Of a stretch of 64,000 nucleotides of DNA, positions 1 through 64,000 are shown in pieces. Origin of the DNA: Streptomyces asoensis (lineage in GTDB: Bacteria > Actinomycetota > Actinomycetes > Streptomycetales > Streptomycetaceae); assembly GCF_013085465.1 (NCBI RefSeq), contig NZ_CP049838.1, positions 6,634,001 to 6,698,000 on the forward strand. The letters run 5' to 3'. The stretch's first letter is position 1. Each line of letters starts with the position of its first letter. The notes beneath the pieces were generated by a model. The model saw only the letters and a list, made by a program, of their open reading frames with translations, was not told the DNA's origin and ran no database searches. Both the position numbers and the translations under genes were made by a program.

Positions 1-262
1 TGTACGGCACCGCGAAGAAGCCGGCCGCGCCCGCCGCGTAGATCGCCGCGGGTACGGCGACGAAGGTGTACGCGGTGTACAGGTCGCCGCCGAGCAGGAA
101 CCAGGTGACCCAGGTGCCGAACGACCGGCCGCCGAGGCCCCATTCGTCGAGGCTGTCGTTCTCGGCCTTGCGCCAGCGCGCGGCCAGGAAGCCCATGACC
201 GTGACGGCCAGGAAGAAGAAGATGAAGACGGCGAGCGCGACGCCGTTCACGCCGTCCTTCAC
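1..262 (-). CDS. Sodium:solute symporter, N-terminal part (cut by window edge)
   Basis: The 87 visible residues start with a hydrophobic helix (residues about 8-27, VALAVFIFFFLAVTVMG-like), then a WR-K-AE-D-DEWGLGGRSFG loop and a second membrane segment with GGDLYTAYTF. This is the N-terminal signature of the sodium:solute symporter family (SSS; ActP/MctC-like monocarboxylate permeases). The protein would import a small organic acid with Na+ across the membrane; the substrate cannot be read here. The GTG start overlaps the stop of the DUF3311 gene by four bases (GTGA), so the two are translationally coupled. Pairing of a DUF3311 protein with an SSS permease is common in Streptomyces. The C-terminal part lies outside the window. 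Confidence 0.85.
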   Translation of the reverse strand, partial: MKDGVNGVALAVFIFFFLAVTVMGFLAARWRKAENDSLDEWGLGGRSFGTWVTWFLLGGDLYTAYTFVAVPAAIYAAGAAGFFAVPY

Positions 263-528
263 TCCGACGCACCACCCTTCGCGGAAGAAGAGCCCGCGCG
301 GCCGCGCTGGTCACGCTGCCACAGCTTGTACGCGGTCACGGTGAGCGCGGCGGAGAGGGGCACCCACAGCATCTGGTACCAGTAGAAGAAGGGGATCCCT
401 ATGAACGCCGGATCCACCTTCGCGTACGAACCCACCCACAGCATTGCCACGAAGGGTGCGATCAGACAGAGGGCGATGGCGACGCGCGCAGGCGTCACCA
501 CCGGTTCCCTCGTTTTCTCGTCGGACAT
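259..528 (-). CDS. DUF3311 small membrane protein
   Basis: An 89-residue protein with two predicted membrane helices (about residues 15-35 and 49-68) and a charged C-terminus. The FIGIPFFYWYQMLWV core is typical of DUF3311. It lies directly upstream of the SSS symporter gene and overlaps it by four bases, so it is probably a small accessory subunit or assembly factor of that permease; no biochemical role is established to my knowledge. The ATG is the first start giving the family length, and the long upstream extension of the frame is antisense to dasR and is not real. Confidence 0.85.
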   Translation of the reverse strand: MSDEKTREPVVTPARVAIALCLIAPFVAMLWVGSYAKVDPAFIGIPFFYWYQMLWVPLSAALTVTAYKLWQRDQRGRAGSSSAKGGASE

Positions 529-641
529 CGGCGGCTCCGTCCCCTCACTCTGATCGCCTTGATCACAGATGTAATGCGCAGGCAATGTAAGTGACGGATA
601 AGCCCAGCGGAAGACCCTCCACAGACCCTCTACGCGGTGGG

Positions 642-1719
<1,078 letters not shown>

Positions 1720-1780
1720 GGTCCAGAGATCGAGGTCCCGGCCCGTGGGCGGGGGGTGTGGCATCCCTGAGGAGGATGGC

Positions 1781-3061
1781 GTGAAGCGCAAGCTGATAGC
1801 CGCGATCGGTATCGCGGGCATGATGGTCTCCATCGCGGCGTGCGGGGACGACAGTGGCAGCGGGGACTCGAAGGGCACCGACGCCAAGGAGCTGACGGTC
1901 TGGCTGACCGTCGACGCGCAGAACAACTGGCCCGAGCTGGTGAAGGCGGCCGACGCGGCGGTGCAGAAGGCGCACCCCGGCGTCAAGATCAACCACGAGT
2001 ACTACGGCTGGCCGGACAAGAACGCCAAGCTGGACGCGGTTCTCGCCACCGACAAGGCCCCCGACGTCGTCGAGATGGGCAACACCGAGATGCTCGGCTA
2101 CATGGTCAAGGGCGCCTTCGCCCCCCTCGACGCCGCCAAGTTCGACAACTCCTCCGCCTGGCTCGACGGCCTCAAGGCCTCGGTGACCTACGACGGCAAG
2201 ACCTACGGCGTCCCGTACTACGCGGGCGGCCGGGTCGCCAACTGGCGCAAGGACCTCTTCGCCTCGGCGGGCGTCAAGACCACGCCGAAGACGTACACCG
2301 AGCTGACCGCCGCCCTGGACAAGGTCCAGAAGAAGGAGGGCGACAAGTTCTCCGCCTGGTACCAGCCCACCCGTGACTGGTACGCGGCCATGTCCTTCGT
2401 CTACGACGCCGGCGGCTCGATCGCCAAGGAGGAGGGCGGCGAGTGGAAGGCCAACCTCTCCTCGCCCGAGTCCGTCAAGGGCCTCACCGAGTTCAAGAAC
2501 GTCCTCGACAAGTACATGCACGGCGACAAGACCAAGGACGAGTCCGACCGTTACATCGTCTACGGCCAGGGCAAGTCCGGCATGATCTTCGCCCCCGCCT
2601 GGGAGGGCGCGACCGCCGCGGCGAAGGAGAACGACAAGACCGGCAAGCTCGCGAACAACGTCGAGAACTTCGTGATGCCCGGCCCGTCCGGCAAGAACCT
2701 CCCCGTCTTCCTGGGCGGCTCCGACCTCGCCGTCCCGGTGAAGTCGGACGCGCAGGCCCTCGCCGCCGAGTGGATCAACGCGTTCACCGGCCCGTCCGGC
2801 CAGAAGGGCCTGATCGCCAAGGGCAACCTGCCCAACAACAAGACCGACCTCGCGACCCTCAAGAGCGATCCGGCCACCGCGGTCCCGGCCACCGCCGCCG
2901 AGTCCAACTGGTTCGTCCCGATGGCTCCCGGCTGGGGCCAGGTCGAGAAGGCCCAGGTGCTCCAGACCATGCTCCAGAGCATCGGCACCGGCAAGAAGAC
3001 GGTCGAGGCCGCCGCGAAGGACGCGGACGCCGCGATCGACAAGGTCATCAACACCAAGTGA
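1781..3061 (+). CDS. dasA: Chitobiose ABC transporter substrate-binding lipoprotein DasA
   Basis: 426 residues. The lipoprotein signal peptide ends SIAAC with Cys21 as the lipidated residue, followed by a Gly/Ser/Asp tether and a CUT1-family sugar-binding fold. DasA binds chitobiose (GlcNAc2) outside the membrane and passes it to DasBC (known in S. coelicolor). The GTG start is preceded by GAGGAGG; an upstream in-frame start lies in the promoter region and would precede the signal peptide. First gene of dasABC-dasD and separated from dasB by a strong hairpin. No ATPase is encoded here; the shared MsiK ATPase normally energises this transporter. Confidence 0.96.
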   Translation: MKRKLIAAIGIAGMMVSIAACGDDSGSGDSKGTDAKELTVWLTVDAQNNWPELVKAADAAVQKAHPGVKINHEYYGWPDKNAKLDAVLATDKAPDVVEMGNTEMLGYMVKGAFAPLDAAKFDNSSAWLDGLKASVTYDGKTYGVPYYAGGRVANWRKDLFASAGVKTTPKTYTELTAALDKVQKKEGDKFSAWYQPTRDWYAAMSFVYDAGGSIAKEEGGEWKANLSSPESVKGLTEFKNVLDKYMHGDKTKDESDRYIVYGQGKSGMIFAPAWEGATAAAKENDKTGKLANNVENFVMPGPSGKNLPVFLGGSDLAVPVKSDAQALAAEWINAFTGPSGQKGLIAKGNLPNNKTDLATLKSDPATAVPATAAESNWFVPMAPGWGQVEKAQVLQTMLQSIGTGKKTVEAAAKDADAAIDKVINTK

Positions 3062-3068
3062 CCTGAGA

Positions 3069-3115
3069 GCAGGGCCCCGTCGCCCCCGGAGGGCTTCATC
3101 GGGGCGGGGCCCTGC
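3069..3115 (+). terminator. Stem-loop between dasA and dasB (attenuator)
   Basis: Perfect 11-bp arms (GCAGGGCCCCG at 3069-3079 and CGGGGCCCTGC at 3105-3115) start 8 bases after the dasA stop. No T-run follows, so it probably stabilises the dasA transcript or partly terminates, giving more binding protein than permease, as in other sugar ABC operons. Confidence 0.75.
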
Positions 3116-3180
3116 CTCCCGTACGACCCGTACGGGGCTTCGCCTTCGTACGACCCGAGGGACCGCTGAGGAGCGCGCGG

Positions 3181-4167
3181 ATGAGTGCCGCAGACACGAC
3201 CACTGCCAAAGTGCCGCCGACGCGGCAGTCGCCGCCACCACCACCCGTGGTGCCAAGACCACGCGGCCGCCGGAGTTCCGGCGGGGCCGCGACCCCCTGG
3301 CTGCTCCTCGCCCCCTGCCTGCTGGTCCTCGCCCTGGTGATGGGCTATCCGCTGGTCCGGCTGGTCACCCTCTCCTTCCAGAAGTTCGGGCAGTCCCAGC
3401 TGTGGGGCTTCCAGCCGGCCGAGTCGGTCGGCTTCGACAACTTCACGGGCGTGCTGGGCGACGGCGAGTTCTGGCAGGTCGTCATCCGCACGATCGTCTT
3501 CGCGGCCGGCTGCGTGATCTTCACGATGGTCATCGGGATGCTGATCGCGCTGCTCCTCCAGCGGGTCTCCGGCTGGGTGAAGACCCTGGTGAACATCGCG
3601 CTCGTGGCCGGCTGGGGCATGCCGGTCATCGTCGCCACCACCGTCTTCAAGTGGCTGTTCGACGCCGACTACGGCATCCTCAACGCGGTCCTGAGCAGGC
3701 TGCCGGGCGTCGAGCTGATCGGCCACAACTGGTTCGCCAGCGGCCCGCAGGGGCTGGCGGTCATCATGCTCCTGGTCGTCTGGGGCGCCGTGCCCTTCGT
3801 GGTCATCACCCTCAGCGCCGGCCTCACCCAGGTCCCGGCCGAACTGGAGGAGGCCGCCCGCCTCGACGGCGCGGGCGCCTGGGGCGTCTTCCGGTACGTC
3901 ACCCTGCCCATCCTCAAGCCGATCATCGTGATGCTCACGACCCTGTCGGTCATCTGGGACATGGGCGTCTTCCCCCAGGTCTTCGTCATGCGCAACGGAC
4001 ACCCGGAAGCCGAGTTCCAGATCCTGACGACGTACTCCTACGACCGCGCCTTCGTCGTCAACGACTACGGACAGGGCTCGGCGATCGCCCTGATCACCGT
4101 GTTGCTGCTGCTCGGGGTGGTCGCCGTCTACATGCGCCAGATGCTGAAGATCGGAGAGGTCGAATGA
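3181..4167 (+). CDS. dasB: Chitobiose ABC transporter permease DasB
   Basis: 328 residues with a Pro-rich cytoplasmic N-terminus (about 1-35) and six predicted membrane helices, typical of MalF-like CUT1 permeases. The EAA loop that docks the ATPase is at about 221-245 (ELEEAARLDGAGAWGVFRY). Forms the channel with DasC. The gene starts 119 bp after dasA, beyond the hairpin, with GAGGAGCG before the ATG, and its stop overlaps the dasC start (ATGA). Confidence 0.95.
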   Translation: MSAADTTTAKVPPTRQSPPPPPVVPRPRGRRSSGGAATPWLLLAPCLLVLALVMGYPLVRLVTLSFQKFGQSQLWGFQPAESVGFDNFTGVLGDGEFWQVVIRTIVFAAGCVIFTMVIGMLIALLLQRVSGWVKTLVNIALVAGWGMPVIVATTVFKWLFDADYGILNAVLSRLPGVELIGHNWFASGPQGLAVIMLLVVWGAVPFVVITLSAGLTQVPAELEEAARLDGAGAWGVFRYVTLPILKPIIVMLTTLSVIWDMGVFPQVFVMRNGHPEAEFQILTTYSYDRAFVVNDYGQGSAIALITVLLLLGVVAVYMRQMLKIGEVE

Positions 4168-5030
4168 GCGCCGTTGCCTCCGAGGCGAGCCGGGCGGGAA
4201 GCCGGTCCGGGCGCCGCAGGTCGAAGTCCGGCTGGAACCTCCTGGGCCTGCTCGTCTTCGCCGTCGCGGGCTTCCCCGTCTACTGGATGCTGAACACCGC
4301 GTTCAAGCCGGCGAAGGACGCCATCGATCCGGACCCGAGCCTGCTGCCGACGGGAATCACCCTCGACAACTTCAGCCGCGCGCTGCACATCGCCGACTTC
4401 TGGGGCCCGGTGGGCCGCAGCCTGCTCGTCTCCCTGGCGGTCGTCGCGATCGGCGTCGTCGTCGGCATGCTGGCCGCCCTGGCCATCTCCCGGTTCGCCT
4501 TCCGCGGCCGCAAGATCGTGATCGTGGGCATCCTGGCCGTCCAGATGGTCCCGCTGGTCGCCATGATCATCCCGGTCTTCCTGCTCCTGAACGACCTGGG
4601 CCAGTACGACAAGCTCTCCGGCCTGATCCTCACGTACCTGACCTTCATCCTCCCCTTCACGGTGTGGACGCTGCGCGGCTTCATCGTCAACATCCCGAAG
4701 GAGCTGGAGGAGGCCGCGATGGTCGACGGCTGCTCCCGCACCGGGGCCTTCGTCCGGGTGGTCTTCCCCCTGCTGGCCCCGGGCATGGTCGCCACCTCGG
4801 TCTACGGCTTCATCCAGGCCTGGAACGAGTACCTCTACGCCCTGATGCTGCTCAGCCAGAAGAACCAGACGGCCACCGTCTGGCTCAGCAACTTCTCCAC
4901 CAAGCACGGCACCGAGTACGCCCCGATGATGGCCGGCGCCACGATGATGGCCCTACCGATCGTCGCCCTGTTCCTCCTCGTCCAGCGCAAGATGGCCGCG
5001 GGGCTGACCGCGGGCGCCGTGAAGGGATAA
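4164..5030 (+). CDS. dasC: Chitobiose ABC transporter permease DasC
   Basis: 288 residues, MalG-like CUT1 permease: a basic N-terminus, six predicted helices, and the EAA loop ELEEAAMVDGCSRTGAF in the second half. Heterodimer partner of DasB in the inner membrane. The start overlaps the dasB stop by four bases and dasD follows 8 bp after the stop, so dasB-dasC-dasD is one translation-coupled block. Confidence 0.95.
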   Translation: MSAVASEASRAGSRSGRRRSKSGWNLLGLLVFAVAGFPVYWMLNTAFKPAKDAIDPDPSLLPTGITLDNFSRALHIADFWGPVGRSLLVSLAVVAIGVVVGMLAALAISRFAFRGRKIVIVGILAVQMVPLVAMIIPVFLLLNDLGQYDKLSGLILTYLTFILPFTVWTLRGFIVNIPKELEEAAMVDGCSRTGAFVRVVFPLLAPGMVATSVYGFIQAWNEYLYALMLLSQKNQTATVWLSNFSTKHGTEYAPMMAGATMMALPIVALFLLVQRKMAAGLTAGAVKG

Positions 5031-5038
5031 CGCCCCCG

Positions 5039-6562
5039 ATGACGACAATCGCCAGCGGCACCGACACTCTCACCCGTGACGCCCTGACGGTCCTCCAACC
5101 CGGCTTCCCCGGCACCACCGCCCCCGACTGGCTGCTGCGCCGCCTGGGCGAGGGCCTGGCGTCGGTGGGCCTGTTCGGCCGGAACATCGCCTCGCCGGAA
5201 CAACTCGCCTCGCTGACAGCGCAGTTGCGCGCGGAGCGGGACGACGTCCTGGTCGCGATCGACGAGGAGGGCGGAGACGTCACGCGCCTGGAGGTGCGCA
5301 CCGGCTCCAGCTTCCCCGGCAACCACGCGCTGGGCGCGGTGGACGACGTCTCGCTCACGCTGGAGGTGGCCGCGGAGCTGGGCCGCCGCCTCGCGGAGTG
5401 CGGCGTCAACCTCAACTGGGCGCCCTCCGCCGACGTGAACTCCAACCCCGCGAACCCGGTCATCGGGGTCCGCTCCTTCGGCGCCGACCCCGGACTGGTC
5501 GCCCGGCACACCGCCGCCTACGTCACCGGCCTTCAGTCGGCGGGCGTGGCGGCCTGCACCAAGCACTTCCCGGGGCACGGCGACACGGCCGTCGACTCCC
5601 ACCACGCGCTCCCGCGCATAGACGCCGACCCCGCGGTCCTGACGGAACGCGAACTGACCCCGTTCCGCGCCGCCATCGCCGCCGGCACCCGCGCCGTGAT
5701 GAGCGCGCACATCCTGGTCCCCGCCCTGGACCCGGCCCGACCGGCGACACTGTCCCCGCGCATCCTCACCACCCTGCTCCGCGAGGAACTCGGCTACGAC
5801 GGCCTGATCGTCACCGACGGCATGGAGATGCAGGCCGTCGCCGCGACCTACGGCATCGAGCGCGGCAGCGTCCTGGCCGTCGCGGCCGGCGCCGACGCCA
5901 TCTGCGTGGGCGGCGGCCTGGCGGACGACGAGACGGTACGCCGCCTGCGCGACGCCCTGGTCACCGCCGTCCGCACGGGCGAACTCCCCGAGCAACGCCT
6001 CGCGGACGCGGCGGAACGGGTGCGGACACTGGCCCGCTGGACGGCTCCGGGGCGCGCGGCCGCGGCCGGCACCGGCGAGGGGACGCGCGCGGGCCGGAGC
6101 GCCGGGCGAGCCGATGTCGGGCTGATCGCCGCCCGCCGGGCGCTGCGCCTCACTGGCGACGACGTCTTCACCCCGCTCACCGACCCGCCGTTCGTCGCCG
6201 CGCTCACCCCGGTCGCGAACATCGCCGTCGGTGACGAGACCCCGTGGGGCGTGGCCGCTGAGCTGGGCCGGCTGCTGCCGGGGACGGAGACCGGCAGCTT
6301 CGCGGGCACGGACGCGGGACACGCGGCGCTGGTCGCGGCGGGGGAGCGGCGGATCGTCGCCGTGGTCCGTGACGAGCACCGGCATCCCTGGATGGCGGCG
6401 GCCCTCGACACCCTCCTCACGGCGCGCCCGGACACGGTCGTCGTCGAGATGGGCGTCCCCCAGGCCCCGCCCCGCGGCGCCCTGCACATCGCCACCCACG
6501 GCGCGGCCCGGGTGTGCGGCCGCGCGGCGGCGGAGGTCATCGCGGCCGGCACGCACGCCTGA
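5039..6562 (+). CDS. dasD: Glycoside hydrolase family 3 beta-N-acetylglucosaminidase DasD
   Basis: 507 residues. The N-terminal two thirds is a GH3 NagZ-type barrel with KHFPGHGDT (about residue 175, holding the His of the catalytic His-Asp dyad) and GLIVTDGMEM (about 257-266, nucleophile Asp); a C-terminal alpha/beta domain follows. No signal peptide is visible, so it should act in the cytoplasm and split chitobiose delivered by DasABC into GlcNAc. Codes 8 bp after dasC; the stop is followed by a 22-bp-stem terminator shared with convergent nagB. Upstream parts of the frame are dasC shadow. Confidence 0.93.
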   Translation: MTTIASGTDTLTRDALTVLQPGFPGTTAPDWLLRRLGEGLASVGLFGRNIASPEQLASLTAQLRAERDDVLVAIDEEGGDVTRLEVRTGSSFPGNHALGAVDDVSLTLEVAAELGRRLAECGVNLNWAPSADVNSNPANPVIGVRSFGADPGLVARHTAAYVTGLQSAGVAACTKHFPGHGDTAVDSHHALPRIDADPAVLTERELTPFRAAIAAGTRAVMSAHILVPALDPARPATLSPRILTTLLREELGYDGLIVTDGMEMQAVAATYGIERGSVLAVAAGADAICVGGGLADDETVRRLRDALVTAVRTGELPEQRLADAAERVRTLARWTAPGRAAAAGTGEGTRAGRSAGRADVGLIAARRALRLTGDDVFTPLTDPPFVAALTPVANIAVGDETPWGVAAELGRLLPGTETGSFAGTDAGHAALVAAGERRIVAVVRDEHRHPWMAAALDTLLTARPDTVVVEMGVPQAPPRGALHIATHGAARVCGRAAAEVIAAGTHA

Positions 6563-6570
6563 GCACCACC

Positions 6571-6618
6571 ACGACGAAGGCGCCGGGCTCCTGGAGAGGA
6601 GCCCGGCGCCTTCGTCGT
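6571..6618. terminator. Bidirectional terminator between dasD and nagB
   Basis: Perfect 22-bp inverted repeat (6571-6592 and 6597-6618) around a GGAG tetraloop, in the gap between two convergent genes. It should end transcripts from both sides. Confidence 0.93.
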
Positions 6619-6638
6619 CGTCAGTCGTGGCGACGCCC

Positions 6639-7424
6639 TCAGATGCCCTGCCACGCGGGCTTGTTGGCGTACGTGTGCCGGAAGTACTCCGCGAGCTTCA
6701 GCTTGGACGCGGCGGCCTCGTCGACGACGACCGTCGCGTGCGGGTGCAGCTGGAGCGCGGAGGCCGGGCACACCGCGGCGACCGGCCCCTCGACGGTGGC
6801 CGCGACGGCGTCCGCCTTGCCCTCCCCGGTGGCGAGCAGCACCAGGTGCCGCGCCTCCAGGATCGTGCCGATGCCCTGCGTGATGACGTGGTGCGGGACC
6901 TGCTCGATGTCGCCGTCGAAGAAGCGCGCGTTGTCGACGCGGGTCTGCTCGGTGAGCGTCTTGATCCGGGTGCGCGAGGCCAGCGAGGAGCACGGCTCGT
7001 TGAACCCGATGTGCCCGTCGGTGCCGATCCCGAGCAGCTGGAGGTCCACTCCGCCGGCCGCGGCCAGCGCGCGGTCGTACGCCTCGCACGCGGCCTGCAC
7101 GTCCGTGGCCGTGCCGTCCGGCCCGAGGAAGGCCTCCATGCCGATGCCCAGCGGCTCCAGCACCTCACGCCGCAGCACCGAACGGTAGGACTCGGGGTGC
7201 TCGGCGGGCAGGCCCACGTACTCGTCGAGCTGGGCGATCCGCGCCCGCGCGGTGTCCACCGATCCGGTGCGCGCCTCGGCCGCCAGCGCCTGGTAGATGG
7301 GCAGCGGGGTGGAGCCGGTGGCCACGCCGAGCAGGGCGTCCGGCTTGCGCCGCAGGAGCTGCGCCATGGCCTCGGCGATGAGCTCGCCGCCCGACCGGGC
7401 GTCCGCAACGATGACAACTTCCAC
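6639..7424 (-). CDS. nagB: Glucosamine-6-phosphate deaminase NagB
   Basis: 261 residues with the family motifs LDEYVGL (catalytic Asp region) and GIGTDGHIGFNEP. Converts GlcN-6-P to fructose-6-P and ammonia, feeding chitin-derived sugar into glycolysis and controlling the DasR ligand pool. The GTG at 7424 gives the length usual for Streptomyces NagB; a further in-frame GTG at 7451 would add nine residues. A dre site lies 47 bp upstream, so it belongs to the DasR regulon. Confidence 0.95.
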   Translation of the reverse strand: MEVVIVADARSGGELIAEAMAQLLRRKPDALLGVATGSTPLPIYQALAAEARTGSVDTARARIAQLDEYVGLPAEHPESYRSVLRREVLEPLGIGMEAFLGPDGTATDVQAACEAYDRALAAAGGVDLQLLGIGTDGHIGFNEPCSSLASRTRIKTLTEQTRVDNARFFDGDIEQVPHHVITQGIGTILEARHLVLLATGEGKADAVAATVEGPVAAVCPASALQLHPHATVVVDEAAASKLKLAEYFRHTYANKPAWQGI

Positions 7425-7470
7425 GCTGGCCTGCCGTTCTGAGAGGGGCACGGGGGGCCCGGAAGGGCGA

Positions 7471-7486
7471 TGTGGTTTAGACCAAT
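7471..7486. promoter_or_regulatory. dre site (DasR operator) of nagB
   Basis: TGTGGTTTAGACCAAT keeps the TGGT-N-TAGACCA core of the dre palindrome (12 of 16 matches) and lies 47 bp upstream of the nagB start. Confidence 0.85.
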
Positions 7487-7687
7487 CTAGGAGGCCAATC
7501 TAACAGAGTCGACAGTGTCCGTCTTGGGGCGCTGGAGGGGGGAGGCGGTCGGCTCCGGAGCAGATCGCGGAAAATGCCCCGCGCAACTGGCCCCGCGCGG
7601 GAACCCGCACAGGCTAGGCTGCGTTGTGGATGTCAGAGCGTCCGAATACCCACAACAACGAACGACCTTCCACACATGGACACCCCT

Positions 7688-7703
7688 AGTGGTCTAGTCC
7701 ACA
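7688..7703. promoter_or_regulatory. Second dre site, 280 bp upstream of the PdtaS-like kinase gene
   Basis: AGTGGTCTAGTCCACA matches the dre consensus at 13 of 16 positions and is nearly self-complementary. It is about 260 bp from the nagB start and 279 bp before the kinase start. It may help repress nagB by cooperative binding or govern a transcript running into the kinase gene. Confidence 0.8.
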
Positions 7704-7982
7704 ATGGAGGGGAGCGAGACACAGAACTTCCGTCTTCCCCGCACAGGAGGGCGGACCGAGGACCCGGAGCTCTCTGCCCTGACTGCCCCGGCTCCTCACC
7801 GTCGGTCGACGGGACCGCACACCCCGCGGCCGATATTGCTCCGGGCTGCGGTGCCGGGAGGGTTGAGGGTCCCTCTCAGGCGCCGCGGCCCGCGGGTGTT
7901 TCCGGGCCCGGGCCTCATACGGCCGACCGCGCGCCGCCGCCAGGTTTAGGCCCCGCACAAACCCACGGGTACGCTCGCAGAC

Positions 7983-9458
7983 GTGCCCTCCATGAACGAA
8001 CTCGTACGCCAGCACACCGCACTCGACGACTCCGACCTCGAGTGGCTCCACCTGCTGGTCTCGGAGTGGCAGCTGCTCTCCGACCTCTCCTTCGCCGACC
8101 TGGTCCTGTGGGTCCCCACCCGGGACGGCACCCGCTATGTCTCCGTCGCCCAGATGCGGCCCAACACCGGCCCGACCTCGTACCAGGACGACATGGTCGG
8201 CCACCTCGTCCCGCGCGGCCGCCGCCCGCTTCTCGACGCCGCCCTGGACGAGGGCCGGATCGTGCGCGAGGGCGACCCGGAGTGGCGCGAGGAGGTCCCC
8301 GTCCGGGTCGAGTCGATCCCCGTACGGCGTGAGGGCCGGGTCCTCGGGGTCATCGCCCGCAACACCAACCTGCTCACCGTGCGCACCCCCAGCCGCTTGG
8401 AGCTCACCTACCTCCAGAGCGCCTCCGACCTCGCACAGATGATCGCGGCCGGGTCCTTCCCGTTCCCCAACCAGCAGATGGACATGGACGCCGCCCCGCG
8501 CGTCGGCGACGGCCTGATCCGCGTCGACGGCGACGGAATCGTCCAGTACGCCTCCCCGAACGCGCTGTCGGCCTACCACCGCATGGGCCTCGCCTCCGAC
8601 CTGGTCGGCCAGCACCTCGGTCTGACCACCGCCGAACTCGCCCCGACCCGGGGTCCGGTCGACGAGGCGCTCGCCAAGGTCGCCAGCGGCTGGGCGCCCC
8701 GCGAGTTCGAGATCGAGGCCAAGGACGGGGTCATCCAGTTCCGGGCCATTCCGCTCAAGCCGAAGGGCACCCGCATCGGCGCGCTCGTGCTGCTCCGTGA
8801 CGTCACCGAACTGCGCCGTCGCGAGCGTGAGTTGATCACCAAGGACGCGACCATCCGGGAGATCCACCACCGGGTGAAGAACAACCTCCAGACGGTGGCG
8901 GCCCTGTTGCGCCTCCAGGCCCGGCGTATCGAGTCCGAGCGCGGCCGGGAGGCGCTGGAGGAGGCGGTCCGCCGGGTCGGCTCGATCGCCATCGTGCATG
9001 AGACGCTGTCTCAGAACCTGGACGAGCGGGTGGAGTTCGACGAGATCGCCGACCGGGTGCTGGCGATGGTCGCCGAGATCTCGCCGGGCAAGGTCGCCGG
9101 CCGGCGTAGCGGACGCTTCGGCATCCTGGACGCCGAGGTCGCCACCCCGCTGTCCATGGTCCTCACCGAGATCCTCCAGAACGCCCTGGAGCACGGCTTC
9201 GTCGAGGGCGACACCGGCACGGTCGAGGTCTCCGCGGTCCGCGGCGGCACCACGAAGGAGACCCGCCTCCTGGTCACCGTCCAGGACGACGGCGTGGGGC
9301 TGCCCGAGGGCTTCGACCCGCACACCTCCGGCAACCTCGGCCTCCAGATCGTACGGACGCTGGTGGAGGGTGAGTTGGGCGGAACCTTCGACATGGTCCC
9401 GGGGCCGGAGCGCGGCACTCAGGTGATCCTGGACATCCCGGTGCGCGCACAGAAGTAG
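7983..9458 (+). CDS. PdtaS-like cytoplasmic sensor histidine kinase
   Basis: 491 residues, no membrane helices. An N-terminal GAF-like H_kinase_N domain (about 1-150), a PAS domain (about 165-275), a HisKA_2 helix with the phospho-acceptor in EIHHRVKNNLQTVAALL (about 293-310), and a HATPase domain with LTEILQNALEHGF (N box) and DDGVGLPEGF (G box). Same layout as mycobacterial PdtaS, which signals to the RNA-binding antiterminator PdtaR; that partner is not in this window. The GTG start follows a short leader without a strong Shine-Dalgarno. The stop codon lies in the first copy of a 15-bp tandem repeat. Confidence 0.9.
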   Translation: MPSMNELVRQHTALDDSDLEWLHLLVSEWQLLSDLSFADLVLWVPTRDGTRYVSVAQMRPNTGPTSYQDDMVGHLVPRGRRPLLDAALDEGRIVREGDPEWREEVPVRVESIPVRREGRVLGVIARNTNLLTVRTPSRLELTYLQSASDLAQMIAAGSFPFPNQQMDMDAAPRVGDGLIRVDGDGIVQYASPNALSAYHRMGLASDLVGQHLGLTTAELAPTRGPVDEALAKVASGWAPREFEIEAKDGVIQFRAIPLKPKGTRIGALVLLRDVTELRRRERELITKDATIREIHHRVKNNLQTVAALLRLQARRIESERGREALEEAVRRVGSIAIVHETLSQNLDERVEFDEIADRVLAMVAEISPGKVAGRRSGRFGILDAEVATPLSMVLTEILQNALEHGFVEGDTGTVEVSAVRGGTTKETRLLVTVQDDGVGLPEGFDPHTSGNLGLQIVRTLVEGELGGTFDMVPGPERGTQVILDIPVRAQK

Positions 9459-9499
9459 CGGGCACGGGAGTAGCGGGCACGGGAGTGGCGGGCACGGGA
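9455..9499. repeat. Three tandem 15-bp repeats across the kinase stop codon
   Basis: GTAGCGGGCACGGGA occurs at 9455-9469 and 9470-9484, and with one change at 9485-9499. The stop codon TAG of the kinase gene is in copy 1 and recurs in copy 2, so loss of copies would not extend the protein. A second short repeat (CAGGTGACGGCG) follows at about 9509-9535. Confidence 0.85.
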
Positions 9500-9567
9500 C
9501 GGCGCGGACAGGTGACGGCGCGGGCAGGTGACGGCGTGTGCAGATGGTGTGTGGGTGCACAGCAAGA

Positions 9568-9596
9568 AGCCCCGGACCGTTCAGGGGTCCGGGGCT
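9568..9596. terminator. Bidirectional terminator between the kinase gene and wblE
   Basis: Perfect 11-bp arms AGCCCCGGACC (9568-9578) and GGTCCGGGGCT (9586-9596) with a 7-base loop, located between two convergent genes. Confidence 0.88.
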
Positions 9597-9714
9597 CGAA
9601 TGCTCGTTGCCAGCTTGTGCTGCGCATCGGGGGTACTGCGCGCTGCGGCTCGGGGGCGGGAGATGCGTACTCGCTGTACGCGCCGCCAAGCTCAGGCTTG
9701 CGGGGCGGGTGTTG

Positions 9715-9972
9715 TCAGGCGGAGGCCTGACGGGCCCGGTTGCGGGCGGCGCGGCGCTTCATGGCGCGACGCTCGTCCTCGCTGAGGCCACCCCAGACGC
9801 CGGAGTCCTGGCCGGACTCGAGCGCCCACTGCAGACACTGCTCCATAACCGGGCAGCGACGGCAGACGGCCTTGGCTTCCTCGATCTGCAGCAGCGCAGG
9901 ACCGGTGTTGCCGATGGGGAAGAAGAGCTCGGGGTCTTCCTCGCGGCAAACGGCGTTGTGACGCCAGTCCAT
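9715..9972 (-). CDS. wblE: WhiB-family iron-sulfur regulator WblE
   Basis: 85 residues with the four cluster-binding cysteines C9, C37, C40 and C46 (C-x27-C-xx-C-x5-C), the GVWGG turn at 58-62 and a basic C-terminal tail (RRAMKRRAARNRAR) for DNA binding. WhiB-like proteins carry a 4Fe-4S cluster that senses NO or O2 and often bind region 4 of the principal sigma factor. Sequence and place next to the PdtaS-like kinase and upstream sigH fit WblE (orthologue of mycobacterial WhiB1). AAGGAGAGG precedes the ATG. Confidence 0.93.
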   Translation of the reverse strand: MDWRHNAVCREEDPELFFPIGNTGPALLQIEEAKAVCRRCPVMEQCLQWALESGQDSGVWGGLSEDERRAMKRRAARNRARQASA

Positions 9973-10291
9973 GGCTGCTACCTCTCCTTGGTATTACGTG
10001 CAGGTTGCTTGTGAATGTGAACGCTTTCACGAATCCCTCAACAAGTGAAGGGCCACCAGCCAGGTTCCCTGGCGCGGTCCTGTTGTTTGAAGAGGGGTTC
10101 CGGTGATCAGTGGATGCCGGTGTTGCGGGCTGTCCCGATCGCCACGTAGAGACTCGCAAACCTCAGCGGCGGATACAACCCCTTCCGGAAAGTTTTTTTT
10201 GATTCCTCGGTGTCGACTAGGTCACAGCCGTACTTCCATGGGGTGGACCCTGGCCTAAACGTTCGAGTGAAAGGACTTCAGCCCTTTCTGC
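9973..10291. other. Intergenic region upstream of wblE
   Basis: 319 bases carrying the wblE promoter, which I could not place exactly, and the end of the lipid-kinase-family transcript. An 8-base T run on the plus strand (about 10192-10200, an A-tract on the wblE coding strand) stands out in this GC-rich DNA and may be a curved or UP-like element. A weak hairpin (AAAGG/CCTTT, 10270-10287) lies just downstream of the upstream gene's stop. Confidence 0.5.
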
Positions 10292-11260
10292 TCACACAAT
10301 CACACGCAGTGCACGGCGTACGCCTGTGAACGTCACGCTTGTTCGCAGCCCGAGGTGGTCACCGTCCATCTGAAGGGGCAAAGGGACCTTCGAATGCAAG
10401 GTGAACTGGTCCAGGTCGTGCAGTGCGACGGCATGCTTGCCGTGCGGTCCCCGTTCGGGGGACGAAGTGAGCAACTGGGTGCCATATCGGGCAACCGAGG
10501 CCGTGGACAGACGGCTGAGACCCAGTACGTCGAGCCCCGTATCGAACGAGGCCTTAGGCGACGCGTACACCGGGCGATTGCCCAGATAGGTCCACGGAGC
10601 CGTGTTGCAGACTATGGACAGCACCAAATCGGTCACCGGTTCGACGCCCGGCCGCTCCAGGGTGATCGACCCGTGCCGGCGCTGTGACTCACCCAACAAC
10701 TGGCGCACGGCCTGACGGATGTAAAGAGCGTGGGTGGATTTTCTGCCGCGCTCGCGCTGCTGCTCCACCCGACCCACCACCCCGGCGTCGAAGCCCAGCC
10801 CGGCGTTGAACGTGAACCAGCGCGAGGGCACCGCCTCGTCCTCCGTGCCCGGCGTACCCGCGGCGAGGCCCAGCCCGACCGTACGCTCACTGCTCTCACG
10901 CAGGGCGTCCAGCAGCGCGCCGGTGGCTTCCACCGGATCGTTGGGCAGCCCCAGGGCGCGGGCGAAGACGTTGGTGGAGCCGCCGGGGACCACCGCGAGA
11001 CCGGGCAGGTTCGCCGGATCGGGGCCGGCGTGCAGGAGGCCGTTGACCACCTCGTTGACCGTGCCGTCGCCGCCGAGGGCCACCACCAGATCGACGTTTC
11101 CGCTGTCCGCGGCCTGCCGGCCCAGGTCACGCGCGTGCCCGCGGTATTCGGTGGTGACCGCCTCGAGCTTCATCTCGCTCGCGAGCGCGTGGATGAGGAC
11201 GTCGCGCGTCCGTGCACTCGTAGTGGTTGCCGCCGGATTGACCACGAGAAGAGCACGCAT
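10292..11260 (-). CDS. Diacylglycerol/sphingosine kinase family lipid kinase
   Basis: 322 residues. The DAGK catalytic domain opens the protein with VVNPAA and the nucleotide-binding motif GGDGTVNEV (about 63-71), followed by VPGGSTNVFAR; the C-terminal beta-sandwich follows. Members phosphorylate diacylglycerol or related lipids at the membrane; the substrate here is unknown. Start is the ATG giving the canonical MRALLVVNP opening. The conserved neighbourhood (wblE on one side, sigH block on the other) matches Streptomyces synteny. Confidence 0.9.
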   Translation of the reverse strand: MRALLVVNPAATTTSARTRDVLIHALASEMKLEAVTTEYRGHARDLGRQAADSGNVDLVVALGGDGTVNEVVNGLLHAGPDPANLPGLAVVPGGSTNVFARALGLPNDPVEATGALLDALRESSERTVGLGLAAGTPGTEDEAVPSRWFTFNAGLGFDAGVVGRVEQQRERGRKSTHALYIRQAVRQLLGESQRRHGSITLERPGVEPVTDLVLSIVCNTAPWTYLGNRPVYASPKASFDTGLDVLGLSRLSTASVARYGTQLLTSSPERGPHGKHAVALHDLDQFTLHSKVPLPLQMDGDHLGLRTSVTFTGVRRALRVIV

Positions 11261-11408
11261 GAGCTGAAGCGTACCTACTGGGTGGTACCGGGCACAGGCC
11301 GAGGTGGGGATCGGGTAAGAGATCGCGGGGTGAGCCTCGACACGAGCGCCGCGCGTCCCCGCGCGGGCGGCCCGGGGCCCGGTCAGGGGTGCGGGCTACC
11401 CTTCTGGG

Positions 11409-11849
11409 GTGAGCAGTGACCAGACTCCCGCCGCCCCGGAAACCGCAGAACCCCGCCCGCGCCGGCTGACGTACGCCGCCGCGCTCGTCGCCCTGGAGGG
11501 GCTGACGCTGGTCGTCGGCGGGGTGTGGATGCTCGCCCTGGGGATCGGCGGCGATCCGGACGACCGTCAGCAGGCCGTCACCGGCGGAGTCACGCTGCTC
11601 GTGCTCGCGCTGCTGCCGCTGCTCGCCGCCCGAGGGCTGCTGGGTCTGCGCGGCTGGAGCCGGGGACCCGCCGTCATCACCCAGATCATGGCGCTGCCGG
11701 TGGCCTACAACCTGCTGCGGGCCGACAGCATGGCGATCCCGGCGGGCATCGCGCTCGCGGCCGTCGCCGTCGCGTCGCTCGTCCTGCTCGTCAACGGCGA
11801 GACGACCCGGGCCCTCGGGATCCGGGGGCCGGGCCGCGCATCGGAGTAG
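11409..11849 (+). CDS. Small integral membrane protein, function unknown
   Basis: 146 residues with a short Pro-rich cytoplasmic start and four predicted hydrophobic helices (about 21-45, 56-80, 84-103, 110-130). I do not recognise a functional domain. It starts with GTG at 11409 and runs convergent to sigH. Conserved next to sigH in Streptomyces as far as I recall. Confidence 0.8.
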   Translation: MSSDQTPAAPETAEPRPRRLTYAAALVALEGLTLVVGGVWMLALGIGGDPDDRQQAVTGGVTLLVLALLPLLAARGLLGLRGWSRGPAVITQIMALPVAYNLLRADSMAIPAGIALAAVAVASLVLLVNGETTRALGIRGPGRASE

Positions 11850-11882
11850 CTGCCGCTCCGCTGCCGCTCCGCTGCCGCTCCG
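11850..11882. repeat. Three tandem 11-bp repeats between convergent genes
   Basis: CTGCCGCTCCG occurs three times head to tail at 11850-11860, 11861-11871 and 11872-11882, filling most of the gap between the membrane-protein gene and sigH. Confidence 0.85.
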
Positions 11883-11890
11883 CTGTACCG

Positions 11891-13033
11891 CTATTCCTCG
11901 ACGAGCAGTTTCTCCCGCAGCTGGGCCAGTGTGCGGGCCAGCAGGCGCGAGACGTGCATCTGCGAGATGCCGACCTCCTGCGCGATCTGCGACTGGGTCA
12001 TGTTGCCGAAGAAGCGCAGCAGCAGGATCCGCTTCTCGCGTGGCGGGAGGTCCTCCAGGAGCGGCTTGAGGGACTCCCGGTACTCGACCCCCTCCAGAGC
12101 CTCGTCCTCCGCGCCGAGGGTGTCCGCGACCGCCGGTGACTCGTCGTCGGTGTCGGGCACGTCCAGCGAGAGGGTGGAGTACGCGTTGGCGGACTCCAGG
12201 CCCTCCAGGACCTCCTCCTCCGAGATCGCCAGCTTCTCGGCGAGCTCGTGGACCGTGGGGGAGCGGCCGTGCTGCTGCGACAGCTCGGCCGTCGCCGTGG
12301 TCAGCGCCAGGCGCAGCTCCTGGAGCCGGCGCGGCACCCGTACCGCCCAGCCCTTGTCACGGAAGTGCCGCTTGATCTCGCCGACGACCGTCGGGGTCGC
12401 GTACGTGGAGAACTCCACACCGCGCTCCGGGTCGAAGCGGTCGACCGACTTGATCAGGCCGATGGTGGCGACCTGGGTGAGGTCGTCCAGCGGCTCGCCT
12501 CGGTTGCGGAAGCGCCGCGCGAGGTGCTCGACGAGCGGCAGATGCATGCGGACCAGCTGGTTGCGCATCTCCGCGTACTCGGCACTGCTGTTCTCGAGCT
12601 TGCGCAGCTCGATGAACATCGCCCGTGCGCCGCTGCGGTCCCCCGGCGCGGGGGGTACCGGCACGGGGGTGGCCGGCACAGGGGCGGCCGGTGGTTCGTG
12701 CTGCGTGCCCGGCACGCTCTGTTCGCCGTCTCGCTGGTGCTCGCTCATTGTCCCGCCCGTCGCCCTCTGTCGAGCCCTCGCCTCTGCTCGGCCCGGGGGC
12801 GAGCCCCCGATCCGCCTCTCCCGAGGCGAGCCCTGCACGGCACCTTCCGGCAGACCCGCCTGCGCGGAGACCGAGTCGTCCTCCGGATGCGGCCGGGCCT
12901 GCTCGGGAATGCCGTCGATGCCGTCCGCCATGCGTCGGGAACCGTCCGGAGAGACTGGAATGTCGGCGTTCTCGGCCGGCAGCTCCCGTGTGCCGCGCTC
13001 TTCGTCCCGCACCGGCCCGTCCCCGTTCCTCAC
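11891..13033 (-). CDS. sigH: Stress/developmental sigma factor SigH
   Basis: 380 residues from the GTG overlapping the prsH stop (GTGA). The last 285 residues are a SigB/F/G-type sigma-70: region 2 with DDLTQVATIGLIKSVDRFD, region 3, and region 4 HTH with SQIAQEVGISQMHVSRLL. The first about 95 residues are a low-complexity extension. An internal ATG at 12748 (MSEHQRDG) would give a 285-residue form; S. coelicolor SigH is indeed known in several sizes from alternative starts and proteolysis. Acts in osmotic stress and septation and is held by the anti-sigma factor PrsH encoded just upstream. Confidence 0.92.
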   Translation of the reverse strand: MRNGDGPVRDEERGTRELPAENADIPVSPDGSRRMADGIDGIPEQARPHPEDDSVSAQAGLPEGAVQGSPRERRIGGSPPGRAEARARQRATGGTMSEHQRDGEQSVPGTQHEPPAAPVPATPVPVPPAPGDRSGARAMFIELRKLENSSAEYAEMRNQLVRMHLPLVEHLARRFRNRGEPLDDLTQVATIGLIKSVDRFDPERGVEFSTYATPTVVGEIKRHFRDKGWAVRVPRRLQELRLALTTATAELSQQHGRSPTVHELAEKLAISEEEVLEGLESANAYSTLSLDVPDTDDESPAVADTLGAEDEALEGVEYRESLKPLLEDLPPREKRILLLRFFGNMTQSQIAQEVGISQMHVSRLLARTLAQLREKLLVEE

Positions 13034-13443
13034 GCCGGCCCGGGTCCCGCGCCGCGTTGTTTGTAGAGACTGATCGTCACGGTCTTGTCCTCGTCGACGG
13101 CGGAGGACACCTTGCCCGCGAGGGCGGACAGGACGGTCCAGGCGAAGGTGTCCCGTGAGGGGGCGTGCCCGTCCGTGGTCGGCGCGGAGACGGTGACTTC
13201 CAGCGAGTCGTCGACGAGTCGGAACACGCAACTGAGTACCGAGCCGGGCACGGCCTGCTGGAGCAGGATCGCGCAAGCCTCGTCCACCGCGATGCGCAGG
13301 TCCTCGATCTCGTCCAGGGTGAAGTCCAAACGGGCCGCGAGGCCGGCCGTGGCCGTCCGCAGCACCGACAGGTAGGCACCCGCAGCCGGCAGCCGGACTT
13401 CCACGAAGTCCTGGGTCGCGGGCTCGCCTGCGATCTGGGACAC
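13030..13443 (-). CDS. prsH: Anti-sigma factor PrsH (RsbW-like kinase fold)
   Basis: 137 residues with an RsbW/SpoIIAB-like HATPase fold; the N box is in RIAVDEACAILLQ. It should bind and inhibit SigH, its translation-coupled partner. GTG start at 13443 preceded by GGAGGTGAGG; a longer frame upstream has no ribosome-binding site. The promoter lies in the 281-bp gap to the UBP gene. A TCACT/AGTGA half-site at 13571-13575 resembles half of a BldD box; BldD control of a sigH promoter is known in S. coelicolor, but this match alone is weak. Confidence 0.88.
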   Translation of the reverse strand: MSQIAGEPATQDFVEVRLPAAGAYLSVLRTATAGLAARLDFTLDEIEDLRIAVDEACAILLQQAVPGSVLSCVFRLVDDSLEVTVSAPTTDGHAPSRDTFAWTVLSALAGKVSSAVDEDKTVTISLYKQRGAGPGPA

Positions 13444-13724
13444 CCTCACCTCCAAGGTGGTACAAGCTTTTCGGGGCCGAGGGTCGCCCCCCGGGGTAAC
13501 GCGTGTGTGGTGCAGCGGTGACGCTATCGCGCTCTCAAGTTTCTGTCCCCGGGACCCCAACCCCCTGGCGTCACTCACAGTAAAGCTGTGAACACGCTCC
13601 GTGTCTAGGGGTCGGTCGGCCCAAATGGGAACAGGGCGCGCCGGGTTGACGTACCCAGGCGTCAGATGGTCGAACCGTACCCGCCGGACGGCCGGGGCGT
13701 CATGGTCTCCTCATACGGGGCTCC

Positions 13725-13985
13725 TCATACGAGGACATGGTCGACGAAGCACCAGCGCCAGTTCTCGCCGGGTTCGAAGGTCCGCATCACCGGGTGACCC
13801 GAATCCTTGTGGTGCTCCGTCGCGTGGCGGCTCGGCGAGGAGTCGCAGCAGCCGACGTGGCCGCAGGTCAGGCACAGCCGAAGTTGCACCGGGTGGGTGC
13901 CGTCCCGCAGGCACTCCGGACACGTCTCGCCGAGTGGGACGGGTTCGGGGTGGGGCAGCGCGTCGGCGTGCGTGCACTGTTTCAT
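13725..13985 (-). CDS. UBP-type zinc finger protein
   Basis: 86 residues made almost entirely of a zf-UBP domain: Cys/His pairs CTH, CPEC, CLTCGHVGCCDSS, RHATEHH and GHPV give the full set of zinc ligands. In eukaryotes this fold binds free ubiquitin C-termini; in bacteria its ligand is unknown. It diverges from the Na+/H+ antiporter gene 60 bp away, and a similar domain is sometimes fused to such antiporters, so a link to that transporter is possible. Confidence 0.88.
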   Translation of the reverse strand: MKQCTHADALPHPEPVPLGETCPECLRDGTHPVQLRLCLTCGHVGCCDSSPSRHATEHHKDSGHPVMRTFEPGENWRWCFVDHVLV

Positions 13986-14045
13986 GATTGCCAGATTACG
14001 ACGGGCGTGCGGACGACCGCGCGCAAAATCGAGGGCGGGCTGTAC

Positions 14046-15644
14046 ATGGACGTGATGCCACTGCTGTTGCTGGTGGCCGGCAGTGCGGCGTTCGCGGCGG
14101 CGGCGCGGCGCACCCCGGTGCCCGCGCCGCTGCTGCTGGTGGCGGTCGGCCTGATCGTGTCCTACGTGCCGGGGGTGCCCGACTACACCCTGGACCCGGA
14201 CGTCGTGCTGCCGCTTCTGCTGCCTCCGCTGCTGTACACGTCGGCCACCGACAGCTCCTATCTCGACCTGCGCGCCCAGCTGCGGCCGGTGGCCCTGCTG
14301 TCGGTCGGGTACGTGCTCTTCGCGACCTTCGCCGTCGGCTGGGCCGCCTATCTGATCGTCCCGGGGCTGCCGCTGACGGCGGCGCTGGTGCTGGGCGCGG
14401 TGGTGGCGCCGCCGGACGCGGTCGCGGCCACGGCGGTGGCCCGCCGGGTCGGCCTGCCCTCACGGATCACCACCATCCTCCAGGGCGAGTCGCTGCTGAA
14501 CGACGCCACCGCGATCACCGCCTACAAGGTGGCCCTCGCGGTCGTGGTCGGCGAGGGCGCGTCCTGGGCCGGCGGTATCGAGGAGTTCCTGGTGGCGGCA
14601 GTCGGCGGGACCGCCGTCGGCCTGATCCTGATGGCCCCGCTGCACTGGCTGCGCACCCACCTCAAGGAGCCCCTGCTCCAGAACACGCTCTCCCTGCTGA
14701 TCCCCTTCGTCGCCTACTCGGCGGCCGAGCAGTTCCACGCCTCCGGCGTCATCGCGGTGGTCGTCGTCGCGCTCTACCTGGGCCACCGCGCGTGGGAGGT
14801 CGACTTCGCGACCCGCCTCCAGGAGGATGCCGTGTGGAAGATGGTCGCCTTCGTCCTGGAGTCGGCGGTCTTCGCGCTGATCGGCCTCCAGCTCCCGGTC
14901 GTCCTGAAGGGTCTCGGCGCCTACGAGGGTGTGGACGCCGCCTGGTACGCCGTCGCGCTGTTCCTCGTGGTCGTGGCGGCGCGCTTCCTGTGGGTGTACC
15001 CGGCGACCTTCCTGCCCCGGCTGCTGTCGGCGCGTATCCGCGCGCGGGAGGAGAATCCGACCTGGCGGGGGCCGATCGTCATTGCCTGGGCCGGCATGCG
15101 AGGCGTGGTCTCGCTCGCCATCGCCTTCTCCATCCCGCTCACCGTGGACCACGGCGACGCGCCCTTCCCGCACCGCAATCTGATCCTCTTCCTCACCTTC
15201 ACGACGGTCATCGGCACCCTGGTGGTGCAGGGGCTGAGCCTGCCGCCGCTGATCCGCCTGCTGAAGTTCCCCGAGCCCGACCCGCAGGCCGCGACGCTCG
15301 CCGAGGCCAATGCCCAGGCGCAGGCCTCCCGGGTCGCCGAGGAGCGCCTGGACGCGCTGCTGGCCGACGAGCGCAACGCGCTGCCGCCGCCGCTCGCCGA
15401 CCGGTTGCGCAGCGTCCTGGAGCGGCGCCGCAACGCCGTCTGGGAGCGTCTCGGGCAGGTCAACCCGGTCACCGGCGAGACCGTCGACGACACCTACCGG
15501 CGCCTCTCGCGCGAGATGATCAGCGCCGAGCGCGAGATGTTCGTCCGGCTGCGGGACGGCCGCTACATCGACGACGAGATGCTGCGCACGCTGCTGCGCC
15601 GACTGGACCTGGAGGAGGCGGCGGCGTTCCGGGAGGCGGAGTAG
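14046..15644 (+). CDS. Na+/H+ antiporter, CPA1 (NhaP/NHE) family
   Basis: 532 residues with about 12 membrane helices in the first 410 and a hydrophilic C-terminal tail rich in Ala/Glu/Arg. Family marks are APPDAV and GESLLNDATAI (ion-binding Asp region). It exchanges Na+ or K+ for protons at the cell membrane. The frame is open further upstream, but that part is antisense to the UBP gene; the ATG at 14046 gives the normal start just before helix 1. Confidence 0.92.
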   Translation: MDVMPLLLLVAGSAAFAAAARRTPVPAPLLLVAVGLIVSYVPGVPDYTLDPDVVLPLLLPPLLYTSATDSSYLDLRAQLRPVALLSVGYVLFATFAVGWAAYLIVPGLPLTAALVLGAVVAPPDAVAATAVARRVGLPSRITTILQGESLLNDATAITAYKVALAVVVGEGASWAGGIEEFLVAAVGGTAVGLILMAPLHWLRTHLKEPLLQNTLSLLIPFVAYSAAEQFHASGVIAVVVVALYLGHRAWEVDFATRLQEDAVWKMVAFVLESAVFALIGLQLPVVLKGLGAYEGVDAAWYAVALFLVVVAARFLWVYPATFLPRLLSARIRAREENPTWRGPIVIAWAGMRGVVSLAIAFSIPLTVDHGDAPFPHRNLILFLTFTTVIGTLVVQGLSLPPLIRLLKFPEPDPQAATLAEANAQAQASRVAEERLDALLADERNALPPPLADRLRSVLERRRNAVWERLGQVNPVTGETVDDTYRRLSREMISAEREMFVRLRDGRYIDDEMLRTLLRRLDLEEAAAFREAE

Positions 15645-15669
15645 GCCTGTCGCACGACCTCCCTCGCCG

Positions 15670-16572
15670 TCACGGGAACGGGCGGCCCGTGATCACGGCC
15701 GTCACGGTCGTCCCGCGCGCGAAGGCGCCCTCCTCGGCCAGGACGACAAGGCCGTAGAGCGACTTGGCGACATAGAGATGTTCCACCGGCACTCCGTGAC
15801 GTCGCTCGAAGTCCGCCGCGAAGGTCTCCAGCTCGGGGGTGACACGGGCGTAGCCGCCGAAGTGGAAGCGCTCGTCGAGCCGCCACTCGCCCCGCCGACC
15901 GCCGAAGGCATCCTCCTGGAGCGCCTGTATCCCGTCGTCCAGGAAGCCGCCTCTGAGGACCGGTATGCCCAGGGCCCGCTGGCCGGGGGCGAGGCCCGCG
16001 GCCAGGCCGGCGAGGGTGCCGCCGGTGCCACAGGCGAGGGCGACGACGTCGGTACGGCCGCGCAGCTCCTCGCCGAGCGCCCGGCAGCCGCGGACCGCCG
16101 CCGCGTTGCTGCCGCCCTCGGGCACGACGTACGCGTCCGTTGCGCCGACCGTGTCCCGAAGCTTCCCGAGCACGTCCGGCTCGGTCTTGCGACGGTATGT
16201 CGAGCGGTCCACGAAGTGCAGACGCATGCCGTCGGCCGCGCACCGGGCCAGGGAGGGGTTCAGCGGCCGGCCGGCCAGTTCGTCGCCGCGCACCACGCCC
16301 ACCGTGGGCAGCCCGAGAAGCCGGCCGGCGGCGGCCGTGGCCCGCAGGTGGTTGGAGTAGGCGCCCCCGAAGGTGAGGAGTGTCCGTCCCGCCGCCCGCT
16401 CCAGGTTGGGCGCGAGCTTGCGCCACTTGTTGCCGATCAGCTCGGGGTGGATCAGGTCGTCCCGCTTCAGCAGCAGCCGGACGCCGTATCGCCCGAACCG
16501 GTCGTCGGACACTTCCTGGAGGGGGGACGGCAGGCGGGGGCGGAGGTCGGTCACCCGCTCATTGTCGAACAC
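15670..16572 (-). CDS. PLP-dependent ACC deaminase / D-cysteine desulfhydrase family enzyme
   Basis: 300 residues, fold-type II PLP enzyme. GNKWRK holds the Schiff-base lysine, FGGAYSNHLRATAAAG the substrate site and CGTGGTLAGLAAGL the phosphate-binding loop. Families include 1-aminocyclopropane-1-carboxylate deaminase and D-cysteine desulfhydrase; sequence alone does not separate these. Start uncertain: GTG at 16572 or 16554, neither with a strong Shine-Dalgarno; the long frame upstream would enter the promoter of the divergent encapsulin gene. Confidence 0.85.
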   Translation of the reverse strand: MFDNERVTDLRPRLPSPLQEVSDDRFGRYGVRLLLKRDDLIHPELIGNKWRKLAPNLERAAGRTLLTFGGAYSNHLRATAAAGRLLGLPTVGVVRGDELAGRPLNPSLARCAADGMRLHFVDRSTYRRKTEPDVLGKLRDTVGATDAYVVPEGGSNAAAVRGCRALGEELRGRTDVVALACGTGGTLAGLAAGLAPGQRALGIPVLRGGFLDDGIQALQEDAFGGRRGEWRLDERFHFGGYARVTPELETFAADFERRHGVPVEHLYVAKSLYGLVVLAEEGAFARGTTVTAVITGRPFP

Positions 16573-16727
16573 CGTTCGGTGAAACGTACCTCTTCCCTGC
16601 CCACGTTGATCCATTCCCGCTCTTTCGGGTAATAGCACGAGCACACACCGTGATGGAAGGCTTGCCGCGTGAACGAAGTGCACCGGCGCAGTTCGGCGCC
16701 CGTGCATGAATCGGGAGGGCATTTCTC

Positions 16728-18134
16728 ATGTCGGTAGGCGAAGAGGTCCGCGCGGATTCGGACAAGCCGCAGCAGAGTCTCGGCACCGCGGCCGCGCGGA
16801 ACCTGGCCACCACGACCAAGTCCGCACCGCAGATGCAGGAGATCAGCTCCCGCTGGCTGCTGCGAAATCTTCCCTGGGTGGATGTGCAGGGCGGTACGTA
16901 CCGGGTCAACAGGCGTCTGACGTACGCGGTGGGCGACGGCCGCATCACGTTCGTGAAGACCGGTGACCGTGTGGAGGTCATCCCGGCCGAGCTGGGCGAA
17001 CTGCCCGCGCTCCGCTCCTACGAGGACGAGGAGGTACTCGGGGAACTCGCCTCCCGATGCCGGCAGCGGGAGTTCGGCCCGGGCGAGGTCATCGCCTCCT
17101 TCGGCAGCCCGAGCGACGAGGTCCATCTGCTGGCGCACGGCCGCGTCGAGAAGGTCGGCACCGGCCCCTACGGCGACGACCAGGTGCTCGGCGTCCTCGC
17201 GGACGGCGCGTACTTCGGCGACCAGGCGCTGCTCGACGCGGACGCCATCTGGGAGTACACGGCCCGTGCGGACACGGCCTGCACGGTGCTGATCCTGGCC
17301 CGGCAGGACGTCGAGCAGGTCGCGGAGCGTGCCGACTCCCTGCGCGAGCACCTCCAGCAGCTGCGCGCGATCCCCGAGCAGCGCACCAACAAGTACGGCG
17401 AGAAGGAGGTCGACCTCGCCGCCGGTCACGCCGGTGAGCCGGACATCCCGCACACGTTCGTGGACTACGACGCCCGGCCGCGCGAGTACGAACTGAGCAT
17501 CGCCCAGACCGTCCTGCGCATCCACTCGCGCGTGGCCGACCTGTACAACCAGCCGATGAACCAGACCGAGCAGCAGTTGCGGCTCACGGTCGAGGCGCTC
17601 AAGGAGCGCCAGGAGCACGAACTCGTCAACAACCGCGAGTTCGGGCTGCTGCACAACTGCGAGTACGACCAGCGGCTCCAGCCGCACGACGGCGTGCCCA
17701 GCCCGGACGACCTGGACGAACTGCTCAGCAGGCGGCGCGGAACCAAGATGCTGCTCGCCCACCCGCGCGCGATCTCCGCGATCGGCCGTGAGCTCAACAA
17801 GCGCGGTCTCGTCCCCGAGACGATCGACGTCGGCGGCAACCGGATCCCGACCTGGCGCGGGGTGCCGATCTACCCGTGCAACAAGATCCCGGTCACCGCG
17901 GCCCGCACCAGCTCCATCATCGCGCTGCGTCTGGGCCAGGAGGACCAGGGCGTCATCGGACTGCGCCAGTCCGGCATCCCGGACGAAATCGAGCCGAGCC
18001 TGTCCGTGCGGTTCATGGGAATCAACGAACAGGCCATCATCAAGTACCTGGTCACGGCCTACTACTCGGCCGCGGTCCTCGTGCCGGACGCGCTGGGCGT
18101 CCTGGAGAACGTCGAGATCGGCCGCTGGCGGTGA
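16728..18134 (+). CDS. Family 2B encapsulin shell protein with inserted cNMP-binding domain
   Basis: 468 residues, the length of the EshA/family 2B group. An N-terminal segment (about 30-85, [15 protein letters not shown] and [12 protein letters not shown]) and a C-terminal block (about 225-468, with [15 protein letters not shown] and [13 protein letters not shown] motifs) form the HK97-like shell fold; a cyclic-nucleotide-binding-like domain (about 95-215, [16 protein letters not shown] and [25 protein letters not shown] region) is inserted between them. Expected to assemble a protein nanocompartment in the cytosol. In the cNMP cassette the usual FGE is FGD and the phosphate-binding Arg position is altered, so ligand binding is doubtful. 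The stop overlaps the start of the prenyl synthase gene, the likely cargo. Confidence 0.93.
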
Positions 18135-19243
18135 CTTCCGCCACCAGGCGGTACCGGGGTGAGGCGCGCGAAAGGAGGAGGCCCATCGGCAGCCAGGGCG
18201 ACAGCGGTCCGGGGCCGGCCGACGGGCACGACGCGGCGGTGATCCTGGAGCGCTCCCGGGCGTCGGTCGACCCCGAACTGCGCGCGGTCATCGACTCGTT
18301 GCCCGGCTCCATGCGCCGGGTCGCGCTCTACCACTTCGGCTGGGAGCACGCGGACGGCACCCCGACGGCGGGCAACGCGGGCAAGGCGATCCGCCCGGCC
18401 CTCGTGCTCGCCGCGGCCACGGCACTCGGTGGCCCGGCGGCCCGCGCGGCGGCCCTGGGGGCGGCCGCGGCGGTCGAACTGGTCCACAACTTCACGCTGT
18501 TGCACGACGATGTGATGGACCGGGACGCCACCCGTCGGCACCGCCCCACCGCCTGGACCGTGTTCGGCGACGCCGACGCGATCCTCGCCGGGGACGCCCT
18601 CCAGGCCCTCGCCCTCGGGCTGCTGGCCGCGGATCCGCATCCCGCGTCCTCGGCGGCCGCCCGCCGGGTCGCGGCCTGTGTGGTCGAACTCTGCGCCGGC
18701 CAGCAGGCGGACACGGCCATGGAGAAACGCGGCCCCGCCGAGATCACCCTCGACGAGGTGCTCGTCATGGCCGAGGCCAAGACGGGAGCGCTGCTCGGCT
18801 GCGCCTGTGCCGTGGGCGCGCTGTACGCGGGGGCGGCCGAGGAGGACGTGGACGCGCTGGACGCGTTCGGCAGGGAGGCCGGGCTCGCCTTCCAGCTCAT
18901 CGACGACGTCATCGGCATATGGGGAGATCCGCGGCACACCGGCAAGCCGGCCGGCGCGGATCTCGCCGCCCGCAAGAAGTCCCTGCCGGTGGTCGCCGCG
19001 CTGACCTCCGGCACCCCGGCGGCGGGCGAACTGGCCGAGCTGTACGCGGCGCCCTACGACCCGGCCGACCTGGACCGCACGACGCTGGCCGTCGAACGGG
19101 CCGGCGGCCGCGAGTGGGCGCAGGAGCAGGCGGCCGACCGGATGGCCCGCGCGATGCACGAACTGACCCGGGCGATCCCGGACCCGGAGTCGGCGGGCGG
19201 CCTGCTGTCCCTGGCGGAGTTCGTGACCCGGCGCAGCAGCTAG
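18131..19243 (+). CDS. Polyprenyl diphosphate synthase, probable encapsulin cargo
   Basis: 370 residues from the GTG overlapping the shell stop (GTGA). Trans-isoprenyl diphosphate synthase fold with the first Asp-rich motif in [14 protein letters not shown] and the second in [13 protein letters not shown], plus the [15 protein letters not shown] loop. It joins IPP units to an allylic primer. The first about 36 residues are charged and Gly/Pro-rich, like the disordered N-terminal loading segments of family 2 encapsulin cargo. Start choice is open: a strong AAAGGAGG at 18171-18178 precedes an in-frame ATC at 18185, not a usual start; GTG at 18239 would remove the whole extension. Confidence 0.9.
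18171..18178 (+). promoter_or_regulatory. Strong ribosome-binding site without a usual start codon behind it
   Basis: AAAGGAGG is inside the 5' part of the prenyl synthase frame; six bases later comes ATC (18185), in frame. Either translation begins at the non-canonical ATC or the site is incidental and initiation occurs by coupling at GTG 18131. Confidence 0.5.
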
Positions 19244-19363
19244 GACCGACCTGACCGGTCCGGGTACGAGGGGTGGCGGAGGACGCCGGACTGTCTTCGG
19301 AGAGGTTCCGGCCCGGCGGGTCCCGCACATCCCCACGGTGTGCGGGGCCCGCCGCCGTGGGGC

Positions 19364-19969
19364 CTACGCGGGTTCCTCGGCGCTGTCCGGGACCACCGTC
19401 GCCACGATCCGCTCGACCAGCCCCTCCGGCACCCCCACCCCCGGCAGGACGCCGTCCAGGACGTCCGGCAGGGTCAGGTGCTCCAGGATCAGCCCGAGCA
19501 TCGCGAGGTACAGGACGACGACGGTCTCGTCGCCGCCGGGCAGGCCGGTCTCGCGGTGGAAGTCCATGCCCTGGTCGAGGTCGCCGCGCACCGACGTGGT
19601 GAAGGAGGCGCGGAGCTCGGGGCGCCGGGTGGCCTCGAGGCGCATCTCCAGCAGGGCGAGGTAGCCGCTCCGGTCACGGGTCGCGCGGGCCATCAGGTCG
19701 TGCATGAACGCCGTGACCAGGGAGCGGTCACGCGGCCGCGCCAGCAGCGCGCCGAGCACCTCGGGGTCGGGCGCCAGCCGGACGTGCAGCCGGGCGTCGA
19801 TCTGCCTCAGCAGGTCGTCGCGCCCGGTGAAGTAGTTGGAGGCGGTGCCCACCGGCACCGAGGCCGCCGAGTCCACCGCGCGGAACGTGAGCCCTCGCGC
19901 GCCCTCACGCGCGAGCACCTCCACCCCGGCGTCCACCAGGGCCGCCCGGCGCTCCGGATTTCCGGCCAT
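19364..19969 (-). CDS. TetR-family transcriptional regulator
   Basis: 201 residues. N-terminal HTH (about 8-50) with LTFRAVDSAASVPVGTASNYFTGRDDLL, typical TetR; the C-terminal half is a ligand-binding helical domain without recognisable specificity. Divergent from a dihydrofolate-reductase-fold gene, with a perfect inverted repeat in between at 19997-20018, so it likely represses itself and that gene. Confidence 0.92.
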   Translation of the reverse strand: MAGNPERRAALVDAGVEVLAREGARGLTFRAVDSAASVPVGTASNYFTGRDDLLRQIDARLHVRLAPDPEVLGALLARPRDRSLVTAFMHDLMARATRDRSGYLALLEMRLEATRRPELRASFTTSVRGDLDQGMDFHRETGLPGGDETVVVLYLAMLGLILEHLTLPDVLDGVLPGVGVPEGLVERIVATVVPDSAEEPA

Positions 19970-19996
19970 GCGGAACCTTCTCTCTCACTTGGCTCC

Positions 19997-20018
19997 GTTT
20001 CCCGAAACACCGGGAAAC
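19997..20018. promoter_or_regulatory. Probable TetR operator (perfect inverted repeat)
   Basis: GTTTCCCG (19997-20004) and CGGGAAAC (20011-20018) are perfect 8-bp arms with a 6-base spacer. It lies 27 bp upstream of the TetR start in the divergent promoter region. Confidence 0.7.
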
Positions 20019-20027
20019 CCACTTGCA

Positions 20028-20062
20028 ACCACTACAACTGAAGTACTACAACTGGAGTGGTT
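20028..20062. repeat. Direct plus inverted repeat before the reductase gene
   Basis: ACTACAACTG is present at 20031-20040 and 20045-20054, and the pair is flanked by AACCACT (20028-20034) and AGTGGTT (20056-20062). This may be a second regulator site or part of the reductase promoter. Confidence 0.6.
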
Positions 20063-20092
20063 CGAGAGTCAGCCTACGGAAAGAGCCCCCAC

Positions 20093-20677
20093 TTGCGAAA
20101 GCTCACGTACTTCATCGCCTGTTCCGTCGACGGCTTCATCGGAGACGTGAACGGTGACGCCGCGGCGATGTTCCCCTACGTCGACGAGGAGTTCCTCGAC
20201 TTCCTCAAGACGGACCACCCGGAGACCATGTCGACCCCCGGCCGTCGCGCGCTCGGCTTCGACGACCTGGAGAACAAGAGGTTCGACACGATCATCCAGG
20301 GCCGGGCCAGCTACGACGTGGCGCTGAAGGAGGACATCACCAGCCCGTACGCGCACCTGCGCCAGTACGTCGCCTCTCGCACCCTCGGCGAGTCGCCCTC
20401 CCCGGACGTCGAGATCATCGCGGACGGCCTGCTCGACAGGGTCCGCGAGCTGAAGGCGGAGGACGGCGGCCTCGACATCTACCTGTGCGGCGGCTCCCGT
20501 CTCGCTGGCGAGCTGTTCGACGAGATCGACGAGCTCGTGATCAAGACGTACCCGGTCGTCTACGGCGCCGGTATGCCGATGTTCGGCGCCGGCTTCGACG
20601 TCGCCCGCTTCACCCTCGGCGGGGTGCGCTCCTTCGGCAACGGCGCGGTCGTACGGACGTACGACAGGGAACGCTGA
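20093..20677 (+). CDS. Dihydrofolate reductase fold (RibD C-terminal family) protein
   Basis: 194 residues. LTYFIACSVDGFIGD at the start, IIQGRASYDVAL in the middle and IYLCGGSRLAGEL then PVVYGAGMPMF are the NADPH-binding and core marks of the RibD_C/DHFR superfamily. Many Streptomyces paralogues exist and their substrates are unknown. TTG at 20093 is preferred: it gives the usual MRKLTYFIA opening and follows GGAAAGAG; the in-frame GTG at 20057 lies inside the repeated operator-like DNA. Confidence 0.85.
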   Translation: MRKLTYFIACSVDGFIGDVNGDAAAMFPYVDEEFLDFLKTDHPETMSTPGRRALGFDDLENKRFDTIIQGRASYDVALKEDITSPYAHLRQYVASRTLGESPSPDVEIIADGLLDRVRELKAEDGGLDIYLCGGSRLAGELFDEIDELVIKTYPVVYGAGMPMFGAGFDVARFTLGGVRSFGNGAVVRTYDRER

Positions 20678-20733
20678 CCAACACTGACGTACAGCGGGGA
20701 GCGCTCGGGTCCGTGCCGCCCTACTCTGGAGGC

Positions 20734-20970
20734 ATGGACCGGGAACAACGTGTCTGTCCCACCTGTGGGCAGCCAGTGCAGTCCGTCATCCGGCGACACA
20801 AGACGCTGGGCGCGTGGGTCCCGCGCTGGGTACCGGGCCCGTGTCACAACGCGCGCTGCGAGGCGTACGTGGAACCGGGCACCCGGCACAAGGTCGCCGA
20901 GAGCGAGGCCGCCGAGACCGAAGCGGAACCCGAACCCGAACCCGAAGCCCCCGCAGCCCCGACCTCCTGA
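20734..20970 (+). CDS. Small Cys-rich protein with acidic Pro-Glu tail
   Basis: 78 residues. CPTC near the N-terminus and CHNARC about 30 residues later could bind one zinc ion; the last 25 residues are a Glu/Pro repeat (EPEPEPE). CTGGAGGC precedes the ATG. Not recognised beyond a likely zinc ribbon; no function inferred. Confidence 0.65.
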   Translation: MDREQRVCPTCGQPVQSVIRRHKTLGAWVPRWVPGPCHNARCEAYVEPGTRHKVAESEAAETEAEPEPEPEAPAAPTS

Positions 20971-20989
20971 CCTCACCGAGCGGAGACCG

Positions 20990-21568
20990 ATGACCAGCCG
21001 AGTGACCTTGATCTCACCGGCGATCACTTCGGCACTGCGCGAGGCGCGATTCGACGACGGCAGCTGCGAGGTGGACGCCGCCGGGGTGCGCCGGGCCCGG
21101 TCGGTCGCGGCGCTGTTGCCCGGCGCGGACCGCTCGGCGGCCTCGCCCTCCACGCGGTGCAGGCAGACCGCCGAGGCGCTGGGCCTGCCCGCGCCCCAGG
21201 TACCCGCGCTCGCCGCTCTCGACGTGGGCCGCTGGCGCGGCCGGACCCTCACCGAGGTGTCGGCCGCCGAGCCGGACGCGGTGGCGTCCTGGCTGGCGGA
21301 TCCGGCCCATGCCCCGCACGGCGGGGAGACGGTGCGGGGGCTGTGCGACCGCGCCGGGGCCTGGCTGGAGGACATCGCCCGCACTCCGGGGCGGGTGACC
21401 GCCGTGGTGGAACCCGACGTCGTGCGAGCCCTGCTCGTCCGCGCGTTGGGCCTGCCGGAACCGGCCTTCTGGCGCCTCGACGTGCGTCCGCTGACCGCCG
21501 TGGAGCTGAGCGGCCGGGCGGGGCGGTGGAACCTGCGGGTGGGCGCGCCGCTGGGAGAGGGGCCGTAG
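20990..21568 (+). CDS. Histidine-phosphatase-fold protein lacking the catalytic histidines
   Basis: 192 residues with the layout of a phosphoglycerate-mutase-like phosphatase: SPSTRCRQTAEAL, then HGGETVRGLCDR and a C-terminal VVRALLVRALGLP block. The catalytic LxRHGxT stretch reads LISPAITSA and the second histidine region (usually SHGGV) reads VEPDVV, so both catalytic histidines are gone. It is therefore probably a non-enzymatic relative; such proteins are often encoded near cobalt transport genes, but none is visible here. Starts 19 bp after the Cys-rich gene, so likely co-transcribed. Confidence 0.82.
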   Translation: MTSRVTLISPAITSALREARFDDGSCEVDAAGVRRARSVAALLPGADRSAASPSTRCRQTAEALGLPAPQVPALAALDVGRWRGRTLTEVSAAEPDAVASWLADPAHAPHGGETVRGLCDRAGAWLEDIARTPGRVTAVVEPDVVRALLVRALGLPEPAFWRLDVRPLTAVELSGRAGRWNLRVGAPLGEGP

Positions 21569-21608
21569 GCGGCTCACCGGTCGGCGGCGGGCGGTCAGTG
21601 GTCGCCGG

Positions 21609-22388
21609 TCAGTGGTCGGCCGTCGGCCCGGTGGCCCGGGAACCGGCTCGGGGCAACCCGCCCGTCTCCGCGTCGCGCGCGGTCAGGCAGTACAGGCCGC
21701 CGGTCGGGTCGCGCATCACCGTCCAGTGGGGATGGCGGGCGACGAGGACCGCGCCGAGCCCCTCGTGCCGGGCGCGTACGGCGCCGATGTCCGGGCCGCA
21801 GGCCAGGTCGAGATGGGCGCGGACAGCGCTCTCCGCGTCGAGCCGCTGGAGCAGGATACGGACCGGCAGCCCCGGCGGCGGCTCGACCACGTGGAACTCG
21901 GGCCGGGAGCCCGGCCGGGCCGACCAGTCGGGCAACAGGCCGCTCCAGAAGGCGACTTCGCTCTCGTACGCCGACGGCGGGAGGTCCATGCACACCTGGT
22001 CCAGGCGGCTGCCGGCCACCACGGGCGGCCGCACCGACTCCCCGTGCCACGGCACCGCGCAGAACAACTGCCCTGCGGGGGAGCGCAGTACGGTCCAGCC
22101 GTCGTGCGCGGCGGCCGTCTCGGCGCCCAGTTCCCGCGCCGCCGCGACGAAACCGGGCACATCCCGCACGGCGAGGTCGAGATGCGCGCCGCCGTCGCCG
22201 TCCGTGACCGCCTGGACCTTCACACAGGCGTCGGCGTCCTTCGGGAGCAGGGTGACGAACTCCCCGTCCTCACCCCTGGCTTCGGAGAGGGACGTATCCG
22301 TGACGGCGGTCCAGAAGTCGCACGCCCGCGCGAAGCTCCGGGTGGGCCGGTCGACGAAGACGTGGGCCCAGCGGACCGGTCGGCTCAT
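21609..22388 (-). CDS. VOC family protein with two glyoxalase-like modules
   Basis: 259 residues, an internal duplication of the VOC beta-alpha-beta-beta-beta module (about 5-120 and 130-245; matching ends WTVLRSPAGQLFC and WTVMRDPTGGLYC). Such proteins bind small ligands or metals; the specific role is unknown. The start overlaps the stop of the next VOC gene (ATGA), giving an araC-VOC-VOC operon. Confidence 0.85.
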   Translation of the reverse strand: MSRPVRWAHVFVDRPTRSFARACDFWTAVTDTSLSEARGEDGEFVTLLPKDADACVKVQAVTDGDGGAHLDLAVRDVPGFVAAARELGAETAAAHDGWTVLRSPAGQLFCAVPWHGESVRPPVVAGSRLDQVCMDLPPSAYESEVAFWSGLLPDWSARPGSRPEFHVVEPPPGLPVRILLQRLDAESAVRAHLDLACGPDIGAVRARHEGLGAVLVARHPHWTVMRDPTGGLYCLTARDAETGGLPRAGSRATGPTADH

Positions 22389-22798
22389 CCGGTCCGCTCC
22401 ATGAACCGCAGCATGTTCCCCGCCGGGTCCCGGAACGCGCAGTCGCGCACCCCGTAGGGCTGGTCCGTCGGCTCCTGGAGCACCTCGACGCCGGCCTCCC
22501 GCACCCGCGCGTGCAGCGCGTCGCAGTCGGCGGTGGTGAAGATGACCCCGCGCAGCACGCCCTTGGCGAGCAGCCGGGCCATCGCCTCCCGGTCGGCGGG
22601 GGAGAAGTCCGGGTTCGCGCCCGGCGGCTCCAGCACGAGGTTCACGTCCGGCTGGAGCGGCGACCCGACGGTCACCCATCGCATCCCCTCGAAGGAGACG
22701 TCGTTGCGGACTTCGAGGCCGAGCACCTCGACGTAGAAGTGCAGGGCCTTGTCGTGGTCGTCGACGGCGACGAAACACTGGTGGAGTTTGAGGTCCAT
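22385..22798 (-). CDS. VOC (glyoxalase/bleomycin-resistance) family protein
   Basis: 137 residues, single VOC domain: HQCFVAVDDHDKALHFYVEVLGLEV at the start and CAFRDPAGNMLRFME at the end (Glu metal ligand candidate). The ATG is 10 bases after the AraC-family gene and the stop overlaps the next VOC gene. Possible target genes of that regulator. Confidence 0.88.
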   Translation of the reverse strand: MDLKLHQCFVAVDDHDKALHFYVEVLGLEVRNDVSFEGMRWVTVGSPLQPDVNLVLEPPGANPDFSPADREAMARLLAKGVLRGVIFTTADCDALHARVREAGVEVLQEPTDQPYGVRDCAFRDPAGNMLRFMERTG

Positions 22799-22808
22799 GG
22801 TGTCCAGC

Positions 22809-23210
22809 CTAGGTGCGCCGGCCGCGCAGCGGTCGGGTGTACGTCCGGGCCACACAGGACGGGATCACCGCGCCGGCCTCGTGCGACCGCGCCCGGTACG
22901 CGCTCGGGGTCTCGCCGACCAGTTCGGTGAAGCGGGAGCTGAAGGAGCCGAGCGAGGTGCAGCCGACCGCCATGCAGACCTCCGTCACGGTCAGGTCGCC
23001 GCGGCGCAGGAGGGTCTTGGCGCGCTCGACCCGCCGGGTCATGAGATAGCCGTAGGGCGTCTCGCCGTAGGCCTCGCGGAAGCTGCGCTGGAAGTGGCCA
23101 GGGGACATCAGCGCGGTGCTCGCGAGCGCGGCGACGTCGAGCGGCTCCGCGTACTCACGGTCCATCCGGTCGCGTGCCTGCCGCAGCCGTTTCAGGTCCT
23201 CGAGGGTCAC
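22809..23210 (-). CDS. Short AraC-family regulator
   Basis: 133 residues, essentially the two-HTH DNA-binding domain of AraC/XylS (about 15-112; PGHFQRSFREAYGETPYGYL and the second HTH SLGSFSSRFTELVGETPSAYR) without a ligand domain. First gene of an operon with two VOC proteins, a standard arrangement in Streptomyces. Confidence 0.9.
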   Translation of the reverse strand: MTLEDLKRLRQARDRMDREYAEPLDVAALASTALMSPGHFQRSFREAYGETPYGYLMTRRVERAKTLLRRGDLTVTEVCMAVGCTSLGSFSSRFTELVGETPSAYRARSHEAGAVIPSCVARTYTRPLRGRRT

Positions 23211-23240
23211 GCGGCCAGCATCGCACGAAGGGCGACGTCC

Positions 23241-23314
23241 GGGAGGGGGAGAAAAGGAGACCGCACCCGGACCGTCGGGGACGCCGTGTTCGGCGGCCCG
23301 CGGACCGGGTGCGG
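23241..23314 (-). terminator. sodN transcript terminator
   Basis: Perfect 10-bp arms (CCGCACCCGG 23261-23270; CCGGGTGCGG 23305-23314) enclose a GC-rich loop; on the sodN strand the stem is followed by a pyrimidine tract with TTTT (23241-23260). Confidence 0.7.
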
Positions 23315-23379
23315 ACAGGTGGGCGTTGCGACCGGTGCAAGGGCAGGTCGGACGGCCCGGGGTGAAGATCAGGCCTTGA
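23261..23379 (-). ncRNA. sodN 3' UTR, possible s-SodF-type small RNA
   Basis: The 119-base tail between the sodN stop and its terminator is long enough to hold the roughly 90-nt s-SodF RNA that, in S. coelicolor, is cut from the sodN 3' UTR and pairs with sodF mRNA. I cannot check complementarity because sodF is not in the window; the call rests on position and known biology. Confidence 0.35.
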
Positions 23380-23775
23380 TCAGGCCTTCTTGGTCTCCCA
23401 GAAGATCTTGTCGATCTCGGCGATGAGCTCCAGGGCCTTCTCGCCGGTCTTCGGGTCCGTCGAGGCCTTGGCGGCCGACAGGGCCTTCAGGGTGTCGTTG
23501 ACCAGCTGGTGCAGCTGGGGGTACTTCTCGAAGTGCGGGGGCTTGAAGTAGTCGCTCCACAGCACGGAGACGTGGTGCTTCGCGAGCTCGGCACGCTGCT
23601 CCTTGATGACGGTGGCGCGCGCCTGGAAGTGCGGGTCGTCGTTGGCGGCCATCTTTTCCTGGACGGCCTTCACCGACTCCGCCTCGATGCGGGCCTGGGC
23701 CGGGTCGTACACACCGCAGGGCAGGTCGCAGTGTGCGCTGACCTTGACCTTGGGGGCAAACAGGCGGGAAAGCAT
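23380..23775 (-). CDS. sodN: Nickel superoxide dismutase precursor
   Basis: 131 residues, exactly the family length. A 14-residue leader (MLSRLFAPKVKVSA) precedes the nickel hook HCDLPCGVYDP, whose His, two Cys and free N-terminus bind nickel after cleavage; four-helix-bundle subunits form a hexamer that dismutes superoxide. It is divergent from the processing protease gene sodX. Its nickel-dependent expression is known from Streptomyces. Confidence 0.98.
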   Translation of the reverse strand: MLSRLFAPKVKVSAHCDLPCGVYDPAQARIEAESVKAVQEKMAANDDPHFQARATVIKEQRAELAKHHVSVLWSDYFKPPHFEKYPQLHQLVNDTLKALSAAKASTDPKTGEKALELIAEIDKIFWETKKA

Positions 23776-23920
23776 GGAGCGTTCCTTCCTCGTGATCGTC
23801 TTCTCAGGTGGGACATTACTCCCTGCAAGACGTGTTTTCGCGAGTGCCCCCTTGGGCTTAGGACAAAAGTCCGGGGTCAGACTGAGACTGGTGGAGGAAC
23901 AGACCGGGGAGGTGCCGGCG

Positions 23921-24355
23921 ATGCCGGAGCTGTCGCAGGAGACCGAGCGCGCGAGGGCGGCCGCGCTCTTCGGACTGGCCGAGGTGACCGGCCCGTCCAT
24001 GGTGCCCACGCTGTACCAGGGGGACCGGCTGGTGGTGCAGTACGGCGCCCGGGTCCGGGCCGGTGACGTGATCGTGCTGCGGCATCCGTTCCAGCAGGAC
24101 CTGCTCGTCGTCAAGCGGGCCACGGAGCGCCGCGAGGGCGGCTGGTGGGTCCGCGGGGACAACACCTACGCCGGCGGCGACAGCACCGACTACGGGACCG
24201 TGCCCGACGAGCTGATCCTGGGCAAGGTGCGGCTGCGCTACCGCCCGCTGAAGCCCGGTCAGCGCTCGCCGCTTGCGGTGGTGCGCTGGGCGCTGTCGGC
24301 GGCCAGGCCGGTGCTGGCCGTCCGGTCCGCCTCCAGGCGCTTGCGGGCGCGGTAG
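23921..24355 (+). CDS. sodX: Nickel SOD maturation protease (signal-peptidase-like)
   Basis: 144 residues, S26-type peptidase with the Ser in TGPSMVPTL (about residue 26) and the Lys in VVKRATE, the Ser-Lys dyad. It has no obvious membrane anchor, fitting cleavage of the SodN leader in the cytosol. ATG preceded by GGGGAGGTG. Its last 97 bases overlap the end of the CGNR regulator gene on the other strand. Confidence 0.94.
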   Translation: MPELSQETERARAAALFGLAEVTGPSMVPTLYQGDRLVVQYGARVRAGDVIVLRHPFQQDLLVVKRATERREGGWWVRGDNTYAGGDSTDYGTVPDELILGKVRLRYRPLKPGQRSPLAVVRWALSAARPVLAVRSASRRLRAR

Positions 24356-24888
24356 GCGGCCACGTTGGCGCGGGTGGCGCAGCGGTCGGAGCAGTAGCGC
24401 CGGGAGCGGTTGGTCGAGGTGTCGAGGTAGGCGTTGCGGCAGGGGACCGCCTCGCACAGGCCCAGGCGGTCGACGCCGTACTCGGTGAGGTGGAACGCCA
24501 GACCCATGGCCGCGATGGCCGCGTAGCCCGCCGTCGCGTTCGACGGGTGGTCGGCCAGGTGCATGTGCCACAGCGGGCGGCCGTCGTCGTCGCGGAAGTC
24601 GTGGCCGGAGATCTGCGGGCTCACCGGGAACTCCAGGAGGAGCGAGTTCAGCAGGTCCACCGCGAGGGTCTCGTCGCCGCCGTCGGCCGCCTCGAAGACC
24701 GCGCGCAGGCGGGCCCGGACCGAGCGGAACCGGGTGACGTCCGCGTCGGTGGCCCGACGGCCCGCCGACTGGTTGCCGCCGAAGAGGGCGCGGACTGCCT
24801 CGACCGAGGTCAGCGCGTCCTTGCCCCGGGCCGGTTCCTCGCTGTTGACGAGGCGCACGGCGTAATCCGAGTAATAGGCCAGTTCCAC
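24259..24888 (-). CDS. CGNR zinc finger regulator
   Basis: 209 residues. An N-terminal ABATE-like stress domain is followed by the CGNR zinc finger (about 143-180): C-EAVPCRNAYLD, then NRSRRYCSDRCATRANVAAYRARKR, a putative DNA-binding motif. A Ser/Thr-rich tail follows. The 3' end overlaps sodX by 97 bases tail to tail; both reading frames look genuine. Confidence 0.87.
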   Translation of the reverse strand: MELAYYSDYAVRLVNSEEPARGKDALTSVEAVRALFGGNQSAGRRATDADVTRFRSVRARLRAVFEAADGGDETLAVDLLNSLLLEFPVSPQISGHDFRDDDGRPLWHMHLADHPSNATAGYAAIAAMGLAFHLTEYGVDRLGLCEAVPCRNAYLDTSTNRSRRYCSDRCATRANVAAYRARKRLEADRTASTGLAADSAQRTTASGER

Positions 24889-24988
24889 TTGTAGTCCTTA
24901 CGGTGGCGCTCTATGGTCGGGATGCGGGCGGGGTAACGGCCGTTCGTGCTTCCAGGGTATTACGCGACGAATGCGGCGGAGGGGTTCG

Positions 24989-25771
24989 ATGACGGACGCG
25001 CAGACGACCACGAACGGTGTCACGGCCGGTGCCGACTGGGCTGCCTGGCAGCGGAGCTGGGACCGCCAGCAGGAGTGGTACATGCCCGACCGCGAGGAAC
25101 GTTTCCGGATCATGCTCGACATGGTCGAGGGGCTCGTCGGGCCCGCCCCGCGCGTCCTCGACCTCGCCTGCGGCACCGGCACGATCACCGCCCGACTGCT
25201 CGCCCGTCTCCCCGGCGCGACCAGCACCGGCGTCGACCTCGACCCGGCGCTCCTCGCCATCGCCGAGGGCACCTTCGACGGCGACGACCGCGTCACCTTC
25301 GTGACGGCGGACCTCAAGGACCCGGACTGGCCGGCCCGGCTGCCGTACGACGCGTACGACGCCGTCCTGACCGCCACGGCCCTGCACTGGCTGCACAGCG
25401 AACCCCTCGCTGCCCTCTACGGTCAGGTCGCGGAACTCGTCCGCGACGGTGGTGTCTTCATGAACGCGGACCACATGATCGACGACACGACGCCCCGGAT
25501 CAACGCGGCGGAGCGCGCACAGCGCCACGCCCGCATGGATCAGGCCAGGGCCGACGGGGTGCTCGACTGGGCCGAGTGGTGGCAGTTCGCCGCCAAGGAC
25601 CCCGTCCTCGCCGGGCCGACCGCCCGCCGCTTCGAGATCTACGGCGAGCACGCCGACGGCGACATGCCCGCCGCCTCCTGGCATGCTCGCGTGCTGCTCG
25701 AACAGGGCTTCAGCGAGGCCCGGCCCGTGTGGGCGTCACCCTCCGACACCCTGTTGCTGGCGTTGAAGTGA
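24989..25771 (+). CDS. Class I SAM-dependent methyltransferase
   Basis: 260 residues with the SAM-binding motif I RVLDLACGTGTITARLLARL (about 54-73), then GVDLDPALL and a motif-III-like region TATALHWL typical of trans-aconitate-type methyltransferases. Substrate unknown. ATG at 24989 preceded by GGAGGGG is preferred over the ATG 18 bases upstream. Confidence 0.88.
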   Translation: MTDAQTTTNGVTAGADWAAWQRSWDRQQEWYMPDREERFRIMLDMVEGLVGPAPRVLDLACGTGTITARLLARLPGATSTGVDLDPALLAIAEGTFDGDDRVTFVTADLKDPDWPARLPYDAYDAVLTATALHWLHSEPLAALYGQVAELVRDGGVFMNADHMIDDTTPRINAAERAQRHARMDQARADGVLDWAEWWQFAAKDPVLAGPTARRFEIYGEHADGDMPAASWHARVLLEQGFSEARPVWASPSDTLLLALK

Positions 25772-25830
25772 CCGCGCCTTCGTACCGGCCGAAACCAGGC
25801 GGTCGGCGCTGACACGTCCCGAACGGCGGA

Positions 25831-25863
25831 AAGGGGCGGTACGGGATTCCCGTACCGCCCCTT
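25831..25863. terminator. Bidirectional terminator between methyltransferase and ABC operon
   Basis: Perfect 15-bp arms at 25831-25845 and 25849-25863 with a three-base loop between two convergent units. Confidence 0.92.
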
Positions 25864-25879
25864 CTCGTTCACCGTGTCG

Positions 25880-26641
25880 CTACAGCACCTTGGACAGGAA
25901 CGCCTGCGTCCGCTCGTGCTGCGGGTTGGTCAGGACGTCGCGCGGGTTGCCCGACTCCACGACCACTCCGCCGTCCATGAAGACCAGGCTGTCGCCGACC
26001 TCGCGGGCGAAGCCCATCTCGTGGGTGACGACGACCATCGTCATGCCGGACTCGGCCAGGTCGCGCATGACGTCGAGGACGTCACCGACCAGCTCCGGGT
26101 CGAGCGCCGAGGTCGGCTCGTCGAACAGCATCAGCTTCGGGTCCATCGCCAGGGCCCGGGCGATGGCGACGCGCTGCTGCTGGCCGCCGGAGAGCTGCGA
26201 GGGGTAGGTCCCGGCCTTGTCGGCGAGGCCGACGCGGTCCAGAAGCTCCTTCGCACGCTCTTTCGCCTTGGCCTTGCTGATGCCCTTGACCTGCACCGGG
26301 GCCTCGATGACGTTGTCCGCGGCCGTCATGTGCGGGAACAGGTTGAACCGCTGGAACACCATGCCGATGTCCCGGCGCTTCAGCGCGACCTCGCTGTCCT
26401 TGAGCTCGTACAGCTTGTCGCCCTTCTGGCGGTAGCCGACCAGCTCGCCGTCGACGTACAGCCGCCCGGCGTTGATCTTCTCCAGGTGGTTGATGCACCT
26501 GAGGAAGGTCGACTTGCCGGAGCCGGAGGGGCCGATGAGGCAGAACACCTCGCCGTTCTTGACCTCCAGGTCGATGCCCTTGAGGACCTCGACCGCGCCG
26601 AAGGACTTGTGAACGCCCTCGGCCTTCACCATCGCGGTCAT
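25880..26641 (-). CDS. Polar amino-acid ABC transporter ATP-binding protein
   Basis: 253 residues with Walker A GPSGSGKS, signature LSGGQQQR, Walker [10 protein letters not shown] and the H-loop THEMGF; PAAT family (GlnQ/GluA-like). Powers uptake of glutamate, glutamine or another polar amino acid together with the two genes upstream. Its start overlaps the permease stop (ATGA). Confidence 0.95.
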
Positions 26642-27609
26642 GACGCACTCCTTTCGCGGCCGATCGAGAGCAGGTTCGCCCGGATCTTCTGGAAGACCGT
26701 GGGCGGGAGGCTGCGGCTCGAACCGCGGGCGTAGTACCGCTCCAGGTAGTACTGGAAGACGCTGAAGATGCTGGTCATGACCAGGTACCAGATGGAGGCG
26801 ACGAACAGCAGCTCCATCACGGCGAACGACGAGGAGCCGATCACCGAGGTCGAGCGGAGCAGTTCGTTGTACGTCACCACGTACACCAGCGACGAGGTCT
26901 TCAGCATGTTGATGAACTCGTTGCCGGTCGGCGGCACGATCACCCGCATCGCCTGCGGGATGACGATCCGGCGCAGCGTCTTGGCGTGGCTCATGCCGAG
27001 CGCGTGCGAGGCCTCGGTCTGTCCCTCGTCCACGGCCAGCAGGCCGGCCCGGCAGATCTCCGCCATGTACGCGGCCTCGTTCAGACCGAGTCCGAGCAGG
27101 GCGCACATGAACGGCGTCATGACGTCCGTCATCTCGTCCTTGTAGATCGGACCGAGGTTCAGGACGGGGAAGATCAGCGCGAGGTTGAACCACATCAGCA
27201 GCTGTACATACACCGGGGTGCCGCGGAAGAACCAGATGTACAGCCAGGCGACCGTGCTGGTCACCGGGTTCTTCGACAGCCGCATCACGGCCAGCAGAAC
27301 GCCCAGGACCACGCCCAGCACCATGGACAGGACGCTGATCAGCAGGGTGCGTCCGGCGCCGGCGATGACGGTCGAGTTGAACAGCTGGTCGCCGACGGTG
27401 TCCCACTGGATGTCGCCGTTCGCGAAGGCGTTGACCAGCAGCGCCAGGAGCGCGATGACGATCACGGCGCTGACCCAGCGGCCGTAGTGGCGCACCGGGA
27501 TGGCCTTGATGGCCTCCGGCGGGCCGGAGAACGCCGACTCCTTGGCCACCGGCGGGGTGTCCTCGGGTGGTGCGCCGCCCGCGGAGGACTTGTCGAGCTT
27601 GTCAGTCAT
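26638..27609 (-). CDS. Polar amino-acid ABC transporter permease
   Basis: 323 residues: a hydrophilic N-terminus of about 40 residues, then five or six membrane helices and the HisM/GlnP-type EAA loop [21 protein letters not shown]. Probably a homodimer, as only one permease gene is present. Placed between the ATPase and the binding-protein genes. Confidence 0.94.
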
Positions 27610-27648
27610 GGGGACTGCCCTTCGAAGACTTCAAGAGGTGCGGGTGGA

Positions 27649-28611
27649 TCACTTGCCGCCGTTGATCGCGGAGGCCTTGATCGCGCCGCTCTCGGCGCCC
27701 CACTTCTCCAGCACCTTCTGGTAGGAGCCGTCCTTGATGATCGCGTCGACGGCCTCCTTCAGGGCGTCACGCAGCTGGGTGTTCTTCTTGTTGACGACGA
27801 TGCCGAACGGAGCGGCCTCGTACTGCTTGTCGAGGACCTCGAAGGTGTTGCCGTTGCCCGCCTTGCGGGCCATGTCCACGGCCACCGGGTAGTCGTTGAC
27901 GCCGGCCACGGCGCCGCCGGACTTCACGCGGGTCTGGGCCTCGGTGTCGTTCTCGAAGGACTCGATCTTGAGGGCCTTCTTGCCGCCCTCCGTGCACGTC
28001 TTGGACTGCGCCTGGAGGGCCTCTTCGTAGGTGGTGCCCCGCTGCACGGCGACCGTCTGACCACAGAGGTCGTCGATGGTCTTGATGCCCTTGGGGTTGC
28101 CCTTCTGGACGTAGATGGCCGTGCCGGCGGTGAAGTAGTCGACGAAGTCGACACCCGTGCCGAGCTTCTTGCCGCTGTCGTCCAGGCCTTCCTGGCGCTG
28201 CTTGTTGTCCGTGATCGACGACATGGCGACGTCGTAGCGGCCGGTGTTGACCGCGGTGATCAGGGTGTCGAAGCCGCCCGAGGTGAACTGGAAGTCGACG
28301 CCGAGCTGCTTGCCGAGCGCGGCGGCGATGTCGGGGTCGACACCCACGATCTTGCCGCCCTCGACGGACTCCATCGGGGCGTACTCGGCGTTGGTGCCGA
28401 CCTTGATGACACCGGCCTTCTGGATGTCGGCCGGGAGCTTCGAGAAGAGGGGAGCCTTGTCGGAGCCGCTCGACGACTCGGAGGAGCTGCTGCCGCCCTC
28501 GGTCTGGTCGCCGCAGGCGGTGAGCAGCAAGGCGCCCGCGACCGCGAGGGATCCGACCGCTGCCAGGCGGGTGCGCGCGGCGGTCGTGCGTCGGGTGGAG
28601 CTTGCGGTCAT
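27649..28611 (-). CDS. Polar amino-acid ABC transporter substrate-binding lipoprotein
   Basis: 320 residues. Twin-Arg-rich start and lipobox LLTAC with Cys33, then a Ser/Glu-rich tether and an SBP_bac_3 fold (VGTNAEYAPMESVEGGKIVGVDPDI region). First gene of a three-gene operon. The preceding 5' region carries a 16-bp direct repeat (28640-28673). Confidence 0.95.
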   Translation of the reverse strand: MTASSTRRTTAARTRLAAVGSLAVAGALLLTACGDQTEGGSSSSESSSGSDKAPLFSKLPADIQKAGVIKVGTNAEYAPMESVEGGKIVGVDPDIAAALGKQLGVDFQFTSGGFDTLITAVNTGRYDVAMSSITDNKQRQEGLDDSGKKLGTGVDFVDYFTAGTAIYVQKGNPKGIKTIDDLCGQTVAVQRGTTYEEALQAQSKTCTEGGKKALKIESFENDTEAQTRVKSGGAVAGVNDYPVAVDMARKAGNGNTFEVLDKQYEAAPFGIVVNKKNTQLRDALKEAVDAIIKDGSYQKVLEKWGAESGAIKASAINGGK

Positions 28612-28639
28612 GGTGGATTCCTCCGGCGGATGGATGGAG

Positions 28640-28673
28640 ATGCCGATGGGTCGACAAATGCCGATGGGTCGAC
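28640..28673. repeat. Tandem 16-bp direct repeat upstream of the binding-protein gene
   Basis: ATGCCGATGGGTCGAC occurs at 28640-28655 and 28658-28673 (18-bp period), 29 bp before the start codon in the likely 5' untranslated region. Could bind a regulator or influence translation. Confidence 0.75.
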
Positions 28674-29221
28674 GAGAACACACACCTTCGGGTGTCGCGA
28701 CCTCGTGTGATTACGGCATCTTGCCATTCGGACTACGCCATTCAGGGGGCCAGCCATGTCAAAATCGGATAACGGGCGACCCCCGAACCGCATCAGTCCG
28801 GTACATCACGACCGGGCGGAGCCGGACCATCTGCGGGAATCCCCCGTTCCGGCCGAAAGATCTTCGGTTGATCTCATGGTGTGGTCGCTCGGCGTGCGCC
28901 CTGTTCGTCGACTTGAGTCCGTGTCAAGGGTTCTCGGGAGCTTGGCGAGACTTCGCGCATGAGTCATGTCACTCAAGGTGACCTCTGTCCAAGGTCCACA
29001 GAGTGAGCCATGTGACCTTGCACGGAATGGACTCGTCGGCTGTGGTCTCCGTCCGGTAAGAAGGATTTTTACACCCCTCATCCGGGGCTCAGGGCGCGTG
29101 TGCGGCGCGCCCGACGCGCAGGCGCCCGTACGCATCACCTCTGGGGCCAGCGCGATGCCCGCCCACTTCTCAATCAGGAGTGGCCACCCTCAAACCATGC
29201 AGACCTAAGGGGTAAGACACA
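28674..29221. other. Divergent intergenic region between ABC operon and malic enzyme gene
   Basis: 548 bases with no convincing gene; it must contain both divergent promoters. A short dyad CTCTGT/ACAGAG (28983-28988, 28998-29003) and repeated GTGACC words (about 28979 and 29013) are visible. No riboswitch structure was recognised. Confidence 0.6.
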
Positions 29222-30451
29222 GTGGCAGCGGAGATCGTCAATCCTCGCAGCGAGAGCGCCGACCGAACGGGCCAGGAGGGCGGTGCGGAGCCCCTCGACT
29301 CGTTCGACCCGGTGTTCGCGCTGCACCGCGGCGGAAAGATGGCCGTGCAGGCCACCGTCCCGGTTCGCGACAAGGACGACCTGTCCCTCGCCTACACGCC
29401 CGGCGTCGCGCGGGTGTGCACCGCGATCGCGGAGCGTCCGGAGCTGGTGAACGACTACACCTGGAAGTCGTCCGTCGTCGCCGTCGTGACCGACGGCACG
29501 GCCGTGCTCGGGCTCGGGGACATCGGCCCGGAGGCCTCCCTTCCGGTCATGGAAGGCAAGGCGATTCTGTTCAAGCAGTTCGGCGGTGTGGACGCGGTTC
29601 CGATCGCGCTCGCCTGCACGGACGTGGACGAGATCATCGAGACGGTGGTGCGCCTCGCGCCCTCGTTCGGCGGTGTGAACCTGGAGGACATCTCGGCGCC
29701 GCGCTGCTTCGAGATCGAGCGCAGGCTCCAGGACGCGCTCGACATCCCGGTCTTCCACGACGACCAGCACGGCACGGCGATCGTGACGCTGGCGGCGCTG
29801 CGTAACGCCGCGCGGCTGAGCGGCCGGGGCATCGGTGAGCTGCGCGCGGTCATCTCGGGCGCCGGCGCGGCCGGTGTCGCCATCGCCAAGATGCTGGTGG
29901 AGGCCGGCATCGGGGACGTCGCGGTCGCCGACCGCAAGGGCATCGTCTCGGCGGACCGCGAGGACCTCACCGACGTCAAGCGCGAGCTGGCCGGGTTCAC
30001 CAACAAGGCCGGGCTGAGCGGGTCGCTGGAGCAGGCGCTGGCCGGCGCCGACGTCTTCATCGGCGTCTCCGGCGGTACGGTCGCGGAGGAGGCGGTGGCC
30101 TCGATGGCGAAGGGCGCGTTCGTCTTCGCCATGGCCAACCCGACGCCCGAGGTGCATCCGGACGTCGCCCACAAGTACGCGGCCGTCGTCGCGACCGGGC
30201 GGTCGGACTTCCCGAACCAGATCAACAACGTGCTGGCGTTCCCGGGGATCTTCGCGGGGGCGCTCCAGGTGCGGGCGTCGCGGATCACCGAGGGTATGAA
30301 GATCGCGGCGGCCGAGGCGTTGGCGGGGGTCGTCGGTGAGGATCTCGCGGCGGACTACGTGATTCCGTCGCCGTTCGACGAGCGGGTTGCTCCTGCGGTG
30401 ACTGCGGCGGTCGCCGCGGCTGCTCGGGCCGAAGGGGTTGCGCGTCGCTGA
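29222..30451 (+). CDS. NAD(P)-dependent malic enzyme
   Basis: 409 residues. SLAYTPGVA, VTDGTAVLGLGDIGP, FHDDQHGTAIV (metal-binding Asp pair) and the Rossmann GAGAAGVAIAKM are in family order. Oxidatively decarboxylates malate to pyruvate; the S. coelicolor orthologue at this place is NADP-dependent as I recall, supplying NADPH. GTG start with AAGGGG upstream; followed by a classic terminator. Confidence 0.94.
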   Translation: MAAEIVNPRSESADRTGQEGGAEPLDSFDPVFALHRGGKMAVQATVPVRDKDDLSLAYTPGVARVCTAIAERPELVNDYTWKSSVVAVVTDGTAVLGLGDIGPEASLPVMEGKAILFKQFGGVDAVPIALACTDVDEIIETVVRLAPSFGGVNLEDISAPRCFEIERRLQDALDIPVFHDDQHGTAIVTLAALRNAARLSGRGIGELRAVISGAGAAGVAIAKMLVEAGIGDVAVADRKGIVSADREDLTDVKRELAGFTNKAGLSGSLEQALAGADVFIGVSGGTVAEEAVASMAKGAFVFAMANPTPEVHPDVAHKYAAVVATGRSDFPNQINNVLAFPGIFAGALQVRASRITEGMKIAAAEALAGVVGEDLAADYVIPSPFDERVAPAVTAAVAAAARAEGVARR

Positions 30452-30463
30452 CATGTGCGTGGG

Positions 30464-30498
30464 TGGCCCCGTCGGTTTCGGCGGGGCCATCTTTTTTT
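30464..30498 (+). terminator. Intrinsic terminator of the malic enzyme gene
   Basis: TGGCCCCG (30464-30471) and CGGGGCCA (30482-30489) form a stem followed at once by TCTTTTTTT, one of the few true T-run terminators here. Confidence 0.95.
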
Positions 30499-30765
30499 GC
30501 CCACCCACCCGCCCGATCGGGTGATGACGAGGGCGCCGTCCCCGGGGGCTGCCGCCCCGCACCCCCGCTTCGGCCCTGAACGGGCCTCGTCCTCAAACGC
30601 CGGACGGGCTGGAAGTACCTGACCGGTGCTTGAGCGGCGCCGTCCGGGCGGGCCGGAAGTCCCTGACCGTGCCCGATCTGGGCCGTGGGGCGGGATGCGC
30701 AAGAGGGTATGTCTCACAGTGTCGTCCGGTTTCGCTTGGCGCCGGCGGACCCTATCGTCGGCTGC

Positions 30766-31731
30766 ATGTTCGCCGTCTACGCCGCCCGAATCGACCGCGA
30801 CCAGCCGCTTTCCGGCCTGGAGTTGGGGGAGCGCCCCGCCCCCGAGGCCCGGCAGGGCTGGAGCACCGTCCATGTCAGGGCCGCCTCCCTCAACCATCAC
30901 GATCTCTGGTCGCTCCGGGGCGTCGGACTCCCCGAGGGCCGGCTGCCGATGATCCTCGGCTGCGACGCCGCCGGGGTCGACGAGGACGGCAACGAGGTCG
31001 TCCTGCACTCCGTCATCGGCCAGACCGGGCACGGCGTCGGGCCCGACGAGCCTCGTTCCATCCTCACCGAGAGGTACCAGGGCACCTTCGCCGAGCAGGT
31101 CTCCGTGCCGACCTGGAACATCCTGCCGAAGCCCAAGGAGCTCTCCTTCGAGGAGGCCGCCTGTCTGCCCACGGCCTGGCTGACGGCGTACCGCATGCTC
31201 TTCACCAACGCGGGTGTACGGCCCGGTGACTCCGTCCTCGTCCAGGGCGCCGGCGGCGGTGTCGCCACGGCGGCCATCGTGCTGGGCCGGGCGGCCGGAC
31301 TGCGGGTCTTCGCCACCAGCAGGGACGAGGCCAAGCGGAAGCGGGCCCTGGAGCTCGGTGCCGTCGAGGCGGTGGAGCCCGGTGCGCGGCTGCCGCAGCG
31401 GGTGGACGCCGTCATCGAGACCGTCGGCGCGGCCACCTGGTCGCACTCGGTGAAGTCCCTGCGGCCCGGCGGCACGCTCGTCATTTCCGGCGCCACCAGC
31501 GGTGACGCGCCCTCGCACGCCGAGCTGACCCGGATCTTCTTCCTGGAGCTGAAGGTCGTCGGCTCCACCATGGGCACCAAGGACGAACTGGAGGACCTGC
31601 TCTCCTTCTGTGCCGCCACCGGCGTCCGCCCCGTCATCGACGAGGTGCTGCCGCTCGACCGGGCCCGCGAGGGCTTCGAACGGCTCGCGTCCGGCGACCA
31701 GTTCGGCAAGATCGTGCTCACCAACGGCTGA
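30766..31731 (+). CDS. Zinc-binding-dehydrogenase (MDR) family oxidoreductase
   Basis: 321 residues. N-terminal GroES-like domain, then a Rossmann domain with VLVQGAGGGVATAAI. The catalytic-zinc ligands of alcohol dehydrogenases are not conserved, so it is closer to quinone-oxidoreductase-like reductases. ATG at 30766 gives the family start; the upstream extension has no support. Confidence 0.87.
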   Translation: MFAVYAARIDRDQPLSGLELGERPAPEARQGWSTVHVRAASLNHHDLWSLRGVGLPEGRLPMILGCDAAGVDEDGNEVVLHSVIGQTGHGVGPDEPRSILTERYQGTFAEQVSVPTWNILPKPKELSFEEAACLPTAWLTAYRMLFTNAGVRPGDSVLVQGAGGGVATAAIVLGRAAGLRVFATSRDEAKRKRALELGAVEAVEPGARLPQRVDAVIETVGAATWSHSVKSLRPGGTLVISGATSGDAPSHAELTRIFFLELKVVGSTMGTKDELEDLLSFCAATGVRPVIDEVLPLDRAREGFERLASGDQFGKIVLTNG

Positions 31732-31830
31732 GTCCTCGCCGCGGCCGAGTCTCGCGCTACGGCTGTCGGGCGGGCGCTACCGCTGTCAGGCGGGTCCGGG
31801 GTTCCGGGCCCGCCTTCCGCGTGTCGTTCA

Positions 31831-31875
31831 TGTCAACCATGGTTGACATGACTTACGTGTCAACGTAAGTTGACG
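31831..31875 (+). promoter_or_regulatory. Double operator overlapping the promoter of the HTH/Clp-N pair
   Basis: Two copies of TGTCAAC-N4-GTTGACR lie at 31831-31848 and 31858-31875, 27 bp apart. TTGACA of the first (31843-31848) makes a -35 and TAAGTT of the second (31866-31871) a -10 with 17-bp spacing. Transcription would then start at the ATG at 31878, giving a leaderless mRNA. A regulator bound here would cover both promoter elements. Confidence 0.75.
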
Positions 31876-31877
31876 TC

Positions 31878-32087
31878 ATGACCGAAGCAACGGATCTCGC
31901 CGAGCGCGCAGGAGACCGCGATCCACGGGTCGGGCTGCGCGCCGTCGCCGCACTGCGCCGGCTGCTGGAGCAGTTGGAGGCGGTGCAGGTGCGCAGTGCG
32001 CGCAACCAGGGCTGGTCGTGGCAGGAGATCGCCGCGGAGCTCGGAGTCAGCAGGCAGGCCGTGCACAAGAAGTACGGGAGGCATTGA
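31878..32087 (+). CDS. Small HTH regulator
   Basis: 69 residues. The C-terminal half is a helix-turn-helix (WSWQEIAAELGVSRQAVHKKYGR). No ribosome-binding site, as the second operator ends two bases before the ATG; leaderless translation is likely. Coupled by TGATG to a Clp-N-domain gene, a pair repeated in Streptomyces genomes. Probably the autorepressor that binds the double operator. Confidence 0.88.
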   Translation: MTEATDLAERAGDRDPRVGLRAVAALRRLLEQLEAVQVRSARNQGWSWQEIAAELGVSRQAVHKKYGRH

Positions 32088-32686
32088 TGTTCGAGCGGTT
32101 CACGAAGGACGCCCGTGCCGTGGTCGAGGGCGCGGTGGGACACGCCGAGCGGGAGGGGGCGTCGCGGGTCGAGGAGACACACGTACTGCTGTCCCTGCTC
32201 GACCGTGAGGGCAGCCGTGGTTCCTTCGCGCTGGCCTCGCTCGGTCTGCCGCCCGGTGGGCGGGTGGGGCTGGTGCGGGACCTGGACGAGACGCGTCGCC
32301 GCGGCGGACTCTCCCGGGCCGACGCGGACGCCCTGTCCGGGCTGGGCATCGACCTGTCGGAGATCGTGTCCCGGGTCGAGGAGACACACGGCGAAGGAGC
32401 ACTGGCCGCCGCCGGCCGGGGCAGCCTCTTCGGCGGGCGGTCCGGGCGGCGGATGTTCAGCCGCGGCGCCAAGGACCTGCTCACCGGCACCCTGCGCGTC
32501 GCCGTCGCCCGGGGCGAACGGCACATCGGCGACGAGCATCTGCTGCTCGCCCTCACCACCCGCCGTGGCGTCCCCTCGGAGATCCTCGCCGACCACGGCG
32601 TCACCCACGCGTCCCTCGCCCGGGTGCTGTACGGCGACAGCCGAGGAGGCGAGCCCGGGACCGCGACCGAGGCCAAGGCAGGCTGA
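32087..32686 (+). CDS. Clp N-terminal-domain protein
   Basis: 199 residues with two Clp_N repeats (about 1-75, MFERFTKDARAVVEGAV and HVLLSLL; and about 125-185, DLLTGTLRVAVARGERHIGDEHLLLAL) and no AAA+ ATPase domain. Such stand-alone Clp_N proteins may act as adaptors or substrate decoys for ClpC/ClpA; the role is not known. Start overlaps the HTH gene stop by one base. Confidence 0.88.
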   Translation: MFERFTKDARAVVEGAVGHAEREGASRVEETHVLLSLLDREGSRGSFALASLGLPPGGRVGLVRDLDETRRRGGLSRADADALSGLGIDLSEIVSRVEETHGEGALAAAGRGSLFGGRSGRRMFSRGAKDLLTGTLRVAVARGERHIGDEHLLLALTTRRGVPSEILADHGVTHASLARVLYGDSRGGEPGTATEAKAG

Positions 32687-32764
32687 GCGGGCCTGCCGGT
32701 CGGCCGATCCGCCGGTCCGTCTGCCGGTCCGTCTGACTGACTGTCTGCCAGCTCGGCCGGGGCG

Positions 32765-33913
32765 TCAGGGTTTCGGCGCTCGCAGGATCACCCCGATGTG
32801 TGCCGCCGCCGTGGACAGGTGGCGGCGCGCCTCGCGGAGTTGGTCGCCGGTGACGCCGTGGTCGCGGGCCGCGTCACGGATGTCGTCCCGGAAGCGGTCG
32901 AGCAGGCGGTCCAGATCGCGGGCCGGGTCGCCACCGGTGTCCTCGTGGGCCCAGGCCGGTTCGTACTCGGCGGGGAAGTCCTCCGGGGTGCGGGAGTATT
33001 CGGCGGTGCGGGATTCCTCCGAGGTGGGGGGCTCCTCCGCGGTGGGGGGCTCCTCGGTGCGGCCTTTCTCCGCGGTGCGCGAGTCCTCCGGACGCGTGGT
33101 CGTCGTCGAGCCCGTCGTCGTCGAGCCCGTCGTGCCGGCGCGGCCGAAGCCGAAGTCCCTGCCGTACTCCCTGCCGAAGTCCCCGAACTCCTTGGCGAGT
33201 TCCGTCAGGCCCTCGCGGACGCCGGTCGGCCAGTCGCCCCGGGTGAAGTGGTCCTGGACCTGTTCCTGGACCCGGCGGGCGATGCGCTGCACCTCTTCCT
33301 GGGCCTGGGTACGGGCCCGCTCCTGCGCCTCCTTGGCCTGGCGGCGGGCCCGCTGGGCCTCCTCGCGGGCGCGGCGGCTCTCGTCCTTGGCCCGGCGCGC
33401 CTGCTCCTTCCACTCCTGCTTGACGCGGCGCATCTCCTCCTTGGCGGCGTGCCACGACTCCTTGTCGCCGTACTCCCCGTACCCACCCTGTTCGCCGTGC
33501 TCCGTGGAGCCCGCCCCGGCGCCCTGCCGGGCCTCGGTGGCCGCCGCCCGCATCTCGCGCCGCAGATCGCCGGCCGCGCCGCGTACGTCGGCCCGGATCT
33601 CGGCGGCCAGCTCGGCGACCGACTCGCGGATCTCCAGCTCCAGGTCGACCAGTTCGCCGCTGCGGTCCGCCAGTTCGGCCCGGCCCGCGTCGGTGATGGC
33701 GTAGACCTTGCGGCCGCCCTCGGTGGTGTGGGTGACCAGCCCCTCGGCCTCCAGCTTGGCCAGCCGGGGGTAGACCGTGCCCGCCGACGGCGCGTAGAGC
33801 CCCTGGAAGCGTTCTTCGAGGAGGCGGATCACCTCGTAGCCGTGGCGCGGCGCTTCGTCCAGCAGCTTCAGCAGATAGAGACGGAGACGGCCGTGGGCGA
33901 AGACGGGAGGCAT
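32765..33913 (-). CDS. PadR-family regulator with long charged C-terminal extension
   Basis: 382 residues. PadR winged helix at about 8-90 (LYLLKLLDEAPRHGYEVIRLLEERFQGLYAPSAGTVYPRL), then a region of about 120 residues rich in Arg, Glu, Ala and Gln predicted as coiled coil, then a Thr/Glu-rich spacer and a short conserved end. Most PadR proteins stop at about 180 residues, so the extension is unusual. Its ATG lies one base after the DUF4097 stop, same transcript. Confidence 0.87.
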   Translation of the reverse strand: MPPVFAHGRLRLYLLKLLDEAPRHGYEVIRLLEERFQGLYAPSAGTVYPRLAKLEAEGLVTHTTEGGRKVYAITDAGRAELADRSGELVDLELEIRESVAELAAEIRADVRGAAGDLRREMRAAATEARQGAGAGSTEHGEQGGYGEYGDKESWHAAKEEMRRVKQEWKEQARRAKDESRRAREEAQRARRQAKEAQERARTQAQEEVQRIARRVQEQVQDHFTRGDWPTGVREGLTELAKEFGDFGREYGRDFGFGRAGTTGSTTTGSTTTTRPEDSRTAEKGRTEEPPTAEEPPTSEESRTAEYSRTPEDFPAEYEPAWAHEDTGGDPARDLDRLLDRFRDDIRDAARDHGVTGDQLREARRHLSTAAAHIGVILRAPKP

Positions 33914-33914
33914 G

Positions 33915-34910
33915 TCAGAGCACCTTCTTGTCGGTCGTGCTGTCGGCCGGGTCGCCGGAGGAGCTCTCGCCGCCCGGGCCGGAAACGGCATTGTCCCCCG
34001 AGTCGACGGGCCGGCCTGAGCGCGCTTCACCCTCCGGACCGGCCGCCGGTTTCGCCTCTCGCTCGTCGTGCCACGCGTCGTCCGGTATGTCATCCGGCGC
34101 GTCTTCCGTCGGGGGCCTCCGCAGCAGGGCGATCGAGCCGGAGATCGTCGTCGCCTTCAAGCTGCCGTTGCCCGCGCCCAGGCGGCCGGTGATGCGCTTG
34201 GCGCCCCACTGGCCGCTGACCCGGAGATCCTCGAAGGCGTTGGAGACCGAGCCGCTCGCGGTGTTCGCCTCCACCCGCGCGTCCGCCGGATGGGGCAGCC
34301 GGATGGCGATCTCGCCCGAGACGCTGGTCAGGTCGATGGTCGTGGGGCGGCTGGTCGGATCGAGGTCGACGATCATCGACCCGCTCACGGAGTCGGCCTT
34401 CACGGAGGAGCCCGCCTCGACCACGGTCAGGTCGCCGGACACGGAGTTGAAGTGCAGGTCGCCGGTGAGGGCCTGGGCCTCCACGCTCCCGGAGACGGTG
34501 TCGGTGCGCACCGGGCCCGCGAGCCCCACCAGGGTCGTGTCCCCGTTGACCCCCTTCACCTCGGCTCGGCCTTCGATGCCGGAGACCACTGCCCCGGCGC
34601 TGACCACCCCCACCTCCACGCGGGTGCCGGCCGGCACGGCCAGCGAGACCACGGCGCTGCGCCGCCAGCCCTTGCGGTCGAGCCACTTGAGGAAGCCCTT
34701 CCAGGGCAGGTCCTCGTACGCCACCGTCAGGTTCCCGTCGCGATGGCTCACCACCAGGGGTGGTCCCTCGATCCGTGAGATCTCCAGGCGGGCGGGACCC
34801 TCGTCGGTGCCCACGATGTTCACGGTGCCGTCGACGATGCGCACGCGCAGTTCGCTCACGGGCTCGTCGAAAGAGAGCTTCCTCGGCTCGGCGACGGACC
34901 ACTCGGACAT
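33915..34910 (-). CDS. DUF4097 beta-helix-like protein
   Basis: 331 residues. Repeating short beta-strand units with DSVSGSV, SVSGDLTV and TVSGS motifs (about 110-260) match the DUF4097 putative adhesin fold; no signal peptide. The C-terminal 70 residues are charged and low-complexity. Starts a two-gene operon with the PadR regulator, a frequent pair, suggesting that both act in cell-envelope stress response, though this is unproven. Confidence 0.88.
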   Translation of the reverse strand: MSEWSVAEPRKLSFDEPVSELRVRIVDGTVNIVGTDEGPARLEISRIEGPPLVVSHRDGNLTVAYEDLPWKGFLKWLDRKGWRRSAVVSLAVPAGTRVEVGVVSAGAVVSGIEGRAEVKGVNGDTTLVGLAGPVRTDTVSGSVEAQALTGDLHFNSVSGDLTVVEAGSSVKADSVSGSMIVDLDPTSRPTTIDLTSVSGEIAIRLPHPADARVEANTASGSVSNAFEDLRVSGQWGAKRITGRLGAGNGSLKATTISGSIALLRRPPTEDAPDDIPDDAWHDEREAKPAAGPEGEARSGRPVDSGDNAVSGPGGESSSGDPADSTTDKKVL

Positions 34911-34946
34911 GGTGCGGACCTCCTCCACGCGGCGACACGACACGCC

Positions 34947-34980
34947 ATATCGCGTCTCACGTAAAACACGATATATCGCG
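34947..34980. promoter_or_regulatory. Probable PadR operator upstream of the DUF4097-padR operon
   Basis: ATATCGCG occurs at 34947-34954 and 34973-34980 (26 bp apart), and the palindrome CGATATATCG is at 34969-34978. AT-rich words like these are rare in this DNA, and the place, 37-70 bp before the first start codon, suits an autoregulatory site. Confidence 0.55.
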
Positions 34981-35031
34981 GACGATGAAAGTCAAGACAC
35001 CCGTTCCGGTGACCACTTCGGCGCACGCAAA

Positions 35032-35054
35032 AGGGGCGCCCCCAGGGCGCCCCT
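35032..35054 (-). terminator. Terminator of the DUF6104 gene
   Basis: AGGGGCGCC (35032-35040) and GGCGCCCCT (35046-35054) are perfect arms; on the minus strand TTTT follows at once. Confidence 0.85.
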
Positions 35055-35087
35055 CCACGTGAACCGCTGCGAACCGCCGCGAACGGC

Positions 35088-35267
35088 CTACTCGTCGTCC
35101 TCGTCGTCCAGCCGTGCCAGCCAGGTCGCCAGCCGCTCCACCGGCACCTCGAAGTCCGGATTCAGGTCGACGAACGTCCGCAGCTGCTCGGCGAGCCACT
35201 CGAAGGTGACCTCCTCCTCGCCGCGCCGCTTCTCGAGTTCCTCGATTCCGCGATCGGTGAAGTACAT
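35088..35267 (-). CDS. Small acidic protein (DUF6104)
   Basis: 59 residues, MYFTDRGIEELEKRRGEEE at the start and an acidic LDDEDDE tail. It is widespread and near-identical in Streptomyces, known only as DUF6104. Single gene with its own terminator. Function unknown. Confidence 0.85.
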   Translation of the reverse strand: MYFTDRGIEELEKRRGEEEVTFEWLAEQLRTFVDLNPDFEVPVERLATWLARLDDEDDE

Positions 35268-35502
35268 GGATCGTGCTCCGTGGGTCGGTAGCAGGGATAG
35301 GGATCCCCCCTCGGGGGAAGGACCCTTGTTCCTGCGAGGGGAGGCAGAGATCCGCTCTCCGGTGGGGAGGGGACAGGAAAAGGATAGGCGCAGGGGGACG
35401 GCGTCCCGCGGGCCGCCGGAGCCCGCGCGCGGTCGGAACCCCGCGGCCGGCCTGCGCACCGACGGGCGGGGCCGGGGGGACTGGGGAAAGCGGGGGAGTG
35501 CC

Positions 35503-36009
35503 ATGAGTGGTGAGGACGTGACGCGGGTGGCCCGCATCGCGCTGCCGGACGGGACGCCCGTCTGGGCCCGGATCTCGGGGGCGGGGGAGCTGTCCGCGCC
35601 GTCCGGGCGGCTGTCGTACAGCGACACCGGGTTCGCCGAGCGGGTGGAGGCGAGCGTGGAGAGTCTGCACGCGCTCGTCACGGGGGTCGCGCGGTCGCTG
35701 GCGGAACCGCTGCGCGCGGTGCGGCCCGACGAGGTGAGTGTCGAGTTCGGCATCGAGCTGACCGCCAAGGCCGGGAAGGTCGTGGGCTTGCTCGCCGACG
35801 GAGAGGCCAAGGCCGGCATCACGGTCACCCTCACCTGGAACAGCGGGCCACCGGACCTCGACACATCACCTCCCGCGCCCCCCGGCGCGGGCTCCCGCGC
35901 GCGTGACGGCTCATCGTCCGACGAGGACGGGGTCCGGCGCGCGGGCGCGTCCCCCGGCGCGCCGATGCACGGGGGCGCCGACGGCACCGTGGGCGGGGGC
36001 GCGGAATGA
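35503..36009 (+). CDS. Trypsin-co-occurring (Trypco1/CU044_2847-like) protein
   Basis: 168 residues; the first 120 form a small beta-rich domain (VARIALPDGTPVWARI and EVSVEFGIELTAKAGKVV) that matches the Trypco1 family, which is regularly encoded beside trypsin-like VMAP proteins. The tail is Gly/Pro-rich. First gene of the island; its stop overlaps the trypsin-VMAP start (ATGA). Probably a regulator or substrate of the protease; not shown. Confidence 0.82.
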   Translation: MSGEDVTRVARIALPDGTPVWARISGAGELSAPSGRLSYSDTGFAERVEASVESLHALVTGVARSLAEPLRAVRPDEVSVEFGIELTAKAGKVVGLLADGEAKAGITVTLTWNSGPPDLDTSPPAPPGAGSRARDGSSSDEDGVRRAGASPGAPMHGGADGTVGGGAE

Positions 36010-38258
36010 CGGGCGGGCACGCCCCGGGCGCATCGAACGCGTTCGATGCGGCCCGTCGTGCACTGCGTGGACTCGTCGTGGCGGCGACCGTGCGCATTCA
36101 TCGCCCGGTCGTCGGGTATGCCCTGGAGGAGCCCGACACGTTCCTCGGGAGTGGCTTCTTCGTCGCCCCGAACTGGGTTCTGACCTGCGCACATGTGGCT
36201 TGCGGCGGGGAGGGGGGCGAGGTCACGGTGGTGTATGAGACGGCACCGGGGCGGGGCACGTCCGCCGCCCCCGGCCGGGTGGTGGCCACCCTTCCCGACC
36301 GGGCCGACCGCGCCGGGCGGGCCCTCGCCGGCAACTGGCCCGCCCCGGACCTCGCCCTGGTCCAGCTGACCGAACCCGTCGACGACCACGAGTGCGTGTA
36401 TGTCTCCGAGCGTCCGGCGGCCTACTACGGCGAGGGCCGGGTGCTGTACGCCGGCTGGACCGAGAACGAGGGCCGCTTACAGGTCCTGGACGGCACGCTC
36501 ACCGTGCAGGGCACCATCGGCGGCTGGTCCTCGGACGTGCAGATGCGGCTGGGCGACAACGACCTGCCGTACGGCGTCTCGGGCGGCCCGGTGATCGACC
36601 CCGAGCGCGGCGAGGTGATCGGCGTGCTGAAGGCGCGCTCGGACCACCGGCCCGGCGGCACGTCCACCGGGATCGAGCAGCTGCGCACCCTGCGGGTCCC
36701 CGCGGCGGCGGAGGCCGAGCACAGCGACCTCTACCAGGCGGTCTTCCACGCCCACGACCGCTACCACCGCGACCGCCAGCGCCACCCGGCCTCCCGGCGG
36801 CAGACCTGGACCGACGTCCAGGGCAGGCTCGGCGCGCGCCCGGGCCGCACCCTCAGCCCGGACGAGCGGATCCAGCTGCTGGGCCGGCTCGCCGAACTCC
36901 CGCCGCCCGAGAGCACCCGAAGCCTGCTGGACATCCTCGACTCCCTCCCCGACTTCCAGGCCCCCACCCCGCTGCCCGCGCCACGCGGCTGGCGCGACGG
37001 CCTCGGAGCGCTGTACGAGAGCGCGAGTGACGACGGGGCACTGGAACTCGTCCTCGACTACGCGATGCGCGCGATGTCCGCTCCGCGCCCGTTCGTCGTG
37101 CCCAGCACCCCGGACGCCGAGAAGGCCCTGTGGGTCTGGGTGTGGCAGGCCGCGCAGCGGCTGAGCGCCCGTTACCGGTCCGGTCTCGCCGAGCAGCGGA
37201 TCGAGCGGCTGCGCCGACGCGACGAGGCGGAGCGCGACGCCCCCGACACGGTCTCCGGCGGCCTCCACCCGACGGACGGTCCCGGCAGGCGCAAACCTCA
37301 CCGGCGGGGTGGGCCCGACGCACGCGCGCGTGCCCGTTCCGTCGGCAGCGTGGCCCGGCCCTCCGCCCTGCTCGAACTGGTGCGGCGGGGCTGGGAGCCG
37401 GACCGCTGCGACTGGTCGGTCTCCGTGGCCGCGCCCGGCGGTGAGGTGGTCCGGCTGCACGAGGCCGAGCGCACTCCGCTGGCCGACCTGCCCGCGCAGC
37501 TCGCCGGCCCGCTCGGGGAGGCCTTCCGGCACTGCGACGAGCCCGGCAGGCCCGCGCTCCTCCAGGTGGCGCTGCCCCACGCGCTGCTCGGCCTGGAGGT
37601 CGACAACTGGCAACTCGCGCCCGGACAGGAGCCGTTGGGGGCGCTGCGGCCGGTCGTCGTGCGCTGCTCCGACCGCGACCGGCTGCCCGACGAGGCGTTC
37701 GGCGCGTACGGGGGCGGGGGAGAACCGGACGATACGGCTGAAGCCGACGGTGCCGGCGGCGCTGACGACCTGGACGACGTGGACGACCTGGACGACCTGG
37801 ACGCGGAGCGCCGGGCCCGCTGGCGCTGGCTGCACGCGCACCGCGCCAAGGCCGAAGTCCTGGACTGCGACGAGGGGTTGCGTAAACCCGTACCGACCGT
37901 GGAGCAGCTGCGCGCCCTGTCGCACGGCACCGTCCCGGTGCTCTGCCGTTACGGCGACCTCCGTTACGAGGACGACGCGGAGGCGCTGGCCCGGATCGTG
38001 CTCGGCGGCTACGGCGTGGCGCTGTGGCGTCGGCGGCGCGGCCGGGCCGACGCCGTCTGCGGGGAGTTCCACCGCGGCACGATCGACGGGATCGCCGAAC
38101 CGCCGAGTGCGCAGCATCTGCCCGAGGCCGTGCACGATCTCCGGATGCGGCTGCGCGCGGGCCGCACGGAGTCGTTCTGGGCCGACGGCGTCGCCCTGCT
38201 GTACGACGATCCCCACCAGCCGCTGCCCGGAACAGGTGACCTGTTGGAGGCCCCTTGA
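36006..38258 (+). CDS. Trypsin-like protease with VMAP-C domain
   Basis: 750 residues. An N-terminal chymotrypsin-fold protease with a full triad: His63 (CAHV), Asp115 (PDLALVQL) and Ser192 (GVSGGP). A helical effector-associated region follows, then a VMAP-C domain (about 450-750) ending GVALLYDDPHQP. No signal peptide, so it acts in the cytosol. VMAP-C links protease or other effector domains to a MoxR ATPase and vWA partner in conflict systems. An acidic Asp-Asp-Leu repeat (about 585-600) interrupts the C-domain. Leu158 is coded by TTA (36477-36479), so full translation needs the bldA tRNA. Confidence 0.9.
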   Translation: MTGGHAPGASNAFDAARRALRGLVVAATVRIHRPVVGYALEEPDTFLGSGFFVAPNWVLTCAHVACGGEGGEVTVVYETAPGRGTSAAPGRVVATLPDRADRAGRALAGNWPAPDLALVQLTEPVDDHECVYVSERPAAYYGEGRVLYAGWTENEGRLQVLDGTLTVQGTIGGWSSDVQMRLGDNDLPYGVSGGPVIDPERGEVIGVLKARSDHRPGGTSTGIEQLRTLRVPAAAEAEHSDLYQAVFHAHDRYHRDRQRHPASRRQTWTDVQGRLGARPGRTLSPDERIQLLGRLAELPPPESTRSLLDILDSLPDFQAPTPLPAPRGWRDGLGALYESASDDGALELVLDYAMRAMSAPRPFVVPSTPDAEKALWVWVWQAAQRLSARYRSGLAEQRIERLRRRDEAERDAPDTVSGGLHPTDGPGRRKPHRRGGPDARARARSVGSVARPSALLELVRRGWEPDRCDWSVSVAAPGGEVVRLHEAERTPLADLPAQLAGPLGEAFRHCDEPGRPALLQVALPHALLGLEVDNWQLAPGQEPLGALRPVVVRCSDRDRLPDEAFGAYGGGGEPDDTAEADGAGGADDLDDVDDLDDLDAERRARWRWLHAHRAKAEVLDCDEGLRKPVPTVEQLRALSHGTVPVLCRYGDLRYEDDAEALARIVLGGYGVALWRRRRGRADAVCGEFHRGTIDGIAEPPSAQHLPEAVHDLRMRLRAGRTESFWADGVALLYDDPHQPLPGTGDLLEAP

Positions 38259-38377
38259 GCCCCCCTTGAACACACCCGCGCGCGGGCCGGTCGGCCCCTT
38301 ACCAGGCACCTCCAGGATGGATAACGTGATGCACGTTCGGACGGCCGCGGCGGTGGACGAGTGACGAGGACCGGATC

Positions 38378-39400
38378 ATGACCGAATCCAGTGAGTGGCT
38401 CATCTACCGAGGCGCCGGCGAACCGCACGACGGGATCGAGCGGTTGCCCGATCCGCCCCCCTGGCGGGACTTCACCAGCCGTGACGCGGCGGGCTCCGGC
38501 GACGGGTCCCAGGACCGCAGGCTCGGCGCGCACCGGCACCTGGCGGAACTGCACCGGCCGGGAGCCGAGGAGCTGGAGATGATCAACGCGGCGCTCTATC
38601 TGCGCCGCCCCCTGCTCGTCACGGGCAGTCCCGGCGCGGGCAAGAGCACGCTCGCCCACTCGGTGGCGTACGAACTCGGTCTCGGCAACGTGCTGCGCTG
38701 GTCGATCGTCAGCCGTTCCGCACTCCAGGACGGGCTGTACCACTACGACGCGATCGCCCGGCTCCAGGACGTGCAGATCGCCGCGCAGGGCGGGTTCGGG
38801 TCGGCGGCGGGCTCGCCCGGCGCGGTCGAGGGCATCGGCAGCTACATCCGGCTGGGACCGCTCGGCACCGCGCTGCTGCCCTCCGACACTCCGCGCGTGC
38901 TGCTCATCGACGAGCTGGACAAGAGCGACATCGACCTGCCCAACGACCTGCTGAACGTGCTCGAGGAGGGCGAGTTCGCCATTCCCGAGCTGGAGCGCAT
39001 CGCCGACCGGCTGCCGGACGGCGAGGCGGAGGTGCTGACCGCCGACGGGGTGAAGGTCCGGGTGCGGGACGGCCGCGTGCGCTGCCGCGCCTTCCCGTTC
39101 GTCGTGCTCACCAGCAACGGCGAGCGCGATTTCCCGGCCCCGCTGATGCGCCGGTGCATCCACCTGGAGCTGGGGCGCCCCGACCACAACCGGCTCGCCA
39201 CCTTCGTACGCGCGCATCTCGGTGACGAGGCGGCGCGCGCGGGGGACGATCTGATCACGCGGTTCCTGGAGCGGTCGCGCAGTGAACTCCTCGCGGCGGA
39301 CCAGTTGCTGAACGCGATCTACCTCACCGACGCGGCCGCGCCGCCCAGTCGTGACCGCCTGGCCGACCTGCTCATCCAGCGACTCGACCGCCCGAGGTGA
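38378..39400 (+). CDS. MoxR-type AAA+ ATPase
   Basis: 340 residues. Walker A GSPGAGKS (83-90), Walker B LLIDELDK (about 175-182), sensor 1 LTSNGERD and sensor 2 region PLMRRC fit the MoxR group. Such ATPases work with vWA proteins to remodel or activate targets; here the vWA partner starts 7 bp downstream and the VMAP protease 119 bp upstream. ATG preceded by GAGGA. Confidence 0.92.
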   Translation: MTESSEWLIYRGAGEPHDGIERLPDPPPWRDFTSRDAAGSGDGSQDRRLGAHRHLAELHRPGAEELEMINAALYLRRPLLVTGSPGAGKSTLAHSVAYELGLGNVLRWSIVSRSALQDGLYHYDAIARLQDVQIAAQGGFGSAAGSPGAVEGIGSYIRLGPLGTALLPSDTPRVLLIDELDKSDIDLPNDLLNVLEEGEFAIPELERIADRLPDGEAEVLTADGVKVRVRDGRVRCRAFPFVVLTSNGERDFPAPLMRRCIHLELGRPDHNRLATFVRAHLGDEAARAGDDLITRFLERSRSELLAADQLLNAIYLTDAAAPPSRDRLADLLIQRLDRPR

Positions 39401-39407
39401 GGGCCTG

Positions 39408-42400
39408 ATGCCCGACGCAGCGGCCCGCCACGGCCCCGTCCCGCCCGACGGCCGCCGTCCCGGCACCCCGGGTGCCGTCCCGGCCGGAGGCGGCTCCGTC
39501 GAGCCCGCCGGTGCCTCGGCGCCCGTACCGCGCGGCGGTGATCCGCTCGCCGAACTCGTCGTGCGGTTGCGTGACGTCGGACTCGACCCCGATGTGCCGC
39601 AGCTGTGCGACGCGCTCTGGCTGGCGCGCTGGACCCGGCCGGCCGAGGCCTCCGACCAGGACGACCCGCCGGCCGGAACCGGCGGCCGGCCCACGCCCCT
39701 GCCCGACGGCGGACGGGGACGGGACCGGGACGGACGGCCGCGGGGGGACCGCCCCGAACGGCCGGAGCGGCCACCGCAGGGCGTGGGGGCCGACGGGCGG
39801 GTGAGTCTGTACCCGGTCCCGCAGGACGGGGTGGAGCGGACCCGTGGCGCGGGGCGGGCCGCCGCGCTGCCGGTGGGCGTACCCGCTGCCCCCGTGCTGC
39901 CCGCCCCGCTCGAACTCCAGCGCGCATTACGGCGGCTTCAGCGCTACCGGAGCCCCGCGCCGCCGCTGCGCATGCGGCTCGACGAGACGGCGACGGCGGA
40001 GCGCAGCGCGCAGGCGGGCGGCCTGATCCTGCCCGTGTACCGGGCCGTCACCCGGGGCGACGCCCGGCTCCAGCTGGTCCTGGACGCCTCGTCCTCGATG
40101 CGGGTGTGGGACCGGCTGTTCATCGAACTTCAGCAGGTTTTCGGCCAGTTGGGCGCCTTCTCCGACATCCAGGTCAGCCATCTGCACCAGGGGCCGGACG
40201 GTGAGCCGGCCGTCAGCCGCAGCCCCGACGCCTACGCGGCGCCGCTGCACTCCGCGGACCGGCTCAGCGACCCCACCGGCCGCCGGATCGTCCTGTTCGT
40301 CAGCGACTGCGCGGGCCCCCTGTGGCACAGCGGCCACGCGCACCGGCTGCTGCACCACCTCTCCCGGCAGGGCCCGGTCGCCGTGCTCCAGCCGCTGCCG
40401 CAGCGCCTGTGGAACCGCACCCGACTTCCCGTGCTGTTCTGCGAGTTGAGCCGCGGCGAGACGCTGGGCGGAGCGGCCGCACTGCGCGTACGCACCCCCG
40501 CGGGGGTCCCGGCGGAGGCGCGCCGGGGAGCGCTGCCGGTGCCGGTGCTGCCGCCCGAGCCGGTGGCCCTGGGCGCCTGGGCCAGGCTGCTGTCCGGGGC
40601 CGGCGCCGGGCCCGTCCCGGGGGCCGTGGGCTGGGTGCGCGCGGACCAGCCGGCCGCCCCGGCGGCACGCGCCGACCGACGGCGCACGCCGTTCGAACGG
40701 GTCAGCAGGTTCAGCTCCAGCGCCTCCCCGGCCGCCGGACGGCTCGCCGTCTATCTGGCCGCCGCACCCCTGTGCCTGCCCGTGATGCAGCTCGTCCAGC
40801 GCACGATGCTGCCCGACTCCGGGCCGGCCGAACTCGCCGAGGTGCTGGTCGGCGGCCTGGTCACGCGCGCGTCGGAGGAGTACGCCGACGGCGGCGCCCA
40901 GTGGTACCGCATCGAGCCCGACGTGCGGGACGCCCTGTTGTCCCGGCTGGGCCGCGACGAGGCCATGCTGGTGCTCAAGCACTGCTCGGAGTACATCGAG
41001 CAGCGCTTCGGCAAGGGCGGCCCCAACTTCCCGGCCCTCGCCCTGGCCCAGCTCGGCGACGGCGGCGCGGGCCGCCCGTACGCGCCCGCCGCCCAGCGCA
41101 CGGATCACGGCGACCACGGCGACAACGGGGATCACGGGGACAACGGCGGCAACGGCGAGGAGGCCCCCGTGCCCCAGCCCTTCGCGGAGGTCGCGGCCCG
41201 CGTGCTGCGGCGGTTCATGCCGCTGCCCGAGCAGTTCGAGAGCCTCGGAAGCCGGACCGGACCGGGACAGCCCGTGGACCGGCCGACACACCAGGCGGTC
41301 CGCAGGGCCCGAGCGCTGATCGAGCGCTTCGACAGCGAGGGCATGATCCAGGACGTCATCGACGCGGTGCAGTTGCTGCGCGGCGCCACCGAGCGCGAGC
41401 GGGCGGGCGCGGACCCCGAACTGTGGGCCGAGTACGCGCACTGCACTCTGCGGCTGTGGGAGGTGCAGGGCGGCGACGACCTCCTCCAGGAGGCCGAGGC
41501 GGCTGCGGAACGGGCGACCGCGCACCCGGGTCGGCTGCACGAACGGGCCGTGCTGGCCCGGGTGTTGCACGCGGCCGCGACCGACCGCAGGCGACGCGGC
41601 GACCGCCCCGGCGCCCTGGACCTGCTGCGCCGCGCCGACCGCGAGTACGCCGTCGCCTGCGCGGCGCCCGGGCTCGACGAGAACCAGGCGCTGAAACTCA
41701 CCCTGGAACGGGTGCGCGCCCTGGAGGCCCAGTGGCGGCTCGGCGGGGACAGCGCGCTGCTCCAGGGCGCCGTCGGCATGCTGGAGGCCTTCGCCGACGT
41801 CTGGCCCGACCGGCGTCAGCGCCCGCCCGAACTCCCCCTGGAGCACGGCCGGATCCTGCTGCGACTCTCCGGCGCCACCGCCGATCCCGTCCAGGCACGG
41901 CTCTACGCCGAGCAGGGCGCGCAGTCGCTGCGCAACGCCCTGGACACCGGCGCGGAGCCGTACACCGCCGAGTCGGCACGCGCGCGGGTGCGCATCCTGC
42001 TCGACCTGGTCGACGCGCTGCTCCAGGCGGGCGGCCCGCTGGACGACGCCCAGGCCCGGGTCGACGAGGCCCTCGCCCTGGTGCGCGAACAGGGCCGGCG
42101 CGCCTCTTTGCTGGCGCGGGCCGGCCGGATCGCCGTGGCCCGCTACGCCGAGTCGGGCGAACCGGCGGAGCTGGAGGCGGCCGCGGACCGCTTCGCGCAG
42201 GCCGCCCAGCGGATGTCCCGCGACGCGCCCGCGCACGCCGACGTCCTCGCCGAGTGGGGCGAGGCGCTGCTGCGGCTGGCCGGGCTCCAGTCCGGGGCAC
42301 GGGCGCAGGACGTGCTGTCCCGGGCGATCCGCGTGCTGCGGGACTGCCGGATGGAGACCCCGGCGGGCAGCCGTCAGGTCGCCCACCGGCTGCTGCTGCT

Positions 42401-42869
42401 CGGCCGCGCGCTGATGCTGCGCTACCGGGCCCGCGGGGACCGGGTCGACCTGCGCGAGGCCGAGCACCTCTTCGGCCTCGCGGCGGCGGAGGCGGGGGAT
42501 CCGCTGCTGGCCGCCCGCTGCCGGCTGGACCTCGGCCAGGTCCAGTTCGAGGCCTATCGCAGCCTGCGCCGCCCGGCCCGGCTCGACCTCGCGGTCGACG
42601 CCTTCCGCGACGCGGCGGAGGCGGCCCGGGAGGCGGAGGGGATGGCCGAAACCGGTCGTCGGCGCCATGAGGCCGTCGAGTTGTGTGCGCAGGCGCATCA
42701 CTGGCGGGGTATGTCCTATGAGGCGGCCGCCCGGCCGCGTGCCGCCCGCGAGGCATACCGCCTGGCCCGCGCGGAGTGGTCGAGGCTGCCGGACGACCAC
42801 CTGGGCACGGGCGAGCCGACGGCGGAGCAGACGGCGCGGCGGCTGGCCGCACTGGAACGTGTGACATGA
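39408..42869 (+). CDS. Large vWA-like protein of the SAV_2336 type with TPR-like C-terminal half
   Basis: 1153 residues. Disordered Pro/Gly-rich start (1-100); a vWA-like domain (about 215-350) with MIDAS-type LVLDASSSM near residue 225 and FVSDCAGPLW; a middle region of about 300 residues; and from about 600 a long Ala/Arg/Leu-rich helical repeat region resembling tetratricopeptide solenoids. It is the vWA arm of the vWA-MoxR-VMAP set and would present targets to MoxR. Leu174 is TTA (39927-39929), a second bldA-dependent gene. The giant open frame on the other strand is a codon-bias shadow. Confidence 0.85.
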   Translation: MPDAAARHGPVPPDGRRPGTPGAVPAGGGSVEPAGASAPVPRGGDPLAELVVRLRDVGLDPDVPQLCDALWLARWTRPAEASDQDDPPAGTGGRPTPLPDGGRGRDRDGRPRGDRPERPERPPQGVGADGRVSLYPVPQDGVERTRGAGRAAALPVGVPAAPVLPAPLELQRALRRLQRYRSPAPPLRMRLDETATAERSAQAGGLILPVYRAVTRGDARLQLVLDASSSMRVWDRLFIELQQVFGQLGAFSDIQVSHLHQGPDGEPAVSRSPDAYAAPLHSADRLSDPTGRRIVLFVSDCAGPLWHSGHAHRLLHHLSRQGPVAVLQPLPQRLWNRTRLPVLFCELSRGETLGGAAALRVRTPAGVPAEARRGALPVPVLPPEPVALGAWARLLSGAGAGPVPGAVGWVRADQPAAPAARADRRRTPFERVSRFSSSASPAAGRLAVYLAAAPLCLPVMQLVQRTMLPDSGPAELAEVLVGGLVTRASEEYADGGAQWYRIEPDVRDALLSRLGRDEAMLVLKHCSEYIEQRFGKGGPNFPALALAQLGDGGAGRPYAPAAQRTDHGDHGDNGDHGDNGGNGEEAPVPQPFAEVAARVLRRFMPLPEQFESLGSRTGPGQPVDRPTHQAVRRARALIERFDSEGMIQDVIDAVQLLRGATERERAGADPELWAEYAHCTLRLWEVQGGDDLLQEAEAAAERATAHPGRLHERAVLARVLHAAATDRRRRGDRPGALDLLRRADREYAVACAAPGLDENQALKLTLERVRALEAQWRLGGDSALLQGAVGMLEAFADVWPDRRQRPPELPLEHGRILLRLSGATADPVQARLYAEQGAQSLRNALDTGAEPYTAESARARVRILLDLVDALLQAGGPLDDAQARVDEALALVREQGRRASLLARAGRIAVARYAESGEPAELEAAADRFAQAAQRMSRDAPAHADVLAEWGEALLRLAGLQSGARAQDVLSRAIRVLRDCRMETPAGSRQVAHRLLLLGRALMLRYRARGDRVDLREAEHLFGLAAAEAGDPLLAARCRLDLGQVQFEAYRSLRRPARLDLAVDAFRDAAEAAREAEGMAETGRRRHEAVELCAQAHHWRGMSYEAAARPRAAREAYRLARAEWSRLPDDHLGTGEPTAEQTARRLAALERVT

Positions 42870-42894
42870 GCGGAGAGAGTCGGGAGGGGTGGGC

Positions 42895-43098
42895 ATGGAC
42901 GAACAGGACGGGTTCGCGGGGGTGACGGTGGCGCCGGAGGCCCCCGGCGCGGGGGAGCCGCTGCCGGATCTGCTGTCGCTGGGTCTCACGGAGCTGGGGA
43001 CGATCGAGCATCCCGTGCTGCTGGAGCTGCTGGAAGAGCTGCGGGACCGCGCGGGACAGACGAGCGAGCCGCTGTGGGGGTTCGCCTCGGCGCTCTGA
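42895..43098 (+). CDS. fxsA: FxSxx-COOH cyclophane-type RiPP precursor peptide
   Basis: 67 residues, ending LWGFASAL: the C-terminal F-x-S-x-x motif of the FxSxx-COOH family, of which the last residues are the modified core. The leader holds LPDLLSLGLTELG and LLELLEELRD. ATG preceded by GGGAGGGGT with good spacing. Lies 25 bp after the vWA gene and before the radical SAM gene. The expected product is a peptide with a cross-link at the Phe-x-Ser motif; its release is not explained by any visible peptidase other than the island protease or HExxH protein. Confidence 0.9.
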   Translation: MDEQDGFAGVTVAPEAPGAGEPLPDLLSLGLTELGTIEHPVLLELLEELRDRAGQTSEPLWGFASAL

Positions 43099-43234
43099 GG
43101 CAACCGCCGTCGGCTCCACCGACCACCCGATTCGAGCCACTCGATCGTTCGGAGTCGATTCCGGTTTCTTCTGTGCGCGACTCGGACAACTTCGGTCGGG
43201 TGGGGTTTGTGACCCGTGCCCGCCCGGGAATGCG

Positions 43235-43267
43235 CCCCCATGCGGCTCAAGGGCCTAGGCATGGGGG
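43235..43267 (+). terminator. Stem-loop between precursor and radical SAM gene
   Basis: CCCCCATGC (43235-43243) and GCATGGGGG (43259-43267) are perfect 9-bp arms around a 15-base loop. The 3' arm contains the G-rich Shine-Dalgarno-like sequence for the GTG start at 43275, so the stem could both limit read-through and mask that site. If the upstream ATG (43230) were used the hairpin would be coding. Confidence 0.6.
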
Positions 43268-43274
43268 TGCTGGA

Positions 43275-44435
43275 GTGTCTCGACAGGCCTTCCGCCAGTT
43301 CATCGTGAAGACGCACGGCCGCTGCAACCTCGCCTGCACCTACTGCTACCTCTACGAGGGCCCCGACTCCACCTGGCGCACCCGCCCCGCGGCCGCCGCC
43401 GACGAGGTCCTCGACCGCACCGCGACCCGTATCGCCGAACACGCCGCCACCCACGGCCTCGCGGACATCTCCCTCGTCCTGCACGGCGGCGAGCCCCTGC
43501 TGGCCGGCGCCGGGAAGCTGGCCCGCTTCACCGCCCTGGTGCGCGACCGCGTCCCGGCCGGCTGCACGGTCCACGCCACCGTCCAGACCAACGCCACCCT
43601 CCTCACCGCGCGGCGCCTCGCCGTCCTGGCCGACGCCGGCATCCGGATCGGCGTCAGCCTCGACGGCGGCCTCGCCGCGCACAACGCCCGCCGCGTCGAC
43701 CACGCGGGGCGCCCGTCCTGGCCCGCCGCCGCGCGCGGGGCGCTGCTGGTCGCCGAGCAGGCCCCGCAGGCCTACGCCGGCATCCTCACCGTCGTCGACG
43801 TCACGCTGGACCCGGTGGAGACGTACGAGTCCCTCCTCACCCTGCGACCGCCCGGCCTGGACTTCCTGCTGCCGCACGGCAACTGGTCCGCCCCACCGCC
43901 CCACTGGGCGGACGCCCGCCACGGGGAGTGGCTGTGCGCCGTCTTCGACCGCTGGTGGCGGGCCGGCCGGCGGGAGACCCGGGTCCGCCTCTTCGAGGAG
44001 TGCGTCGCGCTCCTGCTGGGGCTGCCCTCGGTCACCGAGGCCCTCGGCCTCGCGCCGTTCGACGCCGTCGTCGTGGAGACCGACGGATCGATCGAACAGG
44101 TGGACGCCCTGAAGTCCGCCTACGACGGCGCCGCGCGCACCGGCCTGGACGTCTTCCGGCACGCCTTCGACGAGGCGCTGCTGCACCCCGCGGTGGCGGC
44201 CCGGCAGGCGGGCGCCGCGGCCCTCGCGGACCAGTGCCGGGCCTGCCCCCTGCTGACCGTCTGCGGAGGCGGCCACTACGCCCACCGCTACCGGGCGGGG
44301 CACGGCTTCCGCAACCCGTCCGTGTACTGCGCGGACCTCCAGCGCTTCATCCGCCACGTCGCCGGCCGGCTCGCCGAGGACACGGCCGCCGCGGCCGCCG
44401 CCGTCCCCGCGGCCCGGGAAGGAGGCGCACCGTGA
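43275..44435 (+). CDS. fxsB: Radical SAM/SPASM cyclophane-forming peptide maturase
   Basis: 386 residues from GTG 43275. Radical SAM motif CNLACTYC (Cys17, 21, 24) right at the start, HGGEPLL, QTNATLL and GVSLDGG strands of the TIM barrel, and a SPASM-like C-terminal cluster region with CRACPLLTVCGGGHYAHRY then SVYC. Ligates a 4Fe-4S cluster and forms a radical on the precursor's Phe-x-Ser motif. An in-frame ATG at 43230 would add 15 residues. The stop overlaps the HExxH gene (GTGA). Confidence 0.92.
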   Translation: MSRQAFRQFIVKTHGRCNLACTYCYLYEGPDSTWRTRPAAAADEVLDRTATRIAEHAATHGLADISLVLHGGEPLLAGAGKLARFTALVRDRVPAGCTVHATVQTNATLLTARRLAVLADAGIRIGVSLDGGLAAHNARRVDHAGRPSWPAAARGALLVAEQAPQAYAGILTVVDVTLDPVETYESLLTLRPPGLDFLLPHGNWSAPPPHWADARHGEWLCAVFDRWWRAGRRETRVRLFEECVALLLGLPSVTEALGLAPFDAVVVETDGSIEQVDALKSAYDGAARTGLDVFRHAFDEALLHPAVAARQAGAAALADQCRACPLLTVCGGGHYAHRYRAGHGFRNPSVYCADLQRFIRHVAGRLAEDTAAAAAAVPAAREGGAP

Positions 44436-46204
44436 CAAGGCCGACGGTCCCCGACCGGGCCCTCGTGGAACTCGGCCGCACCGAGGGGACCCCCGACACC
44501 CTGGCCCTCCTCGTGCGGGACCAGGACACCCGACGGCTGCTCCTGCTGCGCGCCGTCCTCGACGCGGCCGAGGCGGCTGACCCCGCGCTCTGCTCCCCCG
44601 GCCGAAAGTCCCGGCTGCGCGACGACTGGTCCCTGCTCGCCGAGGCCGACCACCCAAAGCCACCGGGCGCCGCCCATCCCCCGGGCGGCGAGTCCTGGAA
44701 CCCGCGCGGGATGCCGCCCCCCGGGCCCGGCGTGCCCCACCCGTCGTCAGGCGCCGCCCATCCCCCGGGCGGCGAGTCCTGGAGCCCGCGCGGGATGCCG
44801 CCCCCCGGGCCCGGCGTGCCCCACCCGTTGTCAGGCGCTGCCCACCCCCCGGGCGGCGAGTCCTGGAGCCCGCGCGGGATGCCGTACCCGTCGTCGGGCA
44901 CCGCTCACTCACCGGGCGGCGCCCCACAGGACCCGCGCGGGATGTCGTACTCCTCGCTCGGTGCGCCGCATTCCTTACCGGGTACCGTCCAGCCTCCCCC
45001 GCCCCCGCCGGGTGTCGGACTCTCGCCCGCTCGGGACCGGCTCTTCCATCCGTTGACCGGGCCATGGGCCCTGAGCTGTCTGCACGGGCTCGACGGCCGC
45101 GCGGGTCCCCCGGACGAGCCCCGGTCCCGTCGGCTCCGGCAGGACCTCGCGCACTTCAGCGCGATCGCCGCCGTGGCGGCCGCACGCGCCGGGATCCCGT
45201 TCACCGTCCGGCTGACCGCGTACGCCGGAGTGCTCACCCTGCCGTCCCTCGGCTCGCTGCGCACGGCCACCACAGGTGACGTCCCCGTCGACGTCACCCA
45301 CCGCGAAGGGTGCCTGACGGTGCGCCAGCCCGACGCGCCGGACGTCCTCGTGTGTCTGGAGAGCGGGATCGGGGCCTGGTCCGGCGCCCTCGCCTGGACT
45401 CCCGTGCACGCCCTGCCCGGGCTGGCGTCCACCGGCGGCCCCATGCCCCTGGACGACGTGGATCCCTACCGTGTCGCACCCGGCCCCCGCCACCGCACGC
45501 TCGGCGGAGCCGCGACCCTCGACGACGGCGACGGCAAACGCTGGCTCCAGGCCTGGTCGGGCACCGAGGCCGCACTGCGCACCGGCGGCGCGCACCGGGT
45601 GACCGAGGCGGTGGCGCTGCTGCGCTGCCTGGTGCCGCTGGAGCGGCCGCCGGGCGCCGAGGGACGGGACAGTTGCAGCGCGACCCGGCACGAGGCGTTC
45701 GGCGCCCTGCTCTCCAGCACCCCGCAGGACGCCCTGGCATTGGCCGAGACCCTCGTCCACGAACTGCACCACGCCAAACTGGCCGCCCTGGGCGACCTCG
45801 TGACGCTCCATCACGCCGACGCGGAAGCCCGCTACTTCGCCCCCTGGAAGACCGACCCCCGACCGTACGACGGTCTGCTCCAGGGGGTCTACTCGCACCT
45901 GGCCCTCGCGGACTACTTCCAGCGCCGCGCGCTGCGCACCACACCGCCCGACAGCGAGTACGCCTGGTCGCGGCACGCCCGCTACCGCGCCCAGGTCGGA
46001 GCGGCCCTGCCGGGACTCGTCGGCTCGCCCGACCTCACCCGCCGGGGACGCCGGTTCGTCGACGAGATGACAGCCACGTACGAGCGTATGGCCGACCATC
46101 CGGCGCCCCGCAACCACACGGCGCGGGCCCAGGCGTATGTGAAGGCCGCACGCGCTCTGTGGACACAACGTCATGCTCCCGCCGTGCCACGCCCGAAAGA
46201 ATGA
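44432..46204 (+). CDS. HExxH-motif peptide modification protein of the FxSxx-COOH locus
   Basis: 590 residues from the GTG overlapping fxsB. A metalloprotease-like HExxH motif (HELHH, about 444-448) lies in a helical C-terminal half with YFAPWKTDPRP and LALADYFQRR downstream; the family is named for that motif in RiPP loci and could hydrolyse or otherwise modify the peptide. Residues about 79-176 are a Pro/Gly-rich tandem repeat with 84-bp DNA units that interrupt the N-terminal domain. Leu182 is coded by TTA (44975-44977). Confidence 0.88.
   Translation: MTRPTVPDRALVELGRTEGTPDTLALLVRDQDTRRLLLLRAVLDAAEAADPALCSPGRKSRLRDDWSLLAEADHPKPPGAAHPPGGESWNPRGMPPPGPGVPHPSSGAAHPPGGESWSPRGMPPPGPGVPHPLSGAAHPPGGESWSPRGMPYPSSGTAHSPGGAPQDPRGMSYSSLGAPHSLPGTVQPPPPPPGVGLSPARDRLFHPLTGPWALSCLHGLDGRAGPPDEPRSRRLRQDLAHFSAIAAVAAARAGIPFTVRLTAYAGVLTLPSLGSLRTATTGDVPVDVTHREGCLTVRQPDAPDVLVCLESGIGAWSGALAWTPVHALPGLASTGGPMPLDDVDPYRVAPGPRHRTLGGAATLDDGDGKRWLQAWSGTEAALRTGGAHRVTEAVALLRCLVPLERPPGAEGRDSCSATRHEAFGALLSSTPQDALALAETLVHELHHAKLAALGDLVTLHHADAEARYFAPWKTDPRPYDGLLQGVYSHLALADYFQRRALRTTPPDSEYAWSRHARYRAQVGAALPGLVGSPDLTRRGRRFVDEMTATYERMADHPAPRNHTARAQAYVKAARALWTQRHAPAVPRPKE
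44666..44959. repeat. 84-bp coding minisatellite in the HExxH gene
   Basis: Two full 84-bp copies (44666-44749, 44750-44833) are followed by a 63-bp truncated third copy (44834-44896) and a degenerate fourth (44897-44959). All keep the frame and encode GAAHPPGGESW-S/N-PRGMPPPGP-type 28-residue units. The near identity of copies 1 and 2 points to a recent expansion and likely length variation between strains. Confidence 0.9.
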
Positions 46205-46334
46205 GGATGGCCTGCAAGGGGCCGCCCGGTGCGCGAAGATCGTCGAATCGAGGCACGCGTGGATGAAGTCGGCGGACTTACGCACGACGCGCCGAGGTTC
46301 TAGGATTTTGGTACTACGCGCTGGAGGCCGCTGC

Positions 46335-49300
46335 ATGTCTGGAGCTCGTACGCCGGTGGGGGCAACCGGGAGAGGGGCCGCGAGGCAGACGGTCACGATC
46401 CATTTCGCGGGTTTCAACCGGGCCTGGGCGGCCTGGGTCGGGGACCGGCTCGAACGTCGTGGCCTGCGGGTGGTGTACCTGCGCTGGGACTCCCCGGCGG
46501 ACGTCCCCCTGGTGGACCTGTTGCGCGACCTGGAACTCGCCGAGGGCCGCATCCTCATCGTCGTCAGCGAGTGGTACTTCCAGCTCGGTCCCCGGACGCA
46601 GGAGGAGTGGAACGCGGCGCTGCGCGAGGTCGTCGCCCCCGACGCGTCCCGGTTCGCCGCCGTCTCCGTCACCTCGGCGTCCGTGCCCTCCGCGACCGCC
46701 GTCCTCGCCCCGGTCAACCTGACCAACATGGGCGCCGAAGAGGCCGAGCGCCGGCTGCTCGACCGGCTGGACCTGCCGACCGATCCGCTGCCCGAGCCCG
46801 TCGACGCGGCGCGCCGCGGTCCCCGGTTCCCGGCGTCGATGCCCGAGGTCTGGGGCGGGGTGCCCCGCCGCAACACCCGGTTCACCGGCCGCGAGTCGCT
46901 GCTCAACGAGGCCTACCACGTGCTGCGGAACGCGGAGCCCGGCGCGGGTGTGGTCACGTTCCACGGCATGTCGGGCGTCGGCAAGACCCAGCTGTCCGCC
47001 GAGTACGTCTACCGCTTCGGCTCCGAGTACGACGTCGTCTGGTGGGTCAACGCCGAGAAACGCGTGACCTACCGTCGGCTGCTCGCCGAACTCGCCCCGA
47101 AACTCGGCCTCCAGACCGGCCAGGAGTACGGAGAGCGGCTGCGCGCGGTCCGCGACTCGCTGCGCCGCGGCGAACCGTACGGGCGCTGGCTGCTGATCCT
47201 CGACGGCGCGGACGAACCCGACCAGATCTGGGACCTGGTGCCGACCGGCCCCGGCCACGTCATCATCACCTCCCGCAACCCGGAATGGACCGAGCACAAC
47301 AGCAAGCTGCTGGAGGTGCCCGTCTACGCCCGCGACGAGTCGGTGGCGTTCATCCGGCGCCGAGCCCCGCGGCTGACGGAGGTGGAGGCCGACCAGCTCG
47401 CGGACGCGCTGGAGGACCTGCCGCTGCTGCTGGACCAGACGGCGGGCTGGCTGAACGACTCCGACCTCTCGGTGCGCCAGTACATCGCCCTGCTCGACGG
47501 CGGCATCGACAGCGACGTGGTGAAGGTGTCGGCGGACTTCCCGCTCGCCTTCCAGACCGCGTGGTCGATACTGCTGAACAAACTCCGCGACACCGTCCCC
47601 GAGTCGGTCGACCTGCTGCGGCTGTGCACGTTCTTCGCACCGGGCTTCATCCCCGTCCGCCTGCTGCGCGAGATGTCCAGCGAGGCACTGCCCGAACAGC
47701 TCGCCGGACTGCTCAACGACCCGCTGCTGTGGAACAAGGCGATCAACCAGCTCCGCCAGTACTCGGTGGTCCGCCTGGAGTCCCACGAAGCGCTCGGCGA
47801 CGAGGCGGCCGCCTCCGGCGAGTCGCTGTACCTGCACCGCATGGTCCACCAGATCGTGCACAAGGACATGCCGGACACGGACCGCAAGGAGTTCATCGAC
47901 GTCGTACGCCAGGCCCTCGCAGCGGCCGACCCGCGCCGGCCCACCGACCCCGACCTGTGGCCGGGATACGCCCAGATCGTGCCGCATCTGAAGTACGCGG
48001 ACGTGCTCCAGACCCAGGACCCGGCCGTCCAGCGACTGGTCTTCAACTGCCTGCGCTACATGTACTTCTCCGGTGAGTACAACGCCGGCATCAAGCTCGG
48101 CGAGCGCGCGATGGTGGCCTGGCGCGAGCTGCTCGGCCCGACCCACCCCAGGATCTGGGAGCTGAGCTACCACTACACCAACCTGCTGCGCGCCGTCGGC
48201 GACTACGCCGGGACCGAGGCCCTCAGCCGCGCCGCCTCCGAGCACCTGAAGGCGGAGCGCGGACCCCAGGACCTGGAGCATCTGCGGGCCGCCGCCGGTC
48301 TCGCCGCCGACCTGCGCGGCCTCGGCCGCTACGACGAGGCACTGGAACTCTCGCAGTGGGTCCTGGTCGGATACCGCGACCTGCTGGGCGAGCAGGACTC
48401 GCGAAGCCTCAACTCGCTGAACAACCTCGCCGTCTCCCTGCGGCTGCTCGGGCGCTACCAGGAAGCCCTGGACATCGACCGGCAGACCCTGGAGTCCCGG
48501 CGGGTGCTGCTGCGGGCCCGTCATCCGTGGACCCTCGGCTCCGAGATCTACTACGCCATCGACCTGCGGCTCCTCGGCCGCTACGCCGAGGCCGAGTCCA
48601 TCCAGGCGAAGAACGTGCGCGAGAGCCGTCTGGTGATGGGCCGCGACAACCCGCAGACCCTCAGCGCCGAGCACAACCTGGCGCTGTGTCGCTACCGCCT
48701 GGGCGACCGTGACCGCGGCCGGGACCGCGGCATGGACTGGGAGGAGCCCGGGGAGATGCTCTCCAGCGTGCTGGAGCGCGGCGAGCGGGTGCTGGGCGAG
48801 ACGCACCCGCTGACCCTGATCTTCGCGACGGCCCAGAGCTGCTACGCCCGCGAGCACGGCGACATCGACCGGGCCCACGAGCTCAGCGAGGCCGTCGTCG
48901 CACGCTACGAGGTGATGCTCGGCGACGGGCACCCCTTCGTCGCGGGCGCCCGCGCCAACCAGGCGCTGATCCTGCGCAACGTCGGCGAGCGGGAGGCCGG
49001 CCATGTCCTCCTGGAGCAGGCGCTGGCGTCGATGACCGAGGCGGTGGGCGAGAACCACGCCTGGACACTGGGCTGCGCCCTGAACGCCTCGGCCCTGCGC
49101 AACATCGTGGGCGACACCGAGAGCGCCGCCGACCTCAGCCGGGACACGGTGACCCGGGCCATCGAGTCGCTCGGCCGGACCCACCCGCTGACCCTGTCGG
49201 CGCGGATCGCGTACGCGGCGGACCTGCGCGGTCTGCGGGACCGGCGGCAGGCCGAGAAGGTCGAGCAGGAGGCCCTCTCGGACCTCGACGCGACGCTCGG

Positions 49301-49376
49301 CAGCAAGCACCCGCACACCGTCTCGGCCCGCTCCCGCAACCGCCCCTACTGGGACTTCGAACCCCAGGTCATCTGA
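46335..49376 (+). CDS. fxsT: TIR / NB-ARC / tetratricopeptide protein of the FxSxx-COOH locus (FxsT type)
   Basis: 1013 residues. TIR-like domain (about 17-145) with the glutamate of SEWYFQLGPRTQEEW (Glu91) at the place of the catalytic residue of TIR NADases; STAND NTPase (about 180-490) with P-loop GMSGVGKT, Walker B LLILDGAD and ITSRNPEW; then TPR repeats (about 590-990; RYDEALELSQWVLVGYR, RYQEALDIDRQTLESRR). A sensor-oligomer-effector layout as in innate-immune STAND proteins. ATG at 46335 with GGAGG; the upstream frame lacks support. Confidence 0.9.
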   Translation: MSGARTPVGATGRGAARQTVTIHFAGFNRAWAAWVGDRLERRGLRVVYLRWDSPADVPLVDLLRDLELAEGRILIVVSEWYFQLGPRTQEEWNAALREVVAPDASRFAAVSVTSASVPSATAVLAPVNLTNMGAEEAERRLLDRLDLPTDPLPEPVDAARRGPRFPASMPEVWGGVPRRNTRFTGRESLLNEAYHVLRNAEPGAGVVTFHGMSGVGKTQLSAEYVYRFGSEYDVVWWVNAEKRVTYRRLLAELAPKLGLQTGQEYGERLRAVRDSLRRGEPYGRWLLILDGADEPDQIWDLVPTGPGHVIITSRNPEWTEHNSKLLEVPVYARDESVAFIRRRAPRLTEVEADQLADALEDLPLLLDQTAGWLNDSDLSVRQYIALLDGGIDSDVVKVSADFPLAFQTAWSILLNKLRDTVPESVDLLRLCTFFAPGFIPVRLLREMSSEALPEQLAGLLNDPLLWNKAINQLRQYSVVRLESHEALGDEAAASGESLYLHRMVHQIVHKDMPDTDRKEFIDVVRQALAAADPRRPTDPDLWPGYAQIVPHLKYADVLQTQDPAVQRLVFNCLRYMYFSGEYNAGIKLGERAMVAWRELLGPTHPRIWELSYHYTNLLRAVGDYAGTEALSRAASEHLKAERGPQDLEHLRAAAGLAADLRGLGRYDEALELSQWVLVGYRDLLGEQDSRSLNSLNNLAVSLRLLGRYQEALDIDRQTLESRRVLLRARHPWTLGSEIYYAIDLRLLGRYAEAESIQAKNVRESRLVMGRDNPQTLSAEHNLALCRYRLGDRDRGRDRGMDWEEPGEMLSSVLERGERVLGETHPLTLIFATAQSCYAREHGDIDRAHELSEAVVARYEVMLGDGHPFVAGARANQALILRNVGEREAGHVLLEQALASMTEAVGENHAWTLGCALNASALRNIVGDTESAADLSRDTVTRAIESLGRTHPLTLSARIAYAADLRGLRDRRQAEKVEQEALSDLDATLGSKHPHTVSARSRNRPYWDFEPQVI

Positions 49377-49399
49377 CGCCCGGCCGGCCCGAGCACGCC

Positions 49400-49441
49400 G
49401 AAGGGCCCGGCCCCCGGAAACCTCCGGGGGCCGGGCCCTTC
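49400..49441. terminator. Terminator between island and kgd
   Basis: Perfect 18-bp arms (49400-49417 and 49424-49441) with a 6-base loop; closes the island and the convergent kgd transcript. Confidence 0.95.
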
Positions 49442-49468
49442 GCCCGTGACGGGCGTGGTGGGTGAGGA

Positions 49469-52400
49469 CTACGCCTCGAACACCTCACGCACCAGCTGCT
49501 CCTGCTCCGCCTGGTGTCGCTTGGCGGAGCCGACCGCCGGGGACGAGCCGTGCGGGCGCGAGATGCGGCGCAGGCGCTCGCCGTGCGGCACGTCCGCGCC
49601 GACCGCGAGGTCCAGGTGGTCGATCAGGTTCAGGGCGATGAACGGCCAGGCGCCCTGGTTGGCCGGCTCCTCCTGGGTCCAGAGGTACTTCTCGGCGTTG
49701 GGGTACTTGTTGACCTCCGCCTGGACCTCGGCACCCGGGAGCGGGTACAGCCGCTCGAGGCGGATGATCGCCGTGTCCGTGACGCCGCGCTTCTGACGCT
49801 CGGCCTCCAGGTCGTAGTAGACCTTGCCGGCGCAGAAGACGACCTTCTTCACGGCCGCCGGGTCGGTGATCGTCGTGTCGCCGATGACCGGGCGGAACTG
49901 GCCGCTCGTGAACTCCTCCGCCTTCGACGCGGCGGCCTTGAGGCGCAGCATCGACTTCGGGGTGAAGACGACCAGCGGCTTGTGGTGCGGGTTGTGCACC
50001 TGCCACCGCAGGAGGTGGAAGTAGTTCGACGGGAGCGTGGGCATCGCGACCGTCATGTTGTTCTGGGCGCAGAGCTGGAGGAAGCGCTCGACACGGGCCG
50101 AGGAGTGGTCCGGGCCCTGGCCCTCGTAGCCGTGGGGGAGGAGGAGCGTGACACCGCTCGTCTGACCCCACTTCTGCTCGGCCGCCGAGATGTACTCGTC
50201 GACCACGGTCTGCGCGCCGTTGACGAAGTCGCCGAACTGCGCCTCCCACATCACGAGCGCGTCGGGGCGGGCCAGCGAGTAGCCGTACTCGAAGCCCATC
50301 ACCGCGTACTCGGAGAGGAGGGAGTTGTAGACGTTGTAGCGCGCCTGCTCGTCGTTGAGGTACTGGAGCGGGGTGTGCTCCTCACCCGTCTCGCGGTCGA
50401 TGAGCACCGCGTGGCGCTGGCCGAAGGTGCCGCGCTGCGAGTCCTGGCCGGACAGCCGGACCGGGGTGCCCTCCAGGAGGAGGGAGCCGACGGCCAGCGT
50501 CTCGCCCATGCCCCAGTCGATCGTGCCGTCCTCGACCATCGACGCTCGGCGCTGGAGCTGCGGCAGCAGACGCGGGTGGACGTGGAAGTAGTCGGGGATG
50601 TTGACCTGGGACTCGGCGATGCGCTTGACGACCTCCGCGGAGACGGCCGTGTTCACCGCGACCGGGAAGTTGTCCTGCGGCTCGTGGGCGTCGCCGGCGG
50701 CGGGCTGCGCGGTGGCCTCGCGGACCTCCGTGAAGACCTTCTCCAGCTGGCCCTGGTAGTCCTGGAGCGCCTGCTCGGCCTCTTCCAGGGTGATGTCGCC
50801 GCGACCGATGAGGGACTCGGTGTACAGCTTGCGCACCGAGCGCTTCTTGTCGATCAGGTCGTACATCAGCGGCTGGGTGAAGGCCGGGTTGTCCGACTCG
50901 TTGTGACCGCGGCGGCGGTAGCAGATGAGGTCGATCACCACGTCCTTGTTGAACGCCTGGCGGAACTCGAAGGCCAGCCGCGCGACGCGGACCACGGCCT
51001 CCGGGTCGTCGCCGTTCACGTGGAAGATCGGGGCCTCGATCATGCGCGCCACGTCCGTGGCGTACATCGACGAGCGCGAGGACTCCGGGGCGGCGGTGAA
51101 GCCGACCTGGTTGTTGATGACGATGTGGACCGTGCCGCCCGTGCGGTAACCGCGCAGCTGCGACATGTTCAGGGTCTCGGCCACCACGCCCTGGCCCGCG
51201 AAGGCCGCGTCGCCGTGCAGGGCGACCGGCAGGACGGTGAAGTCCGTGCCGCCCTTGTTGATGATGTCCTGCTTGGCGCGGCTGATGCCCTCGATGATCG
51301 GGTCGACCGTCTCCAGGTGGGACGGGTTCGCGGCCAGCGAGACCTTGATCTGCTCGCCGTCCAGGCCCGTGAAGGTCCCCTCGGCGCCCAGGTGGTACTT
51401 CACGTCGCCGGAGCCGTGCATCGACTTCGGGTCGAGGTTGCCCTCGAACTCACGGAAGATCTGCGCGTACGACTTGCCGACGATGTTCGCGAGGACGTTC
51501 AGGCGGCCGCGGTGGGCCATGCCGATGACGACCTCGTCCAGCCGCGACTCGGCCGCGCTGTCCAGCACCGCGTCGAGCAGCGGGATGACGGACTCGCCGC
51601 CCTCCAGGGAGAAGCGCTTCTGGCCGACGTACTTCGTCTGGAGGAAGGTCTCGAAGGCCTCCGCCGCGTTCAGCCGGCGCAGGATGCGCAGTTGCTCCTC
51701 GCGCTCCGGCTTGCTGTGCGCGCGCTCGATGCGGTCCTGGATCCAGCGGCGCTGCTTCGGGTCCTGGATGTGCATGAACTCGACGCCGGTGGTGCGGCAG
51801 TACGAGTCGCGCAGCACGCCCAGGATGTCGCGCAGCTTCATCAGGGACTTGCCCGCGAAGCCGCCGACCGCGAACTCGCGCTCCAGGTCCCACAGGGTGA
51901 GGCCGTGCTCGGTGATGTCCAGGTCGGGGTGCTTGCGCTGGCGGTACTCCAGCGGGTCGGTGTCGGCCATGACATGGCCGCGGACCCGGTAGGAGTGGAT
52001 CAGCTCGAAGACCCGGGCGGCCTTGGTGACGTCGTCGTCGTGGCTGGCGTCGATGTCCTTGAGCCAGCGGACCGGCTCGTAGGGGATGCGCAGCGCCTCG
52101 AAGATCTCGTCGTAGAAGCCGTTCTCCCCGAGGAGGAAGTTGGCGACGACGCGGAGGAACTCGCCGGAGGCGGCGCCCTGGATGACCCGGTGGTCGTAGG
52201 TCGACGTGAGCGTCATGACCTTCGAGATGCCGAGCTTGTTCAGGGTGTCCTGGCTGGTGCCCTGGAACTCCGCCGGGTAGTCCATCGAGCCGACGCCCAT
52301 GATGACCGACTGGCCGGGCATCAGACGCGGCACCGAGTGGACGGTGCCGAGGCCGCCGGGGTTGGTCAGGGAGACCGTCACGCCGGTGAAGTCGTCCATC

Positions 52401-53290
52401 GTCAGCTTGCCGTCGCGGGCGCGGCGGACGATGTCCTCGTAGGCCTGCCAGAACTCGAAGAAGTTCAGCGTCTCGGCCTTCTTGATGCCGGCGACGACGA
52501 GCTGGCGGTCGCCGTTGGGCTTCACCAGGTCGATGGCCAGGCCGAAGTTGACGTGCGGCGGCTTGACGAGGGTGGGCTTCCCGTCCTTCTCCGCGTAGTG
52601 CCAGTTCATCGACGGCATGGCCTTGATGGCCTGCACCATCGCGAAGCCGATCAGGTGCGTGAAGGAGATCTTCCCGCCCCGGGCGCGCTTGAGGTGGTTG
52701 TTGATGACGATGCGGTTGTCGAACAGCAGCTTCACCGGGACCGCGCGCACGGACGTGGCCGTGGGCAGCTCCAGCGAGGCGTTCATGTTCTTGGCGACCG
52801 CGGCGGCGGGGCCGCGCAGCGTCACGAACTCCGGACCCGGCGCGGCCGAGGCGGCGGCGGGCGCGGGCTGCGCGGCGGCCGGCTTGGCGGCCGGGGCCGC
52901 CTTCACCGGAGCCGGAGCAGCGGCAGCGGCAGGTGCGGCGGCCGCTGGCTTCGGGGCGGCGGCCGGCGCGGGAGTCGGCGCGGCGGGTGCCGGAGCAGCG
53001 GGCGCCGCCTGGGCCGGTGCGGCCGGTGCGGCGGGTGCTGGGGGCGTGGTGGTCGCTGCGGCCCCCGCGGCCGCAGTACCCGCCGGAGCCGAGGGAGTGG
53101 CGGCCCCCGGCTTGTAGTCGGCGAAGAAGTCCCACCAGGCACGGTCTACCGAGTTCGGGTCCTGGAGGTACTGCTGATAGATCTCATCGACGAGCCACTC
53201 GTTCGGCCCGAACGCGGCAGCGGGATTCTTGCCCGCTTGGTCTGCGTCGGTCGAGATGCTCGATGCGTTACTGGGGGACTGTGGCGACAC
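49469..53290 (-). CDS. kgd: Multifunctional 2-oxoglutarate metabolism enzyme (decarboxylase/dehydrogenase E1 plus E2)
   Basis: 1273 residues from GTG 53290. An N-terminal E1-binding segment ([30 protein letters not shown]), an Ala/Pro-rich linker (about 65-165) instead of a lipoyl domain, a dihydrolipoyl succinyltransferase-like domain with the catalytic His in [15 protein letters not shown], then the thiamine-diphosphate E1 of the 2-oxoglutarate dehydrogenase type ([25 protein letters not shown]). Same design as mycobacterial Kgd and corynebacterial OdhA; supports the TCA cycle, with control by the GarA-type protein elsewhere. The longer frame upstream has no starts in family position. Confidence 0.96.
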
Positions 53291-53592
53291 GGCGGCAACC
53301 GCCCTCTTCCGCTTCACAAGGTGATGGACAGCGGGAATAAAGGCTACGCCCCCTGGAGGGGGAAGGTCAGGCCGGGCCGGTGCATCGTCGCGTAAGTCAC
53401 ATCGGAAAGCGCGTTTCGCGGCTGTAAATGGCGGGAAACAAGCGCGGTTGCGCGTCAAAAGGGGTGCGTTGATGCAGGTCGCGCACGCTGAGCGTGCGGA
53501 CCCGTGCCGACCTGGGACGGTCCGCTGCCTGATCACACGTGTCCGGCTGCGCGAACGTCGGTGGATCTTGTGGCTCCGGTTCGAACTTTACG
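53291..53592. other. Intergenic region between kgd and the histidine kinase gene
   Basis: 302 bases, with the kgd promoter. No hairpin or repeat stands out; an AT-rich patch near 53401-53460 is the best promoter candidate by composition only. Confidence 0.45.
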
Positions 53593-54696
53593 TCAACTTG
53601 GGACGGAAGACTCTCCCGGAAGAGTGACAAGAATCCGGCAGCCCCGCTCGGATTCAGCCACTCCGATCCGGCCGCCGTGAAGATCGACCGCCCAGCGGGC
53701 GATCGCCAGCCCCAGCCCCGTACCGCCGTCGCTGCCCGGTCCGTGCGGCCGGCGGACGGCTCCCCGGTTGAACCGCTCGAACACACGGCGCCACTCCGAG
53801 CGCGGAATGCCGGGCCCCTCGTCCAGGACCTCGAGCTCCAGCGACTCCGGCAGCGGCCCGCGCCGCGCCTTCACCGTCACCCGTCCGTGCGCGGGGCTGT
53901 GCTTGACCGCGTTGTCGATCAGGTTCGCGACGACCTGGTGGATCCGCTCCGGGTCCGCGTGTGCGGTCAGCTCCGGCGGGGACACGTCGAGGTGCAGATG
54001 GACGTCGGTGCGCGTGTGGTTGCCGCCCGAGCCCATCGTGGCGCGCGCCGAGGCGACCATGTTGGCCTCCTTCAGCACGCCGGACAGGTACGGCCACACC
54101 TCGAAGCGCCGCTTGCGCAGCGGGACGACGCCGTTGTCGAGGCGGGACAGGTCCAGCAGCGTCTCCACCAGCCGCCCGAGCCGCTCCGTCTGCTTCAGGG
54201 CGGTGCGCATCGTCTCGGTGTCCGCCTCGGCGATGCCGTCGACGACGTTCTCCAGGACGGCGCGCAGGCCGGCGATGGGCGTGCGCAGCTCGTGCGAGAC
54301 GTTGGCCACCAGCTCCTTGCGCTGCCGGTCCTGCGCCTCCAGCTCGTCCGCCATGACGTTGATCGTCTGGGCCAGGTCGCCCAGCTCGTCGCGGCGGTTC
54401 TCGCTCACCCGGCGGGTGTAGTCGCCGTGCGAGATGGACCGGGCCACCGTGTTCATCTCGTCCAGCGGCGCGGTGAGCGAATGCGCCACGAACTGCGTGA
54501 TCAGCAGTGTGGCGATCATCGAGAAGACCGTGATGAAGCGCAGCTCCGTCTTGGTGTGCACCGCGATCACCGACAGGCCGGTGGTGATCAGTACCGAGAC
54601 GACGACCAGCGCACCCAGCTTGGTCTTGATCGAGAACGGCCGTACCCGGCCCCAGGGTTCCCCGGGGCTTCTCGGCCCGTCCGGCCCGGAGCTCAT
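53593..54696 (-). CDS. Sensor histidine kinase with HAMP domain
   Basis: 367 residues, two closely spaced membrane helices (about 28-70) with almost no extracellular loop, HAMP (about 70-125), HisKA with phospho-acceptor in NVSHELRTPI, and HATPase with NLIDNAVKHSP and DEGPGIPRSE. The short sensor suggests membrane or partner sensing. ATGA overlap with the response-regulator gene; forms an OmpR-type pair. Confidence 0.93.
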   Translation of the reverse strand: MSSGPDGPRSPGEPWGRVRPFSIKTKLGALVVVSVLITTGLSVIAVHTKTELRFITVFSMIATLLITQFVAHSLTAPLDEMNTVARSISHGDYTRRVSENRRDELGDLAQTINVMADELEAQDRQRKELVANVSHELRTPIAGLRAVLENVVDGIAEADTETMRTALKQTERLGRLVETLLDLSRLDNGVVPLRKRRFEVWPYLSGVLKEANMVASARATMGSGGNHTRTDVHLHLDVSPPELTAHADPERIHQVVANLIDNAVKHSPAHGRVTVKARRGPLPESLELEVLDEGPGIPRSEWRRVFERFNRGAVRRPHGPGSDGGTGLGLAIARWAVDLHGGRIGVAESERGCRILVTLPGESSVPS

Positions 54697-55433
54697 GGCG
54701 TCGGGGTCTCCAGCGCGTAGCCCACGCCGTGCACCGTGCGGATCCGCTCGGCGCCGATCTTCCGGCGCAGCGCCTTGATGTGGCTGTCGACGGTGCGGGT
54801 GCCGGAGGCGTCCGCCCAGTCCCAGACCTCCGCGAGGAGCTGCTCACGGGAGAGCACCGCGCGCGGGGTGTTCGCCAGGCAGACCAGCAGGTCGAACTCG
54901 GTGGGCGTGAGGTGCACGTCCTCCGAGCGCACCCGCACCCGGCGCTGCGCGTGGTCGATCTCCAGCTCGCCGAGCCGCAGGATCCCGCTGCGCGGAGTCG
55001 TCGCCGCGATCGCGGCCCGCTCCACCCGGCGCAGCAGCACATGCACGCGTGCCGCCAGCTCCCGCATCGAGAACGGCTTGGTCATGTAGTCGTCGGCGCC
55101 CACGCCGAGCCCGACCAGCATGTCGGTCTCGTCGTCGCGCGCGGTGAGCATCATGACCGGCACCGGGCGGGAGGCCTGCACACGACGGCAGACCTCCAGA
55201 CCGTCGAAGCCGGGCAGCATGATGTCGAGGATCAGCAGGTCGGGCTGCCAGGCCTCGGCGGTGTCGACGGCCGCCGGGCCGTCGCCCGCCGTTTGCACGA
55301 GGAATCCCTCGGCGCGCAGGCGGGCCGCGATGGCGTCGACGATCGTCGGGTCGTCCTCGACCACCAGGACGCGCCGCTGCGCGCCCGGCGTCGCCGTCGC
55401 CGTGCTGTTGTGTGCGGTGTGTGTCTGCTCCAT
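54693..55433 (-). CDS. OmpR/PhoB-family response regulator
   Basis: 246 residues: receiver (about 20-135) with the phospho-Asp in LLILDIMLPG and the Lys in TKPF, then a winged HTH (about 150-242; LTPTEFDLLVCLANTP and VDSHIKALRRKIG). First gene of the two-component operon; targets unknown. Confidence 0.95.
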   Translation of the reverse strand: MEQTHTAHNSTATATPGAQRRVLVVEDDPTIVDAIAARLRAEGFLVQTAGDGPAAVDTAEAWQPDLLILDIMLPGFDGLEVCRRVQASRPVPVMMLTARDDETDMLVGLGVGADDYMTKPFSMRELAARVHVLLRRVERAAIAATTPRSGILRLGELEIDHAQRRVRVRSEDVHLTPTEFDLLVCLANTPRAVLSREQLLAEVWDWADASGTRTVDSHIKALRRKIGAERIRTVHGVGYALETPTP

Positions 55434-55555
55434 CGCCCGCCCCTGAGTGTGCTTTCCGGAACCAGTGGGGTGATCCCTTGTCTGCGCATGACTGCGGTTG
55501 ACGCGTAAATGATCGGCGTCAGGGGTGCAGCGTACGGGGAGTCACCACGGCTTTG

Positions 55556-56242
55556 CTATCCAGGTCGGACGGCGAGGTGCACGACGTCCGGCACGCCTCG
55601 GGCAACCGGGATCTCTTCGGTACGCACCTGTTGGAACCCGGCATTCCTCATGGTTCCCTCGAATTCCGGTGAGGGCTGGGCCGACCATACGGCCAGTACC
55701 CCACCGGGTCTCAACACCCGTGCGCAGCTTGCGAGTCCGGCCGTGGAATAGAGGCTGTCGTTGCCCTCGGTGACGGTCCAGTCGGGCCCGTTGTCGATGT
55801 CGAGACATACCGCGTCGAACGTGTCGCATGTCTCATTGACGTAGTCGAGCAGGTCCGCTTCGACGATCTTCGACCGGGGGTCGGCGAGCGCGGCCCCGGA
55901 GAGCGCGGCCAGCGGGCCGTCGAGATGCCAGTCGATGACGGCGTGCTCGCGCTCCACGACCGTGACGGCGCCCCAGTGGGGATCGGCGGCGGCGTGCGCG
56001 AGGGAGAAGCCGACGCCGAGGCCGCCGATCAGCAGGCCGGGCGAGGGACGGCTGTCCAGCGTGGCCAGTGCGGCGTCGACCAGGAGCCGCTCCGAGCGGC
56101 CGTCCGAGGTGTCCATCAGGAAGCAGCCGTTGGCGATGATCTGGAGCAACTCCCCGTGTCGGCGCAGGACGACCTCACCGTAGGGGCCCTCGCGACGGTC
56201 CAGCACTTCGGGCGCGTCGGGGATGTCGTACGGGATGGGCAT
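55556..56242 (-). CDS. Spermidine synthase-fold methyltransferase-like protein
   Basis: 228 residues with GLLIGGLGVGFSLAHA, the nucleotide-binding glycine loop of the polyamine synthase fold, then VVEREHAVIDWH and SKIVEADLLDYV. The Asp motifs of true spermidine synthases are only partly recognisable, so substrate is uncertain. Start ATG 56242 with AGGATGGG upstream. Confidence 0.8.
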   Translation of the reverse strand: MPIPYDIPDAPEVLDRREGPYGEVVLRRHGELLQIIANGCFLMDTSDGRSERLLVDAALATLDSRPSPGLLIGGLGVGFSLAHAAADPHWGAVTVVEREHAVIDWHLDGPLAALSGAALADPRSKIVEADLLDYVNETCDTFDAVCLDIDNGPDWTVTEGNDSLYSTAGLASCARVLRPGGVLAVWSAQPSPEFEGTMRNAGFQQVRTEEIPVARGVPDVVHLAVRPG

Positions 56243-56446
56243 CGGCCCATCCTGGCACTTCCCTGACGGTTTGTTGAGGGATTTCCGTGGGCGGCGGATG
56301 AGGTTGACGTACATCTGTTCGGAACGGGTTCGGAGCGACTTCGGGGCGCGTGGGAATCAGCAGGGAGAAGTCTCAGAGCTTTCTGTGAATCGGTCCAGGC
56401 GTGGCGTCGGTCACAGACAGCGGACCGGCGCGGCGCGAAAGGTGGG

Positions 56447-57211
56447 GTGAAACGGAAGGAGCGCCTCACGGTGGAACGCACGGCCGCACCCACGAGCCCG
56501 CCTCTGCCCGACGTCCGCGGGCTGCTGGACGGCATCCCGGGCCAGCGCACCCCGCCCCGCGCCGAGCCCCCTGCCGAGCCGCCCGCCGAGTCCGCCCCCC
56601 GCCGTCGGTACCGGATCCCCGCCCCTTTCACCCTCTCGTACGCCGCCGTCCTCGCCGTCACCTCCTCTGTCACCGCGCACGCCGGCCCCACCCTCGTGCA
56701 CGCCCTGCACCAGGGCTCCAGCACCGACGTCGCGCATCTGGTGCGGACACCCGTGCTGGTGCTGGTGGCCAGCGCGCTCTGGGTGGCGGGCGGCTTCGCC
56801 TCCCCCTTCACGCTCGGCTTCCTGGCCGTCCTGACGACGCTGGAGCGGCGCATAGGCGGCGTCCGTACGGCCGTCGTCTTCCTGCTCGGGCATGTCCTGG
56901 CCACCCTGGCGACCGAGGTGCCGGTGGGCCTGGCCGTGCTCGTGGGCCGACTGCCCGACAGTTCGCTGCACCGCCTCGACTACGGCATCAGCTTCGGCGT
57001 CGCCGCGAGTGTCGGCGCCCTGGCGGGCCTGCTCGGGCCGTGGCTGCGCTGGCCGCTGCTCGCCGCCTTCGGCGGGATGCTGCTCCAGGACCTGATCGCC
57101 TTCACCGACCCGATGACGAACTGGGGGCACCTGATCGCGCTGGCGATAGGCGTCGGCACCTGGCCGTGGCTCCGGCGCCTGCCGCGGACCCGACCGCTTC
57201 CCGGCTGCTGA
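56447..57211 (+). CDS. Rhomboid-like membrane protein
   Basis: 254 residues with about six membrane helices after a hydrophilic Pro-rich start. The order of helix motifs (ERRIGGVRTAVVFLLGH, then YGISFGVAASVGALAG, then WGHLIALAIG with a His) follows rhomboid proteases, but the catalytic GxSG reads AASV, so protease activity is doubtful. GTG at 56447 or 56471 could be the start; the first has AAAGG and the second GGAAGGAG nearby. Confidence 0.75.
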   Translation: MKRKERLTVERTAAPTSPPLPDVRGLLDGIPGQRTPPRAEPPAEPPAESAPRRRYRIPAPFTLSYAAVLAVTSSVTAHAGPTLVHALHQGSSTDVAHLVRTPVLVLVASALWVAGGFASPFTLGFLAVLTTLERRIGGVRTAVVFLLGHVLATLATEVPVGLAVLVGRLPDSSLHRLDYGISFGVAASVGALAGLLGPWLRWPLLAAFGGMLLQDLIAFTDPMTNWGHLIALAIGVGTWPWLRRLPRTRPLPGC

Positions 57212-57250
57212 ACGTCACCCCGTCCGCCGGTCGGTGCCCGTCCTTCCCGG

Positions 57251-58270
57251 TCAGTCGTCGTACTGGACCGTGCCGTCCGTGTGCAGGGTCGGGTGGAGCT
57301 TCATGGGGCCGTACTCGTCGAGGTCCGACGGGCGGGGCGGCTCGGGGCCGTCGGGGCCCAGGCGGACCATCCGTTCGACGCGGCAGATCCGGAACAGGCG
57401 GTCCTCCACGCTCGCCTCGTCGGCCCGGCCGGCCGCCCGGAACGCCTCCGCGGCCCGCGCGTACAGGGCCTTCTTGCGCTCGTCGAAGCGGTAGAGCATC
57501 GCCCAGACGCGGGCCATCCCCTCGTAGAGCGAGCGGCGGGCCTCGTGCGGGGTCGCCGCCAGGGACCCGCACGGGGTCCAGCCGGTCCCGTCGCGTTCGG
57601 CCACCGAGAAACCGACGGGCAGCCGCACCACGTCCGGGTGCGTCCGGGCCGCCCACTCGGAGTCCGCGCGCACGTCGGCGGGGAAGCGGGAGCCCGTGTA
57701 CGTGAAGTCGCGCAGGCCCAGCCGGAGGGCGCCCGCCATCGGGCCCTCGTCCCGGTCGGGGTCCAGGACGTACCCCACGTCCGGCGACGGGACGGCGCCC
57801 GGGTCCTCCCACGACGGGTTCACGGGCTCGAGGTCGGTGGGCCGGGGCGGCTCCAGACCGTCGTCGCCGGTCCGGGCGAACTCGTCGCCGCGCACCACCC
57901 GGTAGCGCACGCCCTGCGCCTCCACCTCGTCGGCCGGGGCCCGCTCCAGCACGGCCACGGCCGCCAGCAGCTCGCGCCGCACGGCCGGGTCGTCGGTGCC
58001 GTCCTTCGCCTTGAACCACAGGTGCGAGTTGAGCCCGTCCCGGGCCTGCTGGGGCATGCCGTCCACCACCGGCTTCAGCAGCCGCCAGCCCGGCTCGGCG
58101 GTCGCCCGGTCCCGTGCGGCGACACCGAAGACGGGTCCGCGCAGCGCGATGTGCGGATAGCGGCGCGAGGCCTCGACGGCGTCCGCCTCCGTCACCCAGG
58201 CGACGGGGTCGTCACGGCGGACCAGGTCGGCGTGGAGGGCGTCGAGACGTCGCTTCCAGTCATCGGTCAT
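57251..58270 (-). CDS. DUF5954 family protein
   Basis: 339 residues, hydrophilic, no membrane segments. It begins MTDDWKRRLDALHADLVRRDDP and shows two conserved WxxCGSLAATPHEAR and LDEYGPMKLHPTLH stretches as seen in actinomycete DUF5954 proteins. Function unknown. Downstream of a divergent gene set and 131 bp before the GNAT gene on the same strand. Confidence 0.78.
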   Translation of the reverse strand: MTDDWKRRLDALHADLVRRDDPVAWVTEADAVEASRRYPHIALRGPVFGVAARDRATAEPGWRLLKPVVDGMPQQARDGLNSHLWFKAKDGTDDPAVRRELLAAVAVLERAPADEVEAQGVRYRVVRGDEFARTGDDGLEPPRPTDLEPVNPSWEDPGAVPSPDVGYVLDPDRDEGPMAGALRLGLRDFTYTGSRFPADVRADSEWAARTHPDVVRLPVGFSVAERDGTGWTPCGSLAATPHEARRSLYEGMARVWAMLYRFDERKKALYARAAEAFRAAGRADEASVEDRLFRICRVERMVRLGPDGPEPPRPSDLDEYGPMKLHPTLHTDGTVQYDD

Positions 58271-58401
58271 ACGCGCATTGTGGTCGTGGTGGCGGGCGAC
58301 TTCGGGGTGAATGCCGGAAGTGGGCGGGGTACGGGGAGGGGGCGCGAGGGGCGTGCCCCGTCGTGCGGCGCCGAAGGGTGCGCCCTCTCGGCCGCCGGAC
58401 G

Positions 58402-59058
58402 TCACCCCCGCGCGTCTCCCGTGAACTTCGCGCTGGTCAGCGCTGACTCGACGCGCCAGCCCAGGAACTCGTACAGTGCCCGCCCCTCCGGAGTCGCCCC
58501 CAGAACGCCGGTCCGGGCGCCCTGGTCGACCGCCGCGCGGTGCAGGGTCCGCATGACGAGGGCGCCGAGTCCGCGGCGGCGGTGGCCGGGGGAGGTCTCG
58601 ATCTGGTCGACGACCGCCGTCGCGCCGGTCGGGGCGATCTGTCCGCGCGCGGCCAGGGAGCCGTCCGGGGCGGCGACCATGGTGCGGGTCACGCCGCCGC
58701 GCGACCAGGTGCGGGTCCGGTAGCCGTCGGGGGCGGCGCCGGGCGGGACGTCGGGGAGCGGAGCCGTCATCAGGAAACCGGGCTCGGGGTCGATCCACCA
58801 GTCGGGCCCCAGCCAGGGCCCGACCACCGCCGGGTCGGCGAACACCTTCAGCCACACGCCGGCCCCGGTCACCGCACCCGCCACCTTCCGGACGGCCGGC
58901 TCCGACACCGCGCCGTTCGTCGCGCCGAACACGTGCCGGGTGACGTGATGGGTTCCCGTTCCCACGTCGACGGTCCAGCCCCACGGCTCGGCCACGGGCG
59001 GAGCCGCCCCACGCGACACGACCCACCCGTCCACCCATGCCTGGACGAAACGATCCAC
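58402..59058 (-). CDS. GNAT family N-acetyltransferase
   Basis: 218 residues. The last 110 contain the acetyl-CoA signature VVDQIETSPGHRRRGLGALVMRTLHR (R/Q-x-x-G-x-G/A type) and ALYEFLGWRVES, the usual end of the domain. Substrate unknown. GTG at 59058 follows GGGGGTTGAT; longer frames cross the lon promoter region. Divergent from lon. Confidence 0.83.
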   Translation of the reverse strand: MDRFVQAWVDGWVVSRGAAPPVAEPWGWTVDVGTGTHHVTRHVFGATNGAVSEPAVRKVAGAVTGAGVWLKVFADPAVVGPWLGPDWWIDPEPGFLMTAPLPDVPPGAAPDGYRTRTWSRGGVTRTMVAAPDGSLAARGQIAPTGATAVVDQIETSPGHRRRGLGALVMRTLHRAAVDQGARTGVLGATPEGRALYEFLGWRVESALTSAKFTGDARG

Positions 59059-59194
59059 ATCAACCCCCGGTAATGACTGCACGGCTGGTTTGTCTGTTAC
59101 TTCTGACTGTAGGTCCCGTGTCACCGGTCGTGACAGTCGTGATCGCCCACAGCGAACGGGCCGCCCCGTGGGGAACATTCGCAGACTCACGTGC

Positions 59195-59215
59195 ATTGAG
59201 TCGGCATAGCTCAAC
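59195..59215. promoter_or_regulatory. HAIR element (HspR operator) upstream of lon
   Basis: ATTGAGT-N7-GCTCAAC matches the HAIR consensus CTTGAGT-N7-ACTCAAG at 11 of 14 positions and lies 22 bp before the lon start. HspR represses dnaK, clpB and lon in Streptomyces (established), so this is probably its site. Confidence 0.8.
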
Positions 59216-59236
59216 TTGACTGCCGAAGGGGAGATC

Positions 59237-61651
59237 ATGGCTTCGCCGTCCACACCGCTCACCCTGCCCGTGTTGCCTCTCGATGACGAGGTGGTGCTCC
59301 CCGGCATGGTGGTTCCACTGGACCTCAACGACACCGATGTACGAGCGGCCGTGGAGGCCGCTCAGGCCGCCGCCCGCTCGGAGCCCGGAAAGCCCCGTGT
59401 GCTGCTGGTCCCGCGCGTCGACGGGACCTACGCGAGCACCGGTGTGCTCGGCACCGTCGAGCAGGTCGGCCGGCTGGCCGACGGCGACCCGGGCGCGCTG
59501 ATCCGCGGCCGCGGCCGCGTGAAGATCGGCGCCGGCACCACCGGGCCCGGCGCGGCCCTGTGGGTCGAGGGGACGAGGGTCGACCAGGCCGTCCCCGAGC
59601 CGCTGCCCGGTCATGTCGCCGAACTCGTCAAGGAGTACAAGGCGCTCGCCACCGCCTGGCTGCGCAAGCGCGGCGCCTGGCAGGTCGTCGACCGCGTCCA
59701 GGCCATCGACGACGTCTCCGCGCTCGCCGACAACTCCGGCTACTCGCCGTTCCTGACCACCGAACAGAAGGTGGAGCTCCTGGAGACCGCCGACCCGGTG
59801 GTCCGCCTGAAGCTCGCCACCCAGCAACTGCGCGACCACCTCGCCGAGCAGGACGTGGCCGAGACCATCGCCAAGGACGTCCAGGAGGGCGTCGACAAGC
59901 AGCAGCGCGAGTTCCTGCTGCGGCGCCAGCTCGAGGCCGTGCGCAAGGAACTGCGCGAACTCAACGGCGAACAGGAGGGCGAGGAGTCCGACGACTACCG
60001 CGCCCGTGTCGAGGCCGCCGACCTGCCCGAGAAGGTCCGCGAGGCCGCCCTCAAGGAGGTCGACAAGCTGGAGCGGTCCAGCGACCAGTCGCCCGAGGGA
60101 TCGTGGATCCGGACGTGGCTGGACACGGTGCTCGAACTGCCGTGGAACGAGCGGACCGAGGACGCGTACGACATCCAGGGCGCGAAGGCGATCCTGGACG
60201 CCGAGCACGCGGGCCTGGAGGACGTGAAGGAGCGGATCACCGAGTACCTGGCGGTGCGCAAGCGACGCAACGACAGGGGGCTGGGAGTGGTCGGGGGCCG
60301 GCGCGGCGGTGCCGTACTGGCACTGGTCGGCCCGCCCGGCGTCGGCAAGACGTCCCTGGGCGAGTCCGTCGCGCACGCCATGGGCCGCAAGTTCGTCCGC
60401 GTCGCCCTCGGCGGTGTGCGGGACGAGGCCGAGATCCGCGGTCACCGGCGTACGTACGTCGGCGCGCTGCCCGGCCGGATCGTGCGGGCGATCAAGGAGG
60501 CCGGGTCGCTGAACCCGGTGGTGCTCCTCGACGAGATCGACAAGGTGGGATCCGACTTCCGGGGCGACCCGGCAGCCGCCCTGCTGGAGGTCCTGGACCC
60601 GGCGCAGAACCACACGTTCCGCGACCACTACCTGGAGGTCGAGCTCGACCTGTCGGACGTGGTCTTCCTCGCCACCGCCAACGTGCTCGAAGCCATCCCG
60701 GAGGCCCTGCTCGACCGTATGGAGCTGGTCCGCCTCGACGGCTACACCGAGGACGAGAAGGTCGTCATCGCCCGTGACCACCTGCTCCCGCGCCAGCTGG
60801 AGCGGGCCGGCCTCGACAAGGGCGAGGTGACCCTGGACGAGAGCGCCCTGCGCAAGCTCGCCGGCGAGTACACGCGGGAGGCGGGCGTCCGCACGCTGGA
60901 GCGGTCGATCGCCAGGCTCTTGAGGAAGGTCGCCGCCCAGCACGAACTGGGCGAACGGGAGCTGCCGTTCACGATCACGGACGCCGATCTGCGCGCCCTG
61001 ATCGGCCGGCCGCACCACGTGCCCGAGTCGGCGCAGGACCCGGCTGAGCGCCGTACCGCCGTCCCCGGTGTCGCCACCGGTCTGGCGGTGACGGGAGCGG
61101 GCGGTGACGTGCTCTTCGTGGAGGCGTCCCTGGCAGACCCGGAGACGGGTGCGGCGGGCCTGACGCTGACGGGCCAGCTGGGTGACGTGATGAAGGAGAG
61201 CGCGCAGATCGCGCTGAGCTTCCTCCGCTCGCACGGTGCCGAACTGGAGCTGCCGGTGGGCGACCTGAAGGACCGGGGCGCGCACATCCACTTCCCGGCG
61301 GGCGCGGTGCCGAAGGACGGCCCGAGCGCGGGCGTCACGATGACGACGGCACTGGCGTCGCTGCTGAGCGGGCGGTTGGTGCGGACCGACGTCGCCATGA
61401 CGGGCGAGGTCTCGCTGACGGGTCGCGTGCTGCCCATCGGCGGGGTGAAGCAGAAGCTGCTGGCCGCGCACCGGGCGGGCGTCACGACCGTCATCATCCC
61501 CAAGCGCAACGAGGCCGACCTGGACGACGTCCCCGCCGAGGTGCTGGACAAGCTCGAGGTCCACGCCGTGACGGACGTCCGTCAGGTTCTGGAACTGGCG
61601 CTCGCGCCCGCCACGAACGGCGCGACGTCGGAGGTCCCGGTCGCGGCGTGA
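59237..61651 (+). CDS. lon: ATP-dependent Lon protease
   Basis: 804 residues. N-terminal substrate domain (about 10-210), AAA+ with Walker A GPPGVGKT (about 365-372) and Walker B VVLLDEIDK, and a C-terminal protease domain with the Ser in PKDGPSAG and the Lys in GGVKQKLLAAHRAG. Degrades damaged and regulatory proteins. AAGGGGAG precedes the ATG; the HAIR site suggests heat-shock control by HspR. Confidence 0.97.
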   Translation: MASPSTPLTLPVLPLDDEVVLPGMVVPLDLNDTDVRAAVEAAQAAARSEPGKPRVLLVPRVDGTYASTGVLGTVEQVGRLADGDPGALIRGRGRVKIGAGTTGPGAALWVEGTRVDQAVPEPLPGHVAELVKEYKALATAWLRKRGAWQVVDRVQAIDDVSALADNSGYSPFLTTEQKVELLETADPVVRLKLATQQLRDHLAEQDVAETIAKDVQEGVDKQQREFLLRRQLEAVRKELRELNGEQEGEESDDYRARVEAADLPEKVREAALKEVDKLERSSDQSPEGSWIRTWLDTVLELPWNERTEDAYDIQGAKAILDAEHAGLEDVKERITEYLAVRKRRNDRGLGVVGGRRGGAVLALVGPPGVGKTSLGESVAHAMGRKFVRVALGGVRDEAEIRGHRRTYVGALPGRIVRAIKEAGSLNPVVLLDEIDKVGSDFRGDPAAALLEVLDPAQNHTFRDHYLEVELDLSDVVFLATANVLEAIPEALLDRMELVRLDGYTEDEKVVIARDHLLPRQLERAGLDKGEVTLDESALRKLAGEYTREAGVRTLERSIARLLRKVAAQHELGERELPFTITDADLRALIGRPHHVPESAQDPAERRTAVPGVATGLAVTGAGGDVLFVEASLADPETGAAGLTLTGQLGDVMKESAQIALSFLRSHGAELELPVGDLKDRGAHIHFPAGAVPKDGPSAGVTMTTALASLLSGRLVRTDVAMTGEVSLTGRVLPIGGVKQKLLAAHRAGVTTVIIPKRNEADLDDVPAEVLDKLEVHAVTDVRQVLELALAPATNGATSEVPVAA

Positions 61652-61668
61652 CGGACGCGACCGGAAAG

Positions 61669-61708
61669 GGGAAGGCCCGGGTCCCGTGAGGGAGGCCCGG
61701 GCCTTCCC
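61669..61708 (+). terminator. lon terminator
   Basis: Perfect 13-bp arms GGGAAGGCCCGGG (61669-61681) and CCCGGGCCTTCCC (61696-61708), 17 bp after the lon stop. Confidence 0.9.
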
Positions 61709-61819
61709 TGTTCCGCCGCGGACCCGCGTCGGGGTCCTGGGAAGCGCCGCCGGTCCGTGCCTGCGAAATACTTAAGAGCTGCGCCGATGGCGGCGACCGG
61801 CGAGATCAGGGGTGCTGAC

Positions 61820-62320
61820 GTGCACGAGGACACAAACGGCGACGGACGCGACAGCGGGTCCGGCACGTCGTCGCGCGGTGTGGAGCAGGGCGACCGGGAG
61901 TTCCTGTCCCTGGAGCGGGAACTCACGGTGCTGCTGCGCCGCGCCCGCGCCAACCAGGGGGAGATGGCCCGTGAGGTCCACCCGGACCTGGAGTCCGCCG
62001 CCTACGGGCTCCTCGTCCGGCTGGAGGAGTGCGGCCGCCAGCGCGCCACGGAACTCGCCGGCTACATCGGCGTCGGCAAGGCCACCATGTCCCGCCAGCT
62101 GCGCGCCCTGGAGCAACTCGGCCTGGTCGCCCGCGAGCCGGACCCGGCGGACGGCCGCGCCTGGCTCGTCGACCTCACCGAGGAGGGCCGCACCCGGGTG
62201 AGCCGGGTCCGCGAGGCCCGCCGCGAGCGGTACGTCACCCACTTCTCCGACTGGGACCGCCAGGAGGTCGCGGAGCTGGCCCGGCTGCTGCACCAGCTGA
62301 ACCGGGGGATGGAGAAGTAA
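61820..62320 (+). CDS. MarR-family transcriptional regulator
   Basis: 166 residues with a winged HTH (about 60-125; ATELAGYIGVGKATMSRQLRALEQLGLVAREPDP) and helical dimerisation ends. Targets unknown. GTG start at 61820 with AGGGGTG upstream. Own promoter probably in the 100-bp gap after the lon terminator. Confidence 0.9.
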   Translation: MHEDTNGDGRDSGSGTSSRGVEQGDREFLSLERELTVLLRRARANQGEMAREVHPDLESAAYGLLVRLEECGRQRATELAGYIGVGKATMSRQLRALEQLGLVAREPDPADGRAWLVDLTEEGRTRVSRVREARRERYVTHFSDWDRQEVAELARLLHQLNRGMEK

Positions 62321-62346
62321 CCCGAGGGGCACGCACGACGACGCCG

Positions 62347-63138
62347 TCACAGCTCCACGCACACCACCGTCGCGTCGTCGTGCGTCTTCGCCCGGCCCAG
62401 CAGCGCCCGGCCGGCGTCGTCGTCCGCCCGCTCCAGCGCCCGGACGCGCTCCACCAGCGCCCGCGCACCCTCCTCGCGGACGAGGGTGAACAGGTCCGTC
62501 CAGTCGCCCTCCCGGAAGAGCTCCGCCCAGCGGGTGGCGCCGTCCGACAGCGCGGCCAGCGAGCGGACCTCCGCGCGCGGCACGCTCGCGGTGAGCGCGC
62601 GAGCGGCCACCGCGGGGTCGGCCGCCGCCGTGAAGAACCCGCCCTCCTTGTTGCGGAGCGTGCCGTCGACGACCTCGGCGCTCCGCAGCAGGGCGGGCGG
62701 CAGCCGGGCCAGCCGGTCGTCGCGGACGGGGGTGACCGTGCCGTCCGGGGCGGCCAGCAGCAGCGTCGCGTCGCACAGGACCAGGTACTCGACGGATCGC
62801 GGCGACCAACGCGCGAGGACCACGGTGGCCTGCGGAGTTCGCGGGTGAGAAAGGTCACAGGTTTCCGCATGGGCCCCGGCGGTGCGCGCGATGGCAAGGG
62901 CGAGCGCCTCGGCCAGGGGAACATCCGGGAGTGAAACGGTCAGTTCGGTCAGGGCGCCGCCGAGTCGCGCGGTGAACCAGGGGACCGAATGAAGACAGCC
63001 GGCGCCGCCCGGCGGCGGTGTCACCCCGTCCAGCAGGACGAGCGAACCGCCCTGTCCGGAGGCGGGAAGTCCGACACTCGCGAAGTCCTCGTTGGGGCGG
63101 GCCCGATCGCCGGCCTCCGACACAAGTTCCGTACGCAT
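62347..63138 (-). CDS. PP2C-like protein
   Basis: 263 residues with the PP2C fold marks NEDFASVG, VLLDGVTPP, ALSDGATR and THDDATVVCVEL (metal-binding Asp residues at both ends). No membrane helices or fused sensor domains. Probably a protein serine/threonine phosphatase; substrate unknown. Convergent to the MarR gene. Confidence 0.82.
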   Translation of the reverse strand: MRTELVSEAGDRARPNEDFASVGLPASGQGGSLVLLDGVTPPPGGAGCLHSVPWFTARLGGALTELTVSLPDVPLAEALALAIARTAGAHAETCDLSHPRTPQATVVLARWSPRSVEYLVLCDATLLLAAPDGTVTPVRDDRLARLPPALLRSAEVVDGTLRNKEGGFFTAAADPAVAARALTASVPRAEVRSLAALSDGATRWAELFREGDWTDLFTLVREEGARALVERVRALERADDDAGRALLGRAKTHDDATVVCVEL

Positions 63139-63494
63139 TCGGCCAGTCTGCACGACCCCTTCACAGCCTTCGCGAAAGGCTGGCATCGCTCCCCGAACTT
63201 ACGTACCTCCGCAGGTCAGACGCCTGGTTTGGGTGGGAATGAAGCACTCCGGGAAGGCGTGGCGGCGAATACTGTCAAAGCCCGCCGCCCACGTCCAACC
63301 GGCCTGCCGCACAAGGCCGCTGCGCACGCCAGAGGAACTTGCCCGCCAACTCTCCTCCGATGTTCACTCCTTCGGGTGGCGGGGCAAGCGATGCGAGGCC
63401 CCTGCCCACCGGCACTGGGAGGGTCGGAAACCGTACCGGACGTACGCGTCAGTTGACGGAGCGTCACATCCGGCCCATGGCACACGAGTCAGGA
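63139..63494. other. Intergenic region between divergent PP2C-like and sensor-kinase genes
   Basis: 356 bases with no convincing gene. It must hold two divergent promoters; I see no strong operator-like palindrome or RNA structure. Confidence 0.5.
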
Positions 63495-64000
63495 ATGCGA
63501 GCACCGGTGCAGAAGACGCGGCCTCGGCGTACAGGCAGGCAGACGGCCTCCGAGGGGGGCGCGGAGCGCACCCCTGTCGGCAAGGGCCGTCCGACCCATG
63601 TACGCAACCGGCTGATCGTCGCGGTGGCCGTCGTGGCCGCCGCCGTCGCCGGTGCGGGCGCCCCCTCGATCCTCGCCGCCTCCGGGCAGCTGAAGGACTC
63701 CCAGGACCTGGTCACCCTGGCCGAACAGACCCAGGACGCCCTCGCCCTCGCCCAGTCCCTGGCGGACGAGCGCGACGAGGTCACCACCTACGTGGCGGCC
63801 GGCCGGGTGAAGTCCAAGGCGCCCTCCGCCCAGGGCAGCGCCCGGGTGGACCGGCAGGCGCGCGAGCTGACCGCCGGGACGGACGTCTCCGCGGCGCTGC
63901 GCGAGGCCCTCGACTCCGTGCCGTCCGTGCGCCAGTCGGCCCTCACCGGCAAGAGCACGGCGCTCCAGGCGCACGAGGCGTACTCCCGGGCCATCGCCGC
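63495..64000 (+). CDS. Nitrate/nitrite-sensing-type histidine kinase, N-terminal part (cut by window edge)
   Basis: The visible 168 residues have a basic cytoplasmic start, a membrane helix (about 37-56, NRLIVAVAVVAAAVAGAGA) and the beginning of an extracytoplasmic helical sensor with ALALAQSLADERDEVTTYVAAGR, typical of the NIT domain of Streptomyces nitrate- and nitrite-sensing kinases, often next to roadblock/GTPase genes. The kinase core is outside the window. ATG 63495 or GTG 63507 could be the start. Confidence 0.8.
   Translation, partial: MRAPVQKTRPRRTGRQTASEGGAERTPVGKGRPTHVRNRLIVAVAVVAAAVAGAGAPSILAASGQLKDSQDLVTLAEQTQDALALAQSLADERDEVTTYVAAGRVKSKAPSAQGSARVDRQARELTAGTDVSAALREALDSVPSVRQSALTGKSTALQAHEAYSRAIA

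Follow-up and report, generated by a model that had tools for sequence, protein, structure and literature searches.

A block of eight co-oriented genes was found on the forward strand between positions 35503 and 49376 of the window, the whole 64,000-nucleotide stretch of Streptomyces asoensis DNA analyzed here (Table 1). It encodes, in order, Trypco1, a trypsin-VMAP-C protease, a MoxR ATPase, and a vWA/TPR protein (together, the VMAP quartet), followed by the precursor peptide FxsA, the radical SAM maturase FxsB, an HExxH protein, and a TIR-NB-ARC-TPR protein of the STAND class. The preliminary description had listed eight genes on one strand with overlaps or short gaps, and the open reading frame positions and family profile matches bear this out. 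The Trypco1-VMAP and FxsB-HExxH junctions each overlap by 4 bp, and the gaps are 119 bp (VMAP to MoxR), 7 bp (MoxR to vWA), 25 bp (vWA to FxsA), and 131 bp (FxsA to FxsB); between HExxH and STAND there is a gap of 130 bp if the latter starts at ATG 46335 and an overlap if it starts at ATG 46173. A sigma-70-type scan, of a kind that covers few actinobacterial promoters, returned no promoter-like site on the forward strand from 34900 to 49600. Three terminator-like sites were seen, compared with 1.7 expected, one of them between fxsA and fxsB (43149 to 43164). Profile searches recognized neither a transporter or exporter nor an immunity gene among the eight genes, and PADLOC (library of 2023) gave weak, partial matches for the protease, MoxR, and radical SAM proteins and none for the STAND protein or the precursor.

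Table 1. Features of the eight-gene block and its flanks; family matches are given as bits/curated cut-off of each profile
Feature	Position	Strand	Evidence and remarks
DUF4097/LiaG-like gene, left flank, outside unit	33915..34943	-	PF13349; present in 75/76 genomes
Trypco1 protein, trypsin-co-occurring domain, 168 aa	35503..36009	+	PF19493 73.5/24.6
Trypsin-like protease fused to VMAP-C, 750 aa	36006..38258	+	Trypsin_2 PF13365 61.9/27.6; VMAP-C PF20028 126.3/27
MoxR-type AAA+ ATPase, 340 aa	38378..39400	+	AAA_5 PF07728 25.8/22; Walker motifs by eye
SAV_2336-type vWA protein, C-terminal helical/TPR region, 1153 aa	39408..42869	+	SAV_2336_NTERM NF041121 512.9/200; start ATG 39408
FxsA precursor, 67 aa, C-terminus LWGFASAL	42895..43098	+	TIGR04268 FxSxx-COOH 29.9/28 (narrow margin); aligned precursors in relatives
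fxsA-fxsB intergenic stretch	43099..43229	+	Partly conserved block and terminator-like hairpin; may hold an attenuator or an internal promoter
FxsB radical SAM/SPASM cyclophane-forming maturase, 401 aa, CxxxCxxC	43230..44435	+	TIGR04269 429/370
aKG-HExxH-type peptide β-hydroxylase-like protein, 590 aa, HELHH	44432..46204	+	TIGR04267 mod_HExxH 169.1/40
TIR-NB-ARC-TPR STAND protein, 1013 aa from ATG 46335 (alternatives, ATG 46173 and 46263)	46335..49376	+	NF040586 FxSxx_TPR 827.2/300; TIR_2 53.3/28; NB-ARC 41.7/23.5
kgd/sucA, 2-oxoglutarate dehydrogenase, right flank, outside unit	49469..53536	-	NF008907 2114 bits; present in 75/76 genomes

The block occupies a fixed site between the LiaG-like gene and kgd; the genes adjoining it are PadR, the LiaG-like gene, and kgd. 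Among 69 genomes in which the site could be scored, it holds a close FxsB in 25, other cargo in 21, and almost nothing in 23. Three alleles were found that share one chassis and carry different peptide cassettes: type A has both FxsB and HExxH, with tails like LWGFNNAF; type B has FxsB only, with tails that are mostly YxD; and type C has HExxH only, without a radical SAM protein. Sixteen of the 21 occupied sites without a close FxsB were retrieved and comprise 10 of type C, 1 degenerate B, 1 with VMAP only (L145), and 4 others. Type A and B loci were picked by the similarity of their FxsB to that of the window (60 top-listed matches, new ones only), and the ratio between the two types cannot be read as a frequency. 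A partly conserved block between fxsA and fxsB can be seen in many type A loci, though not in every one, and folds computed from one sequence at a time disagree; an attenuator at this position was not upheld.

The catalytic triad of the protease (His63-Asp115-Ser192), earlier described as intact, shows no change across an alignment of 39 VMAP proteins from the three allele types, and by domain alignment His was found in 67/67, Asp in 66/66, and Ser in 64/64 sequences. An AlphaFold2 model of the trypsin-VMAP-C protein (mean pLDDT, 83.5) has trypsin/HtrA-fold proteases as its top Foldseek matches; the best 50 of 307 matches (E ≤ 0.001) all lie on the protease domain and so are uninformative on VMAP-C. 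Cleavage of the leader by this trypsin, judged from an Asp in S1 and an Arg conserved in the leader, was considered and rejected, since the S1 region is variable and a similar Arg occurs in non-VMAP precursors. The sole Pfam vWA match of the vWA protein, VWA_CoxE, lies below its cut-off (16.7/26.4); the DxSxS motif was recognized by eye, as were the C-terminal repeats, which no curated TPR model matches.

The 67-residue precursor with a FASAL end, also part of the preliminary description, holds up, as F-A-S-A-L fits a terminal FxSxx and the TIGR04268 profile scores above its cut-off as well. A strict FxSxx end was found in 11/45 type A tails, W[GA][FY]x[NS]xx being commoner, which rules out FxSxx as a constant core motif; the name describes only some of the diverse tails of this clade. 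Nowhere in the unit is variation greater than in the tail. The best solved relative of FxsB is ChlB (9gm3; E = 2.5e-70), and those of the HExxH protein are 22nu (E = 2e-27) and ChlH (8s5f; E = 2e-4). In its section on this system, Kaur et al. 2020 (PMC7159879) takes the HExxH protein for a peptidase cutting the precursor, whereas current annotation makes the members of this family aKG β-hydroxylases. By its TIGR04267 match and HELHH motif the protein belongs to the aKG-HExxH β-hydroxylase family and is therefore probably not a peptidase; for PflC of the same family, cleavage of a truncated substrate is reported in the part of PMC12636437 that treats it.

An AlphaFold2 model of the STAND protein (mean pLDDT, 87.7) has a TPR superhelix that resembles peptide-reading TPRs, and its TPRs have sequence matches to KLC TPRs. 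The fold matches mainly cover residues 532 to 1005, and the TIR and NB-ARC parts were hardly probed by them. Within types, conservation is higher in TPR A helices than in B helices, a pattern compatible with a groove though not specific to one; type-specific residues in the groove were not supported, the WHD scoring higher. The C-terminus, RPYWDFEPQ, is conserved, and residues 1001 to 1010 are modeled with a pLDDT of 94. By a loose pattern, an aromatic-acidic C-terminus is present in 136/153 STAND proteins and in 0/11 unlinked NB-ARC/TPR candidates of the same genome, and it is near-constant, whereas the peptide tails differ by type. No solved TIR structure was matched by sequence at E ≤ 1. 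Glu75 of the TIR domain, assigned by eye as the candidate for the catalytic Glu of TIR NADases, is present in 43/46 type A, 7/15 type B (with 7 Ala and 1 Thr), and 10/10 type C proteins. Because this candidate residue is not conserved in type B, it is doubtful that the TIR domain acts as an NADase.

The preliminary description had joined the VMAP and FxSxx halves into one unit, and for this clade the comparison agrees: gene order is kept, and the chassis sorts by peptide type while the flanks do not. In 71 typed systems (MoxR, vWA, and NB-ARC matches near a TIR match; L154, scored as B, has a partial FxsB), the nearest neighbor of each of nine chassis domains has the same peptide type, with one exception, compared with just 41/57 and 40/58 for the two flanking genes. 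After correction for either flank, correlations between the halves are 0.71 to 0.96 in type B and 0.56 to 0.97 in type C; within type A the correlation is weak after LiaG correction. Constant co-occurrence of FxSxx and VMAP genes, which had been looked to as a check, does not hold in wider surveys, and this goes some way toward the refutation set out in the preliminary description: among the matches listed in a class survey, 70/81 FxsB loci lack the VMAP set (at least 11/81 have it, 12 or more loci stopping at contig ends), and across 28 genomes of the genus, 26/37 VMAP-C loci lack FxsB. Judged by this distribution, each half is a module that can stand apart from the other, and in this clade they have become one block. 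Five loci without the VMAP quartet retain FxsA, FxsB, HExxH, and TIR-STAND, and one quartet-less genome has neither VMAP-C nor a SAV_2336-type vWA over cut-off; L136 and L137 are cut upstream, and a missing trypsin there is not informative. From these quartet-less loci, the precursor and the TIR-STAND protein therefore look like the constant core.

The same gene combination has been described from sequence by Kaur et al. 2020 (PMC7159879), whose section on the system proposes the processed peptide as a toxin or a signal that amplifies the core system. The claim that the combined logic is undescribed thus stands for experiment, none having been found in the open-access literature, and falls for the combination itself. 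The window has the common set and layout of the FxSxx-type VMAP ternary system as set out there (PMC7159879): VMAP-C, MoxR, and vWA in adjacent genes (PF20028, AAA_5, and NF041121 over cut-off), with a Trypco; the precursor, HExxH, and radical SAM/SPASM genes (TIGR04268, TIGR04267, and TIGR04269 over cut-off); and, by profiles and gene order, a vWA protein with TPRs only (repeats by eye) and a separate downstream TIR-AP-ATPase-TPR. The fixed site, the three block alleles, and the quartet-less loci are new here. That section mentions neither the LiaG-kgd site nor block alleles, and for RxD and acidic types it gives a fused AP-ATPase, without mention of HExxH with a separate TIR-STAND and no radical SAM (PMC7159879). 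No survey of the site in print, nor an experiment on the gene set, was found in the open-access literature.

FxsB and YxD-type precursor families are shared with the three-residue cyclophane RiPPs (triceptides; MscB, XncB, OscB, and YxdB) in the account of PMC11002830 that concerns them, the tail being F-x-S in the window and Y-x-D in type B, and the product here being predicted; type A tails differ in that W[GA][FY]x[NS]xx is commoner among them than a strict FxSxx end. With aKG-HExxH peptide β-hydroxylases such as ChlH, as treated in PMC12636437, the HExxH protein shares the TIGR04267 match, the motif, and a sequence relation to ChlH and 22nu, but it is a separate gene here, and any activity it has in type C would have to do without a radical SAM partner. 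NLR/STAND receptors (Apaf-1, CED-4, RPP1, Avs3, and the TPR-STAND 6mfv) share Foldseek matches and the layout of N-terminal TIR, NB-ARC, and superhelical sensor; none of those compared was found to sense a RiPP from its own operon. The likeness to peptide TPR receptors (RapF, NprR, KLC1, and APPBP2) is one of fold in the sensor part only, ligand binding by the STAND protein being putative.

We tentatively propose, at somewhat short of an even chance, that the eight genes form one conflict-type block at a fixed site in which a cross-linked tail is an intracellular ligand, read by the NLR-like TIR-STAND protein through its TPR superhelix, likely after the trypsin-VMAP/MoxR/vWA switch. Reading of the peptide by the STAND protein is favored because the allele types have the precursor and TIR-STAND in common; the tail as TPR ligand is putative. 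Like the FxSxx enzyme MscB, FxsB would join Phe63 and Ser65 in the FASAL tail as a three-residue cyclophane, and the HExxH protein may add a β-hydroxyl. The tail would act inside the cell, since the unit has no recognizable exporter. Upon a threat, MoxR/vWA and the VMAP protease would become active and free or trim the tail, which would enter the TPR groove; NB-ARC would oligomerize and the TIR domain would assemble a downstream response. Should the ligand of an NLR-like receptor prove to be a RiPP tail encoded next to it, cross-linking and hydroxylation would here be immune-signaling rather than antibiotic chemistry, and bacteria would possess a haplotype system of ligand and receptor.

The same receptor-ligand pair as constant core would also serve a guard or antitoxin logic, in which the mature tail keeps the STAND protein off and its loss, cleavage, or mis-modification (e.g., by the VMAP protease or an invader's effector) frees it. 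The confidently modeled aromatic-acidic C-terminus could be displaced or mimicked, and in kinesin light chains a comparable segment restrains the TPRs in cis (PMC6214655, in its part on these repeats); that C-terminus, however, is near-invariant although the tails vary by type, and we consider this logic unlikely, if the nearest of the rivals. Two independent systems with shared regulation and no mechanistic contact would explain the separability of the halves in the wider surveys, the quartet that was lost or never present at five loci, and the weak correlation in type A, but sit poorly with chassis domains that sort by peptide type between mixed flanks and with the high correlations in types B and C; we regard this as distinctly unlikely.

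The toxin alternative of Kaur et al., whose section leaves toxin or signal open (PMC7159879), would make the modified peptide itself the effector, its release controlled by the STAND protein and VMAP. The variability of the tail agrees with this, but an effector-type TIR is already present in the STAND protein and the unit has no recognizable immunity or export gene, which makes it likewise improbable. Triceptide natural products are made by FxsB-type enzymes (PMC11002830, in its account of them), so that a secreted RiPP antibiotic cluster might adjoin a conflict system by chance; with no recognizable transporter among the eight genes, and with PadR, LiaG-like, and kgd as neighbors, this is very improbable.

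A further reading is speculative and improbable. The site might be an allorecognition or immune-haplotype locus, at which each strain has one block allele (a chemically coded tail that is cyclophane, hydroxylated, both, or without the first of these; a matched NLR-like receptor; and a protease switch) that is swapped whole between core genes, the receptor being silenced by its own YWDFEP C-terminus as a TPR-groove pseudo-ligand for which the mature tail would compete. Such whole-block swapping would be like that of fungal heterokaryon-incompatibility loci.

The natural allele series at one site, in which FxsB, HExxH, or the entire VMAP quartet is present or absent, offers ready-made deletions for testing the 2020 prediction. 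Other occupants of the site include L148, with none of the unit's components; L155 and L156, which have rearranged flanks and only an HExxH match near kgd and are left unclassified; and L146, in which a single protein matches trypsin and NB-ARC weakly.

We found the eight genes on one strand, as the preliminary description had placed them, overlapping or separated by gaps of at most 131 bp, and in profile searches every one of the eight proteins passed the curated cut-off of one or more families. As had also been noted, the protease has an intact triad, H63-D115-S192, which is invariant in 39 relatives. The HExxH protein (TIGR04267, 169.1 bits; cut-off, 40) is by its sequence a member of the aKG-HExxH peptide β-hydroxylase family, whose members were annotated initially as peptidases and later shown to hydroxylate cyclophane peptides (PMC12636437). 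The combination of VMAP and FxSxx genes, whose logic had been noted as not experimentally described, is already found in Kaur et al. 2020 (PMC7159879), there without experiment. According to that paper, a peptide-processing set occurs in about 20% of actinobacterial VMAP systems; in those of FxSxx type it is joined by a radical SAM/SPASM gene, and a separate TIR-AP-ATPase-TPR protein is encoded downstream. The unit is an instance of a kind already described computationally; a search of the open-access literature found no experimental test of the combination. Within the literature searched, neither the series of alleles that we find at one fixed site nor the form without a radical SAM enzyme (type C below) is described.

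Coordinates of features in the window and at related loci
Feature	Position	Strand	Observation
Eight-gene unit	window 35503-49376	+	
PadR-type regulator and DUF4097/LiaG-like gene	window 32765-34943	-	border the site; possibly an envelope-stress pair
High-G+C stretch	window 36000-46000		74.6-76.5% in 2-kb steps, above most of the window
fxsA-fxsB intergenic stretch	window 43099-43229		block of partial conservation, centred in many type A relatives on the region of GAACCGGACAACTTCG; weak hairpin resembling a terminator; possible attenuator or internal promoter
TIR-STAND gene	window 46335-49376	+	conserved C-terminus RPYWDFEP, aromatic-acidic, resembles type A tails (PLWGF) at W-x-F
L145 (same site, a relative)	7690500-7699600		Trypco1, trypsin-VMAP-C, MoxR, vWA, second trypsin-VMAP-C; short NB-ARC match with weak TIR match; FxsB and HExxH absent
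L076, L078 (two more FxsB loci, window's genome)	C1:4452116, C1:1624967		TIR-NB-ARC-TPR gene at each; VMAP quartet absent

The unit is flanked by the DUF4097/LiaG-like gene and kgd. Both flanks were searched in 76 genomes of the genus and lay on one contig in 69; 25 of these carried a close FxsB and 21 other cargo between the flanks (close FxsB judged among the matches listed), and 23 had less than 3.2 kb. Rearranged orientation of the flanks was seen at 6 sites with a close FxsB and at 3 with other cargo. Sixteen of the 21 other-cargo sites were read, 10 of which contained the full VMAP set, HExxH, and TIR-STAND without FxsB, nine of them with a precursor bearing an FxsA-like leader. Three such precursors scored 16.6, 20.3, and 25.4 bits, under the TIGR04268 cut-off of 28, and aligned to its leader part only. 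At two sites with rearranged flanks (L155 and L156), the sole recognised gene was of HExxH type, adjoining kgd.

By their peptide and modifying enzymes, 71 systems were typed as A (FxsB and HExxH; 46), B (FxsB only; 15), or C (HExxH only; 10); type A and B loci were picked by FxsB similarity to the window, so that the A:B ratio is not a frequency. Type A tails contained W-x-F in 40/45 and [FY]-x-[NS] in 39/45, with a strict FxSxx ending in 11/45. Type B tails had [YF]-x-[DN] close to the end in 13/14, and one type B precursor reached 82.5 in the NCBI YxD-tail family (cut-off, 55), another scoring below it (41.7). Both W-x-F and F-x-[NS] were absent from all nine type C tails.

The chassis, or shared domains of the unit, sorted with the cassette: the nearest neighbour was of the same cassette for Trypco1 in 64/65, for two further domains in 67/67 and 66/66, and for six others in 71/71. 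For the flanks, it was so in 41/57 and 40/58 (shuffled-label means, 23.8 and 26.8), which indicates some phylogenetic signal there; on the loci used for the flanks, the chassis scored at least 56/57. After dereplication the chassis remained complete and the flanks fell to 25/44 and 16/42. Whole-block replacement at a fixed site is the simplest reading.

Two independent systems would be a rival to a single module. Within type A, the correlation of FxsB with MoxR, trypsin, and VMAP-C was 0.50-0.61 when corrected by kgd and 0.14-0.27 when corrected by the LiaG-like flank, and the low latter values speak against complete linkage of the halves. FxsB exceeded the cut-off in 58/296 genomes of the class. 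Among 81 FxsB loci (the window and 79 fetched loci, one of which holds two FxsB genes), NB-ARC or a matching TPR lay near 75 and HExxH near 66. Constant co-occurrence of FxsB and VMAP-C did not emerge: the same-strand quartet of trypsin, VMAP-C, MoxR, and vWA accompanied only 11/81 FxsB loci, all of the window's genus (a lower bound, since at least 12 class loci stop at contig ends), and FxsB accompanied 11 of 37 VMAP-C loci over cut-off in 28 genus genomes (counted from the list). The VMAP and FxSxx modules are therefore separable in general, and the eight-gene block is a combination at genus level. At five loci (L102, L103, L106, L107, and L108), the quartet is missing, and FxsA, FxsB (75-77% identity to that of the window), HExxH, and TIR-STAND come after the LiaG-like flank. 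VMAP-C and vWA occur elsewhere in four of the five genomes; in G469 (99% complete; 540 contigs), a genome profile search found neither VMAP-C nor a SAV_2336 vWA above the cut-off. Some forms do without FxsB, some without HExxH, and some without the quartet; the precursor and TIR-STAND are retained across all forms carrying the peptide system. L123, L153, and L154 yielded no precursor.

The best-supported reading is one module, in which the tail would serve inside the cell as the STAND ligand and protease/MoxR/vWA would act upstream as a switch; we infer the tail's chemistry, site of action, and STAND binding, as well as the order of events and sign of regulation, beside the observed anatomy, conservation, sorting, and losses. 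Rivals are guard logic and a peptide toxin; Kaur et al. 2020 (PMC7159879) suggested either a toxin or a signal. The modelled STAND protein (mean pLDDT, 87.7) consists of a TIR domain, an NB-ARC/WHD part, and an extended superhelix of TPRs; its sequence matches were kinesin light chain TPRs (best E value, 6.9e-8), and its fold matches include a TPR-STAND, Avs3, Apaf-1, and RPP1. Those for the TPR part include APPBP2 bound to a C-degron, APC/C subunits, peptide-bound RapF, MalT, NprR, and KLC1 bound to C-terminal peptides; because these are TPR folds, the similarity weakly supports peptide reading by the STAND TPRs. The RPYWDFEP-type C-terminus was found in 136/153 linked STAND proteins (loose pattern) and in 0/11 genes that, in the genome holding the window, are candidates for unlinked NB-ARC/TPR proteins; some of these 11 frames may not be true proteins. 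It is confidently placed in the model, though without secondary structure. Kinesin light chains are self-inhibited by a similar cis segment (PMC6214655), and this precedent motivates a bolder, less probable reading as an allorecognition or immune-haplotype locus, in which the C-terminus would be a pseudo-ligand of the TPR groove and the mature tail would compete with it. The candidate catalytic Glu of TIR is not invariant. A second TIR-STAND gene lies immediately downstream in L122, L124, and L139, and FxsB and TIR-STAND are in tandem in L136 and L137.
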